A stretch of DNA of 64,000 nt. Source: Micromonospora ureilytica (GTDB lineage Bacteria; Actinomycetota; Actinomycetes; Mycobacteriales; Micromonosporaceae). A program made the position numbers and the translations under genes. The notes under the pieces were generated by a model, which saw nothing but the letters and a program-made list of their open reading frames with translations, searched no databases and was not told the DNA's origin. The DNA lies in NCBI RefSeq assembly GCF_015751765.1, contig NZ_JADOTX010000001.1, positions 3,348,001-3,412,000 on the forward strand. Reading direction: 5' to 3'. This document shows positions 1 to 64,000 of the stretch, in pieces (position 1 is the stretch's first letter; each line of letters opens with the position of its first letter).

Positions 1-244
1 TGAAGCTGCGCCAGCCGCGGACCTTGTCCAGCCGACCCCGCTGGCGGGTGTCCGGACGGCCCAGCAACACCCGACACATCACCCGCACCCACCCCGGCGC
101 GCCGTAGCCGGTGTACGCGACGATGTTGACCCGCCAGCCGGTGCGCCGCAGCCGACGCTGGACGAGCTGGTGCACGGCGTCCTCGATCCGCGCAGCCCGG
201 TGCAGGTTCGTGACGGCCAGTTGGCCGGCGGGAGTGGGTGGCAC
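1..244 (-). CDS. App1-family (DUF2183) phosphatase, N-terminal fragment
   Basis: The gene reads leftwards from a GTG at 244 and leaves the window after about 81 codons, so only the N-terminus is visible. The residues RAARIEDAVHQLVQRRL followed by YTGYGAPGWVRV and RGWRSF resemble the N-terminal region of bacterial App1/DUF2183 proteins. These are predicted phosphatases related to yeast phosphatidate phosphatase App1, and their catalytic Asp motif lies further downstream, outside this window. A purine-rich GGCAGGG sits about 8 bases upstream of the GTG and there is no earlier in-frame start nearby. It is divergent from the next gene, with about 125 bases between them. The family call rests on the N-terminus only. 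Confidence 0.65.
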   Translation of the reverse strand, partial: MPPTPAGQLAVTNLHRAARIEDAVHQLVQRRLRRTGWRVNIVAYTGYGAPGWVRVMCRVLLGRPDTRQRGRLDKVRGWRSF

Positions 245-369
245 GGCGCCAACCCTGCCACACGTCGACAGCCACGGCCACGCGAGCCAACTCGGGCTCC
301 GCCGATCCACCTCGGCGGCCCCGCCGAACGTGAAACACTCCGGTCGGGACGACGACGGGGGCGTTGGTC

Positions 370-1989
370 GTGTCGCATCCAGAGCAGCACCGCGGGCGAC
401 GGCGTCCGCGACTCGACCGGCCGGCGCTCGTCGCGCTGCTGTTCGGGCTCGCCGGTGTCGTCTACCGGCTGGTCCTGACGCTCTTCACGGTGCCGGTGTC
501 GAACAGCGACGAGGCGACCTTCGGCCTCGCCGCGCTGCACATCGCGCGGGGGCGGGAACACCCGGTCTTCCTCTACGGCCAGCACTACATGGGGATGTTG
601 GAGTCGTACCTGGCCGCTCCCCTGGTGGCGGTGGCCGGGCCGAGCTGGCCGGTGCTACGGCTGCCGATGCTCGCCCTGTACGCGGTCTTCCTCTACCTGA
701 TCCACCGGTTGACCCGTCGGCTCTGCACCCCGTGGTTCGCCGCCTTCGTGGTGGGTCTGCTCGCGCTCGGGCCGGAGCGGGTGGTGCGCGACCAGCTCAC
801 CGTCGTCGGTGGGCGGCCGGAGGTGAAGCCGGCCGTGTTGCTGATGCTGCTGATCACCGTGGGGTTGGCCGCCGGCACGGTCCACCGCCGACGGCTCGCG
901 GTCGGCCTGTTCGGGCTGCTCGTCGGGCTGGCCGTCTGGTCGGACTGGCTGATCCTGCCGTACCTCGCGGTGGCCGGGCTGGCCCTGGTGTGGGCGGTGC
1001 GGCGGGAGCTGCTCGGCTGGTCCGGTCTGCTGCTGGTGGCGGGGGTGGTCGTCGGCGTGGCCCCGATGATCGTCGACAACCTGCGGGCCGGGCCCGGCGA
1101 CGACTCGCTGACGGTGTTCCGGGAGGTCAGCACCAAGGCCGGGCCGCAGCCGCCGTGGTCCGACCGGATCCGGGGCGGCCTGCTGGAGGGGGTGCCCCTG
1201 GCGCACGGGCTCTGCCCGGTGGACGGCTGCGGACGCTGGCAACAGTGGTTCGGCGTGCTGTACCCGGTGCTGCTGGTGGCCGGCGCGGCACTCGCGGTGC
1301 TCGCGTACCGCCGGGCGGCCGGGGCGCCGCGCGGGGAGCGGGTCGGGCCGGTCGTGCAGCTCGCGCTGATCGCCGGCGCGGCGTTGACACTGCTGTCGTA
1401 CGTGCGCAGCCCGCTCGCCGCGACCAGCCCGCTGGACAACGCCCGCTACCTGTCGGTGCTGCAACTGTCGCTGCCGGCGGTGCTCTGGCCACTCTGGGTG
1501 GCGGCGCTGACCGCCTGGCGGGGCACCAGCAGCGTGCTGGGGCGATTCACCGGCGCGCTGTCCGCCGCCGTACTGGCCGCGCTGACAGTGACCACGCTCG
1601 TGGTCACAGTGCTCTTCGCGGCCACCGGCACCGCCGCGTCGCGGACCGAGGAGCGCCAGGCCCGGGAGTTGGCCGCCGCGCTGCGCGCCGACGGACCCCA
1701 CGAGGTGTACGGGGACTACTGGACCTGCAACCGGTTGATCTTCAACACGGACGAGTCGGTGATCTGCGGGGTGCTCGACGGGGACCTGTCGCCGGGGCAG
1801 AACCGCTACCGGCCGTACTGGCGGCAGGTGGGGCGGGCCGAGCGGCCCGGCTACGTGGTGGCTGTCGACTCGCCGATGGACCGGCGGTTGCGCCGGTTGC
1901 TCGCCGACCGGGCCGACGCCTCGCCGGTGCGGGAGGTCGGCGGCTATCGCGTGTACCACCCCGACACCCCGGTACGGCCCTGGCGGTAG
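370..1989 (+). CDS. GT-C type (GT39/ArnT-like) integral membrane glycosyltransferase
   Basis: This is a polytopic protein of about 539 residues, with roughly ten hydrophobic segments followed by a soluble C-terminal tail of about 110 residues. The first periplasmic loop carries NSDEATFGLAAL (around residues 44-55). This matches the acidic D-E motif of GT-C enzymes of the PMT/ArnT/GT39 group, which use polyprenyl-phosphate sugars outside the membrane. The GTG at 370 was chosen because a GGGGGCG stretch lies about 8 bases before it, while the TTG at 364 would be too close. Substrate and acceptor cannot be read from the sequence. Other GT-C-like proteins in the window lie at 9853-11952 and 29146-30882. 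Confidence 0.7.
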   Translation: MSHPEQHRGRRRPRLDRPALVALLFGLAGVVYRLVLTLFTVPVSNSDEATFGLAALHIARGREHPVFLYGQHYMGMLESYLAAPLVAVAGPSWPVLRLPMLALYAVFLYLIHRLTRRLCTPWFAAFVVGLLALGPERVVRDQLTVVGGRPEVKPAVLLMLLITVGLAAGTVHRRRLAVGLFGLLVGLAVWSDWLILPYLAVAGLALVWAVRRELLGWSGLLLVAGVVVGVAPMIVDNLRAGPGDDSLTVFREVSTKAGPQPPWSDRIRGGLLEGVPLAHGLCPVDGCGRWQQWFGVLYPVLLVAGAALAVLAYRRAAGAPRGERVGPVVQLALIAGAALTLLSYVRSPLAATSPLDNARYLSVLQLSLPAVLWPLWVAALTAWRGTSSVLGRFTGALSAAVLAALTVTTLVVTVLFAATGTAASRTEERQARELAAALRADGPHEVYGDYWTCNRLIFNTDESVICGVLDGDLSPGQNRYRPYWRQVGRAERPGYVVAVDSPMDRRLRRLLADRADASPVREVGGYRVYHPDTPVRPWR

Positions 1990-2054
1990 GGGCTGGTCGT
2001 ACGCTGGCCGGGCCGGCGCGTGGGGCGCCGCCGTTTCGCCCGTCGAGGAGACCC

Positions 2055-2852
2055 ATGCTCATCCTGCTGCCGCCCTCGGAGGGGAAGGCCGACGCCGGCA
2101 CCGGACGGCGCTGGACGCCGGACCGGCTCTCGCTACCCGCGCTGAACCCGGCCCGCGAGCGGGTGCTGGACGCCCTGGTGACGCTGAGCACCGGGCCGGA
2201 CGAGGAGGCCGCCCGGGCAGCGCTCGGCCTCAGTGCGGGCCAGCGGGGCGAGCTGCGGCGCAACGCCCGGCTGCGGGAGGCCGCCACCGCGCCGGCCGAG
2301 CGGCTCTACACCGGGGTGCTCTACGAGGCGCTGGACCTGGCCACCTTGTCGGCCGCGGCGCAGCGGGCGGCCCGCCGGTCGATCCTGATCAGCTCCGGGC
2401 TGTGGGGCGTGGTCCGGCTGGCCGACCGGATCCCGCCGTACCGCTGCCCGATCGGCGCTCGCCTGCCCGACGTCGGGGCGCTGTCGACGTACTGGCGCGG
2501 GGTGCTGACACCGACGGTGGACGAGGCCGCCGGGCGGGGCCCGGTGCTCGACCTGCGCTCCGGCGCGTACGCCGCCACCTGGACGCCCCGCGGTGAGCTG
2601 GCCGAACGGACGGTCACCGTGCGGGTTCTGCACGAGCGGGAGGTCGACGGCGTGCCGGTCCGCTCGGTGGTCAGCCACTTCAACAAGGCGACAAAGGGGC
2701 GGCTGGTCCGGGACCTGCTCGTCGCCGGCGCCCGGCCGCGCACCGCCGCGGAACTGGTGGGCACCCTGCGGGAGTTGAAGCACACAGTGCTGGAGCAGGC
2801 CACCGCCGCGGGCCGCGTACGGCAGGTGGATCTGGTGGTCACCGACCTGTAG
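2055..2852 (+). CDS. yaaA: YaaA family peroxide-stress/DNA-binding protein (DUF328/UPF0246)
   Basis: The 265-residue protein starts MLILLPPSEGKA, the hallmark N-terminus of the YaaA family, and its length matches the family. In Escherichia coli YaaA lowers free intracellular iron during hydrogen peroxide stress, and family structures show a DNA-binding helix-hairpin-helix-like fold. Further family-like stretches are SSGLWGVVRLADRIPPYR in the middle and VVSHFNKATKGRLVRDL near the C-terminus. The ATG is preceded by GAGGAGA. It lies about 65 bases after the membrane glycosyltransferase gene on the same strand and is probably unrelated in function. Confidence 0.9.
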   Translation: MLILLPPSEGKADAGTGRRWTPDRLSLPALNPARERVLDALVTLSTGPDEEAARAALGLSAGQRGELRRNARLREAATAPAERLYTGVLYEALDLATLSAAAQRAARRSILISSGLWGVVRLADRIPPYRCPIGARLPDVGALSTYWRGVLTPTVDEAAGRGPVLDLRSGAYAATWTPRGELAERTVTVRVLHEREVDGVPVRSVVSHFNKATKGRLVRDLLVAGARPRTAAELVGTLRELKHTVLEQATAAGRVRQVDLVVTDL

Positions 2853-2958
2853 CGGCGTCGCAGCCGCAAGATTTGCTCAAGGCTGGGCCGGACCGGTTCC
2901 ATAACGGCGTGGCAGGGGCCACGGTAAGGCAACCCAGACTCCGACAAGGGAGCCTTCG

Positions 2959-3675
2959 TTGACCCGCGAACCCGCCCTGCTCGACCGGCCCCACACCCCG
3001 ACCACCCCATCCCCGCTGGGCTGGTTGACACTGGGCGACGCGTTCGAGGCCGCCTGCCTGCTGCGCTGCACACCTCCACCGACCGCCGCCCGGCCCAGCG
3101 CGGTCCGTGCCGAGCACACCGCCGGGGTGGAGTTCAACAGGGAGGACGCCGCGCAGCGGATGCGGCAACTGCTCAACCGGCTGGACATCCCGGTCACCCA
3201 CGAGGTGGCCGTCGGTGGCCTGCGCCGCCGCTACGAACTGCACCGGCTGTGGGTGCCCCGCGAGCACCAGGGCGCGTACACCCGGATGTTGGACGCGGGT
3301 TGGTGGCAGGGGCGGCGCGAGCTGCTCGGCGGGCCGTTGCCCGGCGCTTCGCCGGCCCGCCGGCGGTTGGTGACCCGGCTGGCGGAGGCGGCCTGGCGCT
3401 CCGCGCTGCTGGCCGCCGGGCGGCACGTCCGCCGGCACATCCTCGGTGTCCGGCTCACCGACCGGGAGCTGGCCGCGGTGCTGATCCGGGGAGCGGCCGT
3501 GCTCGACGTGCCGGCCCGGCTCCGCCCCGGCACGGGCTGCTTCCTGGTCAGCGTGGCCGACGGCCCGGACCGGCAGCGGATCCTGCGCAGCGCGGCGTTG
3601 GAGCCGGCGCGCGGGGTGAGCCCGGCCTCGGCGCGGGGCGCGGTCGTGGCACCGGCAGGTCGCCCGGTCTGCTGA
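2959..3675 (+). CDS. Hypothetical protein, 238 residues
   Basis: I do not recognise this family. The protein starts at a TTG preceded by AAGGGA 7 bases upstream, and it has no signal peptide or membrane segment. It is rich in Arg, Leu and Ala, with a GWLTLGDAFEAA segment near the N-terminus, then a basic central region (LRRRYELHRLWVPREHQ) and long Arg-rich helices. Codon use has the strong G/C third-position bias of its neighbours, which supports real coding. It could be a nucleic-acid-binding or structural protein, but nothing in the sequence proves that. It is flanked by yaaA and a lipoprotein gene on the same strand. Confidence 0.6.
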   Translation: MTREPALLDRPHTPTTPSPLGWLTLGDAFEAACLLRCTPPPTAARPSAVRAEHTAGVEFNREDAAQRMRQLLNRLDIPVTHEVAVGGLRRRYELHRLWVPREHQGAYTRMLDAGWWQGRRELLGGPLPGASPARRRLVTRLAEAAWRSALLAAGRHVRRHILGVRLTDRELAAVLIRGAAVLDVPARLRPGTGCFLVSVADGPDRQRILRSAALEPARGVSPASARGAVVAPAGRPVC

Positions 3676-3748
3676 TCGGGTTCCGATCGTCCGGGACGTC
3701 GCCGACCCGGGCTTGCGCGCACCCGCCCGACGGCGCACAGTGCACCGC

Positions 3749-4696
3749 GTGAGTCGTACCCCGTCCAGCCGCGCCGGCCTGGCCGCCCTGTCGACGGTGC
3801 TGCTGATCGCGAACCTGGCCGTCGCCAGCTGCCGGGACACCCCGACCGAGCCGACGTCGATCCGGATCGCCACCGGCAGCCCCACCGCTGTCTACTACGC
3901 GTTCGGGCAGTCCCTGGCGGCCATCCTCAACCGGGAACTCCCCGACGTACGGGCCAGCGTGGTGATCACCGCCGCCTCGGCGGAGAACGTCCAGCTCGTC
4001 GGCTCCGGAGGGGCCGAGCTGGGCTTCACCCAGGCCGACGTGCTGCCCACCAGCACGGCGGGAAGCCCCACTGTCAACGCCGTCGCCCGGGTGTACGACG
4101 ACCAACTGCACCTGGTCACCACGAGCGGTGGCCCGGTCCGCGGGGTCGCCGACCTGCGCGGCCGGCGAGTCTCCGTCGGCGCGCCCGGCTCGGGCACCGA
4201 GATCACCGCGACCCGACTGCTGGAGGTGGCCCGCCTCGGTGGTGACGAGGTGCGCCGCGAACGGCTCGGTCTGGATGACTCGGTGATGGCGCTGCGCTCC
4301 GGGCGGATCGACGCGTTCTTCTTCTCCGGCGGGTTGCCGGTCCGGGGCATCGAGGAGTTGGCCGAGGCCAGCGCCATCCGGATCGTGGACCTCAGCGAGT
4401 GGACCGAGCCGCTGCGCTCGCGCTACGGCCAGGTCTACGTCTCCCGGGACATCCCCCGCTCGGTGTACGGCGTGGACGCGGTGACCACGGTGGCCGACCC
4501 GAACTATCTGATCGTCCGGACCGACCTGCCGGAGCCGTTGGTCCGCGAGGTGACCCGGCTGCTGATGGAACGTCGCGCCGAACTGGCCGCCGCCCATCCG
4601 GCGGCGGGACGGATGAGCCCCCGCTCGGCGATCGTCACCGCGCCGCTGTCGCTGCACCCGGGGGCCGCCGCCTGGTACCGCGCCACCAAACCGTGA
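3749..4696 (+). CDS. TAXI family TRAP-type solute-binding lipoprotein
   Basis: The protein has about 315 residues. The N-terminus has Arg residues, a hydrophobic core (LAALSTVLLIANLA) and the lipobox VASC, so it should be an exported lipoprotein. The mature part begins SIRIATGSPTAVYYAFGQSL and continues with GGAELGFTQADVL and GAPGSGTEITATRLL. These match TAXI (TRAP-associated extracytoplasmic immunogenic) solute-binding proteins, which usually deliver small organic acids or amino acids to TRAP permeases. No TRAP permease gene lies next to it, so it may act as an orphan binding or sensing protein, perhaps with the two-component system that converges on it 10 bases downstream. GTG 3749 was chosen to give a standard signal peptide; GTG 3740 is also possible. 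Confidence 0.85.
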   Translation: MSRTPSSRAGLAALSTVLLIANLAVASCRDTPTEPTSIRIATGSPTAVYYAFGQSLAAILNRELPDVRASVVITAASAENVQLVGSGGAELGFTQADVLPTSTAGSPTVNAVARVYDDQLHLVTTSGGPVRGVADLRGRRVSVGAPGSGTEITATRLLEVARLGGDEVRRERLGLDDSVMALRSGRIDAFFFSGGLPVRGIEELAEASAIRIVDLSEWTEPLRSRYGQVYVSRDIPRSVYGVDAVTTVADPNYLIVRTDLPEPLVREVTRLLMERRAELAAAHPAAGRMSPRSAIVTAPLSLHPGAAAWYRATKP

Positions 4697-4706
4697 CGGC
4701 CGGGCC

Positions 4707-6137
4707 TCAAAGCGCCGGGCTGGGTCGCAGGTCGGCAGCCGGTTCCTCCTCCGCCGGCTCCACCGCAACGGCCGGCGTCGGGAACCACAGGGCGGCGACC
4801 AGCCCCCGCGACTCCCCCGGACGCATTGTCAACCGCCCGTCCGACGCGTCGACGAGCACGGCGGCGATGGTCAGGCCGAGCCCCGCGCCGTCCACGTTCT
4901 GCGCGTCCGGGGCCCGCCAGAACCGCTCGGTCGCCTGGCCGAGCTGACTCTCGGTCATGCCGGGGCCGGAGTCGCGAACCTCCAGCGCCACCCCGCCGTC
5001 GCGGCGGGCCACGGTCACCGTCACCGCCCCGCCCGCCCCGCTGAACTTCACCGCGTTGTCGATGAGCGCGTCCAGCGCCTGGTCGACGGCGGTCGGCACG
5101 GTCTGGGCGTACGCCGGGGCGTCGGTGGTGGCCAGCCGCAACGCGACCGACCGGTGCCGGGCCAGCGGCGCCCACGCGGCCACCCGGGAGGCGGCCACCG
5201 CTACCGCGTCCACTGTGACGCGCTCGTTCTCCTCCCGTTCGGCCCGGGCGAGGGTCAGCAGGGCGTCGAGCACCAGTGCGAGCCGGTCGGTCTCCTCCAG
5301 GGCCAGCCGATGCTCGGACCGACCGTCCGGGTCGGTGAGGCTGGGCCCCAACTCCTCCACCCGCAGCCGCAGCGCGGTGAGCGGGTTGCGCAGTTGGTGG
5401 CTGGCGTGCGCGACGAAGGCGCGCTGCCGGTCCATCACGTCGGACACCACGTCGGCCATGTGGTTGAAGCTGGCCGCGAGGCGGCGCAGCTCGGGCGGTC
5501 CCAGCCGGTGCTGCACCCGGGCGCCCCGGTCGCCCTCGGCGATCTCGTGGGTGACCGCGTCCAGTTCGGTGACCGGGCGCAGCACCCAACCGGCCAGCCC
5601 GAACGCGGTCAGCACACAGGCCAGCACGGCGAGCAGGCCGGCCAGGGCGAGCAGCAGCCACCACGCGACGACAGCTCGGCGGATCGGGCCGGCCGGGGTC
5701 ACGATCACGACCGCGCCGAGCACCTCACCTCCGTCGTTGATCGGCACCGCCACCACCACCGGGTCGGTCGTCCAGGGCCAGACCGACTCGGGGGCGCTGG
5801 TCTGCTGCCCGGACAGCGCGACGTCCAGCACCGTGGCGGTCCCCGGGCTGGGCTGCCACCTCGGCGACGAGACCGGGATCTTCCGATCCCGGTCGACGAT
5901 CGCGGCGCCGATCGCGTACAGGTTGTCGTAGCTGGTCAGCTCCGACTCGATCGGGCCGGGCCCGCCGTCACGCAACGCCGGCCCGGCCAGCGAGGCGAAC
6001 CGGGTGGCGTCGGCGAGCCGGTCGGCACGGACTCGTTCGGTCTCGCGGCTGGCCATGGTGGCGGCCAGTGGGGTCTCCAACGCGATGAGGACGAGGACCA
6101 TCAGCAGCAGATAGCTGATCACCAGGCGACGGCGCAC
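4707..6137 (-). CDS. Sensor histidine kinase, HAMP type
   Basis: This 476-residue kinase has a transmembrane helix at about residues 6-28, an extracytoplasmic sensor region up to about 150, a second helix at about 158-186 and then a HAMP linker. The dimerisation domain carries FVAHASHQLRNPLTALR with the phosphorylatable His near residue 247. An ATPase domain follows, with the N box (DNAVKF), DSGPGM and GAGLGL. The gene follows its response regulator by 9 bases, with GAGGAG as ribosome-binding site before its GTG, so the two form one operon. The signal sensed is unknown. The convergent neighbour is the TAXI lipoprotein, ending 10 bases away. Confidence 0.93.
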   Translation of the reverse strand: MRRRLVISYLLLMVLVLIALETPLAATMASRETERVRADRLADATRFASLAGPALRDGGPGPIESELTSYDNLYAIGAAIVDRDRKIPVSSPRWQPSPGTATVLDVALSGQQTSAPESVWPWTTDPVVVAVPINDGGEVLGAVVIVTPAGPIRRAVVAWWLLLALAGLLAVLACVLTAFGLAGWVLRPVTELDAVTHEIAEGDRGARVQHRLGPPELRRLAASFNHMADVVSDVMDRQRAFVAHASHQLRNPLTALRLRVEELGPSLTDPDGRSEHRLALEETDRLALVLDALLTLARAEREENERVTVDAVAVAASRVAAWAPLARHRSVALRLATTDAPAYAQTVPTAVDQALDALIDNAVKFSGAGGAVTVTVARRDGGVALEVRDSGPGMTESQLGQATERFWRAPDAQNVDGAGLGLTIAAVLVDASDGRLTMRPGESRGLVAALWFPTPAVAVEPAEEEPAADLRPSPAL

Positions 6138-6146
6138 GTCAGCTCC

Positions 6147-6803
6147 TCACGCGTCGCGCAGCCGGTAGCCGACGCCGCGCACGGTCTCCACCAGCCGGGC
6201 GTCGCCGAGCTTGCCGCGCAGCGACCCGACGTGCACCTCGACGGTGTGCCGGTCGGCCCAGGTGGTGCCCCAGGCGTCGAGCAGGATCCGGTCCCGGGGC
6301 ACCGCCACCCCGGGCTGGCGGGCCAGCGAGAGGAGCACGTCGAACTCCTTGCGGGTCAACGTGACGGCCCGGCCGTCGACGGTCACCGTCCGCGCGGCCA
6401 CGTCGATGCGGACCGACCCGGCCTCGATGAGGTGCCGCTCCGGCGCGGCGTTCGCGGCGCGGCGCAGCACCGCCTCGATCCGGGCCTGCAACTCCACCAT
6501 CGAGAACGGCTTGACCACGTAGTCGTCCGCGCCGAGGCGCAGACCCAGCACCCGGTCGCGTTCCTCACCCCGGGCGGTCACCGCGATGATGCCGAGCTGA
6601 CTGCTGCGCCGACGCAGCTCCCGGCACAGGTCGGTGCCGTCCCCGTCGGGCAGGGTCAGGTCGAGCAGCACCAGGTCGCACGGGGCGGCGGAGAGCGCGG
6701 CGGCGACGGTGGCCGCGTGCTCGACCTCGTACCCCCGGCGGGTCAGGGCGGAGGACAGCGCGGCGGCCACCCGGCGGTCGTCCTCCACCAGCAGGATCCG
6801 CAC
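6147..6803 (-). CDS. OmpR/PhoB-family response regulator
   Basis: This 218-residue regulator has a receiver domain at about 1-115 with the acidic pair in LLVEDD, the phospho-acceptor Asp near residue 48 (LVLLDLTLPDGDG) and the conserved Lys in DDYVVKPFS. A winged-helix DNA-binding domain follows at about 125-218 (LTRKEFDVLLSLARQPG, VEVHVGSLRGKLG). The GTG at 6803 is preceded by GGACGGGGGC and gives the standard N-terminus MRILLVEDD. It is transcribed first, with the histidine kinase 9 bases downstream. Target genes are not visible. Confidence 0.93.
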   Translation of the reverse strand: MRILLVEDDRRVAAALSSALTRRGYEVEHAATVAAALSAAPCDLVLLDLTLPDGDGTDLCRELRRRSSQLGIIAVTARGEERDRVLGLRLGADDYVVKPFSMVELQARIEAVLRRAANAAPERHLIEAGSVRIDVAARTVTVDGRAVTLTRKEFDVLLSLARQPGVAVPRDRILLDAWGTTWADRHTVEVHVGSLRGKLGDARLVETVRGVGYRLRDA

Positions 6804-6900
6804 CCGTGCCCCCGTCCGTCGCAGCGCTGTTCTGCGAATGGTGGCAGAAGCGCGCGCGGACCGGGAGGCCACCCGCCCGCGCTGGGCGGGCTACCTGCCG

Positions 6901-7212
6901 CTACAGGCCGAAGGTGTCGTCGGCGACGGCGTCCCGGACGCCGTCGGTGAAGCCGCGGAAGCCCGGGTCCTCGTGGCTGGCCGGCACGCTTGTGACGTTG
7001 ACCCCGCCGGCCTGGGTGACCGCGTCGACCAGAGGCGGGAAGTCGATCTCGGCGTCCTGGAAGGCGTCGTCGTCCGCCTCGGCCAGGTTGATCACGTGCT
7101 GTACGTCGTCGGACGGGGTGTCCGGGTCCTCGGCCCACTCGCCGCCGGCCCGGTAACACTCGTCGTACAGCGCACGCTGGCTGTCGGTCCAGTCATCGTC
7201 GTAGCTCTGCAT
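6901..7212 (-). CDS. Small acidic hypothetical protein, 103 residues
   Basis: The ATG at 7212 has a good site (GGAGGGATGGGCG) just upstream. The product is strongly acidic, with runs such as SYDDDWTDS and AEADDDAFQDAE and no membrane segment. I do not recognise the family. It ends about 100 bases before the response regulator on the same strand and is divergent from the DUF952 gene. The acidic composition would suit a soluble regulatory or inhibitor-like protein, but that is speculation. Confidence 0.6.
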   Translation of the reverse strand: MQSYDDDWTDSQRALYDECYRAGGEWAEDPDTPSDDVQHVINLAEADDDAFQDAEIDFPPLVDAVTQAGGVNVTSVPASHEDPGFRGFTDGVRDAVADDTFGL

Positions 7213-7325
7213 CGCCCATCCCTCCGCGGCCCTTGACCTGAGCATGCCCGGCGGGAGGCGACGGGCGCGGCGGTACCGGCGAAAACCGGGCGAGCGCGCC
7301 CCCGGCGGCCCCGTACGCTGCTGTG

Positions 7326-7664
7326 ATGATCTACAAACTGCTGTCGAACGCGGAATGGGACGACGCCCTCGCCGCCGGCGCCTTCGCCGGCTCCGCCGTG
7401 GACCGGCAGGACGGGTTCATCCACCTCTCCGGGGCCGACCAGGTGGTGGAGACGGCGCGGCGACACTTCACCGGGGCCACCGGGTTGACAGTGCTCAGCG
7501 TCGAGGAGGAGCTACTGGGTGACGCGCTGCGGTGGGAGCCGTCGCGCGGCGGGCAACTCTTCCCCCACGTGTACGGCCCGCTGCCGGTCGCGGCGGTGGT
7601 CGAGGCGCGGGCGTTGCCGGCGGACCTTCCGGCCGCCGATGCGGTAGCCGCCCTGCTGGGCTGA
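7326..7664 (+). CDS. DUF952 domain protein
   Basis: This is a 112-residue single-domain protein. It starts MIYKLLSNAEWDDALAAG and contains QDGFIHLSGADQVVETA and RGGQLFPHVYGPLP, all diagnostic of DUF952. The family is small, cytoplasmic and of unknown biochemical function, and some members are loosely annotated as glutathione S-transferase-like. Two starts are adjacent (GTG 7323 and ATG 7326). No clear ribosome-binding site precedes either, so the message may be leaderless. A very strong hairpin follows the stop codon. Confidence 0.88.
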   Translation: MIYKLLSNAEWDDALAAGAFAGSAVDRQDGFIHLSGADQVVETARRHFTGATGLTVLSVEEELLGDALRWEPSRGGQLFPHVYGPLPVAAVVEARALPADLPAADAVAALLG

Positions 7665-7680
7665 CCAGGTAGCCGCCTGA

Positions 7681-7727
7681 CACGGCCGCGCCCGGCCCGA
7701 CAGTGTCGGGCCGGGCGCGATGCCGTG
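7681..7727. terminator. Bidirectional hairpin terminator between convergent genes
   Basis: Perfect 14-base arms at 7687-7700 and 7706-7719 enclose a 5-base loop, with a further outer pairing (CACGGC at 7681 with GCCGTG at 7722). The hairpin lies in the 73-base gap between the DUF952 gene and the convergent TagF-like gene, so it can stop transcription from both sides. There is no U-tract, which is common for terminators in high-GC actinobacteria. Confidence 0.85.
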
Positions 7728-7737
7728 GAGACGGAGC

Positions 7738-9495
7738 TCAGTGGCAGAGCCGGTCGATCTCCTGCTGGAACCGGTCCATCGGGTTCGCCTCGGCGGGGCC
7801 GAGCAGGTAGGTCTTCAGGTCCCGGCGGGCCTCGGTCATCGGGTCGTCACCGGCCCGGGTGACCGTCACGATCTTCTCCAGCTCGCCGCAGTCCTTGGAG
7901 AGCAGGTACGCGGCCCGAGCCGTCGGGTACTCGCGGCGGAACTCGTCCTCGGACAGGCCGGCCGGGTTGGCCACCACGTACGGCCGCTGGCTCTGCACGA
8001 AGTCGGACACCACACTGGACACGTCGCTGATCAGCAGGTCGGTCTGGTTGAAGCAGTCGAACAGCGCCGGCGTGCGGCCGGTGACCACCAGGTGCGCGGT
8101 GCCGTCCAGCGAGGACGCGTCCGGGTTGCCGCCGGCGGCACGGATCGCCGTCAGGATCCGCTCGTGCACGGCCTTCGCCGCCTTGGACCGCGACCCGGTG
8201 AGCGGGTGCGGCTTGTAGATCAGGCGGACCCGGGGATTCGTGACGAGCAGCCCCTTGACGATCCGCTCACCCATCAGCACCAGCGAGGTGTGGTACGGGT
8301 CGTCGTCGAGCCAGCCCTCCCAGGTGGGCGCGTAGAGCACTGTGAACGGCCGGTCCACCGACTCGGCGCCGAAGGTGTGCACCCCGGCGAGCTGCGGCCG
8401 ACCGATCTCGACGATGTCCGAGTCGAGCACACCCACGCCGGCCCGCGCGTAGCGCTCCCGACCGGCCAGACCGGCGACCCAGACCTCGTCGTACACCTTG
8501 CTGTAGGGGTTGACGCTGGCCTGCTTGTCGCTGTCGCCGTGCCCGACGAAGACGTGCTTCGTACCCGGCTCGCGGAGCATGTGGATGTTCGCGCCGACGT
8601 TGGCGGCGTAGAGCGCCGCGCGGAGGCCGCCGAGGTCGAGGTTCATGAAGTCGACCCCGGCCGGTACGCAGATCACCGGCAGCCGGGTGTCGGCCAGCTC
8701 CAGGAATGCCTCCCGGCTGCGCATCAGTACCACCGCGCGCTGCTGCAGCGCCTCGGTCGGGGCGAGCCACATGTTCGCCTGGTAGACGTCCTTTGCCGGA
8801 CCGGCGAAGTAGAGCCCCACCTCCGGCCGGTAGTTGTCCAGCCAACGCTGGACCGCCGGCAGAAGCGGGCCCTGCCCCGCGCCCCGACCCCGGAGCCAGG
8901 TCAGCGCGATGATGGCGCCCACCAGACCGGTCGCCACCACCGCCACCGCGGCGGCCACGAAGAACGGCGTCGCGTCGTGCTGCACCGCGGCGGCCACGCC
9001 GGCCGGCACCAGCAGCAGGTTGAGCAGGGGCATCCGGTCGCCGGCGACCGCCGCCGCCCAGGCGGGCGGCTGGGGGGTGCTCGACAGTGGACCCAGCTCG
9101 ATGTTGCGCACCATGGCGGAGAGCGGGTTACGACGCTCGATCATGGTGGAGAACGCACCGGCGAAGACCGATACGACCCACACCGCGGCCGGCAGTACGA
9201 GCAGCAGGGTCAACTCGCCGCCGCTGAGCCGCACCTCGGCGACGACCAGCAACACGGCGGCGAGGTCCCGGGTCAGCTGTCGGTACGACCAGTGCAGGCC
9301 CACCTTCTCCAACAGCAGCTGGGACGGCGGTGACCAGCGGGCGACGGCGAACTCGCCGATGATGGCGGCCAACCCGGCGACGGCGAACAGGCCGATCCAA
9401 CCGAATACGCCGCCGACGAGCATGACCAGGTAGGCCAGTACCAGTAGCGCACTCTGGGCGGCCACTCCGAGGCGTCCTGTCAACGTGCCGAACAA
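7738..9495 (-). CDS. Membrane-anchored CDP-glycerol/ribitol phosphotransferase (TagF-like)
   Basis: The C-terminal half is a Glyphos_transf (TagF/TarL, PF04464) domain: FVGHGDSDKQASVNPYS, LYAPTWEGW, YKPHPLTGS and LLISDVSSVVSDF. These enzymes transfer polyol phosphate from CDP-glycerol or CDP-ribitol to a lipid-linked chain. The N-terminal ~210 residues hold about six hydrophobic segments, whereas classic TagF is only peripherally attached. A TTG at 9495 has GGGAG 8 bases upstream and is taken as the start. The in-frame GTG at 9546 would add 17 residues but has no ribosome-binding site. A second protein of the same architecture lies at 16298-17968. It probably builds a wall polymer with the exporter and cytidylyltransferase genes nearby. 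Confidence 0.85.
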   Translation of the reverse strand: MFGTLTGRLGVAAQSALLVLAYLVMLVGGVFGWIGLFAVAGLAAIIGEFAVARWSPPSQLLLEKVGLHWSYRQLTRDLAAVLLVVAEVRLSGGELTLLLVLPAAVWVVSVFAGAFSTMIERRNPLSAMVRNIELGPLSSTPQPPAWAAAVAGDRMPLLNLLLVPAGVAAAVQHDATPFFVAAAVAVVATGLVGAIIALTWLRGRGAGQGPLLPAVQRWLDNYRPEVGLYFAGPAKDVYQANMWLAPTEALQQRAVVLMRSREAFLELADTRLPVICVPAGVDFMNLDLGGLRAALYAANVGANIHMLREPGTKHVFVGHGDSDKQASVNPYSKVYDEVWVAGLAGRERYARAGVGVLDSDIVEIGRPQLAGVHTFGAESVDRPFTVLYAPTWEGWLDDDPYHTSLVLMGERIVKGLLVTNPRVRLIYKPHPLTGSRSKAAKAVHERILTAIRAAGGNPDASSLDGTAHLVVTGRTPALFDCFNQTDLLISDVSSVVSDFVQSQRPYVVANPAGLSEDEFRREYPTARAAYLLSKDCGELEKIVTVTRAGDDPMTEARRDLKTYLLGPAEANPMDRFQQEIDRLCH

Positions 9496-9546
9496 CGAAT
9501 TTCGCTCCCTACTAGATCGTTTACGGGCAGGGCCTGGATTCGTCAC

Positions 9547-9852
9547 GGCATTACCCGAGGAGGGCAGACTGAGGCGTGGCGCCCGGTTCGCCGCCCATCA
9601 CCCTGAGTGACTGCCGCAGAACTGGACAGCTGTCGACAGCCTGGCAGCCTCAACCCATGTCTGAACTCCCGCATGACAGCCCGCACGGCGGCGGCCGAAT
9701 CCCCTACGTGCCGTTCGCGCACCTATGACCTTAACGCGAGGGGACATCGGGATGCCGCTGAGGTATCAATGCCCTCTCCGGTTAGAAACTTCGCTACCCA
9801 TACGGTCCAGCGCGCTCCGTCACGCGTTGTGAACGGGCGTGGGCGCCAGGCC
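9547..9852. other. Intergenic region upstream of the TagF-like gene
   Basis: About 300 bases without a supportable gene lie between two leftward genes. The stretch from about 9650 to 9840 is visibly less GC-rich than the flanking coding DNA, as expected of a promoter region for the gene starting near 9495-9546. I could not identify a convincing -10/-35 pair, and no strong hairpin is present. Confidence 0.5.
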
Positions 9853-11952
9853 TCATCCGCGACGGAAGCAGGTCATCGCTCCCGGCCGCCCGCGAGTGGC
9901 GAACTGCTTGAAACCCAACTGCGGAGCCAGGTCCCGGGCCACCTGGTTACTCGTGTAGACACAGATCGTCGTGACATTGAGCCGCTCGATCGCTCCGGCC
10001 AGCTCAGGCACCGGCGCGAGCTCGGGCTTGCCGTTGGCGAGCGCGACCAACTTCAGCCGGTCCTGAGCGAACGGCGAGTCGATGCCATAGTCAGGCAGGT
10101 AGCGGTCGTTGGGGCTGACCACCCGCATCCTGCTGGTCACCATCGGAGCGGTGTGCATGAGGGTGGACGGAGCCAGCACCACGCCGTCGGGCCGATCGAG
10201 CCGGGTCATCCAGAAGACGATCGATTTGCGCTGCTGGGGCAGCTTCCAGACCGGCTGTTCGTGCACTGTCACATAGCTCTTCGGCGACCACATGGGCGTG
10301 CCGAAGAGGGCGAAGCTGGCGACCAGTGCCGCCGCGATCGCGGCGCTCCCGAACACCCGCAGGCGCGGCAGGTCGACGGTGCAGAGGATGCCGATCACCG
10401 CCGGGAGGGCGAACATCCACGGCATCCGCCAGAGCACGACGCCGATGCCGGTCAGGCTGTTGAGCGCCTCGAGGACACCGGGGAAGAGCAGCACGCTCAT
10501 CGCCAGTGTGCTGCCTGCGACGAGCAGTTGGGGCGTCCGCCGACGAGCGATCAGGGGACCGAGCCACAAGGCCAGGCCACCGATCACGCCGAGCACACCG
10601 AACAGGATTGTCCGCCGGTAGGTGACCTCGGCGTCGTAGAAGGCCGCGGCGGCATTCTCGGTGATCGGACCGGCGTTGAGCCGCGACCAGATCGTCGCGC
10701 CGATGGGGTAGACCAGCGCCGCCGCCCCAGCCAGGATCGCGTCCCGCCACCGGCCGACCAGCATCATCGCGAACACCGCGCCGCCGACCAGCAGCGGAAG
10801 GACGATGGCGGAGGTGGTGGAGAGGCCGGTGGCCACGATGGAGAGCGCTGCGACGAGTATCAGCGCTCGGCGGGACCGCGAGTCGAACCACTCGGTCAGG
10901 TAGACCCACATCAGCGGAACGACTGCCGCCACGAACATGGTCTTGCCCTGGTGCAGCCTGGTCAGGTGGAAGGTGCCGAGGGCAGCGTCCTCGCCGGCGA
11001 CCAGGTAGAGGTAGGCCACAGCGACAGTGAAGGCGAGCACGGCCCGGCGCGGCGCCCAGCGCTGCACCAGCCGCCACAGGGCCAGCACCGCCACGACAGA
11101 CATGACCGGCGTCACGATGTACCACGTGGCGGAGGCGGCGTGCAGGTTGAAGACGTGGGCAAAGGCGCCGTAGAAGACCTCGATCGAGGGCACTGGCGGC
11201 TGGGAGTTCATCGCGGGTGCGACGCCGTCGGTGAACAGGAAATCCCGCAGTGGCACCTCGTCGCGTTCCGCCACCCAGACCGACTTACCGAGGAAGAAGG
11301 CGTCGTCGACGGAGTTGCGGGCGAAGAAGAGCCCCGAGATTGCGGCCAGGACGGCAACGATCAGGGCGTACGCCGACGAGAGCGGGGTCGCGGCGGCCGC
11401 CGGGGCGTCGCCGGCCGGGGTTGCGAGCCAGCGACGCCGGACGAGGAACATGGCCCCCGCCGCGGCGAGAGCGCCGAAGCCACCCGGGATCCACCACGGG
11501 ATTCCTTCCCCGACGCCGTCGTCGACCGTGGTCAGCCCCGCCGTGACTGCGGCGACCGTGCCCGCGCCGAGCACCAGGGCGAGCAGAGGACGCGGATACG
11601 CCGGGGCGGCGCCCTCGACGGCCTCACGAACACGACCCGCGGCGGCCGACGCACGGCCCCGGCGGCGCCACCACAGCGAACCGCCGAGCGCTACCAGGCA
11701 GCCGCCGATCCAGATCAGGAACGTCGTCGACGGCGCCAGGCCGAACAGGAAGGCCAGGTGATAGAGAACGGTCCAGAGCGCGAACGCCACCACGGCGCCA
11801 TCGGTAAGCAGCACCGGTGCGGCCGCGACCAGCGCGCGGACCCGGGCTGCCGGGGCCCGGCCGGAGCCGTCGGGGGGCTGGGGAGCCTGGTCGGACCTCG
11901 GTGCTGGGTCCGAACCGGTGGGCGCGACGGCGATGCTGTCGACGTTGGCCAC
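9853..11952 (-). CDS. Large polytopic membrane protein, GT-C-like (DUF6077-like)
   Basis: The 699-residue product has about 12-14 hydrophobic segments after a 40-residue cytoplasmic, Pro-rich N-terminus, and a soluble C-terminal domain of roughly 130 residues. The loop NSVDDAFFLGKSVWVAERDE, with its adjacent Asp pair, sits where GT-C transferases carry their catalytic acid. The overall look is that of actinobacterial membrane proteins annotated DUF6077. The GTG at 11952 follows GAGAAGGA with suitable spacing. Its position between a TagF-like gene and the exporter operon suggests a role in surface glycan assembly, perhaps adding sugar from a polyprenyl carrier. That role is inferred. Confidence 0.6.
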   Translation of the reverse strand: MANVDSIAVAPTGSDPAPRSDQAPQPPDGSGRAPAARVRALVAAAPVLLTDGAVVAFALWTVLYHLAFLFGLAPSTTFLIWIGGCLVALGGSLWWRRRGRASAAAGRVREAVEGAAPAYPRPLLALVLGAGTVAAVTAGLTTVDDGVGEGIPWWIPGGFGALAAAGAMFLVRRRWLATPAGDAPAAAATPLSSAYALIVAVLAAISGLFFARNSVDDAFFLGKSVWVAERDEVPLRDFLFTDGVAPAMNSQPPVPSIEVFYGAFAHVFNLHAASATWYIVTPVMSVVAVLALWRLVQRWAPRRAVLAFTVAVAYLYLVAGEDAALGTFHLTRLHQGKTMFVAAVVPLMWVYLTEWFDSRSRRALILVAALSIVATGLSTTSAIVLPLLVGGAVFAMMLVGRWRDAILAGAAALVYPIGATIWSRLNAGPITENAAAAFYDAEVTYRRTILFGVLGVIGGLALWLGPLIARRRTPQLLVAGSTLAMSVLLFPGVLEALNSLTGIGVVLWRMPWMFALPAVIGILCTVDLPRLRVFGSAAIAAALVASFALFGTPMWSPKSYVTVHEQPVWKLPQQRKSIVFWMTRLDRPDGVVLAPSTLMHTAPMVTSRMRVVSPNDRYLPDYGIDSPFAQDRLKLVALANGKPELAPVPELAGAIERLNVTTICVYTSNQVARDLAPQLGFKQFATRGRPGAMTCFRRG

Positions 11953-12076
11953 GGGTGTCCTTCTCGTCTGGGGAGCAGGGCGGGCTTCGGCACGGTGACG
12001 GCCGGGTGTCAATGGGGCAGCGTAGCGGAGACCGGTAGCTGAACCGTTTTGCGTCTGGCGGGTGTCGCCGGCGTGG

Positions 12077-12715
12077 TCAGCCCGAGATCGGAGCCGCCCG
12101 GGGACGGGGCAGGACGCTGTCGGCGCCGAGCCCGGCCGCCACGGATTCGACCAGGTTGTCGAGGTAACCGTCGGTGAGCGGGAGACGGGCGATGGCGAGC
12201 CGCCAGTAGAGCGGACCCACGACGAGGTCGATGGCGGCGTCCAGCTCGGTGTCGGCGGGCAGTTCGCCACGCTGCACGGCACGGGTCACCAGGCGACCGC
12301 CGATCTCCTGCTGCCGGGCATGCAGCACCTGACGCAGGGTGGAGTCGATGCTGGGGTTGCGGGCGGCCTCGGCCAGCAGGTCCGGGATGATCTGCGACGC
12401 CAGTGGGTGCCGGAGCGCGTGCGCCACCGCCTGGAAAAGCAACGCGAGATCACCGCGCAGCGTGCCGGTGTCCAGGGCGGGGAGCTTGCCGTGTGCCGCG
12501 GCGGCGACCATCTCCAGCACCAGGTCGAGCTTCGAGCTCCACCGTCGGTAGACCGCCGTCTTGCTGACGCCGGCCCGCCGGGCCACCGCCTCGATGGAGA
12601 GCCGGCCGTAGCCGACCGCGGCGAGTTCCTGCATCAGCGCGCGGCGGATCGCCGTGGTGATCTCGTCCCGCAGCACTGCGGCGCCGGCCGGCGCCCGCCT
12701 CTTTTCGGTAGTCAT
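12077..12715 (-). CDS. TetR-family transcriptional regulator
   Basis: This is a 212-residue regulator. The N-terminal helix-turn-helix is clear (GYGRLSIEAVARRAGVSKTAVYRRWSSK, residues ~36-63), with the usual preceding helix. The C-terminal ~140 residues form the helical ligand-binding and dimerisation domain of the AcrR-like group. It is divergent from the ABC exporter operon across a 180-base gap that holds an inverted repeat (12753-12773). It may therefore repress itself and the exporter. The ligand is unknown. Confidence 0.93.
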   Translation of the reverse strand: MTTEKRRAPAGAAVLRDEITTAIRRALMQELAAVGYGRLSIEAVARRAGVSKTAVYRRWSSKLDLVLEMVAAAAHGKLPALDTGTLRGDLALLFQAVAHALRHPLASQIIPDLLAEAARNPSIDSTLRQVLHARQQEIGGRLVTRAVQRGELPADTELDAAIDLVVGPLYWRLAIARLPLTDGYLDNLVESVAAGLGADSVLPRPRAAPISG

Positions 12716-12752
12716 CGAGGGCTCTTATCGCAGGTCACGCCGGCTAGCGTAG

Positions 12753-12773
12753 CGCAACGACGGTACGGTTGCG
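12753..12773. promoter_or_regulatory. Candidate TetR operator (inverted repeat)
   Basis: Half-sites CGCAAC and GTTGCG are separated by 9 bases, about 38 bases upstream of the TetR start codon and 123 bases upstream of the exporter permease gene. A TAGCGT just before it, in GGCTAGCGTAGC, resembles an actinobacterial -10 element. Size and position fit a TetR-type autoregulatory site, but binding is not shown. Confidence 0.5.
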
Positions 12774-12895
12774 TCCCGACGTGTTTCGGACTACTGTCCT
12801 CGCAGCGACGAGGCGGCGCCCCGCGCAAATTTCCCACTAGGATTCGATCGTCGCGAGCAACCCCCGTCTGCACGAAAGATCGGAGCGCCATTTCC

Positions 12896-13789
12896 ATGGC
12901 CACCACCGCGCTGGTCGACCCCGCCACGGGCCTGACCCAGGCGCAGCTGGCCGCTCGGCACGGGCTACGGGTCGCCGGTGAGCGACCCAGCCTCGTCGAG
13001 TACAGCCGCCGACTATGGGCCTACCGGCACTTCATCGCCGCGTACGCCAACGCCAAGCTCGTCGCCTCGTACAGCAACGCCAAGCTGGGTCAACTCTGGC
13101 AGGTGCTCACCCCGCTGACCAACGCGGCGGTCTACTACCTGATCTTCGGGGTGGTGCTCGCACAGAACAGCATCCCGAACTTCATCGCGTACCTGACCAC
13201 AGGGTTGTTCATCTTCAACTTCACCCAGAGCGCGGTCCTGGCCGGCACCCAGTCGATCAGCAGCAACCTGGGGCTGATCCGGGCGCTGCACTTCCCCCGG
13301 GCCAGCCTGCCGCTGTCCACCACGATCACCCAGTTCCAGCAACTGCTGGCCTCGATGGTGGTGCTGATCGGCATCGTTCTGGTCACCGGCGAGCCACTCA
13401 CCTGGGAGTGGTTGCTGCTGGTGCCGGCGCTGCTGCTGCAGGCGGTGTTCAACGCCGGTGTGGTGCTGCTGGTGGCCCGGCTGGGCGCCAAGTCGAGCGA
13501 CCTGAAGCAGGTCATGCCGTTCATCATGCGGACCTGGATGTACGGCTCCGGCGTCCTCTACAGCGTCAGCCTCTTCGACCGGCTGCCCGGCTGGGCGACG
13601 ACGCTGGTGCAGTACAACCCCCTCCTGGTCTACATCGAGCTGGCGCGGTACACGCTGCTCGAGGAGGCACCGCTGCTCAACGAGTCGCTGACCCAGCTCT
13701 GGCTGGTCGGCGCCGGTTGGGCGCTGGTGGCCGGCATCGGCGGTTTCATCTACTTCTGGCGCGGCGAACAGGAGTACGGCCGTGGTTGA
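12896..13789 (+). CDS. ABC-2 type polysaccharide/teichoic-acid exporter permease (TagG/Wzm-like)
   Basis: The 297-residue protein has an N-terminal amphipathic region (YSRRLWAYRHFIAAYANAKL) and six predicted membrane helices. Stretches such as NAKLGQLWQVLTPLTNAAVY and the C-terminal WRGEQEYGRG are typical of TagG/Wzm/RfbD permeases. With the ATPase encoded immediately downstream it should flip a lipid-linked wall polymer to the outer face of the membrane. The ATG lies 12 bases after GGAG. The ATPase gene overlaps its end by 8 bases, so the two are translationally coupled. Confidence 0.9.
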   Translation: MATTALVDPATGLTQAQLAARHGLRVAGERPSLVEYSRRLWAYRHFIAAYANAKLVASYSNAKLGQLWQVLTPLTNAAVYYLIFGVVLAQNSIPNFIAYLTTGLFIFNFTQSAVLAGTQSISSNLGLIRALHFPRASLPLSTTITQFQQLLASMVVLIGIVLVTGEPLTWEWLLLVPALLLQAVFNAGVVLLVARLGAKSSDLKQVMPFIMRTWMYGSGVLYSVSLFDRLPGWATTLVQYNPLLVYIELARYTLLEEAPLLNESLTQLWLVGAGWALVAGIGGFIYFWRGEQEYGRG

Positions 13790-14600
13790 GCACTTCGACG
13801 CCCCCATCGAGGCGAGCGCGACGATGACCCGGACCCAGGAGCGCATCCCGACAGTGGTCGTGGACGACGCGCACATCATCTACCGGGTGCACCAGGGCGC
13901 GGCCGGTGGCACCACGCCGGTGGCGGCGCTGCGCCGGCTGGTCAAGCGCACCCACGCGCCGAACGTCCGGGAGGTGCACGCGGTCAAGGGCATCTCCTTC
14001 ACCGCGTACCGGGGCGAGGCGATCGGGCTGATCGGCAGCAACGGCTCCGGCAAGTCCACCATCCTGCGGGCCATCGCCGGCCTGCTGCCGGTCAACCGGG
14101 GCGCCATCCACACCCAGGGGCAGCCGTCGCTGCTGGGCGTCAACGCCGCCCTGCTCAACGACCTCTCCGGGGAGCGCAACGTCGTTCTCGGGTGCCTGGC
14201 AATGGGCATGCACCCCGATGACGTGGCCAAGCAGGCCGCGGGGATCATCGACTTCTCCGGGATCAACGAGCGGGGTGACTTCGCCAGCCTGCCGATGCGG
14301 ACGTACTCGTCCGGCATGGCGGCCCGGCTGCGGTTCTCCATCGCCGCCGCCAAGAAGCACGACGTGCTGCTCATCGACGAGGCGCTCGCCACCGGCGACA
14401 AGGGCTTCCGCAGGCGCAGCGAGCAGCGGGTGCGGGAGCTGCGGGAGGGCGCGGGGACGGTGTTCCTGGTCAGCCACCAGCTCTCCTCGGTACGCGACAC
14501 CTGCGAACGGACGATCTGGCTGGAATCGGGCGTCATCCGAATGGACGGCCCCACCGACGAGGTCATCCGGGCGTACGAGGCGTACGCGAACAGCAAGTAG
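13782..14600 (+). CDS. ABC exporter ATPase (TagH/Wzt-like)
   Basis: The product is a 272-residue ATPase. The Walker A motif GSNGSGKST is at about residues 85-93, the signature is YSSGM near 177, Walker B is VLLIDEAL near 197, and the switch His is in LVSHQLSS. An N-terminal extension of about 40 residues before the first strand, and the lack of a C-terminal polymer-binding domain, resemble TagH more than long Wzt proteins. The GTG overlaps the permease stop codon, with AGGAG upstream. A GC-rich hairpin terminates the unit downstream. It should power export of the polyol-phosphate-type polymer made by the neighbouring TagF-like enzymes. Confidence 0.92.
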   Translation: MVEHFDAPIEASATMTRTQERIPTVVVDDAHIIYRVHQGAAGGTTPVAALRRLVKRTHAPNVREVHAVKGISFTAYRGEAIGLIGSNGSGKSTILRAIAGLLPVNRGAIHTQGQPSLLGVNAALLNDLSGERNVVLGCLAMGMHPDDVAKQAAGIIDFSGINERGDFASLPMRTYSSGMAARLRFSIAAAKKHDVLLIDEALATGDKGFRRRSEQRVRELREGAGTVFLVSHQLSSVRDTCERTIWLESGVIRMDGPTDEVIRAYEAYANSK

Positions 14601-14637
14601 AGTTCCGTCGAACGTCCGGCATCGACATGGCACCCGA

Positions 14638-14671
14638 GGACCGCGTCGCCCGCGTTGGGGCGGCGCGGTCC
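14638..14671 (+). terminator. Hairpin terminator after the exporter operon
   Basis: Arms at 14638-14651 and 14658-14671 pair over 14 positions with one mismatch and a 6-base loop, 38 bases after the ATPase stop codon. There is no U-tract. It separates the exporter operon from the cytidylyltransferase/SDR gene, which then likely has its own promoter. Confidence 0.7.
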
Positions 14672-14746
14672 GCGCGTTAAGGTTCATTCCGTCGCCGCTC
14701 GGGCGGAACCTTCCGTTAACGCATCCCTGAGAGTGAGGATCCGGCA

Positions 14747-16264
14747 ATGACGCAGGACCAGACCACTGGCCCGGACGCCGAAGCGGAGACCCCGACGCCA
14801 TGGCGGCCCTCGCGGACAGTGGCGGTGGTTCTGGCCGGAGGCACCGGGACGCGGCTGGGTCTCGGCATCCCGAAGCAGCTGCTGAAGATCGCCGGTAAGC
14901 CGATCATCGAGCACACCCTGGCGGTCTTCGAGACGGCACCGGAGATCGACGAGATCATCGTGCTGATGGCCACCGGCCACGTCGAGGACGCCCGGCAGAT
15001 CGTCGAGAAGGCCGGCCTGCGCAAAGTCACCAAGGTGATCGAGGGCGGTGACACCCGCAACGCCACCACCCGGATCGCTCTGGACGCGGTCGGCCCCGAA
15101 GACTGCAACATCCTCTTCCACGACGCGGTGCGCCCGCTACTCAGCGGCCGGATCGTGCGTGAGTGCGTCAACGCGCTCTGGAGCTACGACGCCGTCGACG
15201 TGGCCATCCCCTCCGCGGACACGATCATCCAGGTCGACGACAACGACTGCATCACCGACATCCCGGTGCGCTCCCGGCTGCGCCGGGGCCAGACCCCGCA
15301 GGCGTTCCGCTCCCCCACGATCCGTGCCGCGTACCGGATCGCCGAGGACGACAGGGACTTCGCCGCCACCGACGACTGCGGCGTGGTGCTGCGTTACCTC
15401 CCCGGCACCCCGATCAAGGTGATCGACGGTTCGGACGAGAACATCAAGGTCACCCACCCGGTCGACGTGCACCTGGCGGACAAGCTCTTCCAGCTCGCCG
15501 CGGCGCAGGCGCCCCGGCTGACCGACCACCGCAGCTACAGCGAGGAGCTGACCGGCCGCACCATCGTGGTGTTCGGCGGCAGCTACGGCATCGGCCACGA
15601 GTTGACCGAGCTGGCCCGACGCTACGGCGCCCAGGTCTTCCCGTTCAGCCGTTCCAGCACCGGCACCCACGTGGAGCGGGCCGAGGACGTCGAGGCCGCG
15701 CTGACCACCGCCTTCGAGGCCACCGGCCGGATCGACCACGTGGTGGTCACCGCCGGCATCCTGGAGAAGGGCGCCCTCGCCGAGATGGACGAGGAGACCA
15801 TGGACCGGCTGCTCCAGGTCAACTTCGTCGGCCCGGTGACCATCGCCCGCCAGTCCCTGCCCTACCTCCAGCAGACCAAGGGCCAGCTGCTGCTCTACAC
15901 CTCCAGCTCCTACACCCGGGGCCGGGCCCGCTACGCGCTCTACTCGGCCACCAAGGCCGCCCTGGTCAACCTCACCCAGGCGCTCGCCGACGAGTGGGCC
16001 GACGTCGGCGTCCGCGTCAACTGCATCAACCCGGAGCGCACCGCCACCCCGATGCGGACGCGGGCCTTCGGCGAGGAGCCGGAGCACACCCTGCTCGCCG
16101 CGGAGGCCGTCGCCCAGTCGTCGCTGGACGTGCTGATCTCCGACCTGACCGGTCAGGTGATCGACGTACGCCGGGCGCCCGGTGACGGGCCCACGCCGAG
16201 CGTGCCGACCCAGGCCGGGTCGGGTCGGGTCGAGGCACCGGCCGGCGCGACGTCCACGAACTGA
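14747..16264 (+). CDS. Bifunctional cytidylyltransferase/short-chain reductase (CDP-ribitol synthase type)
   Basis: Two domains are fused in 505 residues. Residues ~22-250 are an IspD/TarI-type cytidylyltransferase (VVLAGGTGTRLGLGIPKQLL, HDAVRPLL, RRGQTPQAFR). Residues ~265-490 are an SDR with a GGSYGIG nucleotide loop and a YSATKAALVNL catalytic Tyr-Lys. The same order is known from Haemophilus Bcs1, which makes CDP-ribitol from ribulose 5-phosphate and CTP; Gram-positive TarI and TarJ do this as separate proteins. The ATG is preceded by GAGTGAGGA. It presumably supplies the CDP-polyol used by the TagF-like enzyme immediately downstream. The exact polyol is inferred. Confidence 0.85.
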   Translation: MTQDQTTGPDAEAETPTPWRPSRTVAVVLAGGTGTRLGLGIPKQLLKIAGKPIIEHTLAVFETAPEIDEIIVLMATGHVEDARQIVEKAGLRKVTKVIEGGDTRNATTRIALDAVGPEDCNILFHDAVRPLLSGRIVRECVNALWSYDAVDVAIPSADTIIQVDDNDCITDIPVRSRLRRGQTPQAFRSPTIRAAYRIAEDDRDFAATDDCGVVLRYLPGTPIKVIDGSDENIKVTHPVDVHLADKLFQLAAAQAPRLTDHRSYSEELTGRTIVVFGGSYGIGHELTELARRYGAQVFPFSRSSTGTHVERAEDVEAALTTAFEATGRIDHVVVTAGILEKGALAEMDEETMDRLLQVNFVGPVTIARQSLPYLQQTKGQLLLYTSSSYTRGRARYALYSATKAALVNLTQALADEWADVGVRVNCINPERTATPMRTRAFGEEPEHTLLAAEAVAQSSLDVLISDLTGQVIDVRRAPGDGPTPSVPTQAGSGRVEAPAGATSTN

Positions 16265-16297
16265 CGCCGACGGCTGCGGAACCACGAACGGAGCGAC

Positions 16298-17968
16298 ATG
16301 CGCGGCGAACTGGTCCGAAAGCTGGCCGCCCGGTGCCTGACCACCGGGTTGGCCGTGCTGGCCTTTGTCGTGCTGGCGCTCACCGGCGCCACCGGTTGGG
16401 GGCTGGCACTGGCCGTCGCCGCGCTGGCCGCCTCGGCCGCCGAGCAGCGGATCCGGCCCAGCGCCGACCTCGTGGCGGAGACCACGTTGATCGCCGCCGC
16501 GATCCTGGCCGGTTACTCCCGACGACTGGATGACGGGCTCAACCTCGCGCTGGTCGCCACCGGGCTGGTCCTGCTGGGGCTGGTGCTGCTGGTGGGGCCG
16601 CTGCGCACCGCCGGCAGTCTGGAGATCCGGACGGTCAACCTGCCGGTCCGCGCGTGGACGCCGCTGATCGCCGACCGGCTCGGCACGGCCCTGCTCGGGC
16701 TGCTCGCCGCCCTGGCGCTCGCCGCAGCGCTCGCCCTGCCGGCCGGCGTGGCGCTCGCCGCCAGCCTGCTGGTCGGCGCGGGCGCCGGCGCGGTCGCACT
16801 GGACCTGGCCCGGCGGCGGTTCCGGCCGAGGGCCGGCGGCGGATCGGTGGCCGCCGCGCTGCGCCGGTACCAGCCGGAGTTCCTGCTCTACTTCTCCGCG
16901 CCCCCCGGGTCCGAATACCAGGTCACCATGTGGCTGCCGTACCTGGAACGGATCGGCCGGCCGTTCCTGGTCGTGCTGCGCGAGCCGGAGTTCCTGGCCC
17001 CGATCGCGGCGGCCACCGACGCGCCGGTGGTCTACTGCCCCACCCTGGGTGCGCTGGACGAGGCGTTGGTGCCGAGCCTGCGAGTGGCGTTCTACGTCAA
17101 CCACGGTGCGAAGAACAGCCACTGCGTCCGCTTCACCCAGCTCACCCACATCCAGCTGCACCACGGCGACAGCGACAAGGCGCCGAGCGCCAACCCGGTG
17201 TCGGGGATCTTCGACCGGATCTTCGTGGCCGGGCAGGCGGCGATCGACAGGTACGGCCGCGCCGGGGTGCAGATCCCGGCGGACAAGTTCGTGGTGGTGG
17301 GTCGCCCGCAGGTCGAGTCGATCGAGGTACGCCCGGAGCCCGCGCGAGGGCTGGCGCACCCGACGGTGCTGTACACGCCGACCTGGACCGGGCACCACGC
17401 CGACGCCGACTACTGCTCGCTGCCGGTGGCCGAGGAGCTGCTGCACCGGCTGCTGGAGCGCGGCGCGACGGTGATCCTGCGGGCCCACCCGTACACCGGG
17501 CAGAACCCGGCGTCGGCCCGCCAGCTGGGCCGCCTGACCGAGCTGCTCGTCGCCGACCGGGCCCGCACCGGCCGCCAGCACGTGGTCGGCGCGGCGGCCC
17601 GGGAGCTGAGCCTGACCGAGTGCGTCAACTCCTCCGACGCGCTGGTCTCCGACGTGTCCGGCGTGATCTCGGACTTCCTCTACTCCGGCAAGCCGTACGC
17701 GGTCACCGACATGGGCGACGAGGGCGACCGGTTCGTGGAGCGGTTCCCGCTGGCCGGGTCGGGTTACGTGCTGCGCCGGGACATGTCCAACGTGGACGAG
17801 GTGCTGACCGCACTGTTGGACACCGACCCGCTGGCCGAGGCCCGCTGGGCCACCCGCCGCCGCTACCTGGGTGACTTCCCGGCCGAGTCGTACGCGGAGG
17901 TGTTCCTGACCGCCGCCCGCCGGGAGCTGGCGCCCGCGGAGACACTTACCGCGTCGGCGTCGGCCTAG
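16298..17968 (+). CDS. Membrane-anchored polyol-phosphate transferase (TagF/TarL-like)
   Basis: The 556-residue product has the same build as the protein at 7738. About six hydrophobic segments fill residues 10-175, followed by a Glyphos_transf domain with IQLHHGDSDKAPSANPVSG, LYTPTWTGHHA, RAHPYTGQNP and LVSDVSGVISDFLYSG. The His and Asp residues of the HGDSD and DVSG-SD motifs are those known in the family. The ATG is 33 bases after the CDP-polyol synthase gene, with GGAGCGAC upstream, so the two probably form one operon. One paralogue might be a primase and the other a polymerase, as in TagB/TagF pairs. The convergent hydrolase gene starts only 4 bases beyond its stop codon, leaving no terminator space. 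Confidence 0.87.
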   Translation: MRGELVRKLAARCLTTGLAVLAFVVLALTGATGWGLALAVAALAASAAEQRIRPSADLVAETTLIAAAILAGYSRRLDDGLNLALVATGLVLLGLVLLVGPLRTAGSLEIRTVNLPVRAWTPLIADRLGTALLGLLAALALAAALALPAGVALAASLLVGAGAGAVALDLARRRFRPRAGGGSVAAALRRYQPEFLLYFSAPPGSEYQVTMWLPYLERIGRPFLVVLREPEFLAPIAAATDAPVVYCPTLGALDEALVPSLRVAFYVNHGAKNSHCVRFTQLTHIQLHHGDSDKAPSANPVSGIFDRIFVAGQAAIDRYGRAGVQIPADKFVVVGRPQVESIEVRPEPARGLAHPTVLYTPTWTGHHADADYCSLPVAEELLHRLLERGATVILRAHPYTGQNPASARQLGRLTELLVADRARTGRQHVVGAAARELSLTECVNSSDALVSDVSGVISDFLYSGKPYAVTDMGDEGDRFVERFPLAGSGYVLRRDMSNVDEVLTALLDTDPLAEARWATRRRYLGDFPAESYAEVFLTAARRELAPAETLTASASA

Positions 17969-17972
17969 CCGC

Positions 17973-18719
17973 TCAGCGGTACCTGTCGAGCAGCGCCAGC
18001 ACCGCGGCCGGGTCCTCCACGTGCGCGTTGTGGCCGAGACCGGGCAGCGTGGCGACAGGTACGCCGTACTCCTTGAGTTGTTCGTCGGTGACCATCGGGT
18101 CGTTCTCCCCGCGCGCCAGGACCACCGGCACGTCGGTCGCCGCGAGCAGCGCGGCCAAATCGGGTTCGCCGACGGCGAAGGCGGTCGGGTCCATGGCGAG
18201 GCGCCAGCGGCCGTCGACCTGCCGCAGACCGGCGTCCACCACCGGATGGTCCGGTGACAGCAGGCCGGCCAGTCCGGAGACACGCAGGTAGCGGCGAGCC
18301 GCCTCGGTGCGGCTGGCGAACCAGCTCACCGGGCGGGCGGCGACCTCGGCGGCGCGGGTCAGCTCCGCAGGTGACCACAGCGCCTTGATGCCCAGCCCGA
18401 CCACCGCGTCCACAGGCGTTCCGGCGTCACGGGCGGCCAGCGCCAGGCCGACCACCCCACCCAGCGAGTGCCCGAGCACGACCAGCCGGTCGTCGGGGGC
18501 GAGGGCCTGCGCGACCTGCTGGGCGAGGCCCACAAAGGAGTACGACGGCAGCGGCGGCGCCCAGCCGTGGCCGGCGAGGTCCGGTGCCAGCCACCGACCG
18601 GGCCAGTGCTGCTCGAGGTACGGCGCCCAGGGCAACCACACGTCCCCGGTCGCGCCCATGCCGTGCAGTAGCAGCAGGACCGGCCTGCGGCCGGCGTGAC
18701 CACCCGTTTTCTCCACCAC
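17973..18719 (-). CDS. Alpha/beta-fold hydrolase
   Basis: About 248 residues. The core has LLLLHGMGATGDVW (oxyanion loop), APDLAGHG, the nucleophile elbow LGHSLGG, the acidic residue in ARGENDPM and the catalytic His in LPGLGHNAHVEDP. The fold and triad are complete, so it is probably active, but the substrate is unknown. The GTG at 18719 was chosen because GGGAG sits 9 bases before it. A longer frame to 18788 has no ribosome-binding site and runs up to the terminator of the upstream gene. Confidence 0.85.
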   Translation of the reverse strand: MVEKTGGHAGRRPVLLLLHGMGATGDVWLPWAPYLEQHWPGRWLAPDLAGHGWAPPLPSYSFVGLAQQVAQALAPDDRLVVLGHSLGGVVGLALAARDAGTPVDAVVGLGIKALWSPAELTRAAEVAARPVSWFASRTEAARRYLRVSGLAGLLSPDHPVVDAGLRQVDGRWRLAMDPTAFAVGEPDLAALLAATDVPVVLARGENDPMVTDEQLKEYGVPVATLPGLGHNAHVEDPAAVLALLDRYR

Positions 18720-18797
18720 GGCCGCAGTCTCCCACGGTTCACGGCCCGCCACGAGAGTCGTCGATGACGGCGTACGCCCGGCTGCCACGCGTGCAGA

Positions 18798-18840
18798 CGC
18801 CGCGGGCGCCGGCTCCTTGTGGGAGACGGCGCCCGCGGCG
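18798..18840 (-). terminator. Strong hairpin terminator after the C39 peptidase gene
   Basis: Perfect 14-base GC-rich arms (18798-18811 and 18827-18840) with a 15-base loop lie just after the stop of the leftward C39 peptidase gene and before the hydrolase start. There is no clear U-tract. Confidence 0.8.
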
Positions 18841-18855
18841 GTCGGTGTGCCCGGG

Positions 18856-19692
18856 TCAGGCGGAGTAGCCCCGGCTGGTGATCCAGTTGGCCAGGTCGAT
18901 CGTGGTGACCCAGTACGACGGGTCGGCCGGGTTCGCCGAGTCGGCGATCCGCACGGTGCGACCGTTGTCCTTGTAACCCACGACGGCGATGTAGTGCCCG
19001 CCGCCGTAGGAGTGCCAGCCGCCGTCGGTGTCGGTGGCGTCGCCGACGACGTTCGCCACCACGCCGCGGCCGTCGGTGATGGCCTTCACGACGTCGGCCT
19101 GGAGCCGGTCCATCTGTGCCGGGCTGGGCGCGCCGGGGAACATCCGGGTCCGGTACGGGGAGCCCTTCACCTCGGCGTTGAGCGCCCGGGTGGTGTCCTC
19201 GGCCGAGTTGGTGCCCATCTCGGTGGTGCCCAGCTCGGCGCCGAGCTCCTCCTGGGTGCGGTCGATGCCGGCGGCGCTGAGCGCGTTCCGGGTGGCCGCC
19301 GGGCCGCAGTTGTAGTAGGTGTTCTGCGCCTCGTAGTCGTAGTCGAGCACCTTGGTCGCGGGCGGCTTCGGCCGCTCCGGCTTCCGGGTCAGGTCCGGGT
19401 TGCTGCTGGCCTTGGCGGCGGGTGACGCGGCGCTGGTGGCCGGGGCGGCCGTGCTCGGCGTGGCGCTGGCCGAGGGGGACGCGTCCCGAACGTCACCGCG
19501 GGAGGCGGCGACGTCGCTGCGCATCTCGGCGGCCGTGGTCGCGGTGCGCTGGCCGGCCGGGGCGTCGTCGGCCGTGGTGAGCAGGGCGCCGGTGGTGGTG
19601 GCGATCGCGAGGGCCGCGGCGGAGGCGGCGACGATCTGGTACGGACGCTCGGTGGCGAGGCGGCGGAGCTGACGCTGCAGGGTGTGCTTCAC
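18856..19692 (-). CDS. Secreted or membrane-anchored C39-like cysteine peptidase
   Basis: The 278-residue protein has a cytoplasmic basic start, one hydrophobic segment (IVAASAAALAIATTTGALL), then a Ser/Ala/Pro-rich linker of ~80 residues and a C-terminal C39_2 domain. The catalytic Cys is in NTYYNCGPAATRNALS and the His in GGHYIAVVGYKD, with the following Asp in IADSANP. The family is papain-like; members cut peptides or peptidoglycan cross-bridges, or process leader peptides. GTG 19692 is preceded by GGAGGACCCC. The gene lies behind a cyclic-di-AMP riboswitch, which in actinobacteria commonly controls cell-wall remodelling enzymes. That supports a wall-related job. Confidence 0.85.
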   Translation of the reverse strand: MKHTLQRQLRRLATERPYQIVAASAAALAIATTTGALLTTADDAPAGQRTATTAAEMRSDVAASRGDVRDASPSASATPSTAAPATSAASPAAKASSNPDLTRKPERPKPPATKVLDYDYEAQNTYYNCGPAATRNALSAAGIDRTQEELGAELGTTEMGTNSAEDTTRALNAEVKGSPYRTRMFPGAPSPAQMDRLQADVVKAITDGRGVVANVVGDATDTDGGWHSYGGGHYIAVVGYKDNGRTVRIADSANPADPSYWVTTIDLANWITSRGYSA

Positions 19693-19929
19693 GGGGTCCT
19701 CCACGGATCGGGGGGAGAGCGGCACACCGGGGCCGGACCGGTATCCGGGCAGGCGCCAGCGCGCGGACCGTGGCCCGCGGATGGTGAACCGCTCAGGGGA
19801 ACGCCCGGAGTGGCCGGGCGGGAAAGGCGATGACCCGGGGGTCAGCTCACCGTCACTGGACGAATGAGCGGGCGCACCGCCGCGCCGTGGAGGCGAGGGA
19901 ACAACCGAGGGGTGGAAAGGTGCTGCACG

Positions 19930-20075
19930 AGGAGTTGACTCCTTCCGACACCGCCTACCGGGTTAGCTGACGGATTCGGGCGGGAAGATCGCCCTACCGC
20001 GGGCCGTGGCTCGCGGATTCACCCCGGACTTACTGATGGGTCCCCGGTTCGTAGATCACGATTGAGCGGGTCGAT
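19930..20075 (-). promoter_or_regulatory. Cyclic-di-AMP riboswitch (ydaO-yuaA type)
   Basis: Read on the minus strand, conserved blocks of the ydaO-yuaA aptamer occur in the right order: GAACCGGGGACCCA, then GTCCGGGGTGAATCC, then CCCGAATCCGTCAGCTAACC, then GTAGGCGG, and finally GGAAGGAG. They span about 120 bases, ending roughly 240 bases before the C39 peptidase GTG. In characterised cases c-di-AMP binding turns expression off. In actinobacteria this element is found before cell-wall hydrolase and resuscitation-factor genes. The exact ends are approximate. Confidence 0.88.
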
Positions 20076-20171
20076 GCGGCGTCGCGTCTTGCGATCGGTT
20101 ACCGCACCGGACGGGACGACACTACTGGCCACTTCGCGCCCTGCCAAGCCAGGTTCACCTGCGTAAACCCC

Positions 20172-20187
20172 AATTGGCGCGCCAATT
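20172..20187. promoter_or_regulatory. Perfect 16-base palindrome, candidate operator
   Basis: AATTGGCGCGCCAATT is a perfect palindrome in a locally A/T-rich patch about 100 bases upstream of the riboswitch's 5' end. The position suits an operator for the riboswitch-controlled transcript. No cognate regulator is identifiable. Confidence 0.4.
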
Positions 20188-20362
20188 TCTGCGCGTATTG
20201 CAGATGATGTGACTCGATGGGACAACCGGTTACGGTGACGCCTCCGGGCGACAACCGGACAGGCCGGAAAGAACGCGACCACAATCGCGGGAACAATGAC
20301 GCCGATCGCGCCGGACGTCCGGTTCAGCAATTCGGTGACCGGCCTCACATCACGGATCGGGC

Positions 20363-21133
20363 TCAACCCACCCGGGCCGGCCGCCACCGTGCCACGACGG
20401 CGGGACGCAACGCCCTGGCCACCGTCCGGCGGGTGGGCGCCGGGGTCGGGCGCAGCCGGGCCTCCGCCACGTACGCCTCCTCGGCGAGGGTGCGAGCCGA
20501 CTCGGCGGCCAACTCGGCGTCGCGCCAGGCGGCCCGCTCGCGGCCGGTGGCCACCTGGTAGTCGACCAGCCGCGCATCCCGGATCACCCGGCTGATCAGC
20601 GCCTCCTGCTCGACCGGGTGTCGTCGGGGATCCCAGCCGTGCCGGTGCCCGAACACGTCGCCGAGCTGAGCCATGGTCAGATCGCCCCGCCAGTACGCCG
20701 CCATCGCCGCGCGGTGCAGATAGCGCTCCCGGGCCGCGTACTCGGAGGGGGTGTGCGGAGTCTGCGGAGTGGGCAGTGCGCCGGCGCCCGCGAAGCGACG
20801 CGCGGCGGTGTCCGCCTCGTCGTACCCGATCCAGGCCCGCTCCATCTGCTCCTGAGCGGCCAGCCAGGCGGCGCGTCGCCGCCGGGCGGTGGTGGCCGCG
20901 CCGGCCGCGGCGACGGCCACCTCCTCGGCGTAGCGACGCCTGTCGACGGCCTCGGCGGCGGCCAACTCCCGCACGGTGGGCACGGCCGGGGGCCGGTCGT
21001 CGGTGGGCTGGTCCCGTTCGGGGCGGGCGGCCAGCACGGTGAGGAGGCCCAGGGTCAACAGGAACAGGGTCGACCAGATGGCGGCGGCCTGCGGCACCTC
21101 GGTCACGAACTGGTAGAAGACGACGGTCTCCAT
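20363..21133 (-). CDS. Hypothetical membrane-anchored, helix-rich protein
   Basis: I do not recognise this family. The ATG at 21133 follows GAGGTG and opens METVVFYQFVTEVPQAAAIW. One hydrophobic segment follows (about residues 15-36), then a long Ala/Arg/Glu-rich region of about 200 residues likely to be helical, possibly coiled coil (VDRRRYAEEVAVAAAGAA, WRDAELAAESARTLAEEAY). The arrangement suggests a bitopic protein with a large cytoplasmic helical domain. It lies about 130 bases after a small secreted-protein gene on the same strand and ends at the region upstream of the C39 peptidase leader. Confidence 0.55.
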   Translation of the reverse strand: METVVFYQFVTEVPQAAAIWSTLFLLTLGLLTVLAARPERDQPTDDRPPAVPTVRELAAAEAVDRRRYAEEVAVAAAGAATTARRRRAAWLAAQEQMERAWIGYDEADTAARRFAGAGALPTPQTPHTPSEYAARERYLHRAAMAAYWRGDLTMAQLGDVFGHRHGWDPRRHPVEQEALISRVIRDARLVDYQVATGRERAAWRDAELAAESARTLAEEAYVAEARLRPTPAPTRRTVARALRPAVVARWRPARVG

Positions 21134-21265
21134 GGTCGGCACCTCGGGGAGAGAGCAGTGCGATGGGAGCCGCGCCGGCCAGCGGGCCACGGAGGACCAC
21201 GGGTCGGCGTGGTGGGAAGCGGGTGAGTCGACAGGGCGCGGTGACGGGACGGTCGTCCCGGTGGC

Positions 21266-21691
21266 TCAGCGCCGGGGTGGGGCCCGGGATGCCCGGCCGC
21301 TCGCAGCGTCGACGAGGGGCAGCCGGTCGGACTCCGCCGCGCGGATCGGCAGCGCGCCCGCCGCGATGGTGCCCTGATCAGCGGGGAGCGCCGCCGACGT
21401 GTCGACCGACCATGCTGGAACCGACTCCTCGGCGGCCTTCGACGGTATCGCCGGGCACGCCGCACTGTGCGCCCCCACGTGCCGGCAGGAGGCCGCCAGC
21501 GGCCCGCCGGCTGGCATCACGCTCGGGGCTGGCATCGCGCTCGGGGCTGGCACCGGGCTGGGCGTTGGCGCGGCGGCCGTGGCCGGGCCCGCGCCGAGCG
21601 CCAGGGCCGCGACGACGGCGAGGCTGGTCAGCACCCGCGTCGCCCAGCGCGCCACCCACCACAGCGGACAGGTGAACGCGACCGGAAGCAC
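21266..21691 (-). CDS. Small putative secreted protein with Pro/Ala-rich linker
   Basis: This 141-residue frame starts at a GTG. It has a signal-peptide-like N-terminus (RVLTSLAVVAALALGAGPATAAA) followed by a Pro/Ser/Met repeat (PAPSAMPAPSVMPAG) and a tail with two Cys. No known domain is visible. The signal peptide and the co-directional neighbour downstream argue for a real gene, but codon bias alone cannot exclude a chance frame. No strong ribosome-binding site was found. Confidence 0.45.
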   Translation of the reverse strand: MLPVAFTCPLWWVARWATRVLTSLAVVAALALGAGPATAAAPTPSPVPAPSAMPAPSVMPAGGPLAASCRHVGAHSAACPAIPSKAAEESVPAWSVDTSAALPADQGTIAAGALPIRAAESDRLPLVDAASGRASRAPPRR

Positions 21692-21783
21692 GTCCCCACG
21701 CTACCGTCGCGCCGACCCGGACGCACCGACCACGGGCGTGTCGGATCACGCCGCGCCGACCCCGTTGACCAGGGTGGACGCTG

Positions 21784-23019
21784 TCAGCGCCGGTCGACGT
21801 ACGTTGATCGACCCCCGGCCGGACCGACCTCGTCGGCGGCTCCGCCGGCCTCGTCGCGGGCGCTGCTCACGGGGTCCTGTGCGTCGTCGTGGCCGGCCGT
21901 GCGCGGTCGGGGGACGGGTGCCGGACGGGCCGGACGGCGCGGCGCGAGCCGGCGCATCATCGGGGTCTCGACGAAGCGGTGCAGCAGCCCGGCGAGGATC
22001 AGGTTCGCCACCAGGAAGCCGAGCACCACGGCCGGGCCACGCCAGCCCGCGAAGCCGATCCCCCAGGTCTCGCTCCAGCGCAGCACGCTCGTCATCACCA
22101 GCACGTGCACCAGGTAGAAGGCGAACGAGACCTCACCGAGCCAGACCAGCGGCCGGGACCGCCACGGCGAGCGCCGACCCCGCACGTCCGCGTCCGCGGC
22201 AGCGGTGATCACCAACAGGTACACGACCGCGAGCAGCGTGGTCCACAGCTCGGCGCGGATCCACTGCGCGGCCGTCACCCAGGTGACCAGGAAGATCCCG
22301 CTGGCCACTGTCAGATTGGGACCGCGCCAGAGCCCTCGGCGCATCAACTCGGCCGCCACCGCGCCCAACCAGAACTCCAGCGACCGCGCCGGCGGGAAGA
22401 TCTGGGTGAACCACCACCGGCTCACCTCCGGCACCAACTCCTGCGCCGGCCAGAGCGCAAGGATCAGCAGCGGCAGCGCGACGATCAGCGCCCAGAGCGC
22501 CTTCGGCCGGGCCCGGCGCAGCAGCGGCAGCGCCAGCGGCAGGCAGAGGTAGAAGAAGAACTCGCAGGACAGCGACCAGCTGACGGTGTTGATGCTGTAG
22601 AACCAGCCCGGCCGGGGGTCCCACGCCTGCAACAGCAGTAGGTTTTCCAGCGCAGCCGCCGGCAGGACCGGGTCGGCGAACCACCAGGCGACCACCAGCG
22701 TCGCCGCGAACAGCACCAGGTGGTTCGGGTAGATCTTGGCGATCCGTCGCCGCCAGAAGGTACGCCGGGAGTCCCCCTCGCGGGCCGACCAGACCAGCAC
22801 GAACCCGCTGAGGATGAAGAAGAACTGCACCCCGGAGAGGCCCAGGGTGAACAGCTCGTCGACCACGGCCTTGTAGTCCGGCTCGGCGATGATCCGCATG
22901 GTGCCCGCGTGAAAGCCGAAAACCACCAGGGCGGCGATCCACCGCAACCCGGTCAGCGAGGGCAGCCGGGGCGGGGCCGGTGCGGGCCGGACGGCCGACA
23001 CCGCGGCGACGCTCGTCAT
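21784..23019 (-). CDS. OafA/YrhL-type acyltransferase (acyltransferase family 3)
   Basis: The 411-residue membrane protein has about ten helices. The family hallmarks are SLTGLRWIAALVVFGFHA with the conserved His near residue 40, SGVQFFFILSGFVLVWSAR, and WRRRIAKIYPNHLV with the Arg-containing motif. These enzymes O-acylate (usually O-acetylate) sugars of surface polymers, antibiotics or peptidoglycan from the cytoplasmic acyl-CoA pool. There is no fused SGNH domain. Its place beside the glycan genes suggests that it decorates the surface polymer. The ATG at 23019 gives the normal N-terminus for the family. Confidence 0.88.
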   Translation of the reverse strand: MTSVAAVSAVRPAPAPPRLPSLTGLRWIAALVVFGFHAGTMRIIAEPDYKAVVDELFTLGLSGVQFFFILSGFVLVWSAREGDSRRTFWRRRIAKIYPNHLVLFAATLVVAWWFADPVLPAAALENLLLLQAWDPRPGWFYSINTVSWSLSCEFFFYLCLPLALPLLRRARPKALWALIVALPLLILALWPAQELVPEVSRWWFTQIFPPARSLEFWLGAVAAELMRRGLWRGPNLTVASGIFLVTWVTAAQWIRAELWTTLLAVVYLLVITAAADADVRGRRSPWRSRPLVWLGEVSFAFYLVHVLVMTSVLRWSETWGIGFAGWRGPAVVLGFLVANLILAGLLHRFVETPMMRRLAPRRPARPAPVPRPRTAGHDDAQDPVSSARDEAGGAADEVGPAGGRSTYVDRR

Positions 23020-23319
23020 GCCGGGATCCCGACGCTCGGCAGGGTCACCAGCACTGTCGTATCCTCCTCGGCGCGGCGTCGGACGCCGCGACGGCGACGC
23101 CCGCGACGGCCCGGCAGGGCCGCACCGAGGCACCCTACCGGGTCACTCCCGGGTGAACCGGACGCATCCCACCTGCCCCACCAGCCCCTCGTTCCCCGGG
23201 CCGGGAACCGCCCCGCCGGACGGCGTTAACCTTCCGCTGGGCGGGAGTTCAGAGATTCCACAATCGGCGGCAACGTCAGGTTCCGGGGCCGGCCACCCGG
23301 GTCGTCGAAGGTGGCGGAC

Positions 23320-24483
23320 GTGGTCAATGAGCCGACGCACGCACCGCTGCTGAGCATCGTCGTGCCCGTCTACGGCGTCGAGGCGTACCTGTACCAGTGC
23401 CTCGAGTCGATCCGGGCCGACATCCCGGCGGGCGAGTCGGACGCGGTCGAGCTGATCGCCGTCGACGACGCCTCCCCGGACGGCTGCGGCGCCATGCTCC
23501 GCTCGTACGCGGCCGGCCGTGACGGCGTCCGCGTCGTGCACCTGAGCAGCAACGTGGGTCTGGGGCTGGCCCGCAACGCCGGGCTCGACGTGGCCACCGG
23601 CCGCTACGTCTGGTTCGTCGACAGCGACGACTGGTTGCCGCCGGGCACTATCGCTGCGGTGCTGGACCGGCTGCGCCAGCACCAGCCCGACGTGCTGATG
23701 CTCGACCACCTGCGGGTCCACGAGGACGGTCGGCGGGAGGTCGATGCGAGCAGCCCGCTGCTGCGCGGGATCACCGGCGTCACCCGGCTGGCCGACCAGC
23801 CGCAGCTGCTGCGGGTGCAGCACACCGCCTGGAACAAGGTGGTCCGCCGGGACTTCATGGACGCGCTGGAGCTGCGATTCTTCCCCGGCTGGTACGAGGA
23901 CATCCCGTTCAGCCACCCCCTGCTGATCGGGGCCGAGAAGGTCTCCGTGCTGGACCGGGTCTGCTACCTGTACCGCCAGGGCCGCCAGGGCGCGATCACC
24001 TCCACCCGCAGCGGCCGGCACTTCGACGCCTTCGCCCAGTACGAGCGGCTGATGGACTGGGTCGCACGGAAACACCCGGACGAGCGGTTGCAGGCCGAAT
24101 TGTTCGAGCTGATGATCAGCCACTACCTGGTGGTGGTGGGCAACGACGGCCGGCTGCACCCACACCTGCGGCGCGCCTTCTTCCACCGGGCCGCCGCGCA
24201 CTACCGTCGGTACCTGCCCACCGGCGGCTACCCGCTGCCCCCCGGCGTGACCGGGCTCAAGCACCGCCTCGTCGGGCGGGGTGACTGGTTGGCGTACTCG
24301 GCGCTGCGCCAGGCCCACCGGGTCGCTGGTCGCCTGCGTCGGCCCGGTCCGGTGGGCGGCGCCGACAGCGATTCGGTCGCCGCCGACGAGGACCCGGGCC
24401 GAGGGGCGGGCGCCGCGCCGACACGCGACGGTGGGCTCGCGCCGGAGCGACGTGACGTGCTGGCCGCTGGCCGGCTGCCGTGA
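23320..24483 (+). CDS. Family 2 glycosyltransferase
   Basis: About 387 residues. The GT-A core is at residues ~8-215: LLSIVVPVYGVEAYLYQCLES, VDDASPDG, GLARNAGLDVATGRYVWFVDSDDWL (with the DSD metal-binding motif) and a downstream WYEDIPFS acidic motif. The C-terminal ~150 residues, ending in an Arg/Gly-rich low-complexity tail, resemble those of transferases fused or linked to wall-teichoic-acid enzymes. GTG 23320 was chosen because GAAGGTGG lies 5 bases before it; GTG 23311 lacks a spaced site. A hairpin with a T-rich tail follows, so it is probably monocistronic. It likely adds a sugar to the polymer of this locus. Confidence 0.88.
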   Translation: MVNEPTHAPLLSIVVPVYGVEAYLYQCLESIRADIPAGESDAVELIAVDDASPDGCGAMLRSYAAGRDGVRVVHLSSNVGLGLARNAGLDVATGRYVWFVDSDDWLPPGTIAAVLDRLRQHQPDVLMLDHLRVHEDGRREVDASSPLLRGITGVTRLADQPQLLRVQHTAWNKVVRRDFMDALELRFFPGWYEDIPFSHPLLIGAEKVSVLDRVCYLYRQGRQGAITSTRSGRHFDAFAQYERLMDWVARKHPDERLQAELFELMISHYLVVVGNDGRLHPHLRRAFFHRAAAHYRRYLPTGGYPLPPGVTGLKHRLVGRGDWLAYSALRQAHRVAGRLRRPGPVGGADSDSVAADEDPGRGAGAAPTRDGGLAPERRDVLAAGRLP

Positions 24484-24502
24484 ACGGCCCCACCACACCG
24501 CA

Positions 24503-24529
24503 CGCCGGGAGCCGGGGCGGCTCCCGGCG
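24503..24529 (+). terminator. Intrinsic terminator after the GT2 gene
   Basis: Perfect 11-base arms (24503-24513 and 24519-24529) with a 5-base loop are followed by CCCTCGTTTTCC, a recognisable U-rich tail. A second, weaker hairpin (24545-24554 with 24558-24567) lies in the leader of the next gene. Confidence 0.8.
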
Positions 24530-24616
24530 CCCTCGTTTTCCAGGTCGTCCGCCCGCCGGGTGGACGACGACAGCACCACCGCACCCCGGTGCGGGCGTAC
24601 CCGAGCAGAGGTCGGA

Positions 24617-25669
24617 ATGACGGCGACAATCAAGATCGGACCGCACGCGGTCGGTGCCGGGGAGCGACCGTTCGTGGTCGCCGAGATGTCCGGCAACCAC
24701 AACGGCGATCTGAACCGGGCGCTGGCCATCGTCGACGCGGTGGCCGACAGCGGGGCGCACGCGCTGAAGCTCCAGACGTACCGGCCGGACACGATCACCA
24801 TCGACGTCGACACCCCGGCGTTCCGGATCTCCAGCGGGCACGAGTTGTGGGGCGGGGAGAACCTGTACCGCCTCTACGAGCGCGCGCACACCCCGTACGA
24901 GTGGCACGCCCCGATCTTCGAACGGGCCCGCGAGCGTGGCCTGACCGTGTTCTCGTCGCCGTTCGACGCGACAGCCGTGGAGCTGCTGGAGTCGCTGGAC
25001 GCGCCCGCGTACAAGATCGCCTCGTCGGAGCTGGTCGACCTGCCGCTGATCCGGCTCGTGGCCAGCACCGGCAAGCCGATGGTGATCTCGACCGGAATGG
25101 CGACGGTCGCCGAGATCGACGCCGCCGTACGCACCGCCCGAGCCGGTGGCGCGGCGGGAATCGTCTTGCTGGCCTGCACCGCGTCCTACCCGGCGCCGCC
25201 GGCCGACAGCAACCTGCGCCGGCTGCCGGTGCTGGCCGGCGCGTTCGACGTCCCGGTCGGGCTCTCCGACCACACGCCCGGCATCGGAGTGGCGGTCGCC
25301 TCGGTGGCGCTCGGCGCCTGCTTCATCGAGAAGCACGTGACGCTGGACCGGGCCGACGGCGGCGTGGACTCGGACTTCTCCCTGAACCCGGCCGAGCTCA
25401 CGGCCCTGGTCGCCGAGTCGGGCCGCGCGTACGCGGCACTGGGCGGCACCGCGATCGGCCCCACCCCCGCCGAGCGGGAGGGGCTACGGTTCCGCCGGTC
25501 GCTCTTCGTGGTCGAGGACGTCCGGGCCGGCGACCTGGTGACCGCGCACAACGTCCGCTCGATCCGGCCGGCCGGCGGGCTGGCCCCCGTGGAGATCGAC
25601 CGGGTCCTGGGCCGCGCCTTCACCACCGACGTCCCCCGCGGCACCCCCCTGAGCTGGGACCAGATCTAA
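24617..25669 (+). CDS. pseI: Pseudaminic acid-type synthase (NeuB/PseI family)
   Basis: A 350-residue enzyme that condenses a 2,4-diamino hexose with phosphoenolpyruvate to give a nine-carbon nonulosonic acid. The NeuB barrel shows VAEMSGNHNGDLNRAL, LKLQTYRPDTIT, PAYKIASSELVDLPLI and VGLSDHTPGIGVAVASVALG with FIEKHVTLDR. An antifreeze-like (SAF) domain fills about 290-350 (RSLFVVEDVRAGD, NVRSIRPAGG). The segment NLYRLYERAHTPYEWH is characteristic of PseI rather than NeuB. The ATG follows AGGTCGGA. It acts before the CMP-activation enzyme encoded at 36058, although it stands apart from the main pseB-C-F-G run. Confidence 0.9.
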   Translation: MTATIKIGPHAVGAGERPFVVAEMSGNHNGDLNRALAIVDAVADSGAHALKLQTYRPDTITIDVDTPAFRISSGHELWGGENLYRLYERAHTPYEWHAPIFERARERGLTVFSSPFDATAVELLESLDAPAYKIASSELVDLPLIRLVASTGKPMVISTGMATVAEIDAAVRTARAGGAAGIVLLACTASYPAPPADSNLRRLPVLAGAFDVPVGLSDHTPGIGVAVASVALGACFIEKHVTLDRADGGVDSDFSLNPAELTALVAESGRAYAALGGTAIGPTPAEREGLRFRRSLFVVEDVRAGDLVTAHNVRSIRPAGGLAPVEIDRVLGRAFTTDVPRGTPLSWDQI

Positions 25670-25681
25670 CCCGTAGCCCTC

Positions 25682-25763
25682 GCCCCGTCGATCTTGCAGT
25701 TACTGTCCCGACGAAAGGCGTGTAAGCCGCGATTCGGCGTCAGAAAGTGCAAGATCGCGGGGC
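25682..25763. repeat. Palindromic intergenic repeat (GATCTTGCA...TGCAAGATC type)
   Basis: The 10-base perfect outer arms CGATCTTGCA (25689-25698) and TGCAAGATCG (25748-25757) are extended outwards by a G/C-rich pairing with one bulge and inwards by an imperfect pairing. It sits between convergent genes, so it can work as a bidirectional terminator. It also overlaps the last 19 or so codons of the leftward gene. It shares its AAGATC/GATCTT ends with the hairpins at 43588 and 43680. Confidence 0.7.
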
Positions 25764-26188
25764 GGGAGGGTCGGGGCGAAGCCGACGGTGATCACCAGGT
25801 CGGCCACGGCGAGGGTCCGCCAGACCGCCGATCCGTCGGCCGGCGGACCCAGACCGTGGCGCCGCCACCAGACCGCCATCGGTACGTCGGTCAGCTTGCA
25901 GCAGCACTCGGCGCGGGTCCACCGCGCCCAGAAGTCCTGCGCGCCGAACCGGCGGGCGAGCGCCGGGGGCACCGGGGCATCGGCGCGCTCCGCGTCGATG
26001 GCCACCCGCCAACCGGGCGCCGATGGGCCGTACCAGCCGACGCACCGTCCGTCGTCGAGGTGGCTGCGGGTCACCGCGTCGGCCAGGTCGGCGGGAGCGC
26101 CGATGCGCAGGTGCCGCTCGGCGGCGACGAGCAGCCCCGGCACCGGACGCGGCCGGACCAGCCGGTCCAGGTCAGATGGCGGCGGCAC
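25700..26188 (-). CDS. Small 4'-phosphopantetheinyl-transferase-like protein
   Basis: This 162-residue product is encoded last in a four-gene operon. The middle part reads WRVAIDAERAD...RRF...FWARWTRAECCCKLTDVP, which follows the pattern of Sfp/AcpS-type transferases: an acidic residue in the 'ID.E' strand, then 'F...W..(K)EA..K..G' with Trp, Glu and Lys in place. Such enzymes attach the phosphopantetheine arm to an acyl carrier protein, and one is encoded at the head of this same operon. The protein is shorter than Sfp, and its last ~19 residues are read from a palindromic repeat, so the C-terminus may be altered. Its start overlaps the upstream SDR gene by 17 bases. The function call is tentative. 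Confidence 0.5.
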   Translation of the reverse strand: MPPPSDLDRLVRPRPVPGLLVAAERHLRIGAPADLADAVTRSHLDDGRCVGWYGPSAPGWRVAIDAERADAPVPPALARRFGAQDFWARWTRAECCCKLTDVPMAVWWRRHGLGPPADGSAVWRTLAVADLVITVGFAPTLPPRDLALSDAESRLTRLSSGQ

Positions 26189-26927
26189 CGTCCACCACGA
26201 TGACCTGGCCGTTGATGTTGGTGTGCTCGCGCAGCAGCATCCGTACGACCGGGGTGACCTCCACCGGCTCGGTCAGGTGACCGGTCGGGGTGCGGCGCAC
26301 GATCTGGTCGAGCTGGGTCGGACCGAGCACCGCGGACATCTCCGACGCGAAGAAGCCGGGCGCGACCGAGTTGACCAGCATCCGGCCGCCCAGTTCGCGG
26401 GCGAGCGAGCGGGTGGCGGCGTCCATGCCGCCCTTGGTGGCCGAGTACGCGACGAGGCCGGGAAAACCGCGCTGCCCGCAGATCGAGGTGATGTTGACGA
26501 TCCGTCCGCGCAGTCCCTTGGCGAGCATCCGGCGGATCACCAACCGCGTCAGCTGTAGCGGGGCCGTCAGGTTGGTCTCGATGATCCGGGCGATGTCGTC
26601 GGTGGCGGTGTGCGCGTGCAGGGAGTCCTGCCCCATGGCGGCGTTGTTGACGATGCCGTCGATCGGGCCGAGACGCTGCTCCACCTCGCGGACGAAGCTC
26701 TGCGCGGCGCGCAGGTCGGTGACGTCCACCGCGCCGACGTGCACCCGGTCGGGGTGCTCGGCGGCGAGCTTCTCCAGCTCCGGGGTGATGGTGCGGGCGA
26801 ACGCGGCCACCTTGACGCCCGCGTCGAGCAGGTCGGTGACGATGGCCAGGCCCAGGCCACGGGAACCGCCGGAGACGAGGACCACGGAGCTGGGCGGGAC
26901 GAGCTGGGTGTCGGCGGGCTCAGACAT
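26172..26927 (-). CDS. Short-chain dehydrogenase/reductase (FabG-like)
   Basis: The 251-residue classic SDR has the nucleotide loop SGGSRGLGLAIV (residues ~20-31), the NNAAMG motif near 93, the catalytic Ser in NITSICG and YSATKGGMDAATRSLAREL (Tyr and Lys) at ~160-178, with VNSVAPGFF after it. FabG-type members reduce 3-ketoacyl chains on acyl carrier protein. Here the gene overlaps the AMP-ligase gene by 8 bases and the next gene by 17 bases in an operon led by an acyl carrier protein, so an acyl-ACP substrate is plausible. A sugar substrate cannot be excluded given the surrounding nonulosonate genes. Confidence 0.88.
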   Translation of the reverse strand: MSEPADTQLVPPSSVVLVSGGSRGLGLAIVTDLLDAGVKVAAFARTITPELEKLAAEHPDRVHVGAVDVTDLRAAQSFVREVEQRLGPIDGIVNNAAMGQDSLHAHTATDDIARIIETNLTAPLQLTRLVIRRMLAKGLRGRIVNITSICGQRGFPGLVAYSATKGGMDAATRSLARELGGRMLVNSVAPGFFASEMSAVLGPTQLDQIVRRTPTGHLTEPVEVTPVVRMLLREHTNINGQVIVVDGAAAI

Positions 26928-28185
26928 CGCTCTTCAGGGTCTCCTTGACGGGAATGTCGGTCAGGACGCGAATGCGGCGTGGCACCGCGTGCTCGGGAAG
27001 CCGGTCGGCGCACCAGCGGACCAGTGCGGCCTCGTCCGCCACGCCGGCATCGGCGGGGGCGAGGACCACCTCGGCGACCACCATCCGCCCGAGCACCGGG
27101 GCGCGGCGGCCGGTCACGCGGGCCCAGGCCACCGCCGGATGACCGGCCAACACGCCGCGGACCACACCGGCGGAGACCTTGCTGCCACCGACGTTGATCT
27201 CGTCGGAGTCCAGTCGGCCGGTGATCAGCACTCGGCCGTCGAGCACCTGCACCCGGTCGCCGGTGCGGATCGGGCCGGCGAGACCGGCACCGTGGTACGG
27301 GGAGGTGACCACCAGTTCGTCGTCGCGGACGGAGAGCGTCGGCCGGCCCGGGGTTTCCCGGTCCAGCCAGTCGACCGGGAACCCGGCCCGCCCGTCGTGC
27401 ACCACAATGGACGCCCCCACCTCTGAGGACGCGTAGATCCAGGAGATCCGGGCCGCCGGGAAGACCTCCCGCAGTTGGTCCAGGATCGCCTGGTCCACCG
27501 GTTCTCCGCCGAGGGTGATCTGACGCAGCGGCACCCGGGCCAGCGCTTCGGCGTCGCGGTAGAGGGTGCGCCGCCAGAAGGTCGGGGTGCCGGAGGCGGC
27601 GTCGACCCCGTGCGCGGCAGCGACCGAGGGCCAGTCGTCCAACTCGTCGGGCTCGACCACCACCAGGTGCTGACCGGGCTGGGTCAGCGACAGGGTGACC
27701 ACCTGCCACCAGGCGTACGTGCCGGGGGCGTACGGGCAGAGCCAGGTCCGGTCGGGCTGGTCCGCCCGGACGGTGGTCAGCGTGTCGAGGGTGTGCCCGA
27801 CCCGCTTCGGACGCCCCGTCGAGCCCGAGGTCAGCAGCCAGAGCCGGTGGGGCTCGGCGGCTCGCGGCCGGGCCGGGACACTCGGGCGCACGCCGTCGTC
27901 GTCGAGGACGCTGACGGTGAACCCGGCCTCCAGCAGCTCGGCACGCATCGTGGCGTCGACCCGACTGGCGGTGCTCAGCAGCAGCTCGGTGCCGTGCACG
28001 GCGTGCTGCCGCGCCGCGGTGAGCGCGTGCACGGCGGAGTGGGCGAGCACCGCCGCCGGGTCGGGCAGTGTGGGCGTCGGCAGCGAGCGCCAGGTCAGCG
28101 CGGCGCCACCGACGACGAGTCGATTGTCGACTCCGGCCGGCTCCGGGTGTGCGGGCGCGGGGTGGCGCGACGTCGCGACGGTCAC
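26920..28185 (-). CDS. Short acyl-adenylating ligase (ANL superfamily)
   Basis: At 421 residues it is shorter than usual (500-600), with only about 110 residues before the P-loop. Core motifs are intact: LLTSGSTGRPKRVGHT (A3), YASSEVGA (A5), RTGDRV (A7), GRLDSDEINVGGSKVS (A8) and the C-terminal PVKETLKSDV with the catalytic Lys (A10). It should activate a carboxylic acid with ATP. Because its start overlaps the stop of an acyl carrier protein gene (28182-28185), that carrier is the likely acceptor. The acid is unknown. No transmembrane or fused carrier domain is present. Confidence 0.85.
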   Translation of the reverse strand: MTVATSRHPAPAHPEPAGVDNRLVVGGAALTWRSLPTPTLPDPAAVLAHSAVHALTAARQHAVHGTELLLSTASRVDATMRAELLEAGFTVSVLDDDGVRPSVPARPRAAEPHRLWLLTSGSTGRPKRVGHTLDTLTTVRADQPDRTWLCPYAPGTYAWWQVVTLSLTQPGQHLVVVEPDELDDWPSVAAAHGVDAASGTPTFWRRTLYRDAEALARVPLRQITLGGEPVDQAILDQLREVFPAARISWIYASSEVGASIVVHDGRAGFPVDWLDRETPGRPTLSVRDDELVVTSPYHGAGLAGPIRTGDRVQVLDGRVLITGRLDSDEINVGGSKVSAGVVRGVLAGHPAVAWARVTGRRAPVLGRMVVAEVVLAPADAGVADEAALVRWCADRLPEHAVPRRIRVLTDIPVKETLKSDV

Positions 28186-28433
28186 TGGTGTTGAAGCTCG
28201 ACGAGGAAGTCGAGGACGTCCCCGACGGTGGCGATGCGCCGCAGCCCGGGGGCGTCGAAGTTGAGCTCCTCCCCCGTCTCGTCCTCCACCCGCAGGGCCA
28301 GCTCGGAGAAGTCGAGCGACCGGAAGCCGATCTCCCGCAACTGCGTCGCGTCGTCCGCGGGCAGCTCCTTGTCCTGGTTCTTCAGCACCTGAGCCATGAG
28401 GTCGCGGATCTGCGCGCGACTCAATTCGTTCAT
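28182..28433 (-). CDS. Discrete acyl carrier protein
   Basis: This 83-residue acidic helical protein has the phosphopantetheine site in EIGFRSLDFSELALRVED, where the Ser of RSLD is the attachment residue and D/E residues follow as usual. The site reads FRSLD instead of the common DSLD/DSLA, which may reflect a dedicated partner enzyme. It is the first gene of the operon ACP-ligase-SDR-PPTase-like, each overlapping the next. It is divergent, over only about 73 bases, from the PseH-like acetyltransferase gene. Start ATG 28433 has only a weak site (GCGGCGC). Confidence 0.87.
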   Translation of the reverse strand: MNELSRAQIRDLMAQVLKNQDKELPADDATQLREIGFRSLDFSELALRVEDETGEELNFDAPGLRRIATVGDVLDFLVELQHQ

Positions 28434-28506
28434 GCGCCGCAGTCTACAACCCAACGAATGGATATCCGATTTCCCGGTAGGCCCGGGTAAGGTGCCTCGA
28501 CCCGAC

Positions 28507-29043
28507 GTGAACGGCGAGGAAAGCGAGACGTACGTGCTGCGCGAAGCGACGACGGACGACGTTCATCTGATGTTGTCCTGGCGTAATCAGGAAACCAATC
28601 GACAGGTCAGCAAGACCAGTCACGAGATCACCGCCGAGGAGCACGCCCGGTGGTGGTCGACGGTCCGCGACGACAGGTCGCGGCGAGTCCTGGTGTACGT
28701 CCGCGACGACCGGCCCTGCGGTGTGGTCACCTTCTTCGACCTGCGGTTGGATGGCCCTCGCACCGGCGCGTGGGGCTTCTATCTGGACGCCGACGGGCTG
28801 GCCGGGCGGGACGAGACGCTGCCGGCCTGGCTGGGGGTCATGCGGGAGGCCGTCGAGTACGCCTTCGACGGGCTGCACCTGGACCGGCTCGACGGCGAGG
28901 TGCTCGGCCACAATACCGTCGTACGACAGATGAACCGACGTTTCCGATTTGTCGAGGGGACACCACGACAGGAGCTGTCCGACGGTCGGGAAATCACCGT
29001 CATCCCGATTTCCCTGGCTCGGGCAGACCGCCGTCAGCGCTGA
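28507..29043 (+). CDS. pseH: PseH-like GNAT N-acyltransferase
   Basis: A 178-residue GNAT protein with VLREATTDDVHLMLSWRN at the N-terminus, ITAEEHARWWSTV, a PCGVVTFFDLRLDGPRTGAWGF strand region (the acyl-CoA-binding core) and NTVVRQMNRRFRFVEG near the end, matching PseH/SpsD-type sugar N-acetyltransferases. In the known pathway PseH N-acetylates the C4 amine of the aminosugar made by PseB and PseC. Here it lies back-to-back with an acyl carrier protein operon, which raises the possibility of a different acyl donor. GTG 28507 is used; GTG 28534, 10 bases after GAGGAAAG, is an equally good start and gives VLREATTDDV directly. Confidence 0.85.
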   Translation: MNGEESETYVLREATTDDVHLMLSWRNQETNRQVSKTSHEITAEEHARWWSTVRDDRSRRVLVYVRDDRPCGVVTFFDLRLDGPRTGAWGFYLDADGLAGRDETLPAWLGVMREAVEYAFDGLHLDRLDGEVLGHNTVVRQMNRRFRFVEGTPRQELSDGREITVIPISLARADRRQR

Positions 29044-29145
29044 TTGCCGGACACTTCTCCGCAATGGACCGGAACCATTAACCGGCCGTGCTCCCGGTGG
29101 ACATCCGCCGTTCACGAATAGCGGTGTCCACCGGGGCGCGGCGGA

Positions 29146-30882
29146 TCAGACCCGCCGCCAGGCCGCCCAGTGCTGCGCCGGGTTGCCACCGAGTCGAACG
29201 AAGCCGTACGCCGTGCCGTTCCAGTCGTCGGCCTGCCCGGGCGCCCAGCGGGCGAACACCACCTGCGCCGCGGCCGGCGGCTGCCCGACGCCGAACCACC
29301 GGACGTCGGTCCAGGTCACCTGGTGGCTGAGGTTGAACCGCAGGACGTAGTGCACGCCGGTCGAGGCCCACACCCGCTCGCCGGGGCGTACGCCGACGTC
29401 GGCCACCCGGGGTGTCGGCGCGGTGCTCGCGGCGGCCGGTTGCACGATCCGCTTGTCGATCACCTGCATGGTGACGAGGTTGACCACCACGAGGGCGCCG
29501 AGGATCGGCAGCCGCAGGCGGGGCACCCGGACCGCGGCGACGAGCAGCGCACAGCCGGCGATGCCGACCAGTGAGCCGACCACCGGTCGCAACTCCCGCC
29601 AGCCCCCGGTCAACGCCACCAGGTCCGGCGCGCTGAAACCGCCGTAGCGCAGCTGGTGGCCCTGGCTGGCCACGTACGCGAGTCGGGCCGCGACAAGCGC
29701 GCCGCCACCGACCAGCAGCGCCACCGCGACGGCCGCCCGGCGCAGCACCACCCGCCACCCGGCGGTGAACAGCACTCCCAGCCCGACCAGCAGCCAGAAC
29801 GGCGCGAGCATCTGCACGTAGCGGCCGTAGATCGCGTCCAGCGGTTTGCCGGTGATGCCGGACAGGATCACCGACGCGCCGCCGGCCACCCCGACGGTCA
29901 CCACAAGCGCCACACCCATCGTCCAGCGGGCCGCGTCGCCGTGCCGTGGGCGCCACAGCTCGCGCACAGCGCCGGCCCAGGCCACCCCGGCCATCCCGAA
30001 CGTGATCACCACGAGGTACCAGAGCTGGGTGGTGACCGCGGCGCCCACCCGGACCACGCCCTGGGCGGAGGCGATCGCCTCGACCATGCTGCCGCCGGGG
30101 GCGCTGCCGAGCAGGTAGACCTTGCCGCCGAGGTAACGGATGGCGGCCTCGTTGACGAGCGCCATGGCGAGTACCGGCAGCAGCGCCGCGAGCACCACGG
30201 GCGGGCTGATCCGGCGGCGGACGAACAGCAGCAGGACCAGCCCGGCGTGCACGGCCACGATCACCAGGCCACGGGAGTGCAGCAGGTGGAACCCGCCGAC
30301 CAGCAGGCCGACGGTGGCGGCGGCGAGCGGGCCGGGCCGGGCGATCCAGCGGTGCACGGCGAGCAGCCAGGCGACCACCAGCGGCGCCATCACCGCGTCG
30401 ATCATGGCGACGCCCGCGTAGAAGGCGGTGGCCGGCAGGGTCGCCGCCGCGACCGCGCCGAGCAGCGCGTACGAGCGGCGCAGCTGGAACAGCCGGCGAC
30501 CGAACAGGTACGCCAGCGGCAGCAGCGTCGAGTTCACCATCGCGTTGATCAGCTGGACGATCCGGTAGCTGTCGGTGAAGTCCCGGTCCCCGAGGAACGC
30601 CGGCGAGATCAGCATCGGGTAGCCGACCCGGCGCAAAAGGTCGTTCTCGCTGCTGAAGCCCCCCGGGCCGCCCGCGAGGGCGCGGGCGGTGTTCAGGTAG
30701 CTGTCCTCGTCGGTGTGCGCGATCGGCAGCGCGATGTGCCGGGACCACCACATCCGCCAGGCCACGCTGAGCACCCAACCGACGACCAGCAGCAGCGGCA
30801 CCAGCCAACGCCGGGTGGTCGGGCCGCTCGGCGTCTCGGCTCCCACCACCGGCCGTTCGATCACGTCACTACCGGGTGCCAT
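29146..30882 (-). CDS. GT-C type polytopic membrane glycosyltransferase
   Basis: A 578-residue protein with about twelve hydrophobic segments and a C-terminal extracytoplasmic domain of ~120 residues. After the first helix comes ALPIAHTDEDSYLNTARAL, in which the D-E-D cluster sits where GT-C (ArnT/PMT-like) enzymes hold their catalytic Asp. VGYPMLISPAF and LINAMVNSTLLPLAY follow, as in this superfamily. GGAGGCG lies before the ATG at 30882. It is divergent from pseB and convergent with pseH, so it belongs physically to the nonulosonate cluster and may glycosylate the exported polymer. Donor and acceptor are unknown. Confidence 0.75.
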   Translation of the reverse strand: MAPGSDVIERPVVGAETPSGPTTRRWLVPLLLVVGWVLSVAWRMWWSRHIALPIAHTDEDSYLNTARALAGGPGGFSSENDLLRRVGYPMLISPAFLGDRDFTDSYRIVQLINAMVNSTLLPLAYLFGRRLFQLRRSYALLGAVAAATLPATAFYAGVAMIDAVMAPLVVAWLLAVHRWIARPGPLAAATVGLLVGGFHLLHSRGLVIVAVHAGLVLLLFVRRRISPPVVLAALLPVLAMALVNEAAIRYLGGKVYLLGSAPGGSMVEAIASAQGVVRVGAAVTTQLWYLVVITFGMAGVAWAGAVRELWRPRHGDAARWTMGVALVVTVGVAGGASVILSGITGKPLDAIYGRYVQMLAPFWLLVGLGVLFTAGWRVVLRRAAVAVALLVGGGALVAARLAYVASQGHQLRYGGFSAPDLVALTGGWRELRPVVGSLVGIAGCALLVAAVRVPRLRLPILGALVVVNLVTMQVIDKRIVQPAAASTAPTPRVADVGVRPGERVWASTGVHYVLRFNLSHQVTWTDVRWFGVGQPPAAAQVVFARWAPGQADDWNGTAYGFVRLGGNPAQHWAAWRRV

Positions 30883-31248
30883 CAACGCCTCCAGAATTGC
30901 CGGCCGGACCGGGGCCACGCCGATCCGACGGGCCCGCCGGCCGGCGTCGGTGACGCACGGGGTGACCCGCTCGCACCGAGCCGGTGTGGATGTCAGGTGA
31001 ACGCGGGACCCGGCTGCGCGCAGGGGTCGCCGGGTCGTTCGCGCGGTCACTGTAACGGCCCGATCCGGCCAGGTCAGCCCACATCCGGGGCGGTCGGAAG
31101 TGTTCGCCTACGCGGTGTCCGGCATTCACGGGAGCAGAGGTTGCGGTTCACCCGCGAGCGCCGAGGAGTTAACCCGCCATGGCTAGCGTGTCACCCCGGT
31201 CGGCCGGCCCAGGGCCGCTCGTTCATCCACGAACACGGGAGCCACACA
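30883..31248. other. Divergent promoter region between the GT-C gene and pseB
   Basis: 366 bases without a gene. Towards pseB it holds GAGTTAACCCGCC and then GGCTAGCGTGTCA, where TAGCGT resembles an actinobacterial -10 box about 65 bases before the pseB start; no matching -35 was clear. The half next to the leftward gene is G/C-rich and featureless. An in-frame upstream extension of pseB is open through this region but lacks a start with a ribosome-binding site. Confidence 0.5.
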
Positions 31249-32232
31249 TTGAGTGAGTTGAATGGATCGTCCATTCTGATCACCGGAGGAACTGGTTCCT
31301 TCGGCAGGACGTTCCTCCGGCACATCCTCAACGAGGCCGACCCCGCCAGAGTGGTGGTGTTCTCCCGCGACGAGCTCAAGCAGTACGAGCTGCGCCAGCA
31401 ACTCGGCGACGACCCGCGGCTGCGCTGGTTCATCGGCGACATCCGGGACCGGCACCGCCTCACCCGGGCCATGCACGGCGTGGACCACGTGGTGCACGCC
31501 GCCGCGTTGAAGCAGGTGGACACCGCGGAGTACAACCCCTCGGAGTACATCGCCACAAACATCACCGGCTCCCAGCACGTCGTCGACGCGGCGATCGAGG
31601 CCGGCGTCAAGAAGGTCATCGCGCTCTCCACCGACAAGGCGTCCAGCCCGATCAACCTGTACGGCGCGACGAAGCTGGTCGGCGACAAGCTGTTCGTCTC
31701 GGCCAACCACTACGCCGCCCAGCACCCCACCCGGTTCGCCGTGGTGCGCTACGGCAACGTGGTGGGCAGCCGCGGTTCGGTCGTCCCGCTGTTCCGTCGG
31801 CTGGCCGCCGAGGGCAAGAGCCTGCCGATCACCGACAAGCGGATGACCCGCTTCTGGATCACGCTCGACCAGGCCGTGCAGTTCGTCATGGACTCGTTCG
31901 ACCAGATGCAGGGCGGCGAGCTGTTCGTGCCGCGTATCCCGAGCATGCGCATCCTCGACCTGGTCGAGGCCGTGGCCCCGGACGCCACCACCCACGAGAT
32001 CGGGATCCGGCCGGGCGAGAAGCTGCACGAGGAGATGATCGCGCCCGACGACAGCCGGCGGACGCTGCGCGCCGACGGCCGGTTCATCGTCCAGCCCACC
32101 ATCGCCACCTGGGGTTACCAGCCGCCGGTGGACTGCGACCCGGTGCCGGACGGCTTCGCCTACCAGTCGGACACCAACGACGAGTGGCTCACCGTCGAGC
32201 AGTTGCGCGACATGCTCGGCATCAACGGATGA
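31249..32232 (+). CDS. pseB: UDP-N-acetylglucosamine 4,6-dehydratase (inverting), PseB
   Basis: This 327-residue extended SDR catalyses the first step of pseudaminic acid synthesis, 4,6-dehydration with C5 epimerisation of UDP-GlcNAc. The nucleotide loop is ITGGTGSFGRTFL, the substrate region is VHAAALKQVDTAEYNPSEY, ALSTDKASSPINLYGATK carries the catalytic Lys region, and FWITLDQAVQFV and IGIRPGEKLHEEM follow, all PseB/FlaA1-like. Start TTG 31249 has GGGAG 8 bases upstream and gives the normal N-terminus. The stop overlaps the pseC ATG in an ATGA arrangement, so the pair is translationally coupled. Confidence 0.93.
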   Translation: MSELNGSSILITGGTGSFGRTFLRHILNEADPARVVVFSRDELKQYELRQQLGDDPRLRWFIGDIRDRHRLTRAMHGVDHVVHAAALKQVDTAEYNPSEYIATNITGSQHVVDAAIEAGVKKVIALSTDKASSPINLYGATKLVGDKLFVSANHYAAQHPTRFAVVRYGNVVGSRGSVVPLFRRLAAEGKSLPITDKRMTRFWITLDQAVQFVMDSFDQMQGGELFVPRIPSMRILDLVEAVAPDATTHEIGIRPGEKLHEEMIAPDDSRRTLRADGRFIVQPTIATWGYQPPVDCDPVPDGFAYQSDTNDEWLTVEQLRDMLGING

Positions 32233-33386
32233 CGGGGATGCTCCCGTACGGCCGGCAGTCGATCAACGAGGACGACGTCGCGGCCGTCGCCGACGTGCTG
32301 CGCGGCGACTGGCTCACCACAGGTCCGCAGGTCGACGCCTTCGAGGCCGACCTCGCCCGGTGGACCGGCGGGGTCGGTGTCGCCGCCGTCTCCAACGGCA
32401 CCGCGGCGCTGCACGTGGCGTACGCGGCGGCCGGGGTGGGACCGGGCGACGAGGTGGTCGTCCCGCCGATGACGTTCGTGGCGACCGCCAGCAGCGCGGT
32501 CGCCCTCGGCGCGACCATCGTGTTCGCCGACGTCGACGACGAGACGTTCTGCCTCGACCCGGCGGCGGCCGCCGCGGCGGTGACCTCGCGGACGAAGGTC
32601 GTCGCCGCTGTCGACTACGCCGGGCACCCCGCCGACTACGACGCGCTGCGCACGTCGGTCGAGGGCAGCGACGCGCTGCTGCTCGCCGACGCGGCCCACT
32701 CGATCGGCGGGACGTACCACGGTCGGCCGGTCGGTTCGCTCGCCGACCTGACCACGTTCTCGTTCTTCCCCACCAAGAACCTGACCACCGCCGAGGGCGG
32801 CGCCGTCGCGGCGCTGGACCCGGACATCCTGAGGCGGGCCCGCCGGTTCCGTGGCGTCGGCGTGGTCCGCGAACGTGACGACCTGCGTTTCCCCGACGAG
32901 GGTGGCTGGCACCAGGAGGTGCACGAGTTCGGGCTGAACTACCGGCTACCGGACGTGCTCTGTGCCCTGGGCCGCAGCCAACTACGTCGGCTCGGCGAGT
33001 TCACCGCCCGCCGCAGCGCCCTGGTCGCCCGCTACGACGAGGCGCTGGCCGACCTGGACGGCGTGCTGCTGCCGACCCGCAGGTCGTGGGCCGACCCGGC
33101 CTGGCACCTCTACCCGATCCGGGTGCTCGACGGTCGCCGTCGCGAGGTGTACGACCGGATGCGGGCCGCCGGCATCGGCGTCCAGGTCAACTACCTCCCG
33201 GTGCACTGGCACCCGGCGTTCGCCGACCTGGGCTACCGGCGCGGATCCTGCCCGGTGGCCGAGTCGTTCTACTCCCAACAGCTGTCGCTACCGCTCTACC
33301 CGGGGCTCAGCGACGCCGACCAGGACCGCGTCATCGACGCGCTGACCGCCGCGGTGCGGGTCGGCTCGGTGCGTTCCGCCGCCTGA
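32229..33386 (+). CDS. pseC: UDP-4-amino-4,6-dideoxy-sugar aminotransferase, PseC
   Basis: A 385-residue PLP-dependent DegT/DnrJ/EryC1-family aminotransferase. It starts MLPYGRQSINEDDVAAVADVLRGDWLTTGP, the usual PseC N-terminus, and has AVSNGTAALHVAYAAAG for cofactor phosphate binding, ADAAHSIGG for the Asp and SFFPTKNLTTAEGG with the Schiff-base Lys near residue 183. It converts the PseB 4-keto product to the 4-amino sugar using glutamate. The ATG overlaps the pseB stop codon. Confidence 0.93.
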   Translation: MTGMLPYGRQSINEDDVAAVADVLRGDWLTTGPQVDAFEADLARWTGGVGVAAVSNGTAALHVAYAAAGVGPGDEVVVPPMTFVATASSAVALGATIVFADVDDETFCLDPAAAAAAVTSRTKVVAAVDYAGHPADYDALRTSVEGSDALLLADAAHSIGGTYHGRPVGSLADLTTFSFFPTKNLTTAEGGAVAALDPDILRRARRFRGVGVVRERDDLRFPDEGGWHQEVHEFGLNYRLPDVLCALGRSQLRRLGEFTARRSALVARYDEALADLDGVLLPTRRSWADPAWHLYPIRVLDGRRREVYDRMRAAGIGVQVNYLPVHWHPAFADLGYRRGSCPVAESFYSQQLSLPLYPGLSDADQDRVIDALTAAVRVGSVRSAA

Positions 33387-33396
33387 TGGGAACCTG

Positions 33397-34245
33397 ATGC
33401 ACCACGCCAACCACTTCTACGGCCACGCGCACGTGCTGGCCCGGTACGCCGGCCTCGGCGACCGGCACCCACCACGGATCAACGGGTACGTGCAGCACGG
33501 CTGGAACATCGGTGACGGCCTCGCCCCCGGCCACCCGTACGCCGAACGCACCCCCAGCCTGCTCTGGTCCGAGCAGACCCGCCGCCGGGCCTGGTCGGTG
33601 GGGCGACGCAACGTGGTCGTCATCGGCGCGCCGTTCACCTACCTGCTGGCCCTGCGACCCGAGGAACCACCGGCGGAGGAACGGGAGGGCACCATCTGGT
33701 ACCCGTTCCACGGCTGGGAGGGTCAGCACGTCAAGGGCGACCACCGCAAACTGATCGCCCTCATCCAGGACACCGAGCCCGGCCCGGTCACGGTCTGCCT
33801 CTACTGGCACGAGTACCGGATGCGCAACGTGCGCCGGCTCTACGAGCGCGCCGGGTTCCGGGTGATCTGCCACGGCTACCGGGGGCACTGGTGGAAGGAC
33901 ACCGACCCGGAGTTCCTCGACCGACAGCTCACCGAGCTGCGCCGTCACCGCCGGGTAGCATCCAACCGGCTGACCAGCGCGATCTTCTACGGCATCGCGG
34001 CGGGGTGCGAGCCGGCGGTCTACGGCGACCCGATGATCCTGTCCAACGAGGACCCCACCTTCGGCGGCACCGCCCGGATCCGACGGCAGTGGCCACAGCT
34101 GCACGGCACCACCGTCGACCTGCCCACCGCGGTCGAGATCGCCCGCGCCGAGTTGGGCACCGACCACCGATGCACGCCCGCCGAGCTCCGCGAGCTGCTC
34201 GGTTGGGCGCACCTTCAGGAGGAAGAGGAAGACCGTGACGACTGA
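33397..34245 (+). CDS. Unassigned surface-glycan protein, possible GT-B transferase
   Basis: The 282-residue protein lies between pseC (10 bases upstream) and a methyltransferase-like gene that overlaps its end. It has no signal peptide or membrane helix. It opens MHHANHFYGHAHVLARYAGL and then RINGYVQHGWNIG, and later carries ASNRLTSAIFYGIAAGCEPAVYGD, which resembles the donor-binding segment of GT-B enzymes (an 'S...(F)YG...G.P...(Y)GD' pattern). Capsule- and sialyl-type transferases look broadly similar, so a CMP-nonulosonate transferase is a reasonable hypothesis. The family is not firmly recognised. Confidence 0.55.
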   Translation: MHHANHFYGHAHVLARYAGLGDRHPPRINGYVQHGWNIGDGLAPGHPYAERTPSLLWSEQTRRRAWSVGRRNVVVIGAPFTYLLALRPEEPPAEEREGTIWYPFHGWEGQHVKGDHRKLIALIQDTEPGPVTVCLYWHEYRMRNVRRLYERAGFRVICHGYRGHWWKDTDPEFLDRQLTELRRHRRVASNRLTSAIFYGIAAGCEPAVYGDPMILSNEDPTFGGTARIRRQWPQLHGTTVDLPTAVEIARAELGTDHRCTPAELRELLGWAHLQEEEEDRDD

Positions 34246-36061
34246 GACGGCACCCGCCGGCCGGATCACCCTGCCGGGCGGCGAGATGCTGGCCTGGTCG
34301 GACCTGCCGCAGGAGCGGCTGGCCAACGGTGGACCCCTCGCCGCGCTGGCCGCCCGGCTGGTGCCGCCCGGCGCCCGGGTCCTGGTGGCCGGTCCACACG
34401 ACCCGGCGCTGCTCGACCAACTCACCCACGCCGAGGTGACCTGCCTGCTGCGCAGCCACCCGGACGCGGTGGCGCTGGCGCACCGGGCCGCCCGCGTGGT
34501 GGTGGGTGGCCCGAGCGGGCTGCCCGACGACGAGACGTACGACGTGGTGATCGCGGCCGCCGGGCTGGACCCGGTCGAGTCGGTGGAGGGCGCCCGGCTC
34601 GGCTGGGACGGTGTGCTGGCCCGACTCGCCGCCGCGGTACGACCGGGTGGTGCGTTGCTGCTGCGCCTGGACAACCCGCTGGGCCTGCACCGGCTCGTCG
34701 ACACCACCCCCTGGTACGCCCTCCGGGACGACTCCGCCTGGATGATCGGCGGCGTGTTGGACCGCGCCCACCCGGCCAACCGGGACCAGCTGCGCGAGCG
34801 GCTCCGCGCGGCGGGGCTGCGGCCGGCCGCGTGCTGGGCCGCGTACCCCGATGTCAACACCCCGACCGCGCTGCTGGACGCCGACCACCTCGACCGGGAC
34901 GCGGGCTCCGGTCTGTTCGACGCGGTGCTGCACGGCGCCTGCGCCGGGGGTTTCACCAGCGCCACAGTGCTCCAGGACCCGGCCCGGCTGGCGGTGGACG
35001 CGCTGCACGCCGGACGCGCCGCCGACCTCGCACCGAGCTGGCTGACCCTCGCCCACCGGCCCACCGACCCCACGGACCCGACCACGCCGACCGCCGATCC
35101 GGACCTGCCGGTGGCTCTCATGCAGACCGGTCGCCCCGGGATCGGCGTGCTGGAGGTGCTGCACGGCCCCTCCGGCTGGCGCTGGGGGCTCATCCCGGCC
35201 GTCGACGCGACGACGCCGGCCGTCGCGCCGTTCGCCAGCCGCGAGGCCGCCTACCGGGACGTGGACGCGCTGTCCGGGCCGGTGCCGTCCGGCCGGCTGC
35301 TGCGTACCCTGCTGCTCGACGCGGCCCTGCGCCGCGACCTGGCCACCCTGCGCGCGCTGCTGCACGGGTACGCGGGCTGGCTCGCCGACCAGGCCGACAC
35401 CGACGGTCGGATCGCCGGCGCGGCGGCGCTGGCCGGCACCGACAACGTCGTTGTCGACGGCGAGCGGTACGCGGTGCTCGACCCCAGCTGGCGGGCCACC
35501 GCCGCGCTGCCCGCCGACGTGGTGCTCGCCCGCGGCCTGTGGCGCTTCGCCGCGGGCCTGCTCACCGGCGGGTACGCCCACCCGTGGTCGTCCACTCTCG
35601 ACGTAGCGGGCCTGACCGTGGTGCTCGGCGGCCTCGCCGGCCACGACCTCGACCGCGCGACAGTCGACGAGGCGGTGGAGGCCGAGGCGGCCATCGCCGC
35701 CGCGCTGCACGGGTTGGACGCCGGCGGCACTGTCGACCTCGCCGCCGAGCTGCACGCCGTCGCGCCGACCGACCCGCCGGTCGGCGGGCACAGCTACCAG
35801 CAGCTGCGCGAGGCGTGGCTGCGCCAGCGCGAAGAACTCACCCGGTTGGCCGCGCTGACCGCGTGGACAGAGGAGTTGCTCACCTCGCGGGAACGGGCGC
35901 TGCGCCGGGCCGAGACGACGATCCACCTGCTCAGCGGGTCGCTCAGCTACCGGGTGGGCCGGCTCGCCATCACCCCGGCCCGGCTGGCCAAGCGGGGCGC
36001 CCGCGCCGCCAAACGCCGGGCCACCGCGGTGCTCGCCCCCAAGCAGGAGGAGCAGCAGTGA
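34235..36061 (+). CDS. Multidomain protein with N-terminal methyltransferase-like domain
   Basis: 608 residues. About residues 30-215 look like a class I SAM-dependent methyltransferase fold (ARVLVAGPHDPALL, ETYDVVIAAAGLDPVES, AAVRPGGALLLRLDNPLGL). The central ~330 residues are unassigned and Ala/Leu/Asp-rich. The last ~80 residues form a probable coiled coil (REAWLRQREELTRLAAL, TSRERALRRAETTIHLL) ending in SLSYRVGRLAITPARLAKR, a tail often seen at the ends of surface-polymer glycosyltransferases. GTG 34235 overlaps the previous gene by 11 bases and follows AGGAGGAAG. The next gene overlaps its stop codon. It could be a methylating or chain-length-controlling component of the polymer assembly complex. 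Confidence 0.6.
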   Translation: MTTETAPAGRITLPGGEMLAWSDLPQERLANGGPLAALAARLVPPGARVLVAGPHDPALLDQLTHAEVTCLLRSHPDAVALAHRAARVVVGGPSGLPDDETYDVVIAAAGLDPVESVEGARLGWDGVLARLAAAVRPGGALLLRLDNPLGLHRLVDTTPWYALRDDSAWMIGGVLDRAHPANRDQLRERLRAAGLRPAACWAAYPDVNTPTALLDADHLDRDAGSGLFDAVLHGACAGGFTSATVLQDPARLAVDALHAGRAADLAPSWLTLAHRPTDPTDPTTPTADPDLPVALMQTGRPGIGVLEVLHGPSGWRWGLIPAVDATTPAVAPFASREAAYRDVDALSGPVPSGRLLRTLLLDAALRRDLATLRALLHGYAGWLADQADTDGRIAGAAALAGTDNVVVDGERYAVLDPSWRATAALPADVVLARGLWRFAAGLLTGGYAHPWSSTLDVAGLTVVLGGLAGHDLDRATVDEAVEAEAAIAAALHGLDAGGTVDLAAELHAVAPTDPPVGGHSYQQLREAWLRQREELTRLAALTAWTEELLTSRERALRRAETTIHLLSGSLSYRVGRLAITPARLAKRGARAAKRRATAVLAPKQEEQQ

Positions 36062-36819
36062 CCGGCGTACTCCCCACCGACGGCTCCGGGCCACGGATCG
36101 TCGGCATCGTGCAGGCGCGTATGGGTTCGTCCCGACTGCCCGGCAAGGTGCTCCGCCCGCTCGCCGGACGGTCCGTGCTGGGCCGGGTCGTACGCGCCGC
36201 CCGGGACAGCGGCGTCCTGGCCGACCTGGTGGTCGCCACCAGCACCGACACCGTCGACGACGCGGTGGCCGTCGAATGCGCGCGGCTCGACGTGCCGTGC
36301 CACCGCGGGCCGGTCGACGACGTGCTGGACCGCTTCGTGGGCGCCCTCGCGGCACACCCGGGGGACGCCGTCATGCGGTTCACCGCCGACTGCCCCCTGC
36401 TCGACCCGGAGATCATCGCCCTGGTCGCGTCGGTGTACCGGGCGGTCCCCGGGCTGGACTACGCGAGCACCTCGATCGCCCGGACCCTGCCCCGCGGGCT
36501 GGACGTCGAGATCATCCGAGCGGAGACCCTCCGCACCCTGGGCCGGCTCGCCACCGACCACCACCGGGTGCACGTGACCTCGTACGCGTACACCCACCCG
36601 GAGCTGTTCCGGGTGCTCGGGGTGACGCTCACCCCGGACCGCTCCGCGCTGCGGCTGACCCTCGACACCGAGCAGGACTGGGCGCTGGTCAGCGCGATCA
36701 TCGACCACTTCGGTGACGTCAGCGTGCCGCTCGCCAAGCTCGCCGACTGGCTCGACGGTCAGCCCAGGCTGCGCTCGCTCAACGCCGACGTACGACAGAA
36801 GCCGCTGGAGGAGTCCTGA
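36058..36819 (+). CDS. pseF: SpsF/PseF-type nonulosonate cytidylyltransferase
   Basis: This 253-residue member of the CMP-sugar transferase family (PF02348) begins RIVGIVQARMGSSRLPGKVLRPLAG, the classic nucleotide-binding start, followed by LVVATSTDTVDDAV and VMRFTADCPLLDPEII (metal-binding Asp). In this context it should activate the nonulosonic acid to the CMP form. The SpsF subgroup differs from Campylobacter PseF (NeuA-like), so the assignment rests partly on synteny with pseG. GTG 36058 overlaps the upstream stop codon, with GGAGGAGCAGCA upstream. Confidence 0.87.
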   Translation: MTGVLPTDGSGPRIVGIVQARMGSSRLPGKVLRPLAGRSVLGRVVRAARDSGVLADLVVATSTDTVDDAVAVECARLDVPCHRGPVDDVLDRFVGALAAHPGDAVMRFTADCPLLDPEIIALVASVYRAVPGLDYASTSIARTLPRGLDVEIIRAETLRTLGRLATDHHRVHVTSYAYTHPELFRVLGVTLTPDRSALRLTLDTEQDWALVSAIIDHFGDVSVPLAKLADWLDGQPRLRSLNADVRQKPLEES

Positions 36820-37910
36820 GCACCCTGAGGGTCGGGTTGCGCTGCGACGCCGGGCCACGGCGCGGCGTCGGCCACCTCGTCCGCTGCCTGGCGCTCGCCG
36901 AGGAGTTCCTCGCCCGGGGCGCCGACGTCACGGTGTTCGGCACCGTCGAACGCCTCGACTGGGCAACCGCGGAGCTGGCCGCCCGGGGCATCCCGCTGCT
37001 CCCCGGCCCGGACTCGGCGGCCGAACTGGTCGAGACGGCCCGCCGACACCACCTGGACGTGCTGGTCCTCGACTCCTACGAACTGGACCCGGCCGGGGCC
37101 GGCGCCCTACGCGCCGCCGGCGTGTACACCCTCGCCATCATCGACGGCGACAGCCGAGGCCAGGTCGCGGACCTCTACCTCGACCAGAACTTCGGAGCGG
37201 AGCTGCCCGGCCCGGGTGCCGTGCCGGGCCTGGGTGCCGGCGTGGGGTTGCCCGGCCGGTTGCTCGCCGGGAGCGGGTACGCCCTGCTGCGCGACACCGT
37301 GATCAGCGCCCGGCCACCGGTCGCCCCGCCCGCCACGGCGGTCGGCCGCCCCCGGGTGCTGGCCTTCTTCGGCGGCACCGACGCGGTCGGCGCGGCCCCG
37401 GTCCTGACCCGGGTGCTGGTGGCCACCGGTCACCCGATGGACCTCACAGTCATCGTGGGGCGACCGGAGATCGAAGCCGAGGTCGAGGACGTCACCCCCG
37501 GCCGGGGGCAGATCATCCGACCGGTCCCGCCCACCACCTCGCTACCGGCACTGATCACCGAAGCCGACCTGGTGGTCAGCGCCGCCGGCACGTCCACCTG
37601 GGAACTCTGCTGCCTCGGCGCACCCACTGCACTGGTCTGCGTGGTCGACAACCAACGTGAGTCGTACACCCGGGTGGTGCGACACGGCCTGGCCGCCGGC
37701 CTCGGCGAGCTTCCCGAGCTGACCGCCGGCGGCGTCGCCGGACGAGCCGCCCGCGCGACGGCGGCGCGGACCCTGCACGGGCTGCTCAGCTCACCGCAGC
37801 GGCGCACGACGCTCGCCGCGCGGGCCTGGTCCACTGTCGACGGGCAGGGCCGGGCGCGGGTCGTGGACGCGGTGTTCGACGCCGTACGCGCCGCCGCCGT
37901 CACCGGCTGA
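36816..37910 (+). CDS. pseG: UDP-2,4-diacetamido-trideoxyhexose hydrolase, PseG
   Basis: The GT-B-fold hydrolase releases UDP to give the free diamino sugar used by PseI. Motifs are LRCDAGPRRGVGHLVRCLALAEEF (its His is the family's catalytic residue), LVLDSYELD, VLAFFGGTDAVG and LVVSAAGTSTWELCCLG. A TTG at 36837 would cut away the first beta-strand (LRVGLRCDA). Upstream in frame there are only CTG codons, at 36816 and 36825. The CTG at 36816 overlaps the pseF stop as CTGA and has GGAGGAG just upstream, so translation probably begins there, giving about 364 residues. Confidence 0.88.
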   Translation: MSTLRVGLRCDAGPRRGVGHLVRCLALAEEFLARGADVTVFGTVERLDWATAELAARGIPLLPGPDSAAELVETARRHHLDVLVLDSYELDPAGAGALRAAGVYTLAIIDGDSRGQVADLYLDQNFGAELPGPGAVPGLGAGVGLPGRLLAGSGYALLRDTVISARPPVAPPATAVGRPRVLAFFGGTDAVGAAPVLTRVLVATGHPMDLTVIVGRPEIEAEVEDVTPGRGQIIRPVPPTTSLPALITEADLVVSAAGTSTWELCCLGAPTALVCVVDNQRESYTRVVRHGLAAGLGELPELTAGGVAGRAARATAARTLHGLLSSPQRRTTLAARAWSTVDGQGRARVVDAVFDAVRAAAVTG

Positions 37911-37978
37911 CCACAGCCGGCCACGGGCCCCGACTCAGGGCTAGCACGGGTGTACGAAAGTGCTGCTAGGGTGGTTGC

Positions 37979-38614
37979 ATGACGCCTGCCGCCTACCAGC
38001 CGTCGATGCTCGACCTGGCCGACGCCGGGCCGACCCTGGGGCCACTGCCCGGCCAGATCCGCCGACACCAGCTCAGCCGAGGCGCCTGGGTCGACCACCT
38101 CCCCGGCTGGGTGCGCGGCTCCGACACGGTCCTCGACACCCTGCTCGCCGAGGTGCCCTGGCGTGCCGAACGGCGCACCATGTATGAGACCGAGGTCGAC
38201 GTGCCCCGCCTGCTCTGCTGGTACGACGGCGCGCGGCAACTCCCCCACCCCGTGCTCACCGACGCGCGGGCCGCGCTCACCGAGCACTACGCGCCCGAGC
38301 TGGGCGAACCCTTCGTCACCGCCGGCCTGTGCCTCTACCGTTCCGGGCGCGACAGCGTGGCCTGGCACGGCGACACCATCGGCCGCTCGGCGCACACCGA
38401 CACGATCGTCGCGATCGTCTCCTTCGGAGCACCCCGACCGCTGCTGCTACGCCCGCGCGGCGGCGGCGAGAGCCTGCGCTTCCCGGTGGGCCACGGCGAC
38501 CTGATCGTCATGGGCGGCTCCTGCCAACGCACCTGGGAACACGCCATCCCCAAGACCGCCCGCCCCGTCGGCCCGCGGGTGAGCGTCCAGTTCCGCCCCC
38601 ACAACGTCGCCTGA
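37979..38614 (+). CDS. AlkB-like 2-oxoglutarate/Fe(II) dioxygenase
   Basis: A 211-residue AlkB homologue. The iron ligands are in DSVAWHGDTIG (His and Asp) and in QRTWEHAIPK (His), and 2-oxoglutarate would bind the Arg in GPRVSVQFR. The RPRGGGESLRFPVGHGDLIVMGG strand region and YETEVDVPRLLCWYDG (substrate lid) also fit. Such enzymes oxidatively remove alkyl groups from DNA or RNA bases. It follows pseG by about 68 bases but is probably not part of the glycan pathway. It converges on the SARP gene with only 11 bases between stop codons. Confidence 0.9.
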   Translation: MTPAAYQPSMLDLADAGPTLGPLPGQIRRHQLSRGAWVDHLPGWVRGSDTVLDTLLAEVPWRAERRTMYETEVDVPRLLCWYDGARQLPHPVLTDARAALTEHYAPELGEPFVTAGLCLYRSGRDSVAWHGDTIGRSAHTDTIVAIVSFGAPRPLLLRPRGGGESLRFPVGHGDLIVMGGSCQRTWEHAIPKTARPVGPRVSVQFRPHNVA

Positions 38615-38625
38615 CTGTGGCTCGG

Positions 38626-41439
38626 CTAGGCCGGAATCAGACGTTCCAGGCGGCGGCGGACCTCCTCGGCTGCGGGGTCGCCCACGTCCTCATAGATCCG
38701 CGCGGCCAGGCGCCAAGCGACGGCGGCGGCGTTCCGGTCACCCATCCCCTCCCGGGTTTCCCCGAGTCGGATGAGGGTCTCAGCCTCGTGATACCGGTCC
38801 GCGGAGTCGCGAAAGAGTTCGATCGCTTGCTCGTAGCAGTTGGCCGCGCGGTCACGTTCACCGAGGCGGTCGTAGGCGAAGCCGAGGCTGTCCAGCGTCG
38901 CGGCCTGACCGTTGCGGTCGTCGGACAGTCGTTGCTGGTCGAGGGCCTCGGTGCAGCTGGCGATGGCCTGAACATAGTCGCCGGTGGTGGCGAGTAGCCA
39001 ACCGATCGCGTTGAGCGTCCGGGCCTCGCCTGCGTGATTGCCGACCGACCGGTAGAGCCGCAGCGCCTCGCGACCGTGTGCGAGCGCCTCGTCGAGCCGA
39101 CCGTCCAGGTAGCAGAGTTCGCAGTAGTTGTGCAGCGTCTGGGCCTGGCCGATCGGGTCGCCGAGACGTTCGTGCAGCTCAAGTGCGCGCTTGAGCCGGT
39201 ACTCGGCCGTGGTGCGGTCGCCCAGTCGGGTCAGCGCGCGGGAGACCAGCCGGTTGGCGACGGCCTGACCGGCGATGTCGTCGATCTTCTCCGCGGCGCC
39301 CAGCGCGACCTCTTGGATGGCGAGCTGGTCCTGCCACAGCCCGCGCGGCGCCACGAAGGTGGTCAGCGCCCACGCGATCTGCCAGGCGTACGTTTCGAAA
39401 CCGTTCTCGGCAGCCTGTCGGACCACCCGGACCAGTACTCGATGCTCCGCCGTGAACCAGGCGAGCGCGCCGTCGTGATCGGTCACCGGCCGCCTGACGG
39501 GTACGGGCAGCGGCGGCACCGGCTCGATCGGAGGCCACTGCGGCTGAAGGAGCCGGGCGGCCGGATAGGCGGCGTGCAGGTAGTGGTCGTACAGGCGCTG
39601 TCGGGCTGCGCCGTGTTCGTCGCCACGCTCCGACGACTGTGCGAGCTCGGCCGCATACGCGCGCAGAAGATCGTGGAAGGCGAACCGGCCGGGCGCCTGC
39701 TCCGCCAGCAGATGCAGCCGGGTCAGTTCCCGCAGGATCGGAGTAACGGCCGCGGCCGACACACCGGCGAGCGCCGAGGCCGCTGCGGTGGTCAGGTCCG
39801 GGCCCGGATGCAGCCCCAGCAGGGTGAACAACCGGGCCGCGTCCACCCCCAGGGCCAGGAACGACCACGAGAAGACGCGCCGGACGTCGCCGTCGGCCAA
39901 GGCGTCCAGCCTCGCCTCGGCCGAGTGCAGTTCGGCCGCGATCGCGCTGAGCGGGAACGTGGGATGGGTCGCGACACGCGCCGCCACTATCGACAGTGCC
40001 AGCGGAAGCCGGCCTGCGGCCTCGATGATGTCGGCCACCGCCACCGACTCGGAGGCGAGCCGGCTGACCCCGAGACGCCTGGCCAGCAGGCTCCTCGACT
40101 CCTCCACCGTCAGCACGTCCAGTGTCAACGGCGTGGCGCACTCGGCGGCGATCAGGCCGCCGAGCCGGTCACGGCTGGTGACCACGACCATGCAACGGCC
40201 CGCACCGGGCAGCAGGGCGCGCACCTGGGCGGAGTCGCGAGCGTTGTCGAGCACCAGGAGCATCCGGCGGGAGGCCAGCAGGCTGCGGTAGAGACCAGTC
40301 CGGGCCTCCATGTCGGAGGGTATCCGGGCGTGCGGCACGCCGAGCGCTTCGAGGAAGCCGGACAGGGCGTCGGGCGGGGACACCGCGCCGGCTTCGTCGT
40401 AGCCGCGAAGGTTCACATAGAGCTGGCCGTCCGGGAAGCGGTCGGCAACCCGGTGCGCCCAGTGCAACGCCAGGGCCGTCTTGCCGACACCGGCCATCCC
40501 GGACACCACGGAGACGGCCACGCTCGTCGACCCGTCAGCCCTGCTGTGCAGAAGCCCGTCGAGGCCCGCCAACTCGGCGCTGCGTCCGACGAACTCCGGC
40601 ACCGCACGCGGCAGTTGCTCGGGGTGCTGGATGAGCGGCCCCACTGTCGTCTCCGGCGCCGGCAGGTCCGGCCCCGCCGGCGGTTGCGCCGTCAGGCCCG
40701 GGCGGTGATGCAGGATGTCGTCGTACAGCGTGACGAGCTCGGGCGCGGGATCGAGGCCAGTCTCCTCCGCCAGCGTCTGTCGGGCCTGCCGGAAAGCATC
40801 CAGTGCGCCGGCTACGTCTCCGATGCGGTACAGGCTGAGCATCAGCTGGCCCCATGCCCGCTGCCGCAACGGATGCCGGTCGAGCAGGCCGCGCAACCGG
40901 TGCACCACGTCGGCCGATGCGCCGAGAGCCAGCACCGCCTCGGCGTAGTCCTCCTCGACGAGCAGCCGGCGCTCCTCCAACTGCGCCACCCGCCGAGCCA
41001 GCGTCGAGCGCAGCGGCAGGTCGGACAGCGGCGCACCACGCCACAGGCGCGCCGCGGCGGAGAGTTCGGCCTCGGCCCGGTCCAGATCGGAAACGGCCAG
41101 CGCCTCGCGGCCCCGCGCCGCCGCGGCGTCGAACAGGTCCAGGTCCCGTTCGCCCGGGCCCACCCGCAGCAGGTAACCGCCGGCCGCAGCGGTTATCCCG
41201 TCCCAGGTCACCCCACCGCCCAGCGACCGCCGCAACCCGCGCACATAGGTGCGCAGGTTCGCGGCGGCCGACGCCGGCTCGTCGTCACCCCACAGCATCG
41301 CGGTCAACTCGTTGGTGCCGACGACCTCATTCGGGCGCAACAGCAGGGTCGCCAGCAGGAGACGCTGCTTCACCGATCCCAGTGGAACCAGCCGGCCATC
41401 GCGGTACACCCGGAACGGGCCAAGGAGTTCGAAACGCAA
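38626..41439 (-). CDS. AfsR/SARP-family regulator with NB-ARC and TPR domains
   Basis: 937 residues with the AfsR order: OmpR-like winged helix at ~1-95 (MRFELLGPFRVYRDGRLVPL, LRTYVRGLRRSLGG), bacterial transcriptional activation domain at ~97-245 (LDLFDAAAARGREAL, LAEETGLDPAPELVTLYDDIL), an NB-ARC ATPase from ~285 with P-loop VSGMAGVGKTALALHWAHRV and Walker B-like RMLLVLDNARD, and C-terminal TPR repeats from ~680. AfsR-type proteins activate secondary-metabolite or developmental genes in response to nucleotide and phosphorylation signals. The start is a TTG with GAGGTG upstream. It is divergent from a secreted peptidoglycan-binding protein, so that gene is a candidate target. Confidence 0.92.
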   Translation of the reverse strand: MRFELLGPFRVYRDGRLVPLGSVKQRLLLATLLLRPNEVVGTNELTAMLWGDDEPASAAANLRTYVRGLRRSLGGGVTWDGITAAAGGYLLRVGPGERDLDLFDAAAARGREALAVSDLDRAEAELSAAARLWRGAPLSDLPLRSTLARRVAQLEERRLLVEEDYAEAVLALGASADVVHRLRGLLDRHPLRQRAWGQLMLSLYRIGDVAGALDAFRQARQTLAEETGLDPAPELVTLYDDILHHRPGLTAQPPAGPDLPAPETTVGPLIQHPEQLPRAVPEFVGRSAELAGLDGLLHSRADGSTSVAVSVVSGMAGVGKTALALHWAHRVADRFPDGQLYVNLRGYDEAGAVSPPDALSGFLEALGVPHARIPSDMEARTGLYRSLLASRRMLLVLDNARDSAQVRALLPGAGRCMVVVTSRDRLGGLIAAECATPLTLDVLTVEESRSLLARRLGVSRLASESVAVADIIEAAGRLPLALSIVAARVATHPTFPLSAIAAELHSAEARLDALADGDVRRVFSWSFLALGVDAARLFTLLGLHPGPDLTTAAASALAGVSAAAVTPILRELTRLHLLAEQAPGRFAFHDLLRAYAAELAQSSERGDEHGAARQRLYDHYLHAAYPAARLLQPQWPPIEPVPPLPVPVRRPVTDHDGALAWFTAEHRVLVRVVRQAAENGFETYAWQIAWALTTFVAPRGLWQDQLAIQEVALGAAEKIDDIAGQAVANRLVSRALTRLGDRTTAEYRLKRALELHERLGDPIGQAQTLHNYCELCYLDGRLDEALAHGREALRLYRSVGNHAGEARTLNAIGWLLATTGDYVQAIASCTEALDQQRLSDDRNGQAATLDSLGFAYDRLGERDRAANCYEQAIELFRDSADRYHEAETLIRLGETREGMGDRNAAAVAWRLAARIYEDVGDPAAEEVRRRLERLIPA

Positions 41440-41578
41440 CCAGGCACCTCACATGTGGGCGCTGCACTGTGCCGCCACGCGTACCGCACCCGGACAGGCG
41501 GGCGAGTAGATGAGCTGTGCGTGAGTTGTGCGGCGGTTGTACCGGCCCCACCGTACCTTCTCCAAGGGGGGCCTCGGA

Positions 41579-41609
41579 GCGGTGAGGACGGTTCTACCGT
41601 CCTCACCGC
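41579..41609. promoter_or_regulatory. Perfect 13-base inverted repeat in divergent promoter region
   Basis: Arms at 41579-41591 and 41597-41609 (GCGGTGAGGACGG and its complement) with a 5-base loop lie 97 bases before the ATG of the secreted protein gene and 140 bases from the SARP start. It could be an operator or an RNA hairpin in the leader of the rightward gene. SARPs usually bind direct repeats, so a different factor, or a terminator role, is possible. Confidence 0.5.
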
Positions 41610-41705
41610 CCCATCCAGGAGCACCGATCGCCAGCCTGGTTGCACGACGCTGCCGCGACGCCCCAGCACCGTTGCCCCCTTCTGATTCCCGACCAGAGGA
41701 GACAC

Positions 41706-42278
41706 ATGTCGTCGCTCCGCTCCACCCGCCGCATCCTCAAGAGAGTTGCCGTGCCCGCCATCGGCGCGGCGTTGGCCATCGGCATCAACGTCACCATCGC
41801 CACGCCGGCCGCGGCCAGCGGCTCCTACACGGGCAGGGCGTACGTCCATGGCACCGGCGGGGTGTCTGACGACTTCGATGACGAAGGCGTCACCAACGTC
41901 ACCACGCACCGCAGCTCGAACGTCGCCTGCCTCTGGCAGACCATCCTCTGGGCGAACGGCTACCTGCCCTCGTCCGGAGTCGACGGCGTCTTCGGCGACC
42001 AGACCGATGCCGCGACGAGGAACTTCCAGCGCGACAAGGGCCTATCCGCCGATGGCTCCGCAGGCCGGAACAGCTGGACGAAGGCCGGCGACAAGCTGGT
42101 GCAGCACGACAACCAGAACGGTTGGCTGTACGTGGTGTACCACGGGGCGACGGGTTCCAGGAGCCCGTACGGCTCGCACCAATTCGTCCTGCAGCGTTCG
42201 CCCGACGGAAACTACCGGTTCTACCCGCCTCAGGGCAGCGGCCCCTACTGGGCCGCCTACAACTCCCGCACCTGCTGA
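41706..42278 (+). CDS. Secreted peptidoglycan-binding-domain protein
   Basis: 190 residues with a signal peptide (basic start, hydrophobic VAVPAIGAALAIGINVTIA, cleavage near TPAAASG). The mature part has a single PG_binding_1-like repeat (NVACLWQTILWANGYLP...DGVFGDQTDAATRNFQRDKGLSADG, approx residues 75-120). A C-terminal ~70-residue domain of unknown type follows, rich in Tyr and Ser (LYVVYHGATGSRSPYGSHQF). GAGGAGACAC precedes the ATG. With the next gene it forms a pair of exported wall-binding proteins controlled from the region shared with the SARP regulator. Confidence 0.85.
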   Translation: MSSLRSTRRILKRVAVPAIGAALAIGINVTIATPAAASGSYTGRAYVHGTGGVSDDFDDEGVTNVTTHRSSNVACLWQTILWANGYLPSSGVDGVFGDQTDAATRNFQRDKGLSADGSAGRNSWTKAGDKLVQHDNQNGWLYVVYHGATGSRSPYGSHQFVLQRSPDGNYRFYPPQGSGPYWAAYNSRTC

Positions 42279-42362
42279 CCTCGCCCAGCACCGCGACGTG
42301 GCGGATGCCGGGCCAGCCTGTGCGCCGATCCGGGAAAAATACCGACAGATGGAGTGACGAGC

Positions 42363-42800
42363 ATGGAGCAGAGCAGGCGGAACGGCGTCTCGCGTCGCGG
42401 GCTGATCCGAGGCGGGCTGCTGGCGGTGGCGGCATCGGGCGTGGCGGTGGTCGGTTTCGCAGGCCCGGCGAGCGCGGCCGTGGTCAACCTCGGCCTTGAC
42501 AAGCAGGGTGCCAAGCGGATCCAGCGGTGGATCCTCACCATGTACGGCTACAACGGCGCGATCGACGGGGCGCTAGGGACCAACAGCTGGAAGGCGATGC
42601 AGCGCTACCTGGCCAACTGGCCCGACCAGCCCTCTCCCTACCGGGGCGCCATCGACGGAATCGTGGGAGCCGGGACGATCGTGTCGCTACAGGCCAACTT
42701 GAAGAAGTTCAAAGGCTACACCGGTGCCATCGACGGCATCGCCGGGCCGGGGACCAAGGCGGCGTTCTGGCGCAAGGCCTACTCCAACCCGGCGGTCTGA
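42363..42800 (+). CDS. Tat-exported protein with three peptidoglycan-binding-like repeats
   Basis: 145 residues. The N-terminus has the twin-arginine motif SRRGLIRGG followed by a hydrophobic stretch and ASA, so Tat export is expected. The mature part consists almost only of three repeats with the core YNGAIDGALGTNSW, YRGAIDGIVGAGT and YTGAIDGIAGPGT, spaced about 40 residues apart. These resemble PG_binding_1 modules, with no catalytic domain. It would be a pure wall-binding or structural protein. ATG 42363 was chosen with GGAG 8-10 bases upstream; GTG 42354 is too close to that site. A palindromic hairpin follows. Confidence 0.8.
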   Translation: MEQSRRNGVSRRGLIRGGLLAVAASGVAVVGFAGPASAAVVNLGLDKQGAKRIQRWILTMYGYNGAIDGALGTNSWKAMQRYLANWPDQPSPYRGAIDGIVGAGTIVSLQANLKKFKGYTGAIDGIAGPGTKAAFWRKAYSNPAV

Positions 42801-42848
42801 CCGGGTAAGCATCGCGAGTGGCCCGACCGCCACGCGTGACCAGCGACT

Positions 42849-42898
42849 CGCAAGGTAGGTCCGGACGCGGGGGTCCGGTTATCCGGATCTACCTTGCG
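42849..42898. terminator. Palindromic bidirectional terminator (CGCAAGGTAG type)
   Basis: Seventeen-base arms at 42849-42865 and 42882-42898 pair with one mismatch and a 16-base loop, between the rightward wall-protein gene and the leftward RNA methyltransferase gene. It is probably a terminator for both. Its form (long A/T-containing arms, unlike the GC-only terminators elsewhere) is reminiscent of the repeats at 25682, 43588 and 43680. Confidence 0.7.
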
Positions 42899-42945
42899 GT
42901 TCTCCGGCCTGATCGCCATTGATCCAGCGGCGACCGGGCGCCGTC

Positions 42946-43464
42946 CTAGAGGAGGCCGGCCAGTTTGTAGAGGACCAGGGAGCCGGCCACCGCGACGTTG
43001 AGGCTGTGGCCATGGCCGACCATGGGAATCTCCACCACCGCGTCCAGTTGGTCGAGCGCCTCGGGTGGGATCCCGGTCGCCTCGTGCCCCAGCAGCACCA
43101 CGGTGCGGCCCCGAGCGGCGGGCAGGTCACCGAGCCGGACGGCCTCGTCGGCCAACTCCACCCCGAGGACCCGGGTGCCGGCAGCCCGTTCGGCGGCCAG
43201 CCAGCTCAGCGGACTGCTGACCCGGTGAACGCAGCCCGGCCGACGCAGCGTGTTGCCCCGGGCCACGGCCTCGTCCACCCAACGGAACGGGGGTACGGCG
43301 AGGCAGGCGCCGACCGCGTCGCACGTCCGTAACAGGGTGCCCAGGTTCGCGCCGTGCATTGGCCAGAGCGGCGCGGCGATCAGGTGACCCCAACAGCGGT
43401 GTGGCCGGGGACGGCGGGCGGCGCGTAGCTCACGCCTCGGCCGGACCCGGATGGCAGGGCTCAC
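42946..43464 (-). CDS. SpoU/TrmH-family RNA 2'-O-methyltransferase
   Basis: 172 residues, only the SPOUT catalytic domain. Motif 1 is NLGTLLRTCDAVGA, motif 2 is VVLLGHEATGIPPEAL and motif 3 is EIPMVGHGHSLNVAVAGSLVLYKL, which forms the SAM-binding knot. Family members methylate ribose 2'-OH in tRNA or rRNA. There is no separate RNA-binding domain, as in TrmL-like enzymes, although the first 25 residues are very basic ([18 protein letters not shown]). Start GTG 43464. It follows two tandem palindromic repeats. Confidence 0.88.
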   Translation of the reverse strand: MSPAIRVRPRRELRAARRPRPHRCWGHLIAAPLWPMHGANLGTLLRTCDAVGACLAVPPFRWVDEAVARGNTLRRPGCVHRVSSPLSWLAAERAAGTRVLGVELADEAVRLGDLPAARGRTVVLLGHEATGIPPEALDQLDAVVEIPMVGHGHSLNVAVAGSLVLYKLAGLL

Positions 43465-43587
43465 GCCGCGCCGGCGACTCCGCCGGACAGAGGAGAAATC
43501 ATGTTAAAGGGTGCTTCGCGGTGCACCCGAACCATCACCGACAGCAGAGGGCCCCACCATAGCGCGCTGGCGGACACCCCACTCCGC

Positions 43588-43664
43588 AAGATCGTGCTTG
43601 ATCCAGGATCGAGTGGCATCACCGCGTCGGTGAAACCACTACTTCCAGGATTGAGCACGATCTT
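43588..43664. repeat. Long imperfect palindrome (AAGATCGTGCT... type)
   Basis: Twenty-nine-base arms (43588-43616 and 43636-43664) match at about 22-23 positions, with a further TCACCG/CGGTGA pairing in the centre. The DNA or RNA would form a hairpin of nearly 80 bases. The ends AAGATC/GATCTT are shared with the element at 43680 and with the one at 25682. Confidence 0.75.
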
Positions 43665-43679
43665 CGGCGGCTCGAGCGA

Positions 43680-43759
43680 CAAGATCCGCACAACGTCAGG
43701 GAAATTGCTGCCTGCGGTCTCCCGGAAGCAGCAACTTCCCCAAAGTTGTGCGGATCTTG
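43680..43759. repeat. Long imperfect palindrome (CAAGATCCGCACAAC... type)
   Basis: Thirty-two-base arms (43680-43711 and 43728-43759) match at 27 positions, with a 16-base centre. It ends 40 bases from the parC stop codon, so it is well placed as the terminator of the parE-parC operon. It has the same outer AAGATC/GATCTT ends as its neighbour 15 bases away. Confidence 0.75.
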
Positions 43760-43799
43760 CAGCCGGGCACGACCGGGCCGGCGCGACAACGCGGGTGGG

Positions 43800-46283
43800 T
43801 TAATCGCGCTCGATCAGGTGGCCTACCACAGTTGGGCCGAGCATCACCGCGAAGCCACTGCCGTCGCGGCGCGGGTCCGCCGCGGGCAGCTCCACCGGGT
43901 CGCCGGTGGCCGTCGCGCCGACCGGTCGCGGGCCCACCCAGGCGACGGCCACGTCCGTCTCACCCTTGAGGAAGCGGTGCGCGCGCACGCCGCCGGTCGC
44001 CCGGCCCTTCGCCGGGTACGACTTGAACGGCGTCACCTTGACCGTCGCCCCGGTGGAGGTGACCACCATCGGCTCGCCATGCCCCGGGTCGTCGGTGCGC
44101 ACCGCCCCGAAGAACGCCACCCGTGCACCGGCCGGCAAATTGATGCCGGCCATACCGCCGCCCTTGAGGCCCTGCGGACGGACCAACCCGGCGGGGAAGC
44201 GCAGCAGTGACGCCTCCGAGGTGACAAAGGTCAGCGTCTCGGTGCCGTCGGTCAGCCAGGTCGCCCCGACCACCTCGTCACCGTCGCGCAGACCGATCAC
44301 CTCGAACTCGTCGGAGCGCACCGGCCACTCCGGCGCGCAGATCTTCACCGCGCCCTGCCGGGTGCCCAACGCCAGCCCCGGTGAGCCCTCCGCCTGCCCG
44401 CCGAGCGGGGCCAGGCCGACGACGGTCTCCCCCGCCGCCAACGGCACCAGCTCGGCCGCGGACATGCCGCCCCGCAGTGACACAGTGCCCGCCTGCTCGG
44501 GCAGCACCGGCAGCGGCAGGACGTCGACCTTGAACGCCCGACCGGCGCTGGTCAACAGCAGCACCCGGCCACGGGCGGTGGAGTGCGCGATGGCGCGTAC
44601 CGTGTCGTGCTTGACCCGGCCGTTGCGGCGGCGCCCCTCGGAGCTCTCCTCCGACTCGGCCGCGGTCCGGGCGACCAGCCCGGTAGCGGAGAGGATCACC
44701 TGGCACGGGTCGTCGGCGACCTCCAGCGGGCCGGCCGGCGCGGACGCGGCCAGCACCTCCTTCAGGTCACCGTCGACAAGCGTCGTACGACGTTCGGTGC
44801 TGAACTGCTTGACCACGGCGGCCAGTTCGTCGGAGACCACCTTCCTGAGCACCCGCTCGTCGTCGAGGATCTTGCTCAACTCGGCGATCTCGGTGCGCAG
44901 CCGCTCCTGCTCGGCCTCCAGCTCGATCCGGTCGAACTTGGTCAGCCGGCGCAACGGAGTGTCCAGGATGTACGTCGCCTGGATGTCGGAGAGGCCGAAC
45001 CGGCTCATCAGCCCGTCCTTCGCGGCCTGTGCGTCGTCGCTGCCCCGGATCAGCCGGACCACCTCGTCGATGTCCAGCAGAGCGATCAGCAGACCGTCGA
45101 CCAGGTGCAGCCGCTCCTGGCGCTTGCGCCGACGGTACGAGGTGCGCCGGGTGACCACCTCGTACCGGTGGGCCAGGAAGACCTCCAGCAGCGCCTTGAG
45201 GCCCAGCGTGCGCGGCTGCCCGTCGACCAGGACCAGGTTGTTGACGCCGAACGACTGCTCCAGCGGGGTCAGCCGGTAGAGGTCGGCGAGCAGCGCCTGC
45301 GGGTTGACCCCGACCTTGCACTCGACGACGAGCCGGGTGCCGCTCTCCCGGTCGGTGAGGTCCTTGACGTCGGCGATGCCGGTCAGCCGCTTGGTCTTGG
45401 TGACCTCGTTGGTGATGGCGGCGATGACCTTCTCCGCACCGACGCCGTAGGGCAGCTCGACCACTGTGATCGCCTGACGGCCCCGGCTGCCCTCGATCGG
45501 GCCGATCTCCACCTTGCCGCGCATCCGCACCACGCCACGCCCGGTCTCGTACGCCCGGCGCACCTCGTCCAGACCGAGCAGCACCCCACCGGTGGGCAGG
45601 TCGGGGCCGGGGACGAACTCCATGAGTTTGTCCAGACTGGCGTCCGGGTGGTTGATCAGCCAGCGGGCCGCGGAGACGACCTCCGCCAGGTTGTGCGGGA
45701 TCATGTTGGTGGCCATCCCGACCGCGATCCCGGACGCGCCGTTGACCAGCAGGTTGGGGAATGCGGCCGGCAGCACGGTCGGCTGGGTCAGCGACCCGTC
45801 GTAGTTGGGCTCGACATCGACGGTGTCCTCGCCCAGCTCGCCGACGAGCAGCATGGCCTCGCGAGACATGCGTGCTTCGGTATATCTCGATGCAGCCGGT
45901 CCATCGTCTGGGGATCCAAAATTTCCATGCCCGTCGATGAGCGGGACATTGAGGGAGAAGTCCTGCGCGAGGCGGACCATGGCGTCATAGATCGCCGTGT
46001 CACCGTGCGGATGGTACTTTCCCATTGTATCCCCGACAATTCGGGCAGACTTCACGTGCCCGCGATCCGGGCGGTAGCCCTGCTCGTACATCGACCAGAG
46101 GATGCGCCGGTGCACGGGCTTGAGGCCGTCCCGTGCGTCAGGCAGGGCACGGGAGTGGATGACCGAGAACGCGTACTCCAGATAGGAGTCGGAGACCTCG
46201 GTGACCAGCGGGTTGTCGAAGACCCGCGCGCCGGCCTGGTCGAACGAGGAGAGGTCGACCTTGTTTTCCTTACGGCGTGCCAT
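43800..46283 (-). CDS. parC: DNA topoisomerase IV subunit A (ParC-type)
   Basis: 827 residues. The winged-helix/tower domain is complete: SRALPDARDGLKPVHRRILW, GKYHPHGDTAIYDAMVRLAQDF (quinolone-resistance region) and the catalytic Tyr in AASRYTEARM (near residue 133). The C-terminal beta-pinwheel follows from about 530. A canonical GyrA box (QRRGGKG) is not visible in the first blade, which favours ParC over GyrA. It starts 33 bases after the parE stop and forms an operon with it. The product cuts and rejoins DNA to decatenate daughter chromosomes. Confidence 0.92.
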   Translation of the reverse strand: MARRKENKVDLSSFDQAGARVFDNPLVTEVSDSYLEYAFSVIHSRALPDARDGLKPVHRRILWSMYEQGYRPDRGHVKSARIVGDTMGKYHPHGDTAIYDAMVRLAQDFSLNVPLIDGHGNFGSPDDGPAASRYTEARMSREAMLLVGELGEDTVDVEPNYDGSLTQPTVLPAAFPNLLVNGASGIAVGMATNMIPHNLAEVVSAARWLINHPDASLDKLMEFVPGPDLPTGGVLLGLDEVRRAYETGRGVVRMRGKVEIGPIEGSRGRQAITVVELPYGVGAEKVIAAITNEVTKTKRLTGIADVKDLTDRESGTRLVVECKVGVNPQALLADLYRLTPLEQSFGVNNLVLVDGQPRTLGLKALLEVFLAHRYEVVTRRTSYRRRKRQERLHLVDGLLIALLDIDEVVRLIRGSDDAQAAKDGLMSRFGLSDIQATYILDTPLRRLTKFDRIELEAEQERLRTEIAELSKILDDERVLRKVVSDELAAVVKQFSTERRTTLVDGDLKEVLAASAPAGPLEVADDPCQVILSATGLVARTAAESEESSEGRRRNGRVKHDTVRAIAHSTARGRVLLLTSAGRAFKVDVLPLPVLPEQAGTVSLRGGMSAAELVPLAAGETVVGLAPLGGQAEGSPGLALGTRQGAVKICAPEWPVRSDEFEVIGLRDGDEVVGATWLTDGTETLTFVTSEASLLRFPAGLVRPQGLKGGGMAGINLPAGARVAFFGAVRTDDPGHGEPMVVTSTGATVKVTPFKSYPAKGRATGGVRAHRFLKGETDVAVAWVGPRPVGATATGDPVELPAADPRRDGSGFAVMLGPTVVGHLIERD

Positions 46284-46315
46284 GACTCAGCTCTCCATCG
46301 AAACGGAACGGGCGC

Positions 46316-48373
46316 TCATGCGTCGATCGCATCCCGGTCGACGCGGTCGGCGGAGTCGATCAGCCAGTTGCGGCGTGGCTCGACCTTCTCCCCCATCAGC
46401 AGTTCGAGGATGCGTTCGGCGGCGTCGACGTCGTCGAGGGTGATCCGGCGGACGGCACGGGTGGCCGGGTTCATCGTGGTGTCCCACAACTCGTCGGCGT
46501 CCATCTCACCGAGACCCTTGAACCGTGGGATGGGCGTGACGATCTGCTTGCCGGACTTCTCCAGCTTGCGGACAGTCGTCTCCATCTCGGCCTGGGTGTA
46601 GGTGTAGACGGTCTGCGGACTGCGCCCCCTGGTGGTGATCTTGTGCAGGGGCGGCATCGCGGCGTAGAGCCGGCCGGCCTCGATCAGCGGCCGCATGTAC
46701 CTGGCGAACAGGGTGATCAGCAGCGTACGGATGTGGGCGCCGTCCACGTCGGCGTCGGCCATGATCAGCACGCGGCCGTAGCGCAGCGCGGAGAGGTCGA
46801 AGGTGCGCCCCGAGCCGGCGCCGAGGACCTGCACGATGGCCGCGCACTCGGCATTGTCCAGAACCTGCTGGAGGTTGGCCTTCTGCACGTTGAGGATCTT
46901 GCCGCGGATCGGCAGCAGCGCCTGGTATTCCGAGGAACGGGCCATTCGGCTCGTTCCCAACGCGCTGTCGCCCTCGACGATGAACAACTCGCTGCGATCG
47001 ATGCCGGTGGCCCGGCAGTCGACCAGCTTCGGCGGCATGGACGCGCCCTCCAGGGCGGTCTTGCGCCGGGCGGCGTCCTTCTGTTGCTTCTGGGTGAGTC
47101 GCACCCGGGCGGCGTCGACGATCTTCTGCAGGACGGTGCGCGCCTCGGCCTTGGTGCGCCGGTCCTCCAGCCAGGCCTTGATGTGCGCGTCGACCAGGGA
47201 CTGGAGAACCTTGGTGATGCCGGTGGTGGAGAGCTCGTCCTTGGTCTGCGAGGTGAACTGCGGCTCGGGGATCCGCACGTGCACCACCGCGGTCATTCCC
47301 TCCAGGACGTCGTCCAGGGTGGGCGGCTCCTCCTTGGCCTTGAGCAGACCGCGGGTGTTACGGATCGCGTCGGCGAGCGCACGGACGAGGGCCCGCTCGA
47401 AGCCCTTGCGGTGGGTGCCGCCGTGCGCGTTGCGAATGGTGTTGGTGAAGCACTCGACGGTGCGCTCGTAACCGGTGCCCCACCGGAACGCCACCTCGAC
47501 CTCGGCGCGCCGCTGCACGTTGGACTGCATGACGCCGTTGGCGTCGGCGGCGTTCTCCCGGTAGGTGCCCTCGCCGTTGACCAGCAGGGTGCCGGAGACC
47601 GGCCGGTCGCCGGCCGGGGCGAGGAACTCCACCATGTCGCTGAGCCCGTTGGGGTAGTGGAACCGCTCCTCGGCGGGCGTCTCGCCGGTCAGGTCGCGGA
47701 GCAGGTAGGTCACGCCGGGGACGAGGAACGCGGTGTTGCGCAGCTTCATCCGGACGGCGTCGACGTCGAGCGCCGCGCCGGTCTCGAAGTAGCGGGCGTC
47801 GTGCCACCAGCGGATCGAGGTGCCGGTGCGCTGGCCGCGCTTCATCGCGCCGATCACCTGGAGCCCGGGGCCGGCGGTGAAGCGGGCGTCCGGCCCGTCG
47901 CCGTCGAAGATGCCCGGGACGCCGTGCCGGAACGACATCGCGTGGACCTTGCCGGCCCGACGGACGGTCACGTCGAAGCGGCGGGACAGCGCGTTGACCG
48001 CCGACGCGCCAACGCCGTGCAGACCGCCGGAGGTCTTGTAGCCGGAGCCGCCGAACTTGCCACCGGCGTGCAGCCGGGTCAGCACCAGCTCGACGCCGGA
48101 GATGCCGGACTTGGCGTGCACGTCGGTGGGGATGCCCCGGCCGTCGTCGTCGACCTGCACCGAGCCGTCGGCGTGCAGGATCACCTCGACGTTGCCGGCG
48201 TGACCGGCGACACCCTCGTCGGTGGAGTTGTCGAGGATCTCGTTGACGAGGTGACCCACGCCACGGCTGTCGGTGGAACCGATGTACATGCCGGGCCGCT
48301 TGCGGACAGCGTCCAGCCCCTCAAGGTGGGTGAGGTCATCGGCCCCGTACAGGGTGTCAGGCTCTGCGGTCAA
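46316..48373 (-). CDS. parE: DNA topoisomerase IV subunit B (ParE-type)
   Basis: 685 residues. The GHKL ATPase domain has LEGLDAVRKRPGMYIGST, EILDNSTDEGVAG (Glu and Asn), VDDDGRGIPTD and TSGGLHGVGASAVNALS. The TOPRIM part has LFIVEGDSALGTSRMA, LPIRGKILNVQKA and IMADADVDGAHIRTL. The EGDSALG form (EGDSAGG in GyrB) fits ParE. The start is taken as a TTG with GGGGAG 9 bases upstream, giving LTAEPDTLYGADDLTHLEGL. The open frame extends to 48523 but has no supported start there. It forms an operon with parC. Confidence 0.92.
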   Translation of the reverse strand: MTAEPDTLYGADDLTHLEGLDAVRKRPGMYIGSTDSRGVGHLVNEILDNSTDEGVAGHAGNVEVILHADGSVQVDDDGRGIPTDVHAKSGISGVELVLTRLHAGGKFGGSGYKTSGGLHGVGASAVNALSRRFDVTVRRAGKVHAMSFRHGVPGIFDGDGPDARFTAGPGLQVIGAMKRGQRTGTSIRWWHDARYFETGAALDVDAVRMKLRNTAFLVPGVTYLLRDLTGETPAEERFHYPNGLSDMVEFLAPAGDRPVSGTLLVNGEGTYRENAADANGVMQSNVQRRAEVEVAFRWGTGYERTVECFTNTIRNAHGGTHRKGFERALVRALADAIRNTRGLLKAKEEPPTLDDVLEGMTAVVHVRIPEPQFTSQTKDELSTTGITKVLQSLVDAHIKAWLEDRRTKAEARTVLQKIVDAARVRLTQKQQKDAARRKTALEGASMPPKLVDCRATGIDRSELFIVEGDSALGTSRMARSSEYQALLPIRGKILNVQKANLQQVLDNAECAAIVQVLGAGSGRTFDLSALRYGRVLIMADADVDGAHIRTLLITLFARYMRPLIEAGRLYAAMPPLHKITTRGRSPQTVYTYTQAEMETTVRKLEKSGKQIVTPIPRFKGLGEMDADELWDTTMNPATRAVRRITLDDVDAAERILELLMGEKVEPRRNWLIDSADRVDRDAIDA

Positions 48374-48650
48374 CTGGTCGTACTCCCCGGTCTCGGCGGT
48401 GTGCTGCCGGTTACCGGCGACATCAGCCGGCGTGGCGCGCCGCAGCGAGCCTAGCCCGAGGCTAGGACAACCACCGGAGGACCTACGCGACCCGCCGCGC
48501 GCGGCCGTCCAGACGTGAGCCAACGAACAACCGGTGGGTGATCACGGGACCACGCAGAGACAGCGCCATCGGTACGCTCGACCATGATCGCGGCCGGTTT
48601 GCGCGCGGGGTGCACGCCGGCCGGGTCGAGGAGATCAGGAGGCGGTCGAG

Positions 48651-49349
48651 GTGGACGAGACGATTCGCGACGCGCTGCGGCGCTCCCTCGGTACGCCGGC
48701 GCGGCGGTGGCTGCTGGTGGGCACCCTGGTGGCGGGGTTGCTGGCCGCCGTGGCGTCGGTCGCGGCGGCGACTCCCGCCGACCGGACCTTCGCCGAGCTC
48801 TCGGACACGGTGCAGAGCCTGATGTCGGTCGCGACCCCGCTCTTCGGCATTCTGCTGGTCCGCGATCTGCGCCGGGCGTCCGTCCGCGTCCCGGTCCTGC
48901 CCACAGTGCTCGCGGTGGTGCTGCCGGCGGTCGTCGTCGGCGTGGTCGGTGTGCTGATCTGCGCCGCGACGTTGGCCCTCACCCCGGCAGACGTGGCCGA
49001 CGAGCCGTGGCGGTTCGCCGGGACGGTGGCGGTGGGCAGCGTGCTGGTGCACATCGTCGCCGGCCTGGTCGGCACCGGGCTGGGCCTGTTGCTGCGCTCG
49101 GTGGTGGTGGCGTTCCTGGCCACGATCGTCCTGCCGTTGGGGCTGTTCGCGCTGCTGGGCGCCGTGGACGCCCTCCGTCCGACGCAGCCGTGGCTCACCC
49201 CGCTCGGCAGCGTGCGCAACCTGCTCTCGGGAGAGATGAGCGCGCTGCGGTGGGCGCAGTGGCTGTGCGTACTCCTGATCTGGGGTGTCGGGCTGAACGC
49301 CGTGGGTGCGGCCGTGCTGCGCCGCCGCGACCGCCCGGCCGGCCGCTGA
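48651..49349 (+). CDS. Hypothetical integral membrane protein (ABC-2 permease-like)
   Basis: 232 residues with six predicted transmembrane helices and short loops. The start MDETIRDALRRSLGTPARRWLLVGT and the helix pattern resemble ABC-2 type permeases, but no ATPase gene is adjacent and no diagnostic motif was found. GTG 48651 follows AGGAGG. It is divergent from parE over 277 bases. Confidence 0.65.
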   Translation: MDETIRDALRRSLGTPARRWLLVGTLVAGLLAAVASVAAATPADRTFAELSDTVQSLMSVATPLFGILLVRDLRRASVRVPVLPTVLAVVLPAVVVGVVGVLICAATLALTPADVADEPWRFAGTVAVGSVLVHIVAGLVGTGLGLLLRSVVVAFLATIVLPLGLFALLGAVDALRPTQPWLTPLGSVRNLLSGEMSALRWAQWLCVLLIWGVGLNAVGAAVLRRRDRPAGR

Positions 49350-49547
49350 CTCCCTGCGCCGAGCGGCGCGGGTCGGTGGGGTCGACAACCCGGAGCGCGG
49401 GTCCTGTCTCGACGCGGTAGCCCGTCATGTCTACGGGCGCGTGTCTTTCGTCGAACGAATCTGTTACGGGCCATTGACGCCTGTCGCGCAGGGGTGATCT
49501 GATCGCGCTCTCAGAGAATCTTTCATCTTTCGATGGATGGGGGCCCC

Positions 49548-50804
49548 ATGCCCAGGTTCCGCCGTACCGCGCTCGTCGCGGGACTAACGATCGCCATGGC
49601 CGCGTTGTCGACCGCCGTCGCGCTGCCCGCACCCGCGTCCGCCGCGTTGCCCACCGCCGCGGTGGCACTCGGAGACAGCTTCATCAGTGGCGAGGGCGCC
49701 GGGGCGTACACCCCGGTGGTCGACGTCAACGGAGTCAGCCAGGGCTTCCCCGGCTGGACGGGGGCGAACAACAACGCGTTCTTCTGCCACCGTTCGGCGA
49801 ACGCCTCGCTCAACCAGGCCAACCTGCCGGGCATCCAGAACCGGTTCAACCTGGCCTGCTCCGGTGGTCAGCCACACGACATCGCCAACGCCTCCCAGGC
49901 GCGGACCAACGGTCGTACCGTGGCCTCGCAGTTGAGCCAACTGCGTGCCGTCGCGCAGACCCAGGACATCGACCTGGTGCTGATCGGCCTCGGTTCCAAC
50001 AACAGCTCGTTCACCTTCGGCAGCGTCGCGGAGAAGTGCGCCAACCGGTTCATCGCCGACGCGTGGACGGGCTGGTGGGAGTTCTGGGCGTACCTGAACG
50101 GCCCGGTGGAGCAGAAGCCGTGCAGCGACGCCGACCTGGCCACCGCCGCGCAGATCAGCGCCGCGACCGCAGAGACCACAGCGGCCGTACGCCAGATCCT
50201 GACCACCCTCGACCAGGTGGACGCGGACGGTCAGCACCGGGTGGTGTTCCAGGACTACACGAACCCGCTGCCGCTGGACCTGAACCCGCAGTTCCACGAG
50301 GAGGACAGCCGCGACGACACCCGGGACAAGTTCCGTGACCTGGGTGCCGAGCGGTACGCGGCCGGTTGCCCGATCCACCGGGCCAGCCTGGCGCCGGGGC
50401 ACCGCTTCTCCCAGGGTCTGGGCGGCATCGTTAAGTCCACCCGGGACACGCTGGCCGCCGAGTTCCCCGCCGACGACCTGGTGTACCTGAACGTGCAGCA
50501 GGCCTTCAACGGTGCCCGGCTCTGCGAGCAGACCAGCAGCCCGAGCGGCGCGTTGGCCACTCCGATCCGGCTTCAGGACGGCGCGACCGGCACCTTCGTC
50601 ACCAGCCTCGCCGGCAAGGACAAGATCGCCATCCAGCGGATCGCCAACACCTGCGTCAGCTACTTCCAGACCTGCCAGGAGTCGTGGCACCCGAACGCCA
50701 CCGGGCACCAGGTCCTCGGCCAGTGCCTGAGCGGCGCGGCCTCCACGAGTGCCCGTTCGGTGGCCTGCGTGCGGGCCAGCAACGGGGCGATCGCGGTCTC
50801 CTGA
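49548..50804 (+). CDS. Secreted SGNH/GDSL-family hydrolase
   Basis: 418 residues with a signal peptide (ALVAGLTIAMAALSTAVALPAPASA). The catalytic Ser is in VALGDSFISGEGAG (block I). The oxyanion residues are Gly in NLACSGGQ and Asn in IGLGSNNSSF, and the Asp/His pair is in ESWHPNATGHQVLG. Even-numbered Cys suggest disulphides in the exported protein. Family members are lipases or esterases of diverse substrate. ATG 49548 has GGATGGGGGC upstream; ATG 49533 has none. A strong terminator follows the stop codon. Confidence 0.9.
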   Translation: MPRFRRTALVAGLTIAMAALSTAVALPAPASAALPTAAVALGDSFISGEGAGAYTPVVDVNGVSQGFPGWTGANNNAFFCHRSANASLNQANLPGIQNRFNLACSGGQPHDIANASQARTNGRTVASQLSQLRAVAQTQDIDLVLIGLGSNNSSFTFGSVAEKCANRFIADAWTGWWEFWAYLNGPVEQKPCSDADLATAAQISAATAETTAAVRQILTTLDQVDADGQHRVVFQDYTNPLPLDLNPQFHEEDSRDDTRDKFRDLGAERYAAGCPIHRASLAPGHRFSQGLGGIVKSTRDTLAAEFPADDLVYLNVQQAFNGARLCEQTSSPSGALATPIRLQDGATGTFVTSLAGKDKIAIQRIANTCVSYFQTCQESWHPNATGHQVLGQCLSGAASTSARSVACVRASNGAIAVS

Positions 50805-50817
50805 CCGCAGCGCCGAT

Positions 50818-50849
50818 CGGAGGGCTCCGCCATTCGGCGGGGCCCTCCG
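50818..50849 (+). terminator. Hairpin terminator after the SGNH hydrolase gene
   Basis: Fourteen-base arms at 50818-50831 and 50836-50849 pair with a single G-U-type mismatch around a 4-base ATTC loop, 13 bases after the stop codon. Confidence 0.82.
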
Positions 50850-50945
50850 TCGCGTCCGTCGAGCGCGCGGCGCACCCGCACGGCGCGGCAGCCGCCCGGC
50901 CGCCTGGTGCTACCCGCCGGTAACGTCAGGCCGTAGGCTGAGCCG

Positions 50946-51809
50946 GTGAACGGGGACCCGGAGTACGCGCAGGAGTTCGTCGACGTCGACCGTGGCCGGC
51001 TGGGTGTCCAGGTCTACCCGGAGCCGGCCGGGGTGACGGGCGCGCCGGTGGTGGTGATCTGGCCCGCGATGGGGGTCCGGGCCCGGTACTACCGGCCCTT
51101 CGCCGCCGCGCTGCGCGCCGCCGGGCTGGCCGTGGTCGTGGCCGACCTGCGCGGCACCGGGGAGAGCACGCCCGCGCCGAGTCGGGCGGACCGGCACGGT
51201 TACGCCGAACTGGCCGACGACGTCGGCGCCGTCCAGGCCGCTCTCAAACCGCGACTGGACGGTCGCACCCGACTGCTTCTCGGGCACTCGCTCGGCGGGC
51301 AGGCCGCACTGCTGCACCTCGCCCTGCACGGCGGCGACGAGGTGGACGGGTTGGCGCTGATCGCGGTCGGCATCCCGTACTGGCGGACCTACCCGGGCCG
51401 GCGCGGCCTCGGCGTGCTGCCCTATACCCAGGGGATCGCCGCCACGGCGGCCCTGCTCGGGGTCTGGCCGGGCTGGGGCTTCGGCGGTCGGCAGGCACGC
51501 GGGGTGATCCGCGACTGGGCGTACACCGCGCGGACCGGCCGGTTCCCCCGGCTCGACGGTACGGACACCGAGGCGGCGGTCCACGCGGTGCGGACCCCGG
51601 TGCTGGCCGTCAGTGTGGACGACGACCAGTTCACCCCGCACGAGACCATGGACCACCTCTGCGCGAAGCTCGACAGCGCGCCGGTGACCCGGGAGCGGTA
51701 CACAGTGGCGCAGGCCGGGGCGACGTTGGACCACTTCACCTGGGTCCGCACGGGTGCCCCGCTGGCGCGGCGGATCGCCGGTTTCGTCGGCGACCTGCCG
51801 CCCCGCTGA
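50946..51809 (+). CDS. Alpha/beta hydrolase (serine aminopeptidase/YheT-like)
   Basis: 287 residues. After a strand-rich N-terminus it has VVVIWPAMGVRARYYRPFA, DLRGTGEST, the nucleophile elbow LLGHSLGGQAAL, the acidic residue in SVDDDQFTP and a final His in ATLDHFTWVR. The shape of the cap region (YWRTYPGRRGLGVLPY) recalls hydrolases annotated as serine aminopeptidase S33 or poly-hydroxyalkanoate-type depolymerases. Start GTG 50946. Substrate unknown. Confidence 0.82.
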   Translation: MNGDPEYAQEFVDVDRGRLGVQVYPEPAGVTGAPVVVIWPAMGVRARYYRPFAAALRAAGLAVVVADLRGTGESTPAPSRADRHGYAELADDVGAVQAALKPRLDGRTRLLLGHSLGGQAALLHLALHGGDEVDGLALIAVGIPYWRTYPGRRGLGVLPYTQGIAATAALLGVWPGWGFGGRQARGVIRDWAYTARTGRFPRLDGTDTEAAVHAVRTPVLAVSVDDDQFTPHETMDHLCAKLDSAPVTRERYTVAQAGATLDHFTWVRTGAPLARRIAGFVGDLPPR

Positions 51810-51842
51810 GCCGTACCGGCCGGTCGGCGGGCACCCCTCGGC

Positions 51843-52013
51843 TCACTCGTCCTGGTCCAGCGGCACCAGCTCACCGTCGCGCTCGACCCGGATCTCGGCG
51901 TGCTCCTTGCGGGGCGCCACCTCGGCGGTGTTCCGGTGTGGGTCGTTGTCGGGGTGCATGAGCACCGCGTCTGTTTTGGGGGTCTTCTCCCGGCTCTCGT
52001 CCGGCTGCGACAT
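51843..52013 (-). CDS. Small charged hypothetical protein, 56 residues
   Basis: A short leftward gene with GAGAGGGGAAC before its ATG at 52013. The product is hydrophilic and mixed-charge (MSQPDESREKTPKTDAVL; HAEIRVERDGELVPLDQDE) with no membrane part. Its acidic end and good ribosome-binding site support a real gene. It resembles the small multi-charged proteins common in actinobacteria, with no known function. It converges on the hydrolase gene. Confidence 0.6.
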   Translation of the reverse strand: MSQPDESREKTPKTDAVLMHPDNDPHRNTAEVAPRKEHAEIRVERDGELVPLDQDE

Positions 52014-52210
52014 CGCGTTCCCCTCTCGTCGGCGTCGCTCGGGATCTACCCGCCACCGAGCGAACGACTCCTGCCCGGGCGACGCCGACCCGCCGACGGC
52101 ACGGATGTCCCGTAGCTGCCGGCTACGGCGCGGATCGGCCCGCCCGGGGCGGGGTTAGCCACCCGACCGGCGGGTAAGCCGCACCGCCCGACACGGCGGA
52201 AGGGGATCAC

Positions 52211-52840
52211 ATGTCCGAACGGCATACCGCACTGCGCTCGATGCACGATCTGGGCCTGGCGGCCTGGTTTGGCGGCTCCCTCATGGGTGCCTTCGGCGTC
52301 AACGGCGCAGCGGCGAAAATCAGCGACTCGACCCAGCGACTTCCGGTCGCCTCGGCCGGATGGTCCAAGTGGACTCCGGTCAACGCGGCCGCGATCGGCG
52401 CTCACCTGGCCGGCGCCGTCGGCGAGCTGGTGACCGAGAGCCCACGGGTGGCGGCACAGTCCGGCGTCGGCCGGGCAAGCGCCATCAAGACCGCGTTGAC
52501 CATCGGCGCGTTGGCGGTCACCGGCTACAGCCGGTTGGTCGGCATGCGGTTGGAGAAGGCCGGTGGCCCGTCGGTGAGCGGCGCCACCGAGCCGAACCAC
52601 CAGACCCCGGCCAGTGTGGCCTCGTCGCAGCGGCAGATGAAGCTGCTCCAGTGGGCCATTCCGGCGCTGACCGGGACCCTGGTCGTGGTCACCGCGTACA
52701 TGGGTGAGCAGCAGAAGCCCGGCCAGGTGTTCCGCGGGATGCTCGGTCGCGCCGGTGGGATGAAGGGCGCGTCGAAGGGCATGATCAAGATGGCGGGAAT
52801 GAGCAACGGCAAGCGGCCGATGGCGATGGCCGGACGCTGA
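52211..52840 (+). CDS. Conserved-looking hypothetical membrane protein
   Basis: 209 residues. It begins MSERHTALRSMHDLGLAAWFGGSLMGAFGVNGAAA, and three or four hydrophobic segments follow (AAIGAHLAGAVGELV, AIKTALTIGALAVTGYSRLVG, LLQWAIPALTGTLVVVTAYM). The C-terminal tail is basic and Met/Gly-rich. The first segment resembles small membrane proteins of the DUF4149 kind, but I cannot assign it firmly. A clear terminator follows. Confidence 0.65.
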   Translation: MSERHTALRSMHDLGLAAWFGGSLMGAFGVNGAAAKISDSTQRLPVASAGWSKWTPVNAAAIGAHLAGAVGELVTESPRVAAQSGVGRASAIKTALTIGALAVTGYSRLVGMRLEKAGGPSVSGATEPNHQTPASVASSQRQMKLLQWAIPALTGTLVVVTAYMGEQQKPGQVFRGMLGRAGGMKGASKGMIKMAGMSNGKRPMAMAGR

Positions 52841-52845
52841 ACGTC

Positions 52846-52896
52846 GGGCCGGCCGTCGTCCCGCCGCCACCTCGACGGCGGGGCGCTGGCCGGCCC
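52846..52896 (+). terminator. Two-tier hairpin terminator
   Basis: Outer arms GGGCCGGCC/GGCCGGCCC (52846-52854 and 52888-52896) and inner arms CCCGCCG/CGGCGGG (52860-52866 and 52876-52882) lie directly after the stop of the membrane protein gene. Confidence 0.7.
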
Positions 52897-52997
52897 TGCG
52901 CACGTACCGGAGCGATGCGACGAGGTCGGGCGGGCAGTCCCGCCCCGAGAACGGCACATCGTCCGCCGGTAGCGGCGGACCGACGAGCGGGGTGGCC

Positions 52998-53369
52998 ATG
53001 ACGGCGCACAAGGGACGCAGCGGTGACAACGACCGGCTGGAGCCGGAGGCGACCAAGCCATGGGGAACCGGCGACGGCTTCGACGCCGACGCCCCCTGGG
53101 GCGCGGACAACGACTCACCGATGGACGAGGGTAGCGAGGAGACGGCGGTGCCCGAGGGCCGGCGCGGTGAGCGGCGCGCGGGTGCCCCGGCGGGCCGGAC
53201 GGACCCGGCGGGACGCCACGGCTTCGGCTCGGTCGAGCCGACCCGCACGACGATGGCCGGACCTGGCGCCCCACCCGATCCCGCCCCCAGCGGCCGCACG
53301 TTTCCCGACGACGCGGACATCGGCGAGTCGACCCAGGACGCGCTACGCAGCCGGGGACGGCGGTCCTGA
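52998..53369 (+). CDS. Disordered hydrophilic hypothetical protein, 123 residues
   Basis: A Gly/Pro/Asp/Arg-rich protein without hydrophobic segments, probably intrinsically disordered (for example ATKPWGTGDGFDADAPWG and GESTQDALRSRG). ATG 52998 with GGGGTGG upstream is preferred over the GTG at 52992. No family is recognised. It converges on the DUF72 gene. Confidence 0.5.
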   Translation: MTAHKGRSGDNDRLEPEATKPWGTGDGFDADAPWGADNDSPMDEGSEETAVPEGRRGERRAGAPAGRTDPAGRHGFGSVEPTRTTMAGPGAPPDPAPSGRTFPDDADIGESTQDALRSRGRRS

Positions 53370-53405
53370 GCGGACCCTCGCCAGGCCGGGCGGCCCGTGC
53401 GGCGA

Positions 53406-54302
53406 TCAGACGGCCTGCTCGACGAGCATGGTCTCAGCGAGCAGTTGCGCCAGCCGGGTGGCGTCGCGCTGGGCCTGCCCGGCGCAGCAGTTGTTGAACA
53501 GCACGTGCAGCTCGTCGGGGAGACCGGCGAACTCGGCCAGCAGTCCGGCCCAGTGCCGAAGCTCGTCCTCGGCGTACGCGTACCGGAACTTGTCCTGCTT
53601 GTCGCCCCCCTCGCCCCAGGCGTCGCTGTGACCGTGGAACCGGACGATCGCCGGCTCCGCCGTCATGGTCAGGATCGGGGGCACCGACGACGGGTGCCCC
53701 TGTGGCATGTCGACGCAGACCACTGACAGGTCGTGGGCGCGGAACAGGTCCAGAGTGTCCGCCGCGGCGTCGTCGTCGAACCAGGAGCCGTGTCGCAACT
53801 CCACACCGACCCGCCACGGCCGGCAGCGCTGCGCCAGCTCGACGATCCGGCGTTCGGCAGCGGGGCTGCGCACCAGCCACGGGGGGAACTGCAACATCAC
53901 CACACCGAGCTTGCCGGCCGCCGCGATCGGGTCGAGGGCCGCGCGGAACCGGGCCCACAGCTCGTCGTACGCCCGCTCCGGCAGGTCACGGCGGCGGATC
54001 CGGCTCGGGCCGGCGGCCGGTCGCAGGTCCCGGGGCAACACGGCGACCGGCGTCGGATGGCCGGTGAAGAGGCTGAACGCCTTGACGTCGAAGGTGAAGT
54101 CGTCAGGTGTGGCGTCCACCCAACCCTGGGTCGTCTCCGGCACCGGGATGGCGTAGTAGGACGTGTCCACCTCGACCATCGGGAACTGGCTGGCGTAGAA
54201 GCCCAGCCGACGGGCCGGCGTGCTGGCCGAGCGTGGGTACCACCCGGAGCGCAGCAGGGACTGGTCCGCCCAGGACGACGTGCCCACCTTAATCACACCC
54301 AT
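53406..54302 (-). CDS. DUF72 (YecE-like) protein
   Basis: 298 residues. It starts MGVIKVGTSSWADQSLL and contains FPMVEVDTSYYAIP, FDVKAFSLFTGH, LGVVMLQFPPWLV, VGVELRHGSWF and IVRFHGHSDAWG, the complete set of DUF72 landmarks on a TIM-barrel-like fold. The biochemical role of the family is unknown; nuclease and metal-enzyme roles have been suggested. ATG 54302 is chosen because it gives the family's normal N-terminus, although its ribosome-binding site is weak. Confidence 0.9.
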   Translation of the reverse strand: MGVIKVGTSSWADQSLLRSGWYPRSASTPARRLGFYASQFPMVEVDTSYYAIPVPETTQGWVDATPDDFTFDVKAFSLFTGHPTPVAVLPRDLRPAAGPSRIRRRDLPERAYDELWARFRAALDPIAAAGKLGVVMLQFPPWLVRSPAAERRIVELAQRCRPWRVGVELRHGSWFDDDAAADTLDLFRAHDLSVVCVDMPQGHPSSVPPILTMTAEPAIVRFHGHSDAWGEGGDKQDKFRYAYAEDELRHWAGLLAEFAGLPDELHVLFNNCCAGQAQRDATRLAQLLAETMLVEQAV

Positions 54303-54458
54303 GTCATTCAGTGGACCGCCACCGGCGCGGATCGGCAACCGCTGGCGGGTCATCCGTCGACCTGGGTGCTGTGCCCGGAAAGTGCGGTGTCGTGCCCGGG
54401 AAGTGTCGGTGCCTCGCCCTACGGTGGCCTCGGGTGGACATCAACGAGGGGTGGCGGC

Positions 54459-54962
54459 ATGACCAGCATCGAGCAGCTCACGGGTGAGCGCACCGATCTC
54501 CTACAGGCGCTCCGCAGGCACCGCGGTTTCCTGTTGCAGACCGTCGACGGGCTCACCGACGAGCAGGCGGCAAGCCGCCCCACCGTCAGCGGCCTCTGCC
54601 TCGGCGGCCTCATCAAGCACGTGGCCGGCGTGGAGCACCGGTGGATGCTCTTCGCCGTGGGTGGCGCGGAGGCGATGGGTCGCGAGGAGGTCGACTGGGT
54701 CGGTCAGTTCCAGATGGCGCCGGGCGAGACCCTCGCCGGGCTGGTCGAGCGCTTCCAGGCGGTGGCCGGCCAGACGGACGAGTTGATCGCCACCCTCGAC
54801 CTGGACGCGGCGCATCCGCTGCCGCAGGCGCCCTGGTTCGAGCCGGGGGCGAGTTGGACGGTCCGCCGGGTGCTGCTGCACCTCATCGCCGAGACGTCCC
54901 AGCACGCCGGGCACGCCGACATCCTGCGGGAGTCGATCGACGGCGCCAGGACCATGGGCTGA
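54459..54962 (+). CDS. DinB/DUF664-family putative metalloenzyme
   Basis: 167 residues in a four-helix bundle. Metal-ligand His residues are visible in GLIKHVAGVEHRWMLF and in HLIAETSQHAGHADILRES. DinB-like proteins in actinobacteria often act as thiol-dependent (mycothiol or bacillithiol) S-transferases. CGAGGGGTGGC precedes the ATG. A relative of the same superfamily is encoded at 57554. Confidence 0.88.
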   Translation: MTSIEQLTGERTDLLQALRRHRGFLLQTVDGLTDEQAASRPTVSGLCLGGLIKHVAGVEHRWMLFAVGGAEAMGREEVDWVGQFQMAPGETLAGLVERFQAVAGQTDELIATLDLDAAHPLPQAPWFEPGASWTVRRVLLHLIAETSQHAGHADILRESIDGARTMG

Positions 54963-55011
54963 GCTGGGCTCGGAGCGCCGCCGGTGGCGGGCTGAGCGCT
55001 GCTTCTCGGCC

Positions 55012-57069
55012 TCAGCGCAGGCGGCGCTGGCGTTCGGTGGTCCGGTCTCTCGCGTACGCGTCGGAGTGACCCCAACGGCCCGGGATGTCCAGCAGCTCCA
55101 GCCGACCGAACCCCTCCGGCACCGCCGGGTTCACCAGCAGGTTGTCGCCGGTGGGTCGCAGCCCCAGCATGGTGCCGAGCAGCATCAGCAGCGCTCCCGA
55201 CGACCACGCCTGCGGGCGGCAGCTCATCGCCAGTCGGACGGGGTAGGTCGTCAGGCTGCGCTCGTAGCCGGCGATCACCTCCGGCGCCTCGCCACCGAGC
55301 GTCTGTGCCATGTCGAAGATGCCGGCCGCGATCCGGGCCGCCTGCGCGTCGAGACGATAGCGACGCAACCCGGCGGCGATCAGCGCGTTGTCCGACGGCC
55401 ACACCGCGCCCAGGTGTGCGCCCACCGGGTTGTACGTGCGCTGCTCCGTGGCCAACGTGCGTACCCCCCAACCACTGAACAGTCGCGGCCCGACCAGGTG
55501 CTCGGCGACCGTTTCCGCGCGGTCGTCCGTGACGATCCCGCTCCAGAGCAGGTGCCCGATGTTGGAGGTCAACGCGTCGACCGGTTCGCCGTACGGGTCG
55601 AGCGCCAACGCGTAGTACTCCCCCTGTGGCAACCAGAAGTCCCGGTTGAAGCGCTCCTTCAGCGCTGCCGCCTCCCGTTCCAACCGGTCGGCGTACGCGG
55701 GGTCGCCCCAGAACTCCCGGGCCAGACGGGCGCCCCGCCGTTTCGCGTCGTACGCGTAGCCCTGCAACTCGCAGGTGGCGCGAGGGAAGGCGGGTTGCCG
55801 ACCGTGGGCGTCGACGATGGCGTCCGGGGAATCCTTCCAGCACTGGTTGATCGTGCCGTCGCGCTCGTTGCGGCGCTGGTAGCGCACGTAGCCGTCCCCG
55901 GTCAGGTCGCCGTACTCGTCGATCCAGTCCAGCGCCATCCGGGCCGGGTGGCGCAGCTCGCGGACCAGGTCCGCGTCACCGGACCAGCGCTCGTACTCGT
56001 CAAGCAACACGACGAAGAGTGGGGTGGTGTCCGCCGCGCCGTAGTAGAGCGCGCTCGTCCGGTCGCTGAACGCCCCGGTCTCGCCGTACCGGAGTTGGGC
56101 CAGGATCTTGCCGGGCTCCTCGTCCAGCGCGTCGTCGAGCTGACCGCCCTGCATGAGCGCCAGCATCCGTAGCGTCGCCGGGGCCAGTTCGGGGGTGAAC
56201 GCCATCGTCTGCAGGCAGGTGATGAGGGCGTCCCGTCCGCAGAGCCCCATCGCCCACGGCAGACCACCGATCGGCACCCGCTCGCGGTACGACAACGGCT
56301 TGTACCGCAGTGCCTCCAGGTCCGCGAGGCTGCCCTCGTAGAGCTCCTCCAGGCCATTGCGTTCGGCCACCAGCTGCGGCGCCCGGTCCAGCCACTGCGC
56401 CAGCTCCTCGCGCATCCCCGTCCGCACGGTCTGTTGGTGCGACTGCAGGTCGGCGCGGAGATCCCGGCCTTCCTCGCCGCCCATGGTCACGCTGACGTGC
56501 AGGTCGGTCTCCCATTTCCCCTCGGGTTCGATCCGGATCCGAAACGTCATTCCCCGCTCGTCCACCTCGGCGGGGACGGTGCTGCGCACTGTGGTCTCGC
56601 GGACGAACCGGTCCCGCTGGTAGCGCAGCACGAGCCGCTGGCCCGCCGTGTCGGCGGTGACCTCGACGGCCCGCTGCCGGAGCTGCCCGACCTCGACGAT
56701 GTCGGTGAAGTCGCTGGCCATCTCCATCCGGACGGTGTACTCGGCGGGCTGCGACGAGTGGTTGAGCACTGTGATGTTCTCGTGGAAACAGTCGTGGATC
56801 GAGCGGTGCCTGATGATCGACATGTCGGCGTCGACGTAGTGGCTCGCCGCACCGGGGACCAGGAAGAACCGGGTCTCGAAGTACGTGAGGTCGTCGCGGG
56901 CAAGCGCATTGATCCGTTCACCGTCGATCCTGAGCACCCAGTGGGACAGGAAGCGCGTGTCGTACGCGAAGAGTCCGACCGGGATCTGCGGATCGGCCTC
57001 GATGTCGCCCTGGGCATCGCTGATGGCGAACAGGTTGCCCGCGATGACGTGCACCAGTTCCTGCTTCAC
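55012..57069 (-). CDS. Glycogen-debranching-type amylo-alpha-1,6-glucosidase
   Basis: 685 residues. The N-terminal ~230 residues form the all-beta GDE_N_bis-type domain (DPQIPVGLFAYDTRFLSHW). From about 255 comes an (alpha/alpha)6 barrel of the GH63/GH15-like type (IGGLPWAMGLCGRDALITCLQ, WIDEYGDLTGDGYVRYQRR, CWKDSPDAIV, LQGYAYDAKRRGA, GWGVRTLATEQRTYNPVGAH, WPSDNALIAAGLRRY). The acidic residues in these blocks are candidates for catalysis. It probably trims branched alpha-glucans in the cytoplasm. The GTG at 57069 overlaps the stop codon of the upstream SCP2-like gene as GTGA. Confidence 0.88.
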   Translation of the reverse strand: MKQELVHVIAGNLFAISDAQGDIEADPQIPVGLFAYDTRFLSHWVLRIDGERINALARDDLTYFETRFFLVPGAASHYVDADMSIIRHRSIHDCFHENITVLNHSSQPAEYTVRMEMASDFTDIVEVGQLRQRAVEVTADTAGQRLVLRYQRDRFVRETTVRSTVPAEVDERGMTFRIRIEPEGKWETDLHVSVTMGGEEGRDLRADLQSHQQTVRTGMREELAQWLDRAPQLVAERNGLEELYEGSLADLEALRYKPLSYRERVPIGGLPWAMGLCGRDALITCLQTMAFTPELAPATLRMLALMQGGQLDDALDEEPGKILAQLRYGETGAFSDRTSALYYGAADTTPLFVVLLDEYERWSGDADLVRELRHPARMALDWIDEYGDLTGDGYVRYQRRNERDGTINQCWKDSPDAIVDAHGRQPAFPRATCELQGYAYDAKRRGARLAREFWGDPAYADRLEREAAALKERFNRDFWLPQGEYYALALDPYGEPVDALTSNIGHLLWSGIVTDDRAETVAEHLVGPRLFSGWGVRTLATEQRTYNPVGAHLGAVWPSDNALIAAGLRRYRLDAQAARIAAGIFDMAQTLGGEAPEVIAGYERSLTTYPVRLAMSCRPQAWSSGALLMLLGTMLGLRPTGDNLLVNPAVPEGFGRLELLDIPGRWGHSDAYARDRTTERQRRLR

Positions 57070-57473
57070 GACCGCTCATCCCGAGCGGTCGACGCGGCCC
57101 GGCCAACCAACGCGGCCCGGCCCAGCTCGTGCGGATGGCGGGCGCCGTCCGGCCCGGCGAAGATCCGCCGCAGCAGCATCAGCAGTCGCATGTTGCCGTG
57201 CACGGTCAGCTCGTTGCGCAGCAGGCCCGCGCCCGGGTGCAGCTCGCCGCGGGCCATCCGGTCGAAGACCGCCCGGTCGGCCCGCACCACCAGTTCGGCG
57301 TCGTCGGCCGAGCGGGTCACCCGGACGTGTTGGTCGGCGATGGTCAGGTACCAGTGATCGGTGCTGCCGTCGTCACGGAGATCCAGCCGCAGCGTTCCCG
57401 CGGTGGTCTCCGGCAGGTCGGGCCGCCGACCGGTGTCCAGCTGTCGCAGGTACTGCTCCGCCGTCGCGCCCAT
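57066..57473 (-). CDS. SCP2 sterol-binding-domain protein
   Basis: 135 residues with the SCP2 pattern: GTLRLDLRDDGSTDHWYLTI, VRVTRSADDAELVVRADRAVF, MARGELHPGAGLLRNELTVHGNMRLLMLL. SCP2-like domains have a hydrophobic pocket for lipids or acyl chains. GGAGGGGACCCG is right before its ATG. Its stop overlaps the debranching-enzyme start, so the two are translationally coupled, which is an unexpected pairing. Confidence 0.87.
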   Translation of the reverse strand: MGATAEQYLRQLDTGRRPDLPETTAGTLRLDLRDDGSTDHWYLTIADQHVRVTRSADDAELVVRADRAVFDRMARGELHPGAGLLRNELTVHGNMRLLMLLRRIFAGPDGARHPHELGRAALVGRAASTARDERS

Positions 57474-57553
57474 CGGGTCCCCTCCCCACGGTTTCCCGCA
57501 GGATCACCCGCGCCGGGGTGAGCGCGGCTCACCCGAAACGGGTGAGGAGCGCG

Positions 57554-58063
57554 TCAGGTGGCCTCGATCAGGCCGCGCACGTAGGCGGCCTGGCCCACGT
57601 GTTGCAGGTCGTCGTCGACGATGCTGACCAACCGGACGCCGAGGGTGACCGGCGGGTCCCACCCCTCGTCGACCACGCGGTCCAGGTCCGCCGGGCCCAG
57701 GCCGGCCAGGAAGCTTCCGGTACGCGCCGCGACCGCCCCGTAGTAGTCGATCAGCGCCTGCCCGCTCTCCGGCCGCACCGAGGCGACCTGAGCGGGCGAG
57801 TGCCCGTAGCCGGTGTCGTCGGGGTCGGCGGCGAGCCCGAACCGACCCGCCCAGTCGCCGCTCACCCAGATCTGCTCGGCGTCGAGCAGGTCGGCGACGT
57901 GGTGGTCCTGCACCCGGGTGAGGTGCCAGACCAGCCAGCCGACAGTGTTGGCGCCCGGACCGGGCTGGTCGCGCAGTTGCTCGGGGCTGAGGCCGTCGAC
58001 GGCCGCGCGAACGAGGTCGGGCAGCCGGTCGTACGCCTCGGTCAGCAGGTCACTCACATCCAC
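57554..58063 (-). CDS. DinB/DUF664-type putative metalloenzyme
   Basis: 169 residues of the same superfamily as the protein at 54459. VGWLVWHLTRVQDHHVADLL and SIVDDDLQHVGQAAYVRGLI supply the His ligands expected at the helix-bundle metal site. The start is a GTG with AAGGAAGG upstream. The target thiol or substrate is unknown. It lies about 80 bases before the SCP2-like gene on the same strand. Confidence 0.85.
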   Translation of the reverse strand: MDVSDLLTEAYDRLPDLVRAAVDGLSPEQLRDQPGPGANTVGWLVWHLTRVQDHHVADLLDAEQIWVSGDWAGRFGLAADPDDTGYGHSPAQVASVRPESGQALIDYYGAVAARTGSFLAGLGPADLDRVVDEGWDPPVTLGVRLVSIVDDDLQHVGQAAYVRGLIEAT

Positions 58064-58142
58064 TGGGTACGCCTTCCTTGTCGCTTTCCGACCAGGTACC
58101 GCTGGATCCGGGCGCGCAAACCTCGGTCGCTACGGTGATCGA

Positions 58143-58658
58143 ATGGTCGCCGCAGTGGAGTTGTACCTGGACCCGGACGCCACCCGCCGGATCCGGGTGC
58201 TCTGGGACGCGCTGGAGGCCGAGGGCGTGCAGAGCATGCGCTCACTGCTGGAGCAGCGCCACCGTCCGCACGTCTCGCTCACGGTGGCGCCCCGTTTCGA
58301 TCCGGAGCGGGTCGCCGAGGCGCTACAGGGGACGGTGGTGGCCGCCCCACTGCGGCTCGACTTCCAGCATGCCGGCCAGTTCGTCGGTCGGGTGCTCTGG
58401 CTCGGCCCGGCGCCCACCCAGGAGTTGCTGGCGCACCACCGGCTGGTGCACGACCGACTCGCCGCCGCCGGCATCCCCCTCGCTGAGCACTACCAGCCGG
58501 GGCGCTGGGTGCCGCACTGCACGCTCTCCATGCGGGTGCCGAACGCGCTGATGGCCGCCGCGGTGCGCCGCTGCCTGGAGGTGTTACCGCTGGCCGCGAC
58601 AGTGGTCGGCGCGGCGCTCACCGACCACGCCCGCGGCATCGCCCACCCGCTGCCCTGA
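58143..58658 (+). CDS. 2'-5' RNA ligase-like 2H phosphoesterase
   Basis: 171 residues with the two signature His motifs of 2H phosphoesterases, RPHVSLTV (near residue 41) and VPHCTLSM (near residue 123), arranged on symmetric halves. Members act on 2',5'- or cyclic-phosphate ends of RNA or nucleotides. A rare TTA leucine codon occurs at 58584-58586, which in streptomycete-like actinobacteria can place translation under the bldA-type tRNA. Confidence 0.87.
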   Translation: MVAAVELYLDPDATRRIRVLWDALEAEGVQSMRSLLEQRHRPHVSLTVAPRFDPERVAEALQGTVVAAPLRLDFQHAGQFVGRVLWLGPAPTQELLAHHRLVHDRLAAAGIPLAEHYQPGRWVPHCTLSMRVPNALMAAAVRRCLEVLPLAATVVGAALTDHARGIAHPLP

Positions 58659-58854
58659 CCGTCGGCCCGTAATGTCCGGTTTGGCGGGCGACAGTCGGAA
58701 ACCCGAAAACAAGCGGTGCGGATGTGGCCGGACGTGGGAAGGTTCGAGTGGCTGTCGTACCGGTGGCGTGCTGCTCGCAGGCGGTTCGCCCGGCCGGTGG
58801 CGCGGGTCCGTCCCGCGCCGCCCACGGCGGCTTCGACGAGGAGAGGCAGGGCCC

Positions 58855-59040
58855 ATGCAGGCTCAGCGCAGGCCACCGCGCACGGAGCGGAGCCAGACCC
58901 GGGACGACCGGACCGGCGGCGGGCTGACCGGGGCGGCCACGCCACTGACGATCTGGGCGGCCGCCGTGCTGCTCGGCCGCATCGGTGCCGGCGACGACGA
59001 CGTCGAGGACGAACGGCACATCCTGCGCGGCATCGAGTGA
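58855..59040 (+). CDS. Small hypothetical protein, 61 residues
   Basis: GAGGAGAGGCAGG precedes the ATG. The protein is basic at first, has one short hydrophobic stretch (ATPLTIWAAAVLLGRIG, about residues 28-44) and ends with an acidic tail (GDDDVEDERHILRGIE). This pattern would suit a small membrane-associated peptide. No family is recognised. Confidence 0.55.
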   Translation: MQAQRRPPRTERSQTRDDRTGGGLTGAATPLTIWAAAVLLGRIGAGDDDVEDERHILRGIE

Positions 59041-59056
59041 ATCCCGGCCGCCCGGC

Positions 59057-60181
59057 TCAGAGCCAGCCGCGCCGCTTGAAGATCACGTAGAGGGTGCCGC
59101 AGACCAGCAGCATCAACAGCAGCGCGAAGAGGTAGCCGAAGCGCCAGTTCAGCTCTGGCATGTGGACGAAGTTCATGCCGTACACGGTGCCGATGAGCGT
59201 GGGAGCGAAGAGGATCGCCGCCCAGGAGGAAACCTTCTTCAGCTCCTCGTTCTGGCTGTAGCTGGCCGCGGTGAGGCTGCGCATCTCCTCGTTCTGCTGC
59301 TGCGAGACGAGGGTGGCGTTGACAGTGAGGATGTTCTGCAACAGGTGCCGGAAACCGTCCACCCGCTCCACCACCTGGGTCAGGTGGTCGGTCACGTCGC
59401 GCAGGTAGCGGCGCAGCTCCTCGTCGTCGCTACCCGCGCCGACGGCCAGCGCGTCGAGCACGCTGAGCAGTGGGCGGGCGGCCCGCTGGAACTGGATGAC
59501 CTCGCGGCTGAGGCCGTAGATGCGGCGACTGGCGTTCGGGTCGCCACCGAACACCTGGGTCTCGATCTCGTCGATGTCGTTCTCCAGCCCGGCCACCACC
59601 GGCGCGTACCCGTCGACGACCTGGTCGAGGATCGCGTACAGGATCGCCTCCGAGCCCCGGGCGAGCATCTGCGCCTCGGTCTCCATCCGCCGACGCACCG
59701 CGGCCAGATCGGGCGCCTCACCGTGTCGGACGGTGACCACGAAGCCCGGCCCGATGAACAGGTGCAGCTCGGAGAACTCGACCTCCTCCCGGAGGTCGTC
59801 GTAGCGGGCGGCGCGCAGCACCACGAACAGCGTGTGACCGTACCGTTCCAGCTTGGGCCGCTGGTGGGCGTTGATCGCGTCCTCGACCGCCAGGTCGTGC
59901 AGCCGGAACTCCCGGGCCAGCGAGGTGATCTGGTCGATGTCGGGTCGGTACAACCCGATCCAGGCCATCGCGCCGTCCTGCTCCTGGAGGCAGCGGTACG
60001 TCTCGGCGAGGCCGGAGGGAGAGGCGAACCGGTGCCCCCGGACGTAGACCGCGCTGTCCACCAGACCGCCGTGGGACGGGGCGGGTGGCTCCGTGGACGG
60101 CGGCACATCGACAGTCGTCTCGTACTCGTCGAGTTGGCGGCCGAAGCCACCACCCGGGCGGAAGCGACGGCCGCCGACCAT
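59057..60181 (-). CDS. CorA-family magnesium/cobalt channel
   Basis: 374 residues. A long cytoplasmic N-terminal domain is followed by a coiled stalk ([29 protein letters not shown]) and two C-terminal membrane helices. The selectivity signature GMN is in [15 protein letters not shown], between the helices, and the end is basic (IFKRRGWL). Such pentameric channels import Mg2+ and sometimes Co2+. ATG 60181 is preceded by GGAGGGGACAGG. It is divergent from the APC permease over about 150 bases. Confidence 0.93.
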
Positions 60182-60335
60182 GCCCTGTCCCCTCCCCCGG
60201 TGCCGTCCGGTCCAGCCCGGGGCGCTGCTTCCCCCCTGTCCTGAGCCCGAAACCCGCGGCGGCGTCGGCTGGGTTCCGCGCACCGGCGGACGGGGGCGGC
60301 CCGGCGGGCGGATACTCACGGTGACCGTGGGCGGG

Positions 60336-62294
60336 ATGACGGGGGACGCGCCGGTGGAGGTCGACAGACGTGCCGGCCGGTTGCGGGGGTGGCTGCTCGC
60401 CGCCGGCTCGGACCAGGCCGTGCAGCACCCGGGGCCGCACGGGCGCCCGCCGGAGCACCGGCACCACCCGTGGTGGAAGGTGATGTGCCTGACCGGTGTC
60501 GACTACTTCTCCACGCTGGGTTACCAGCCGGGCATCGCGGCGCTGGCCGCCGGGGCGCTCTCGCCGGTGGCGACGCTGGTGCTGGTGCTGGTGACCCTGC
60601 TGGGGGCGCTGCCGGTCTACCGGCGGGTGGCGGTGGAGAGCCCACACGGCGAGGGCTCCATCGCGATGCTGGTACGCCTGCTGAGCTACTGGCCGGGCAA
60701 GTTGCTGGTGCTGGTGCTGCTCGGCTTCGCGGCCACCGACTTCATCATCACCATCACCCTCTCGGCCGCCGACGCGACGGCGCACATCGACGAGAACCCG
60801 TTCTGGCCGAGCGGGCTCAAGGGGCACGAGGTGCTGGTCACGCTGCTGCTCGTGTCGCTGCTGGGCGTGGTGTTCCTCAAGGGATTCACCGAGGCCATCG
60901 GGATCGCCGTCGTCCTGGTCGCGATCTACCTGACGCTGAACGCGGTGGTGGTGGCCGACGCGCTGTGGCGGGTGGTGACGCATCCGAGCGCGGTCGGCGA
61001 CTGGACCACCATGCTGACCACCGGGCACGGCGATCCGTGGTTGGTGGTCGGGCTGTCGCTGCTGGTCTTCCCGAAGCTGGCGTTGGGTCTGTCCGGCTTC
61101 GAGACCGGGGTGGCGGTCATGCCGAGCGTACGGGGTGACCCGCAGGACTCGGAGGCACGACCGCTGGGCCGGATCCGTGGCGCGCGCCGGCTGCTCACCA
61201 CGGCAGCGGTGATCATGAGCGTCTTTCTGATCACCAGCAGCGTGACGACCACAGTGCTCATCCCGCCGGACGCCTTCCAGCCGGGCGGGCCGGCGAACGG
61301 GCGGGCGCTGGCCTACCTGGCGCACGCCCACCTCGGCGAGGTGTTCGGCACCATCTACGACCTGTCCACCATCGGGATCCTCTGGTTCGCGGGGGCATCG
61401 GCGATGGCCGGTCTGCTCAATCTCGTGCCGCGCTACCTGCCGCGCTACGGCATGGCGCCGACCTGGGCGCGAGCCGTCCGGCCACTGGTGCTGGTCTTCA
61501 CCGCCGTGGCGTTCCTGATCACCATCGTCTTCGAGGCCAGCGTGGACGCGCAGGGCGGCGCGTACGCGACAGGGGTCCTGGTGTTGATCACCTCGGCGGC
61601 GACGGCGGTGACGCTCGCGGCGCTCCGGCGGCGTCAGCGTGGCCGCACCGTCGCATTCGGAGTCATCGCGGTGATCTTCGTCTACACCACGCTGGCGAAC
61701 GTGGTGGAGCGCCCGGACGGTGTCAAGATCGCTGCCTGTTTCATCGGCGGGATCATCCTGGTGTCGGTGCTGTCCCGGCTGATGCGGGCCTACGAGCTGC
61801 GCGTCGACCACGTCGAGCTGGACCCGGTCGCGGCCCGGATGATCGACGAACGGGCCGGACGGCGGATCCGTCTCATCGCCCACGAACCCGACCGGCGTGA
61901 CGAGGCCGAGTACCGCGCCAAGTTGGCCCAGACCATGGCGGACAACGACTTCCCCGACGACAGCGACGTCATCTTCGTCGAGGTGACTGTCACCGACCCG
62001 TCCGACTTCGAGACCGCGCTGCTGGTCCGCGGCGGCGTGGTCGACGGCCGTTTCCCGGTGCTCAGCCTGGCCAGCTCGTCGGTGCCCACCGCGCTCGCCG
62101 CCCTGCTGCTGGAGGTCCGTGACCGCAGCCGGCGACGCCCACACATCTACTTCGAGTGGTCCGAGGGCGGCCCGACTCGCAACTTCCTGCGCTACCTGGC
62201 GTTCGGACAGGGCGCCATCGCCTCGGTGACCCGGGAGATCCTGCGCCGCCGGGAGCCCGACCCGCACCGTCGACCGCACGTGCACGCCGGCTGA
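60336..62294 (+). CDS. APC-superfamily permease with large C-terminal cytoplasmic domain
   Basis: 652 residues. About twelve membrane helices lie between residues ~60 and ~490 ([72 protein letters not shown]). A soluble tail of ~150 residues follows ([30 protein letters not shown]). Annotated relatives are called amino-acid transporters. The long soluble tail is also a trait of KimA-like potassium/proton symporters, so the substrate is open. ATG 60336 is used; GTG 60321 and 60327 are alternatives. It is divergent from corA. Confidence 0.8.
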
Positions 62295-62380
62295 CCTGCG
62301 AGCGGGCAGCCCGCCGCGCACGGTGAGCGTGGTCATAACGACTGGACGACCCACCCGTTCCTGCTGCTAGCCTCTGCGCA

Positions 62381-62490
62381 GGTCATGAGTGCCAGCGCGA
62401 AGCCCCGGCTCGCTGGCCGGCAACCCTCCTCCGCGGTGGGGTGCCCCGGGTGAAGACCAGGCACCGGCACGACGTCGGTGCAAGCGTGGC
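62381..62490 (+). promoter_or_regulatory. SAM-IV-type S-adenosylmethionine riboswitch
   Basis: The outer helix GGTC (62381) pairs with GACC (62455). Inside are ATGAGTGCCAGC, then AAGCCCCGGCTCGCTGG, the conserved GGCAACCCTCC and GGTGGGGTGCCCCGGGTGA. This order matches SAM-IV riboswitches known from Actinomycetales, which share the ligand core of SAM-I. A small hairpin GCACCG/CGGTGC follows at about 62461-62481, as expected for the extra helix. A TAGCCT at 62368 may be the -10 box. SAM binding should lower expression of the downstream transport operon. Confidence 0.87.
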
Positions 62491-62524
62491 CTGGCACCCA
62501 GGTCAGCACAGACCCGGGAGAACC

Positions 62525-62665
62525 ATGCGCATCCTCAGCACCACCCCACCGACCGACGTCGCGGCCTCCCGCACCGGTCGACAGTCGCCCGCCCTGACCC
62601 GGCGACGGCACGTGGACATGATGCGAATGTGCAGCGCCGCCTGTCGTCGCGGCACCGCGCTCTAG
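62525..62665 (+). CDS. Leader-peptide ORF with C-terminal Cys cluster (putative attenuator uORF)
   Basis: A 46-residue frame with GGGAGAACC directly before its ATG lies between the SAM riboswitch and the solute-binding protein gene. Its C-terminal part, ALTRRRHVDMMRMCSAACRR, matches the RRRHVD...C(S)A..CR pattern of small 'putative leader peptides' found before sulfur-metabolism genes in actinobacteria. Cys-rich short ORFs are reported to act as cysteine-responsive attenuators in mycobacteria. Two mutually exclusive hairpins follow. The peptide itself probably has no other job. The functional start could be internal. Confidence 0.7.
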   Translation: MRILSTTPPTDVAASRTGRQSPALTRRRHVDMMRMCSAACRRGTAL

Positions 62666-62706
62666 CACACCCCTTCCCGAGCTCCTTCCCACCGGCACGC
62701 CCAGCG

Positions 62707-62740
62707 GGCGCGCCGTCGGTGGCGCACGTCCGTGCGCGCC
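62707..62740 (+). promoter_or_regulatory. Alternative hairpins downstream of the leader peptide
   Basis: GGCGCGC (62707-62713) can pair with GCGCGCC (62734-62740), or GCGCAC (62722-62727) can pair with GTGCGC (62732-62737). Both share the right-hand arm, so they exclude each other. They lie between the leader ORF and the solute-binding protein GTG, where an attenuator or translation-control structure would be expected. Confidence 0.5.
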
Positions 62741-62765
62741 GAGACACCACCCTTCGGAGACACCA

Positions 62766-63674
62766 GTGCGATTCCTTCCTGCCCTGACCCGCGCCGCCGC
62801 CCTGGGCGCGGCCACGATCCTGGCCGCCACCGCCCTCACCGCCTGCGGCGACGACAGCTCGTCCGACGCCACCGCCAACCCGTACGGCCTGGCCCAGGCG
62901 GGTGTGCTGCGCGCCGGCACGCTGACCGACGCCCCGCCGAACGTGTACCTCAAGGACGGCAAGTTCACCGGCTTCGACAACGACCTGCTGACCGCCGTGG
63001 CCGGCAAGCTCGGCCTCACTGTCGAGTTCGTCGGCACCGACTTCTCCGCACTGCTCAGCCAGGTCAACAACCGGAAGTTCGACGTCGGCAGTTCCTCGAT
63101 CACCATCACCGAGGCCCGCAAGAAGACAGTCGACTTCGGCAACGGCTACGACTTCGGCTACTTCGGCCTGGACGTCCCGGCCGGCTCTCCGATCACCAGC
63201 TTCGACCAGCTCGCCGGCAAGCGGGTCGTGGTGGTGCAGGGCACCGTCCAGGACGACTACGCCACCGGCAAGCAGCTCAACCCGGTGCGAGTGCCGGACT
63301 ACAACGGCGCGATCAACCAGCTCAAGGCCGGTACCGCCGACGCCTGGATCGCCCCGGCAGAGATCGGCGAGAAGTCCGCCACCGACAGCAACGGCAAGAT
63401 CACCGTGGCGGCCAAGCAGCTCAGCCCGGCACCGACCGCGTACGCCGTGGCCAAGGGCGGCGACAGGCTGCGCGAGGCGCTGAACAAGGGCCTCGACGAG
63501 GTCATCGCCGATGGCACCTGGAGCCGGTTGCAGGCGCAGTACTACCCGGGCCGACCGATCCCGGCGGACTTCGCGCCGGGCAGCGGCGCGGTGAAGGTGT
63601 CGGCCGCGTCGGCCACGCCGACGGGCCCGGCTACGCCGGCCGTACCGTCGGCGTCCGCGTCGGCCGCGTCCTGA
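62766..63674 (+). CDS. ABC transporter solute-binding lipoprotein (family 3)
   Basis: 302 residues. Signal peptide with lipobox LTAC (hydrophobic ALGAATILAATALTAC), then the SBP_bac_3 fold: LRAGTLTDAPPNVYLKDGKF, GFDNDLLTAVAGKLGL, FDVGSSSITITEARKKTVDF and GKRVVVVQGTVQDDY. A Pro/Ala/Ser-rich low-complexity tail follows after about 265. Family 3 binds polar amino acids and cystine. The upstream SAM riboswitch and Cys-containing leader peptide point to a sulfur amino acid such as cystine or methionine. GTG 62766 follows TTCGGAGACACCA. The permease gene starts 39 bases downstream. Confidence 0.9.
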   Translation: MRFLPALTRAAALGAATILAATALTACGDDSSSDATANPYGLAQAGVLRAGTLTDAPPNVYLKDGKFTGFDNDLLTAVAGKLGLTVEFVGTDFSALLSQVNNRKFDVGSSSITITEARKKTVDFGNGYDFGYFGLDVPAGSPITSFDQLAGKRVVVVQGTVQDDYATGKQLNPVRVPDYNGAINQLKAGTADAWIAPAEIGEKSATDSNGKITVAAKQLSPAPTAYAVAKGGDRLREALNKGLDEVIADGTWSRLQAQYYPGRPIPADFAPGSGAVKVSAASATPTGPATPAVPSASASAAS

Positions 63675-63713
63675 GCCGGTGACGAGCGAGCGGGGCGGCA
63701 GGAGGGGCGACCG

Positions 63714-64000
63714 ATGGATCCGTTGAGCACCCTGTGGGAGACCTTCTTCGACTGGGACGCGATGCGCGAGGCGCTGCCCGAGATGCTGACCGTCGGGTTG
63801 CCCAACACGCTGATCCTGGCGGTCTCCGCCGCCCTGCTCGGCTCGGTGCTGGGCCTGCTGTTGGCCGTCGCCGGGATCTCCCGCAGCCGCTGGTTGCGCT
63901 GGCCGGCACGGGTCTACACCGACGTGTTCCGGGGACTGCCGGCCGCGGCGACGATCCTGCTGATCGGTGTCGGGCTGGCCCCGCTGGGCATGCAGGTCTG
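63714..64000 (+). CDS. Amino-acid ABC transporter permease, N-terminal part (runs off right edge)
   Basis: The ATG at 63714 follows GGCAGGAGGGGCG. About 95 residues are visible: an amphipathic start (LWETFFDWDAMREALPEML), then TVGLPNTLILAVSAALLGSVLGLLLAV and a segment like RWPARVYTDVFRGLPAAATILLI. The VYTDVFRGLPA loop matches the HisM/GlnP family. It should be the membrane partner of the adjacent solute-binding protein. The rest of the gene, and probably the ATPase, lie outside the window. Confidence 0.9.
   Translation, partial: MDPLSTLWETFFDWDAMREALPEMLTVGLPNTLILAVSAALLGSVLGLLLAVAGISRSRWLRWPARVYTDVFRGLPAAATILLIGVGLAPLGMQV

Follow-up and report, generated by a model that had tools for sequence, protein, structure and literature searches.

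Sets of genes for an acyl carrier protein (ACP), a reductase and a ligase beside pseudaminate (pse) genes have already been described in Gram-negative bacteria. For 98 Aeromonas strains, flagellar islands with pse genes are reported to contain genes for an ACP, a 3-oxoacyl-ACP reductase and an AMP-synthetase downstream of pseH, and a liposugar was suggested as their role (PMC7874193). In the literature cited here, such flagellar-island genes are listed without tested chemistry. A further arrangement is found in Azospirillum (A. ramasamyi, A. brasilense Sp7), where ACP, ligase and short-chain dehydrogenase/reductase (SDR) genes follow each other beside pseI in the same order and with the same tight spacing as in the locus described here, the ligases being 34-37% identical in the alignment. 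The Azospirillum locus differs from ours in encoding a second carrier protein, a KAS III and an alpha/beta hydrolase, in the DSL motif of its ACP, which is the usual one, and in adjoining a flagellin gene; no gene resembling the small phosphopantetheinyl transferase (PPTase)-like gene described below is annotated there.

Chemical precedents come from other sugar clusters. The viosamine island of Pseudomonas syringae (vioA, vioB, vioR, vioS, acp) is described as specifying N-3-hydroxybutanoyl viosamine, a sugar missing from a mutant of the reductase gene vioR, and in the published scheme reduction comes after N-acetoacetyl transfer (PMC3927599). An ACP and a 3-oxoacyl-ACP reductase there help to N-acylate a nucleotide amino sugar, as proposed below, although the sugar and the acyltransferase (VioB) are different and a KAS III takes the place of the AMP-ligase. 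In Acinetobacter baumannii, psaABCDEF is listed with Pse5Ac7Ac and psaABCGHF, in which the acyltransferase-side genes are swapped, with N7-(R)-3-hydroxybutanoyl instead of N7-acetyl; the relevant passages of that paper neither mention an ACP operon nor name the donor (PMC9676051). The solved PseH enzymes of Helicobacter pylori and Campylobacter jejuni (4ri1, 4xpk) are GNATs related in sequence to the PseH of our locus (profile E 6e-4 and 3e-12), presumably with the same acceptor. For the solved enzyme, acetyl-CoA is given as donor (PMC4363471). The general acid is Tyr138.

The locus analysed here is contained in a window of 64,000 nt of Micromonospora ureilytica (assembly GCF_015751765.1, contig NZ_JADOTX010000001.1, positions 3,348,001-3,412,000). 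Four genes of this window, for an ACP, a ligase, an SDR and a PPTase-like protein, are fairly likely to constitute a portable unit for acyl activation that specifically serves the PseH next to it and gives a pseudaminate with a non-acetyl N7-acyl group.

Anatomy of the operon and its products

All four genes are read leftward (minus strand) and were found where the sequence-only reading had placed them: the discrete ACP of 83 aa (28182..28433), an unusually short AMP-forming acyl ligase of 421 aa (26920..28185), a FabG-like SDR of 251 aa (26172..26927) and the small PPTase-like protein of 162 aa (25700..26188). Neighbouring genes overlap by 4, 8 and 17 bp. The operon stands back-to-back with the gene for a PseH-type GNAT N-acyltransferase (28534..29043, plus strand) and inside a pse cluster, as gene positions and profile matches confirmed. 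The other pse genes are likewise on the plus strand. PseI, the pseudaminate synthase (24617..25669), reached 454.3 bits with TIGR03586 (cutoff 340.25), and the dehydratase PseB (31249..32232) was assigned by PF02719 and its translation. The aminotransferase PseC (32229..33386, start set by the overlap with PseB) scored just below the cutoff of TIGR03588 (397.9 versus 423.5 bits), and the PseG-like nucleotide-sugar hydrolase (36837..37910) below that of TIGR03590 (128.7 versus 153.55 bits). For the PseF-like cytidylyltransferase (36076..36819, start approximate) all matches are below cutoff, 26.9 bits versus 205.7 for PseF, and KdsB-type models score higher than the PseF model.

The distance between the ACP and PseH genes depends on the PseH start. 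The gap of about 73 bp reported before applies to an in-frame GTG at 28507, while from the conserved start, GTG 28534, where the MLR.AT block of the relatives begins, it is 100 bp. Every one of the 55 further operon-bearing genomes fetched has the same divergent pair, the ends of the BLAST matches lying 77-137 bp apart, and the arrangement is therefore not due to chance. A membrane protein gene adjoining PseH (open reading frame 29146-31050) was present in 46 of 55 operon loci and in none of 25 others; being found in just 46, it was rejected as a fixed part of operon clusters.

The catalytic residues of the operon proteins are largely conserved. The ACP (PF00550, 28.5 bits, cutoff 20.8) has its phosphopantetheine Ser39 in 99/99 relatives, and FRSLDFSELALRVEDE is invariant across a 12-row alignment. 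Its motif reads Arg-Ser-Leu where ACPs usually have Asp-Ser-Leu, and Arg38 is likewise present in 99/99. The ligase matches PF00501 (65.1 bits) and PF13193 (44 bits), both above cutoff, the former match starting only at profile position 88; Glu255, Asp310 and Lys418 are kept in 99/99 relatives and Lys127 in 97/99. Ligase reading frames of relatives range from 397 to 479 aa, with starts picked by script. The SDR (PF00106 and PF13561, both above cutoff) retains Ser148 in 98/99 relatives and Tyr161 and Lys165 in all 99, but remained below the equivalog cutoff of TIGR01830 for FabG 3-oxoacyl-ACP reductases (170.9 versus 297.75 bits).

The small protein is less clear. No Pfam match was obtained with the window protein, and PF01648 matched only three of 40 alignment rows, weakly (best E 0.083). 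PPTases bind metal through the motifs D.E and E...K, which fit D65, E67, E94 and K98, invariant in the 40-row alignment. A search of solved structures with the PPTase-like profile gave one irrelevant match (E 0.21). The gene is absent from three of 55 family operon loci, and when 150 first-look candidates per genome were scored, no match appeared in 13 of 16 operon-bearing genomes; the matches were in G000, G704 and G705. It was therefore rejected as an essential part of the operon. Among 36 ligase-less genomes no PPTase-like protein was detected with the same model, which finds matches in the operon-bearing set but had no positive control of its own there.

Conservation of the SDR in all testable loci points to a keto or hydroxy group on the acid. 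The operon contains no ketosynthase that would supply a beta-keto acid, which counts against the module proposed here. The nature of the donor could also be viewed differently: the operon might feed PseH with an acyl-CoA or an amino-acid-like acid and not with 3-hydroxyacyl-ACP, with the ACP only keeping the acid available to the SDR, or with the ligase loading an aminoacyl, lactyl or glyceroyl group. Such a donor would be compatible with the sequence relatives of the ligase in the PDB, among them NRPS adenylation proteins, beta-aminoacyl-ACP synthetases and a malonyl-CoA ligase, with the acetyl-CoA bound by the solved PseH, and with a 7-N-glyceroyl Pse mentioned for Tannerella (PMC9912281). 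Given the invariant Tyr and Lys of the SDR, and a dedicated ACP that would be superfluous for a CoA donor, we regard it as quite unlikely.

Co-occurrence of the operon with pse genes and one type of PseH

Among 300 genomes of the window's family, 56 contain the ligase, and sorting all 300 by PseH score places exactly these 56 genomes at the top. Each has a single PseH match at E <= 1e-8, which indicates that the operon-type PseH replaces the other type. This exact co-inheritance of the operon with one PseH clade is new here. Judged by PseI, pse genes co-occur with the operon in 55 of the 56 genomes, judged by PseH type in all 56, and the combination extends over several actinobacterial families. 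In an evenly drawn sample of 396 genomes of the phylum, the ligase was found in four and PseI in 13, all four being among the 13 (Fisher 7e-7, the window's own genome being one of the four). Considering the best 80 of 128 named ACP loci, PseH was detected within the fetched stretch in 76 and PseI in 70, so that the operon does not occur regularly far from pse genes, which the sequence-only reading had named as evidence against it. Nine of the ten loci lacking one or both end at contig ends; the tenth is L163. Operon-bearing Micromonospora include M. saelicesensis (L192) and M. lupini (L191).

Unrelated small secondary metabolite genes that reached the pse cluster by chance are very improbable in view of this co-occurrence across several families, even if one NRPS-like cluster, which also encodes an AurF-type oxygenase, has a related ACP-ligase-SDR triad (L231) and further related triads adjoin an acyltransferase gene on Rhodobacterales plasmids. 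The ACP query itself gave no match against plasmids.

The PseH of the window reached 74.4 bits with TIGR03585, below the curated cutoff of 93.1, and its assignment includes clade and residue analyses. In trees of 48 and 83 PseH rows, the operon-linked rows are on one side of a branch with support of 100/100 and 99, respectively, whereas the operon label needs four changes on the PseI tree, which left out L120, the PseI half of operon genome G278. For both proteins, subsets of the very similar Micromonospora rows were used. A fixed residue difference accompanies the clade. Position 134 is Asn in all 95 PseH rows linked to the operon, 55 from family loci and 40 from named loci outside Micromonospora (two genomes being included twice as L108/L158 and L114/L199), and His in 23/23 other rows, all from the window's family, L141 having given none. 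Asn134 aligns with the Tyr of 4ri1 and 4xpk, Tyr138, and the general acid of the solved enzymes is thus not present. In four of four independent pairs Asn134 goes with the operon; with just four independent exchanges, the sign test gives p 0.125.

Within the genus (50 operon versus 14 operon-less loci), PseH separates the two kinds strongly, and other cluster genes little or not at all. Identity to the window protein is 74-98% versus 43-49% for PseH, 88-99% versus 80-86% for PseI, and 92-99% versus 87-96% for PseB. The link of the operon to the N-acyltransferase, put forward before from gene order, is upheld by exact co-occurrence, a single clade and a fixed residue, and is much stronger than adjacency. 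With a mean net charge of -4.0 versus -0.8 for the other type, operon-type PseH shows no excess of basic charge, which speaks against an acidic ACP docking simply by electrostatics; a docking charge on PseH was therefore rejected. FdhC uses 3-hydroxybutanoyl-CoA and has His at the position of Asn134, so that Asn does not in itself indicate hydroxyacyl transfer.

A second cassette and the proposed acyl transfer

Operon-less clusters are not plain acetyl clusters, an interpretation rejected when a second cassette (ACP, SDR, ligase, LuxE, LuxC) or pieces of it were found in 14 of 24. Ten of these hold the complete cassette, two hold parts (L140, L142), and two keep remnants, an ACP with the first half of the SDR in L129 and an ACP in L130. 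In the other ten, no ACP2, LuxE or LuxC match was obtained within the fetched stretch. The cassette occupies the operon slot in seven of the 14 operon-less genus clusters fetched, while neither LuxE nor LuxC was matched in the window, the 55 family operon loci or the best-80 named loci as fetched. Other pse clusters of the family carry the Aeromonas-type gene set. Our operon shares with the Aeromonas islands an ACP, a FabG-like reductase and an AMP-ligase inside a pseudaminate cluster, but is without LuxE or LuxC, has a shorter ligase and a PPTase-like gene, and stands divergently to a PseH that is exchanged along with it. The earlier statement that pse pathways need no ACP is contradicted by the Aeromonas genes, the Azospirillum triad and the second cassette in the genus itself. 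For Aeromonas AH-3, a Pse derivative of 376.14 Da is reported (PMC7874193), and a Pse residue with one acetyl swapped for dihydroxybutanoyl amounts by arithmetic to 376.148; as AH-3 has the LuxE/LuxC set and the formula is not unique, the match identifies nothing.

It is the ordinary PseH type that accompanies the second cassette, and this type is still there in clusters with a mere cassette remnant (L129, L130) or with none found. Lying next to pse genes therefore does not by itself mean that a cassette feeds PseH. By analogy, the operon could make acyl-ACP for another acceptor of the same polymer, for O-acylation of Pse or another sugar, with the operon-type PseH using acetyl-CoA and travelling along as a neighbour. 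A candidate enzyme would be encoded by the membrane acyltransferase gene (PF01757, 21784-23133) within the cluster, but this gene is also present in operon-less clusters. Neighbourhood fails to explain why PseH was exchanged and the neighbouring PseI was not, and the Kribbella PseH is still operon-type although about 5 kb separate it from the operon, a distance that for its part counts against a dedicated module. We consider this alternative unlikely.

For a module dedicated to PseH, we infer the following substrate flow, in line with the sequence-only reading, and final polymer. The ligase would adenylate a small carboxylic acid and load it on the ACP, armed by the small PPTase-like protein or, where this is missing, by a general PPTase. 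The SDR would reduce a beta-keto group, either while this is still on the ACP or once it has been transferred, and the acid would be handed from the dedicated ACP to PseH, producing an unusual N7-acyl group, most likely a 3-hydroxyacyl such as 3-hydroxybutanoyl. PseG, PseI and PseF would then give CMP-Pse with a non-acetyl acyl group on N7, destined for a cell-surface, probably wall, polymer. Acyl-ACP as the direct donor of PseH appears about evenly balanced, and a 3-hydroxybutanoyl-like group is a tentative assignment, somewhat below that. Operon-type PseH may, a little short of an even chance, be an acyl-ACP-dependent nucleotide-sugar N-acyltransferase whose general acid has become Asn, with an Arg-Ser-Leu ACP and, in most of the lineages covered, a half-size PPTase as partners; the module would be exchangeable between actinobacterial pse clusters and share its slot with the LuxE/LuxC cassette, the slot filler setting the N7-acyl of a wall nonulosonate. 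The sialic-acid-like surface sugar of operon-bearing Micromonospora-like bacteria would probably carry an unusual acid.

Exact co-inheritance with a single PseH clade in actinobacteria gives ACP, reductase and ligase genes of this kind a concrete and testable job, the choice of the N7-acyl of pseudaminate. It points to the enzyme acting as acceptor and to a residue of diagnostic value, and it supplies naturally occurring cluster pairs that resemble each other apart from the module. Published N-acyl groups of Micromonospora or Kribbella polymers were not found among the best-ranked titles of the open-licence literature. Teichulosonic acids are reported for Kribbella (PMC6113628), and nine Kribbella VKM strains among the best 80 of 128 ACP loci carry the operon, including VKM Ac-2568 (L178) and VKM Ac-2572 (L184), so that polymer chemistry and genes can be compared directly in this genus.

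The operon and its surroundings

The sequence-only reading, which had placed a four-gene acyl-carrier operon inside a pse cluster, was right. The leftward genes for an ACP (window 28182-28433), an AMP-ligase (26920-28185), a FabG-like SDR (26172-26927) and a PPTase-like protein (25700-26188) were confirmed along with PseH, PseI, PseB, PseC, PseF and PseG, some with profile scores below the cutoff. The genome is a single contig of 7.1 Mb, and Micromonospora species are the closest named relatives across window 23.3-33.4 kb. M. parva matches at 93% over 10.1 kb; for M. foliorum, M. noduli and M. saelicesensis the best single piece covers 7.3 kb at about 95%. Among the best 2-20 titles of each listing of open-licence papers, none described an operon of this sort in pse clusters of actinobacteria; ACP, reductase and ligase genes beside pse genes are of a kind already known in Gram-negatives.

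Upstream of the pse cluster, window 12062-17968 contains genes for an ABC-2 type permease, an IspD-SDR fusion and a CDP-glycerol glycerophosphotransferase-like protein. By their predicted products they have the make-up of a wall-polymer, teichoic-acid-like locus, and Pse may be incorporated into a wall polymer. Two unassigned genes between PseC and PseF (window 33397-36061), lacking a Pfam match above the cutoff, are present in both cluster kinds of the genus; their identities to the window's copies are 81-99% and 61-96%. A membrane-protein-like ORF between PseH and PseB (window 29146-31050, minus strand), also without a Pfam match, was seen in 46 of 55 operon loci versus none of 25 others.

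Distribution of the operon

Of 300 Micromonosporaceae genomes, 56 have the operon ligase (E <= 1e-30) and 138 have PseI (E <= 1e-40). PseI was found in 55 of the 56 ligase genomes; the exception, G253, is a fragmented assembly with the ligase on a 9.4-kb contig. Loci were fetched from all 55 ligase genomes besides the window's own. ACP, ligase and SDR genes occur in every one, with the ACP divergent from PseH, and the PPTase-like gene in 52. At locus L115 (genome G217) a stop codon lies inside the stretch matching the PPTase-like protein (14739-15257, plus strand) and the other operon genes are present, which agrees with the PPTase-like gene being dispensable.

In a phylum sample of 396 genomes drawn evenly, including the window's, the ligase profile was detected in four (E <= 1e-40), all within the 13 genomes with PseI (E <= 1e-80). 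In one of the four, G425, the ligase is more distant and Azospirillum-like, and it lies on a different contig from PseI. Scanning named genomes for this ACP yielded 128 relatives. The best 80 were retained; among the genera represented are Knoellia, Terrabacter, Humibacillus, Intrasporangium, Flexivirga, Dermacoccus, Raineyella, Propionicicella, Kribbella, Hamadaea, Actinoplanes and Micromonospora. Among the best 80 loci, 79 have ACP, ligase and SDR, 76 PseH, 70 PseI and 59 the PPTase-like gene. Nine of the ten loci without PseH or PseI are stretches of 5-13 kb ended by contig ends; L163 (19.8 kb) gave matches to PseB and PseF and none to PseH or PseI. For Kribbella, the operon lies about 5 kb from PseH, with PseI still farther away.

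PseH type and the operon

When the 300 family genomes were ranked by best PseH match, the top 56 were exactly the ligase genomes, each with a single PseH match (E <= 1e-8). Within the genus, 50 operon loci were compared with 14 others for identity to the window. PseH (window 28534-29043, plus strand) showed 74-98% versus 43-49%; for eight other genes (PseB, PseC, PseF, PseG, PseI, the two between PseC and PseF, and a glycosyltransferase) the ranges overlap or are 2 points short of overlap. All operon-linked rows fall on one side of a branch in the PseH tree (48 rows, support 100/100), and such a branch recurs with support of 99 when other families are added (83 rows). On the PseI tree the operon label requires four changes, with 82 as with 37 rows. 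PseH type tracks the operon in all four independent pairs, too few for the sign test (p 0.125). The proposed functional link between operon and PseH now has strong genetic support; the chemistry is a predicted one.

At position 134 of PseH, all 95 operon-linked rows have Asn and all 23 others have His; at position 131 the operon-linked rows (95/95) have Arg, against Leu, Val or Ile in the rest. Asn134 marks the operon-linked clade and is no demonstrated mark of hydroxyacyl transfer, because FdhC (5kta), a user of 3-hydroxybutanoyl-CoA, has His aligned there. In 4ri1 and 4xpk the aligned residue is Tyr, which agrees with Tyr138 of H. pylori PseH, the general acid proposed in the excerpted text of PMC4363471.

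A second cassette and the predicted acyl group

Twenty-four clusters without the operon were fetched, 14 from the genus and ten from other family genera. Ten contain a complete ACP-SDR-ligase-LuxE-LuxC cassette, as in L121 (7114-12034, minus strand; LuxE PF04443 and LuxC PF05893 checked) and L122, L124, L125, L126, L134, L136, L138, L139 and L145; seven of these are from the genus, where the cassette occupies the interval from PseI to PseB. Parts were found in two further clusters and remnants in two, and no cassette in ten. The remnants, an ACP with the first half of the SDR in L129 (6915-7542, minus strand) and an ACP only in L130 (7118-7357, minus strand), look like what a deletion of the other genes would leave. 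Neither LuxC nor LuxE gave a match within the stretches fetched for the 80 named loci and the 55 operon loci of the family. The gene kinds of the complete cassette are those given for Aeromonas group II islands (98 strains; excerpt of PMC7874193) and counted in enterobacterial islands (excerpt of PMC4875605), the comparison being of named functions and not of sequences. Since ordinary PseH occurs with this cassette, with its remnants and without it, the cassette need not feed PseH, in contrast to the window operon. Adjoining pse genes alone is no proof of feeding PseH, which limits the reading of the window operon too.

In A. baumannii, the excerpted text of PMC9676051 lists psaABCDEF with Pse5Ac7Ac and psaABCGHF with N7-(R)-3-hydroxybutanoyl; exchange of acyltransferase-side genes with a new N7-acyl group therefore has a precedent there. 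The P. syringae genes acp, vioS, vioR and vioB accompany N-3-hydroxybutanoyl viosamine, and the sugar is absent from a vioR mutant (excerpt of PMC3927599). Azospirillum has ACP, ligase and SDR genes, as in the window, beside pseI and flagellin, but adds a ketosynthase III. Read from these precedents, the likeliest course would be that a beta-hydroxyacyl group is made with the operon ACP and then transferred by PseH. Reduction may come after transfer, because N-acetoacetyl viosamine is an intermediate in the P. syringae scheme (PMC3927599, as excerpted). The operon content does not fix the candidate acid, since the operon has no ketosynthase gene.

Related ACP-ligase-SDR triads were also seen elsewhere. 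One, with a short ligase, lies within an NRPS-like cluster (L231, 5566-16984) that also encodes an AurF-type oxygenase and a condensation protein, the Pfam assignments being for L231 only; L232 likewise gave matches to the ligase and the SDR. On two Rhodobacterales plasmids (L229, 8063-10798; L230, 7265-10737; both plus strand) the triad is located 3' of an annotated acyltransferase gene, and in L230 aminotransferase and epimerase genes are close by; these triads are perhaps the same module for other amino sugars.
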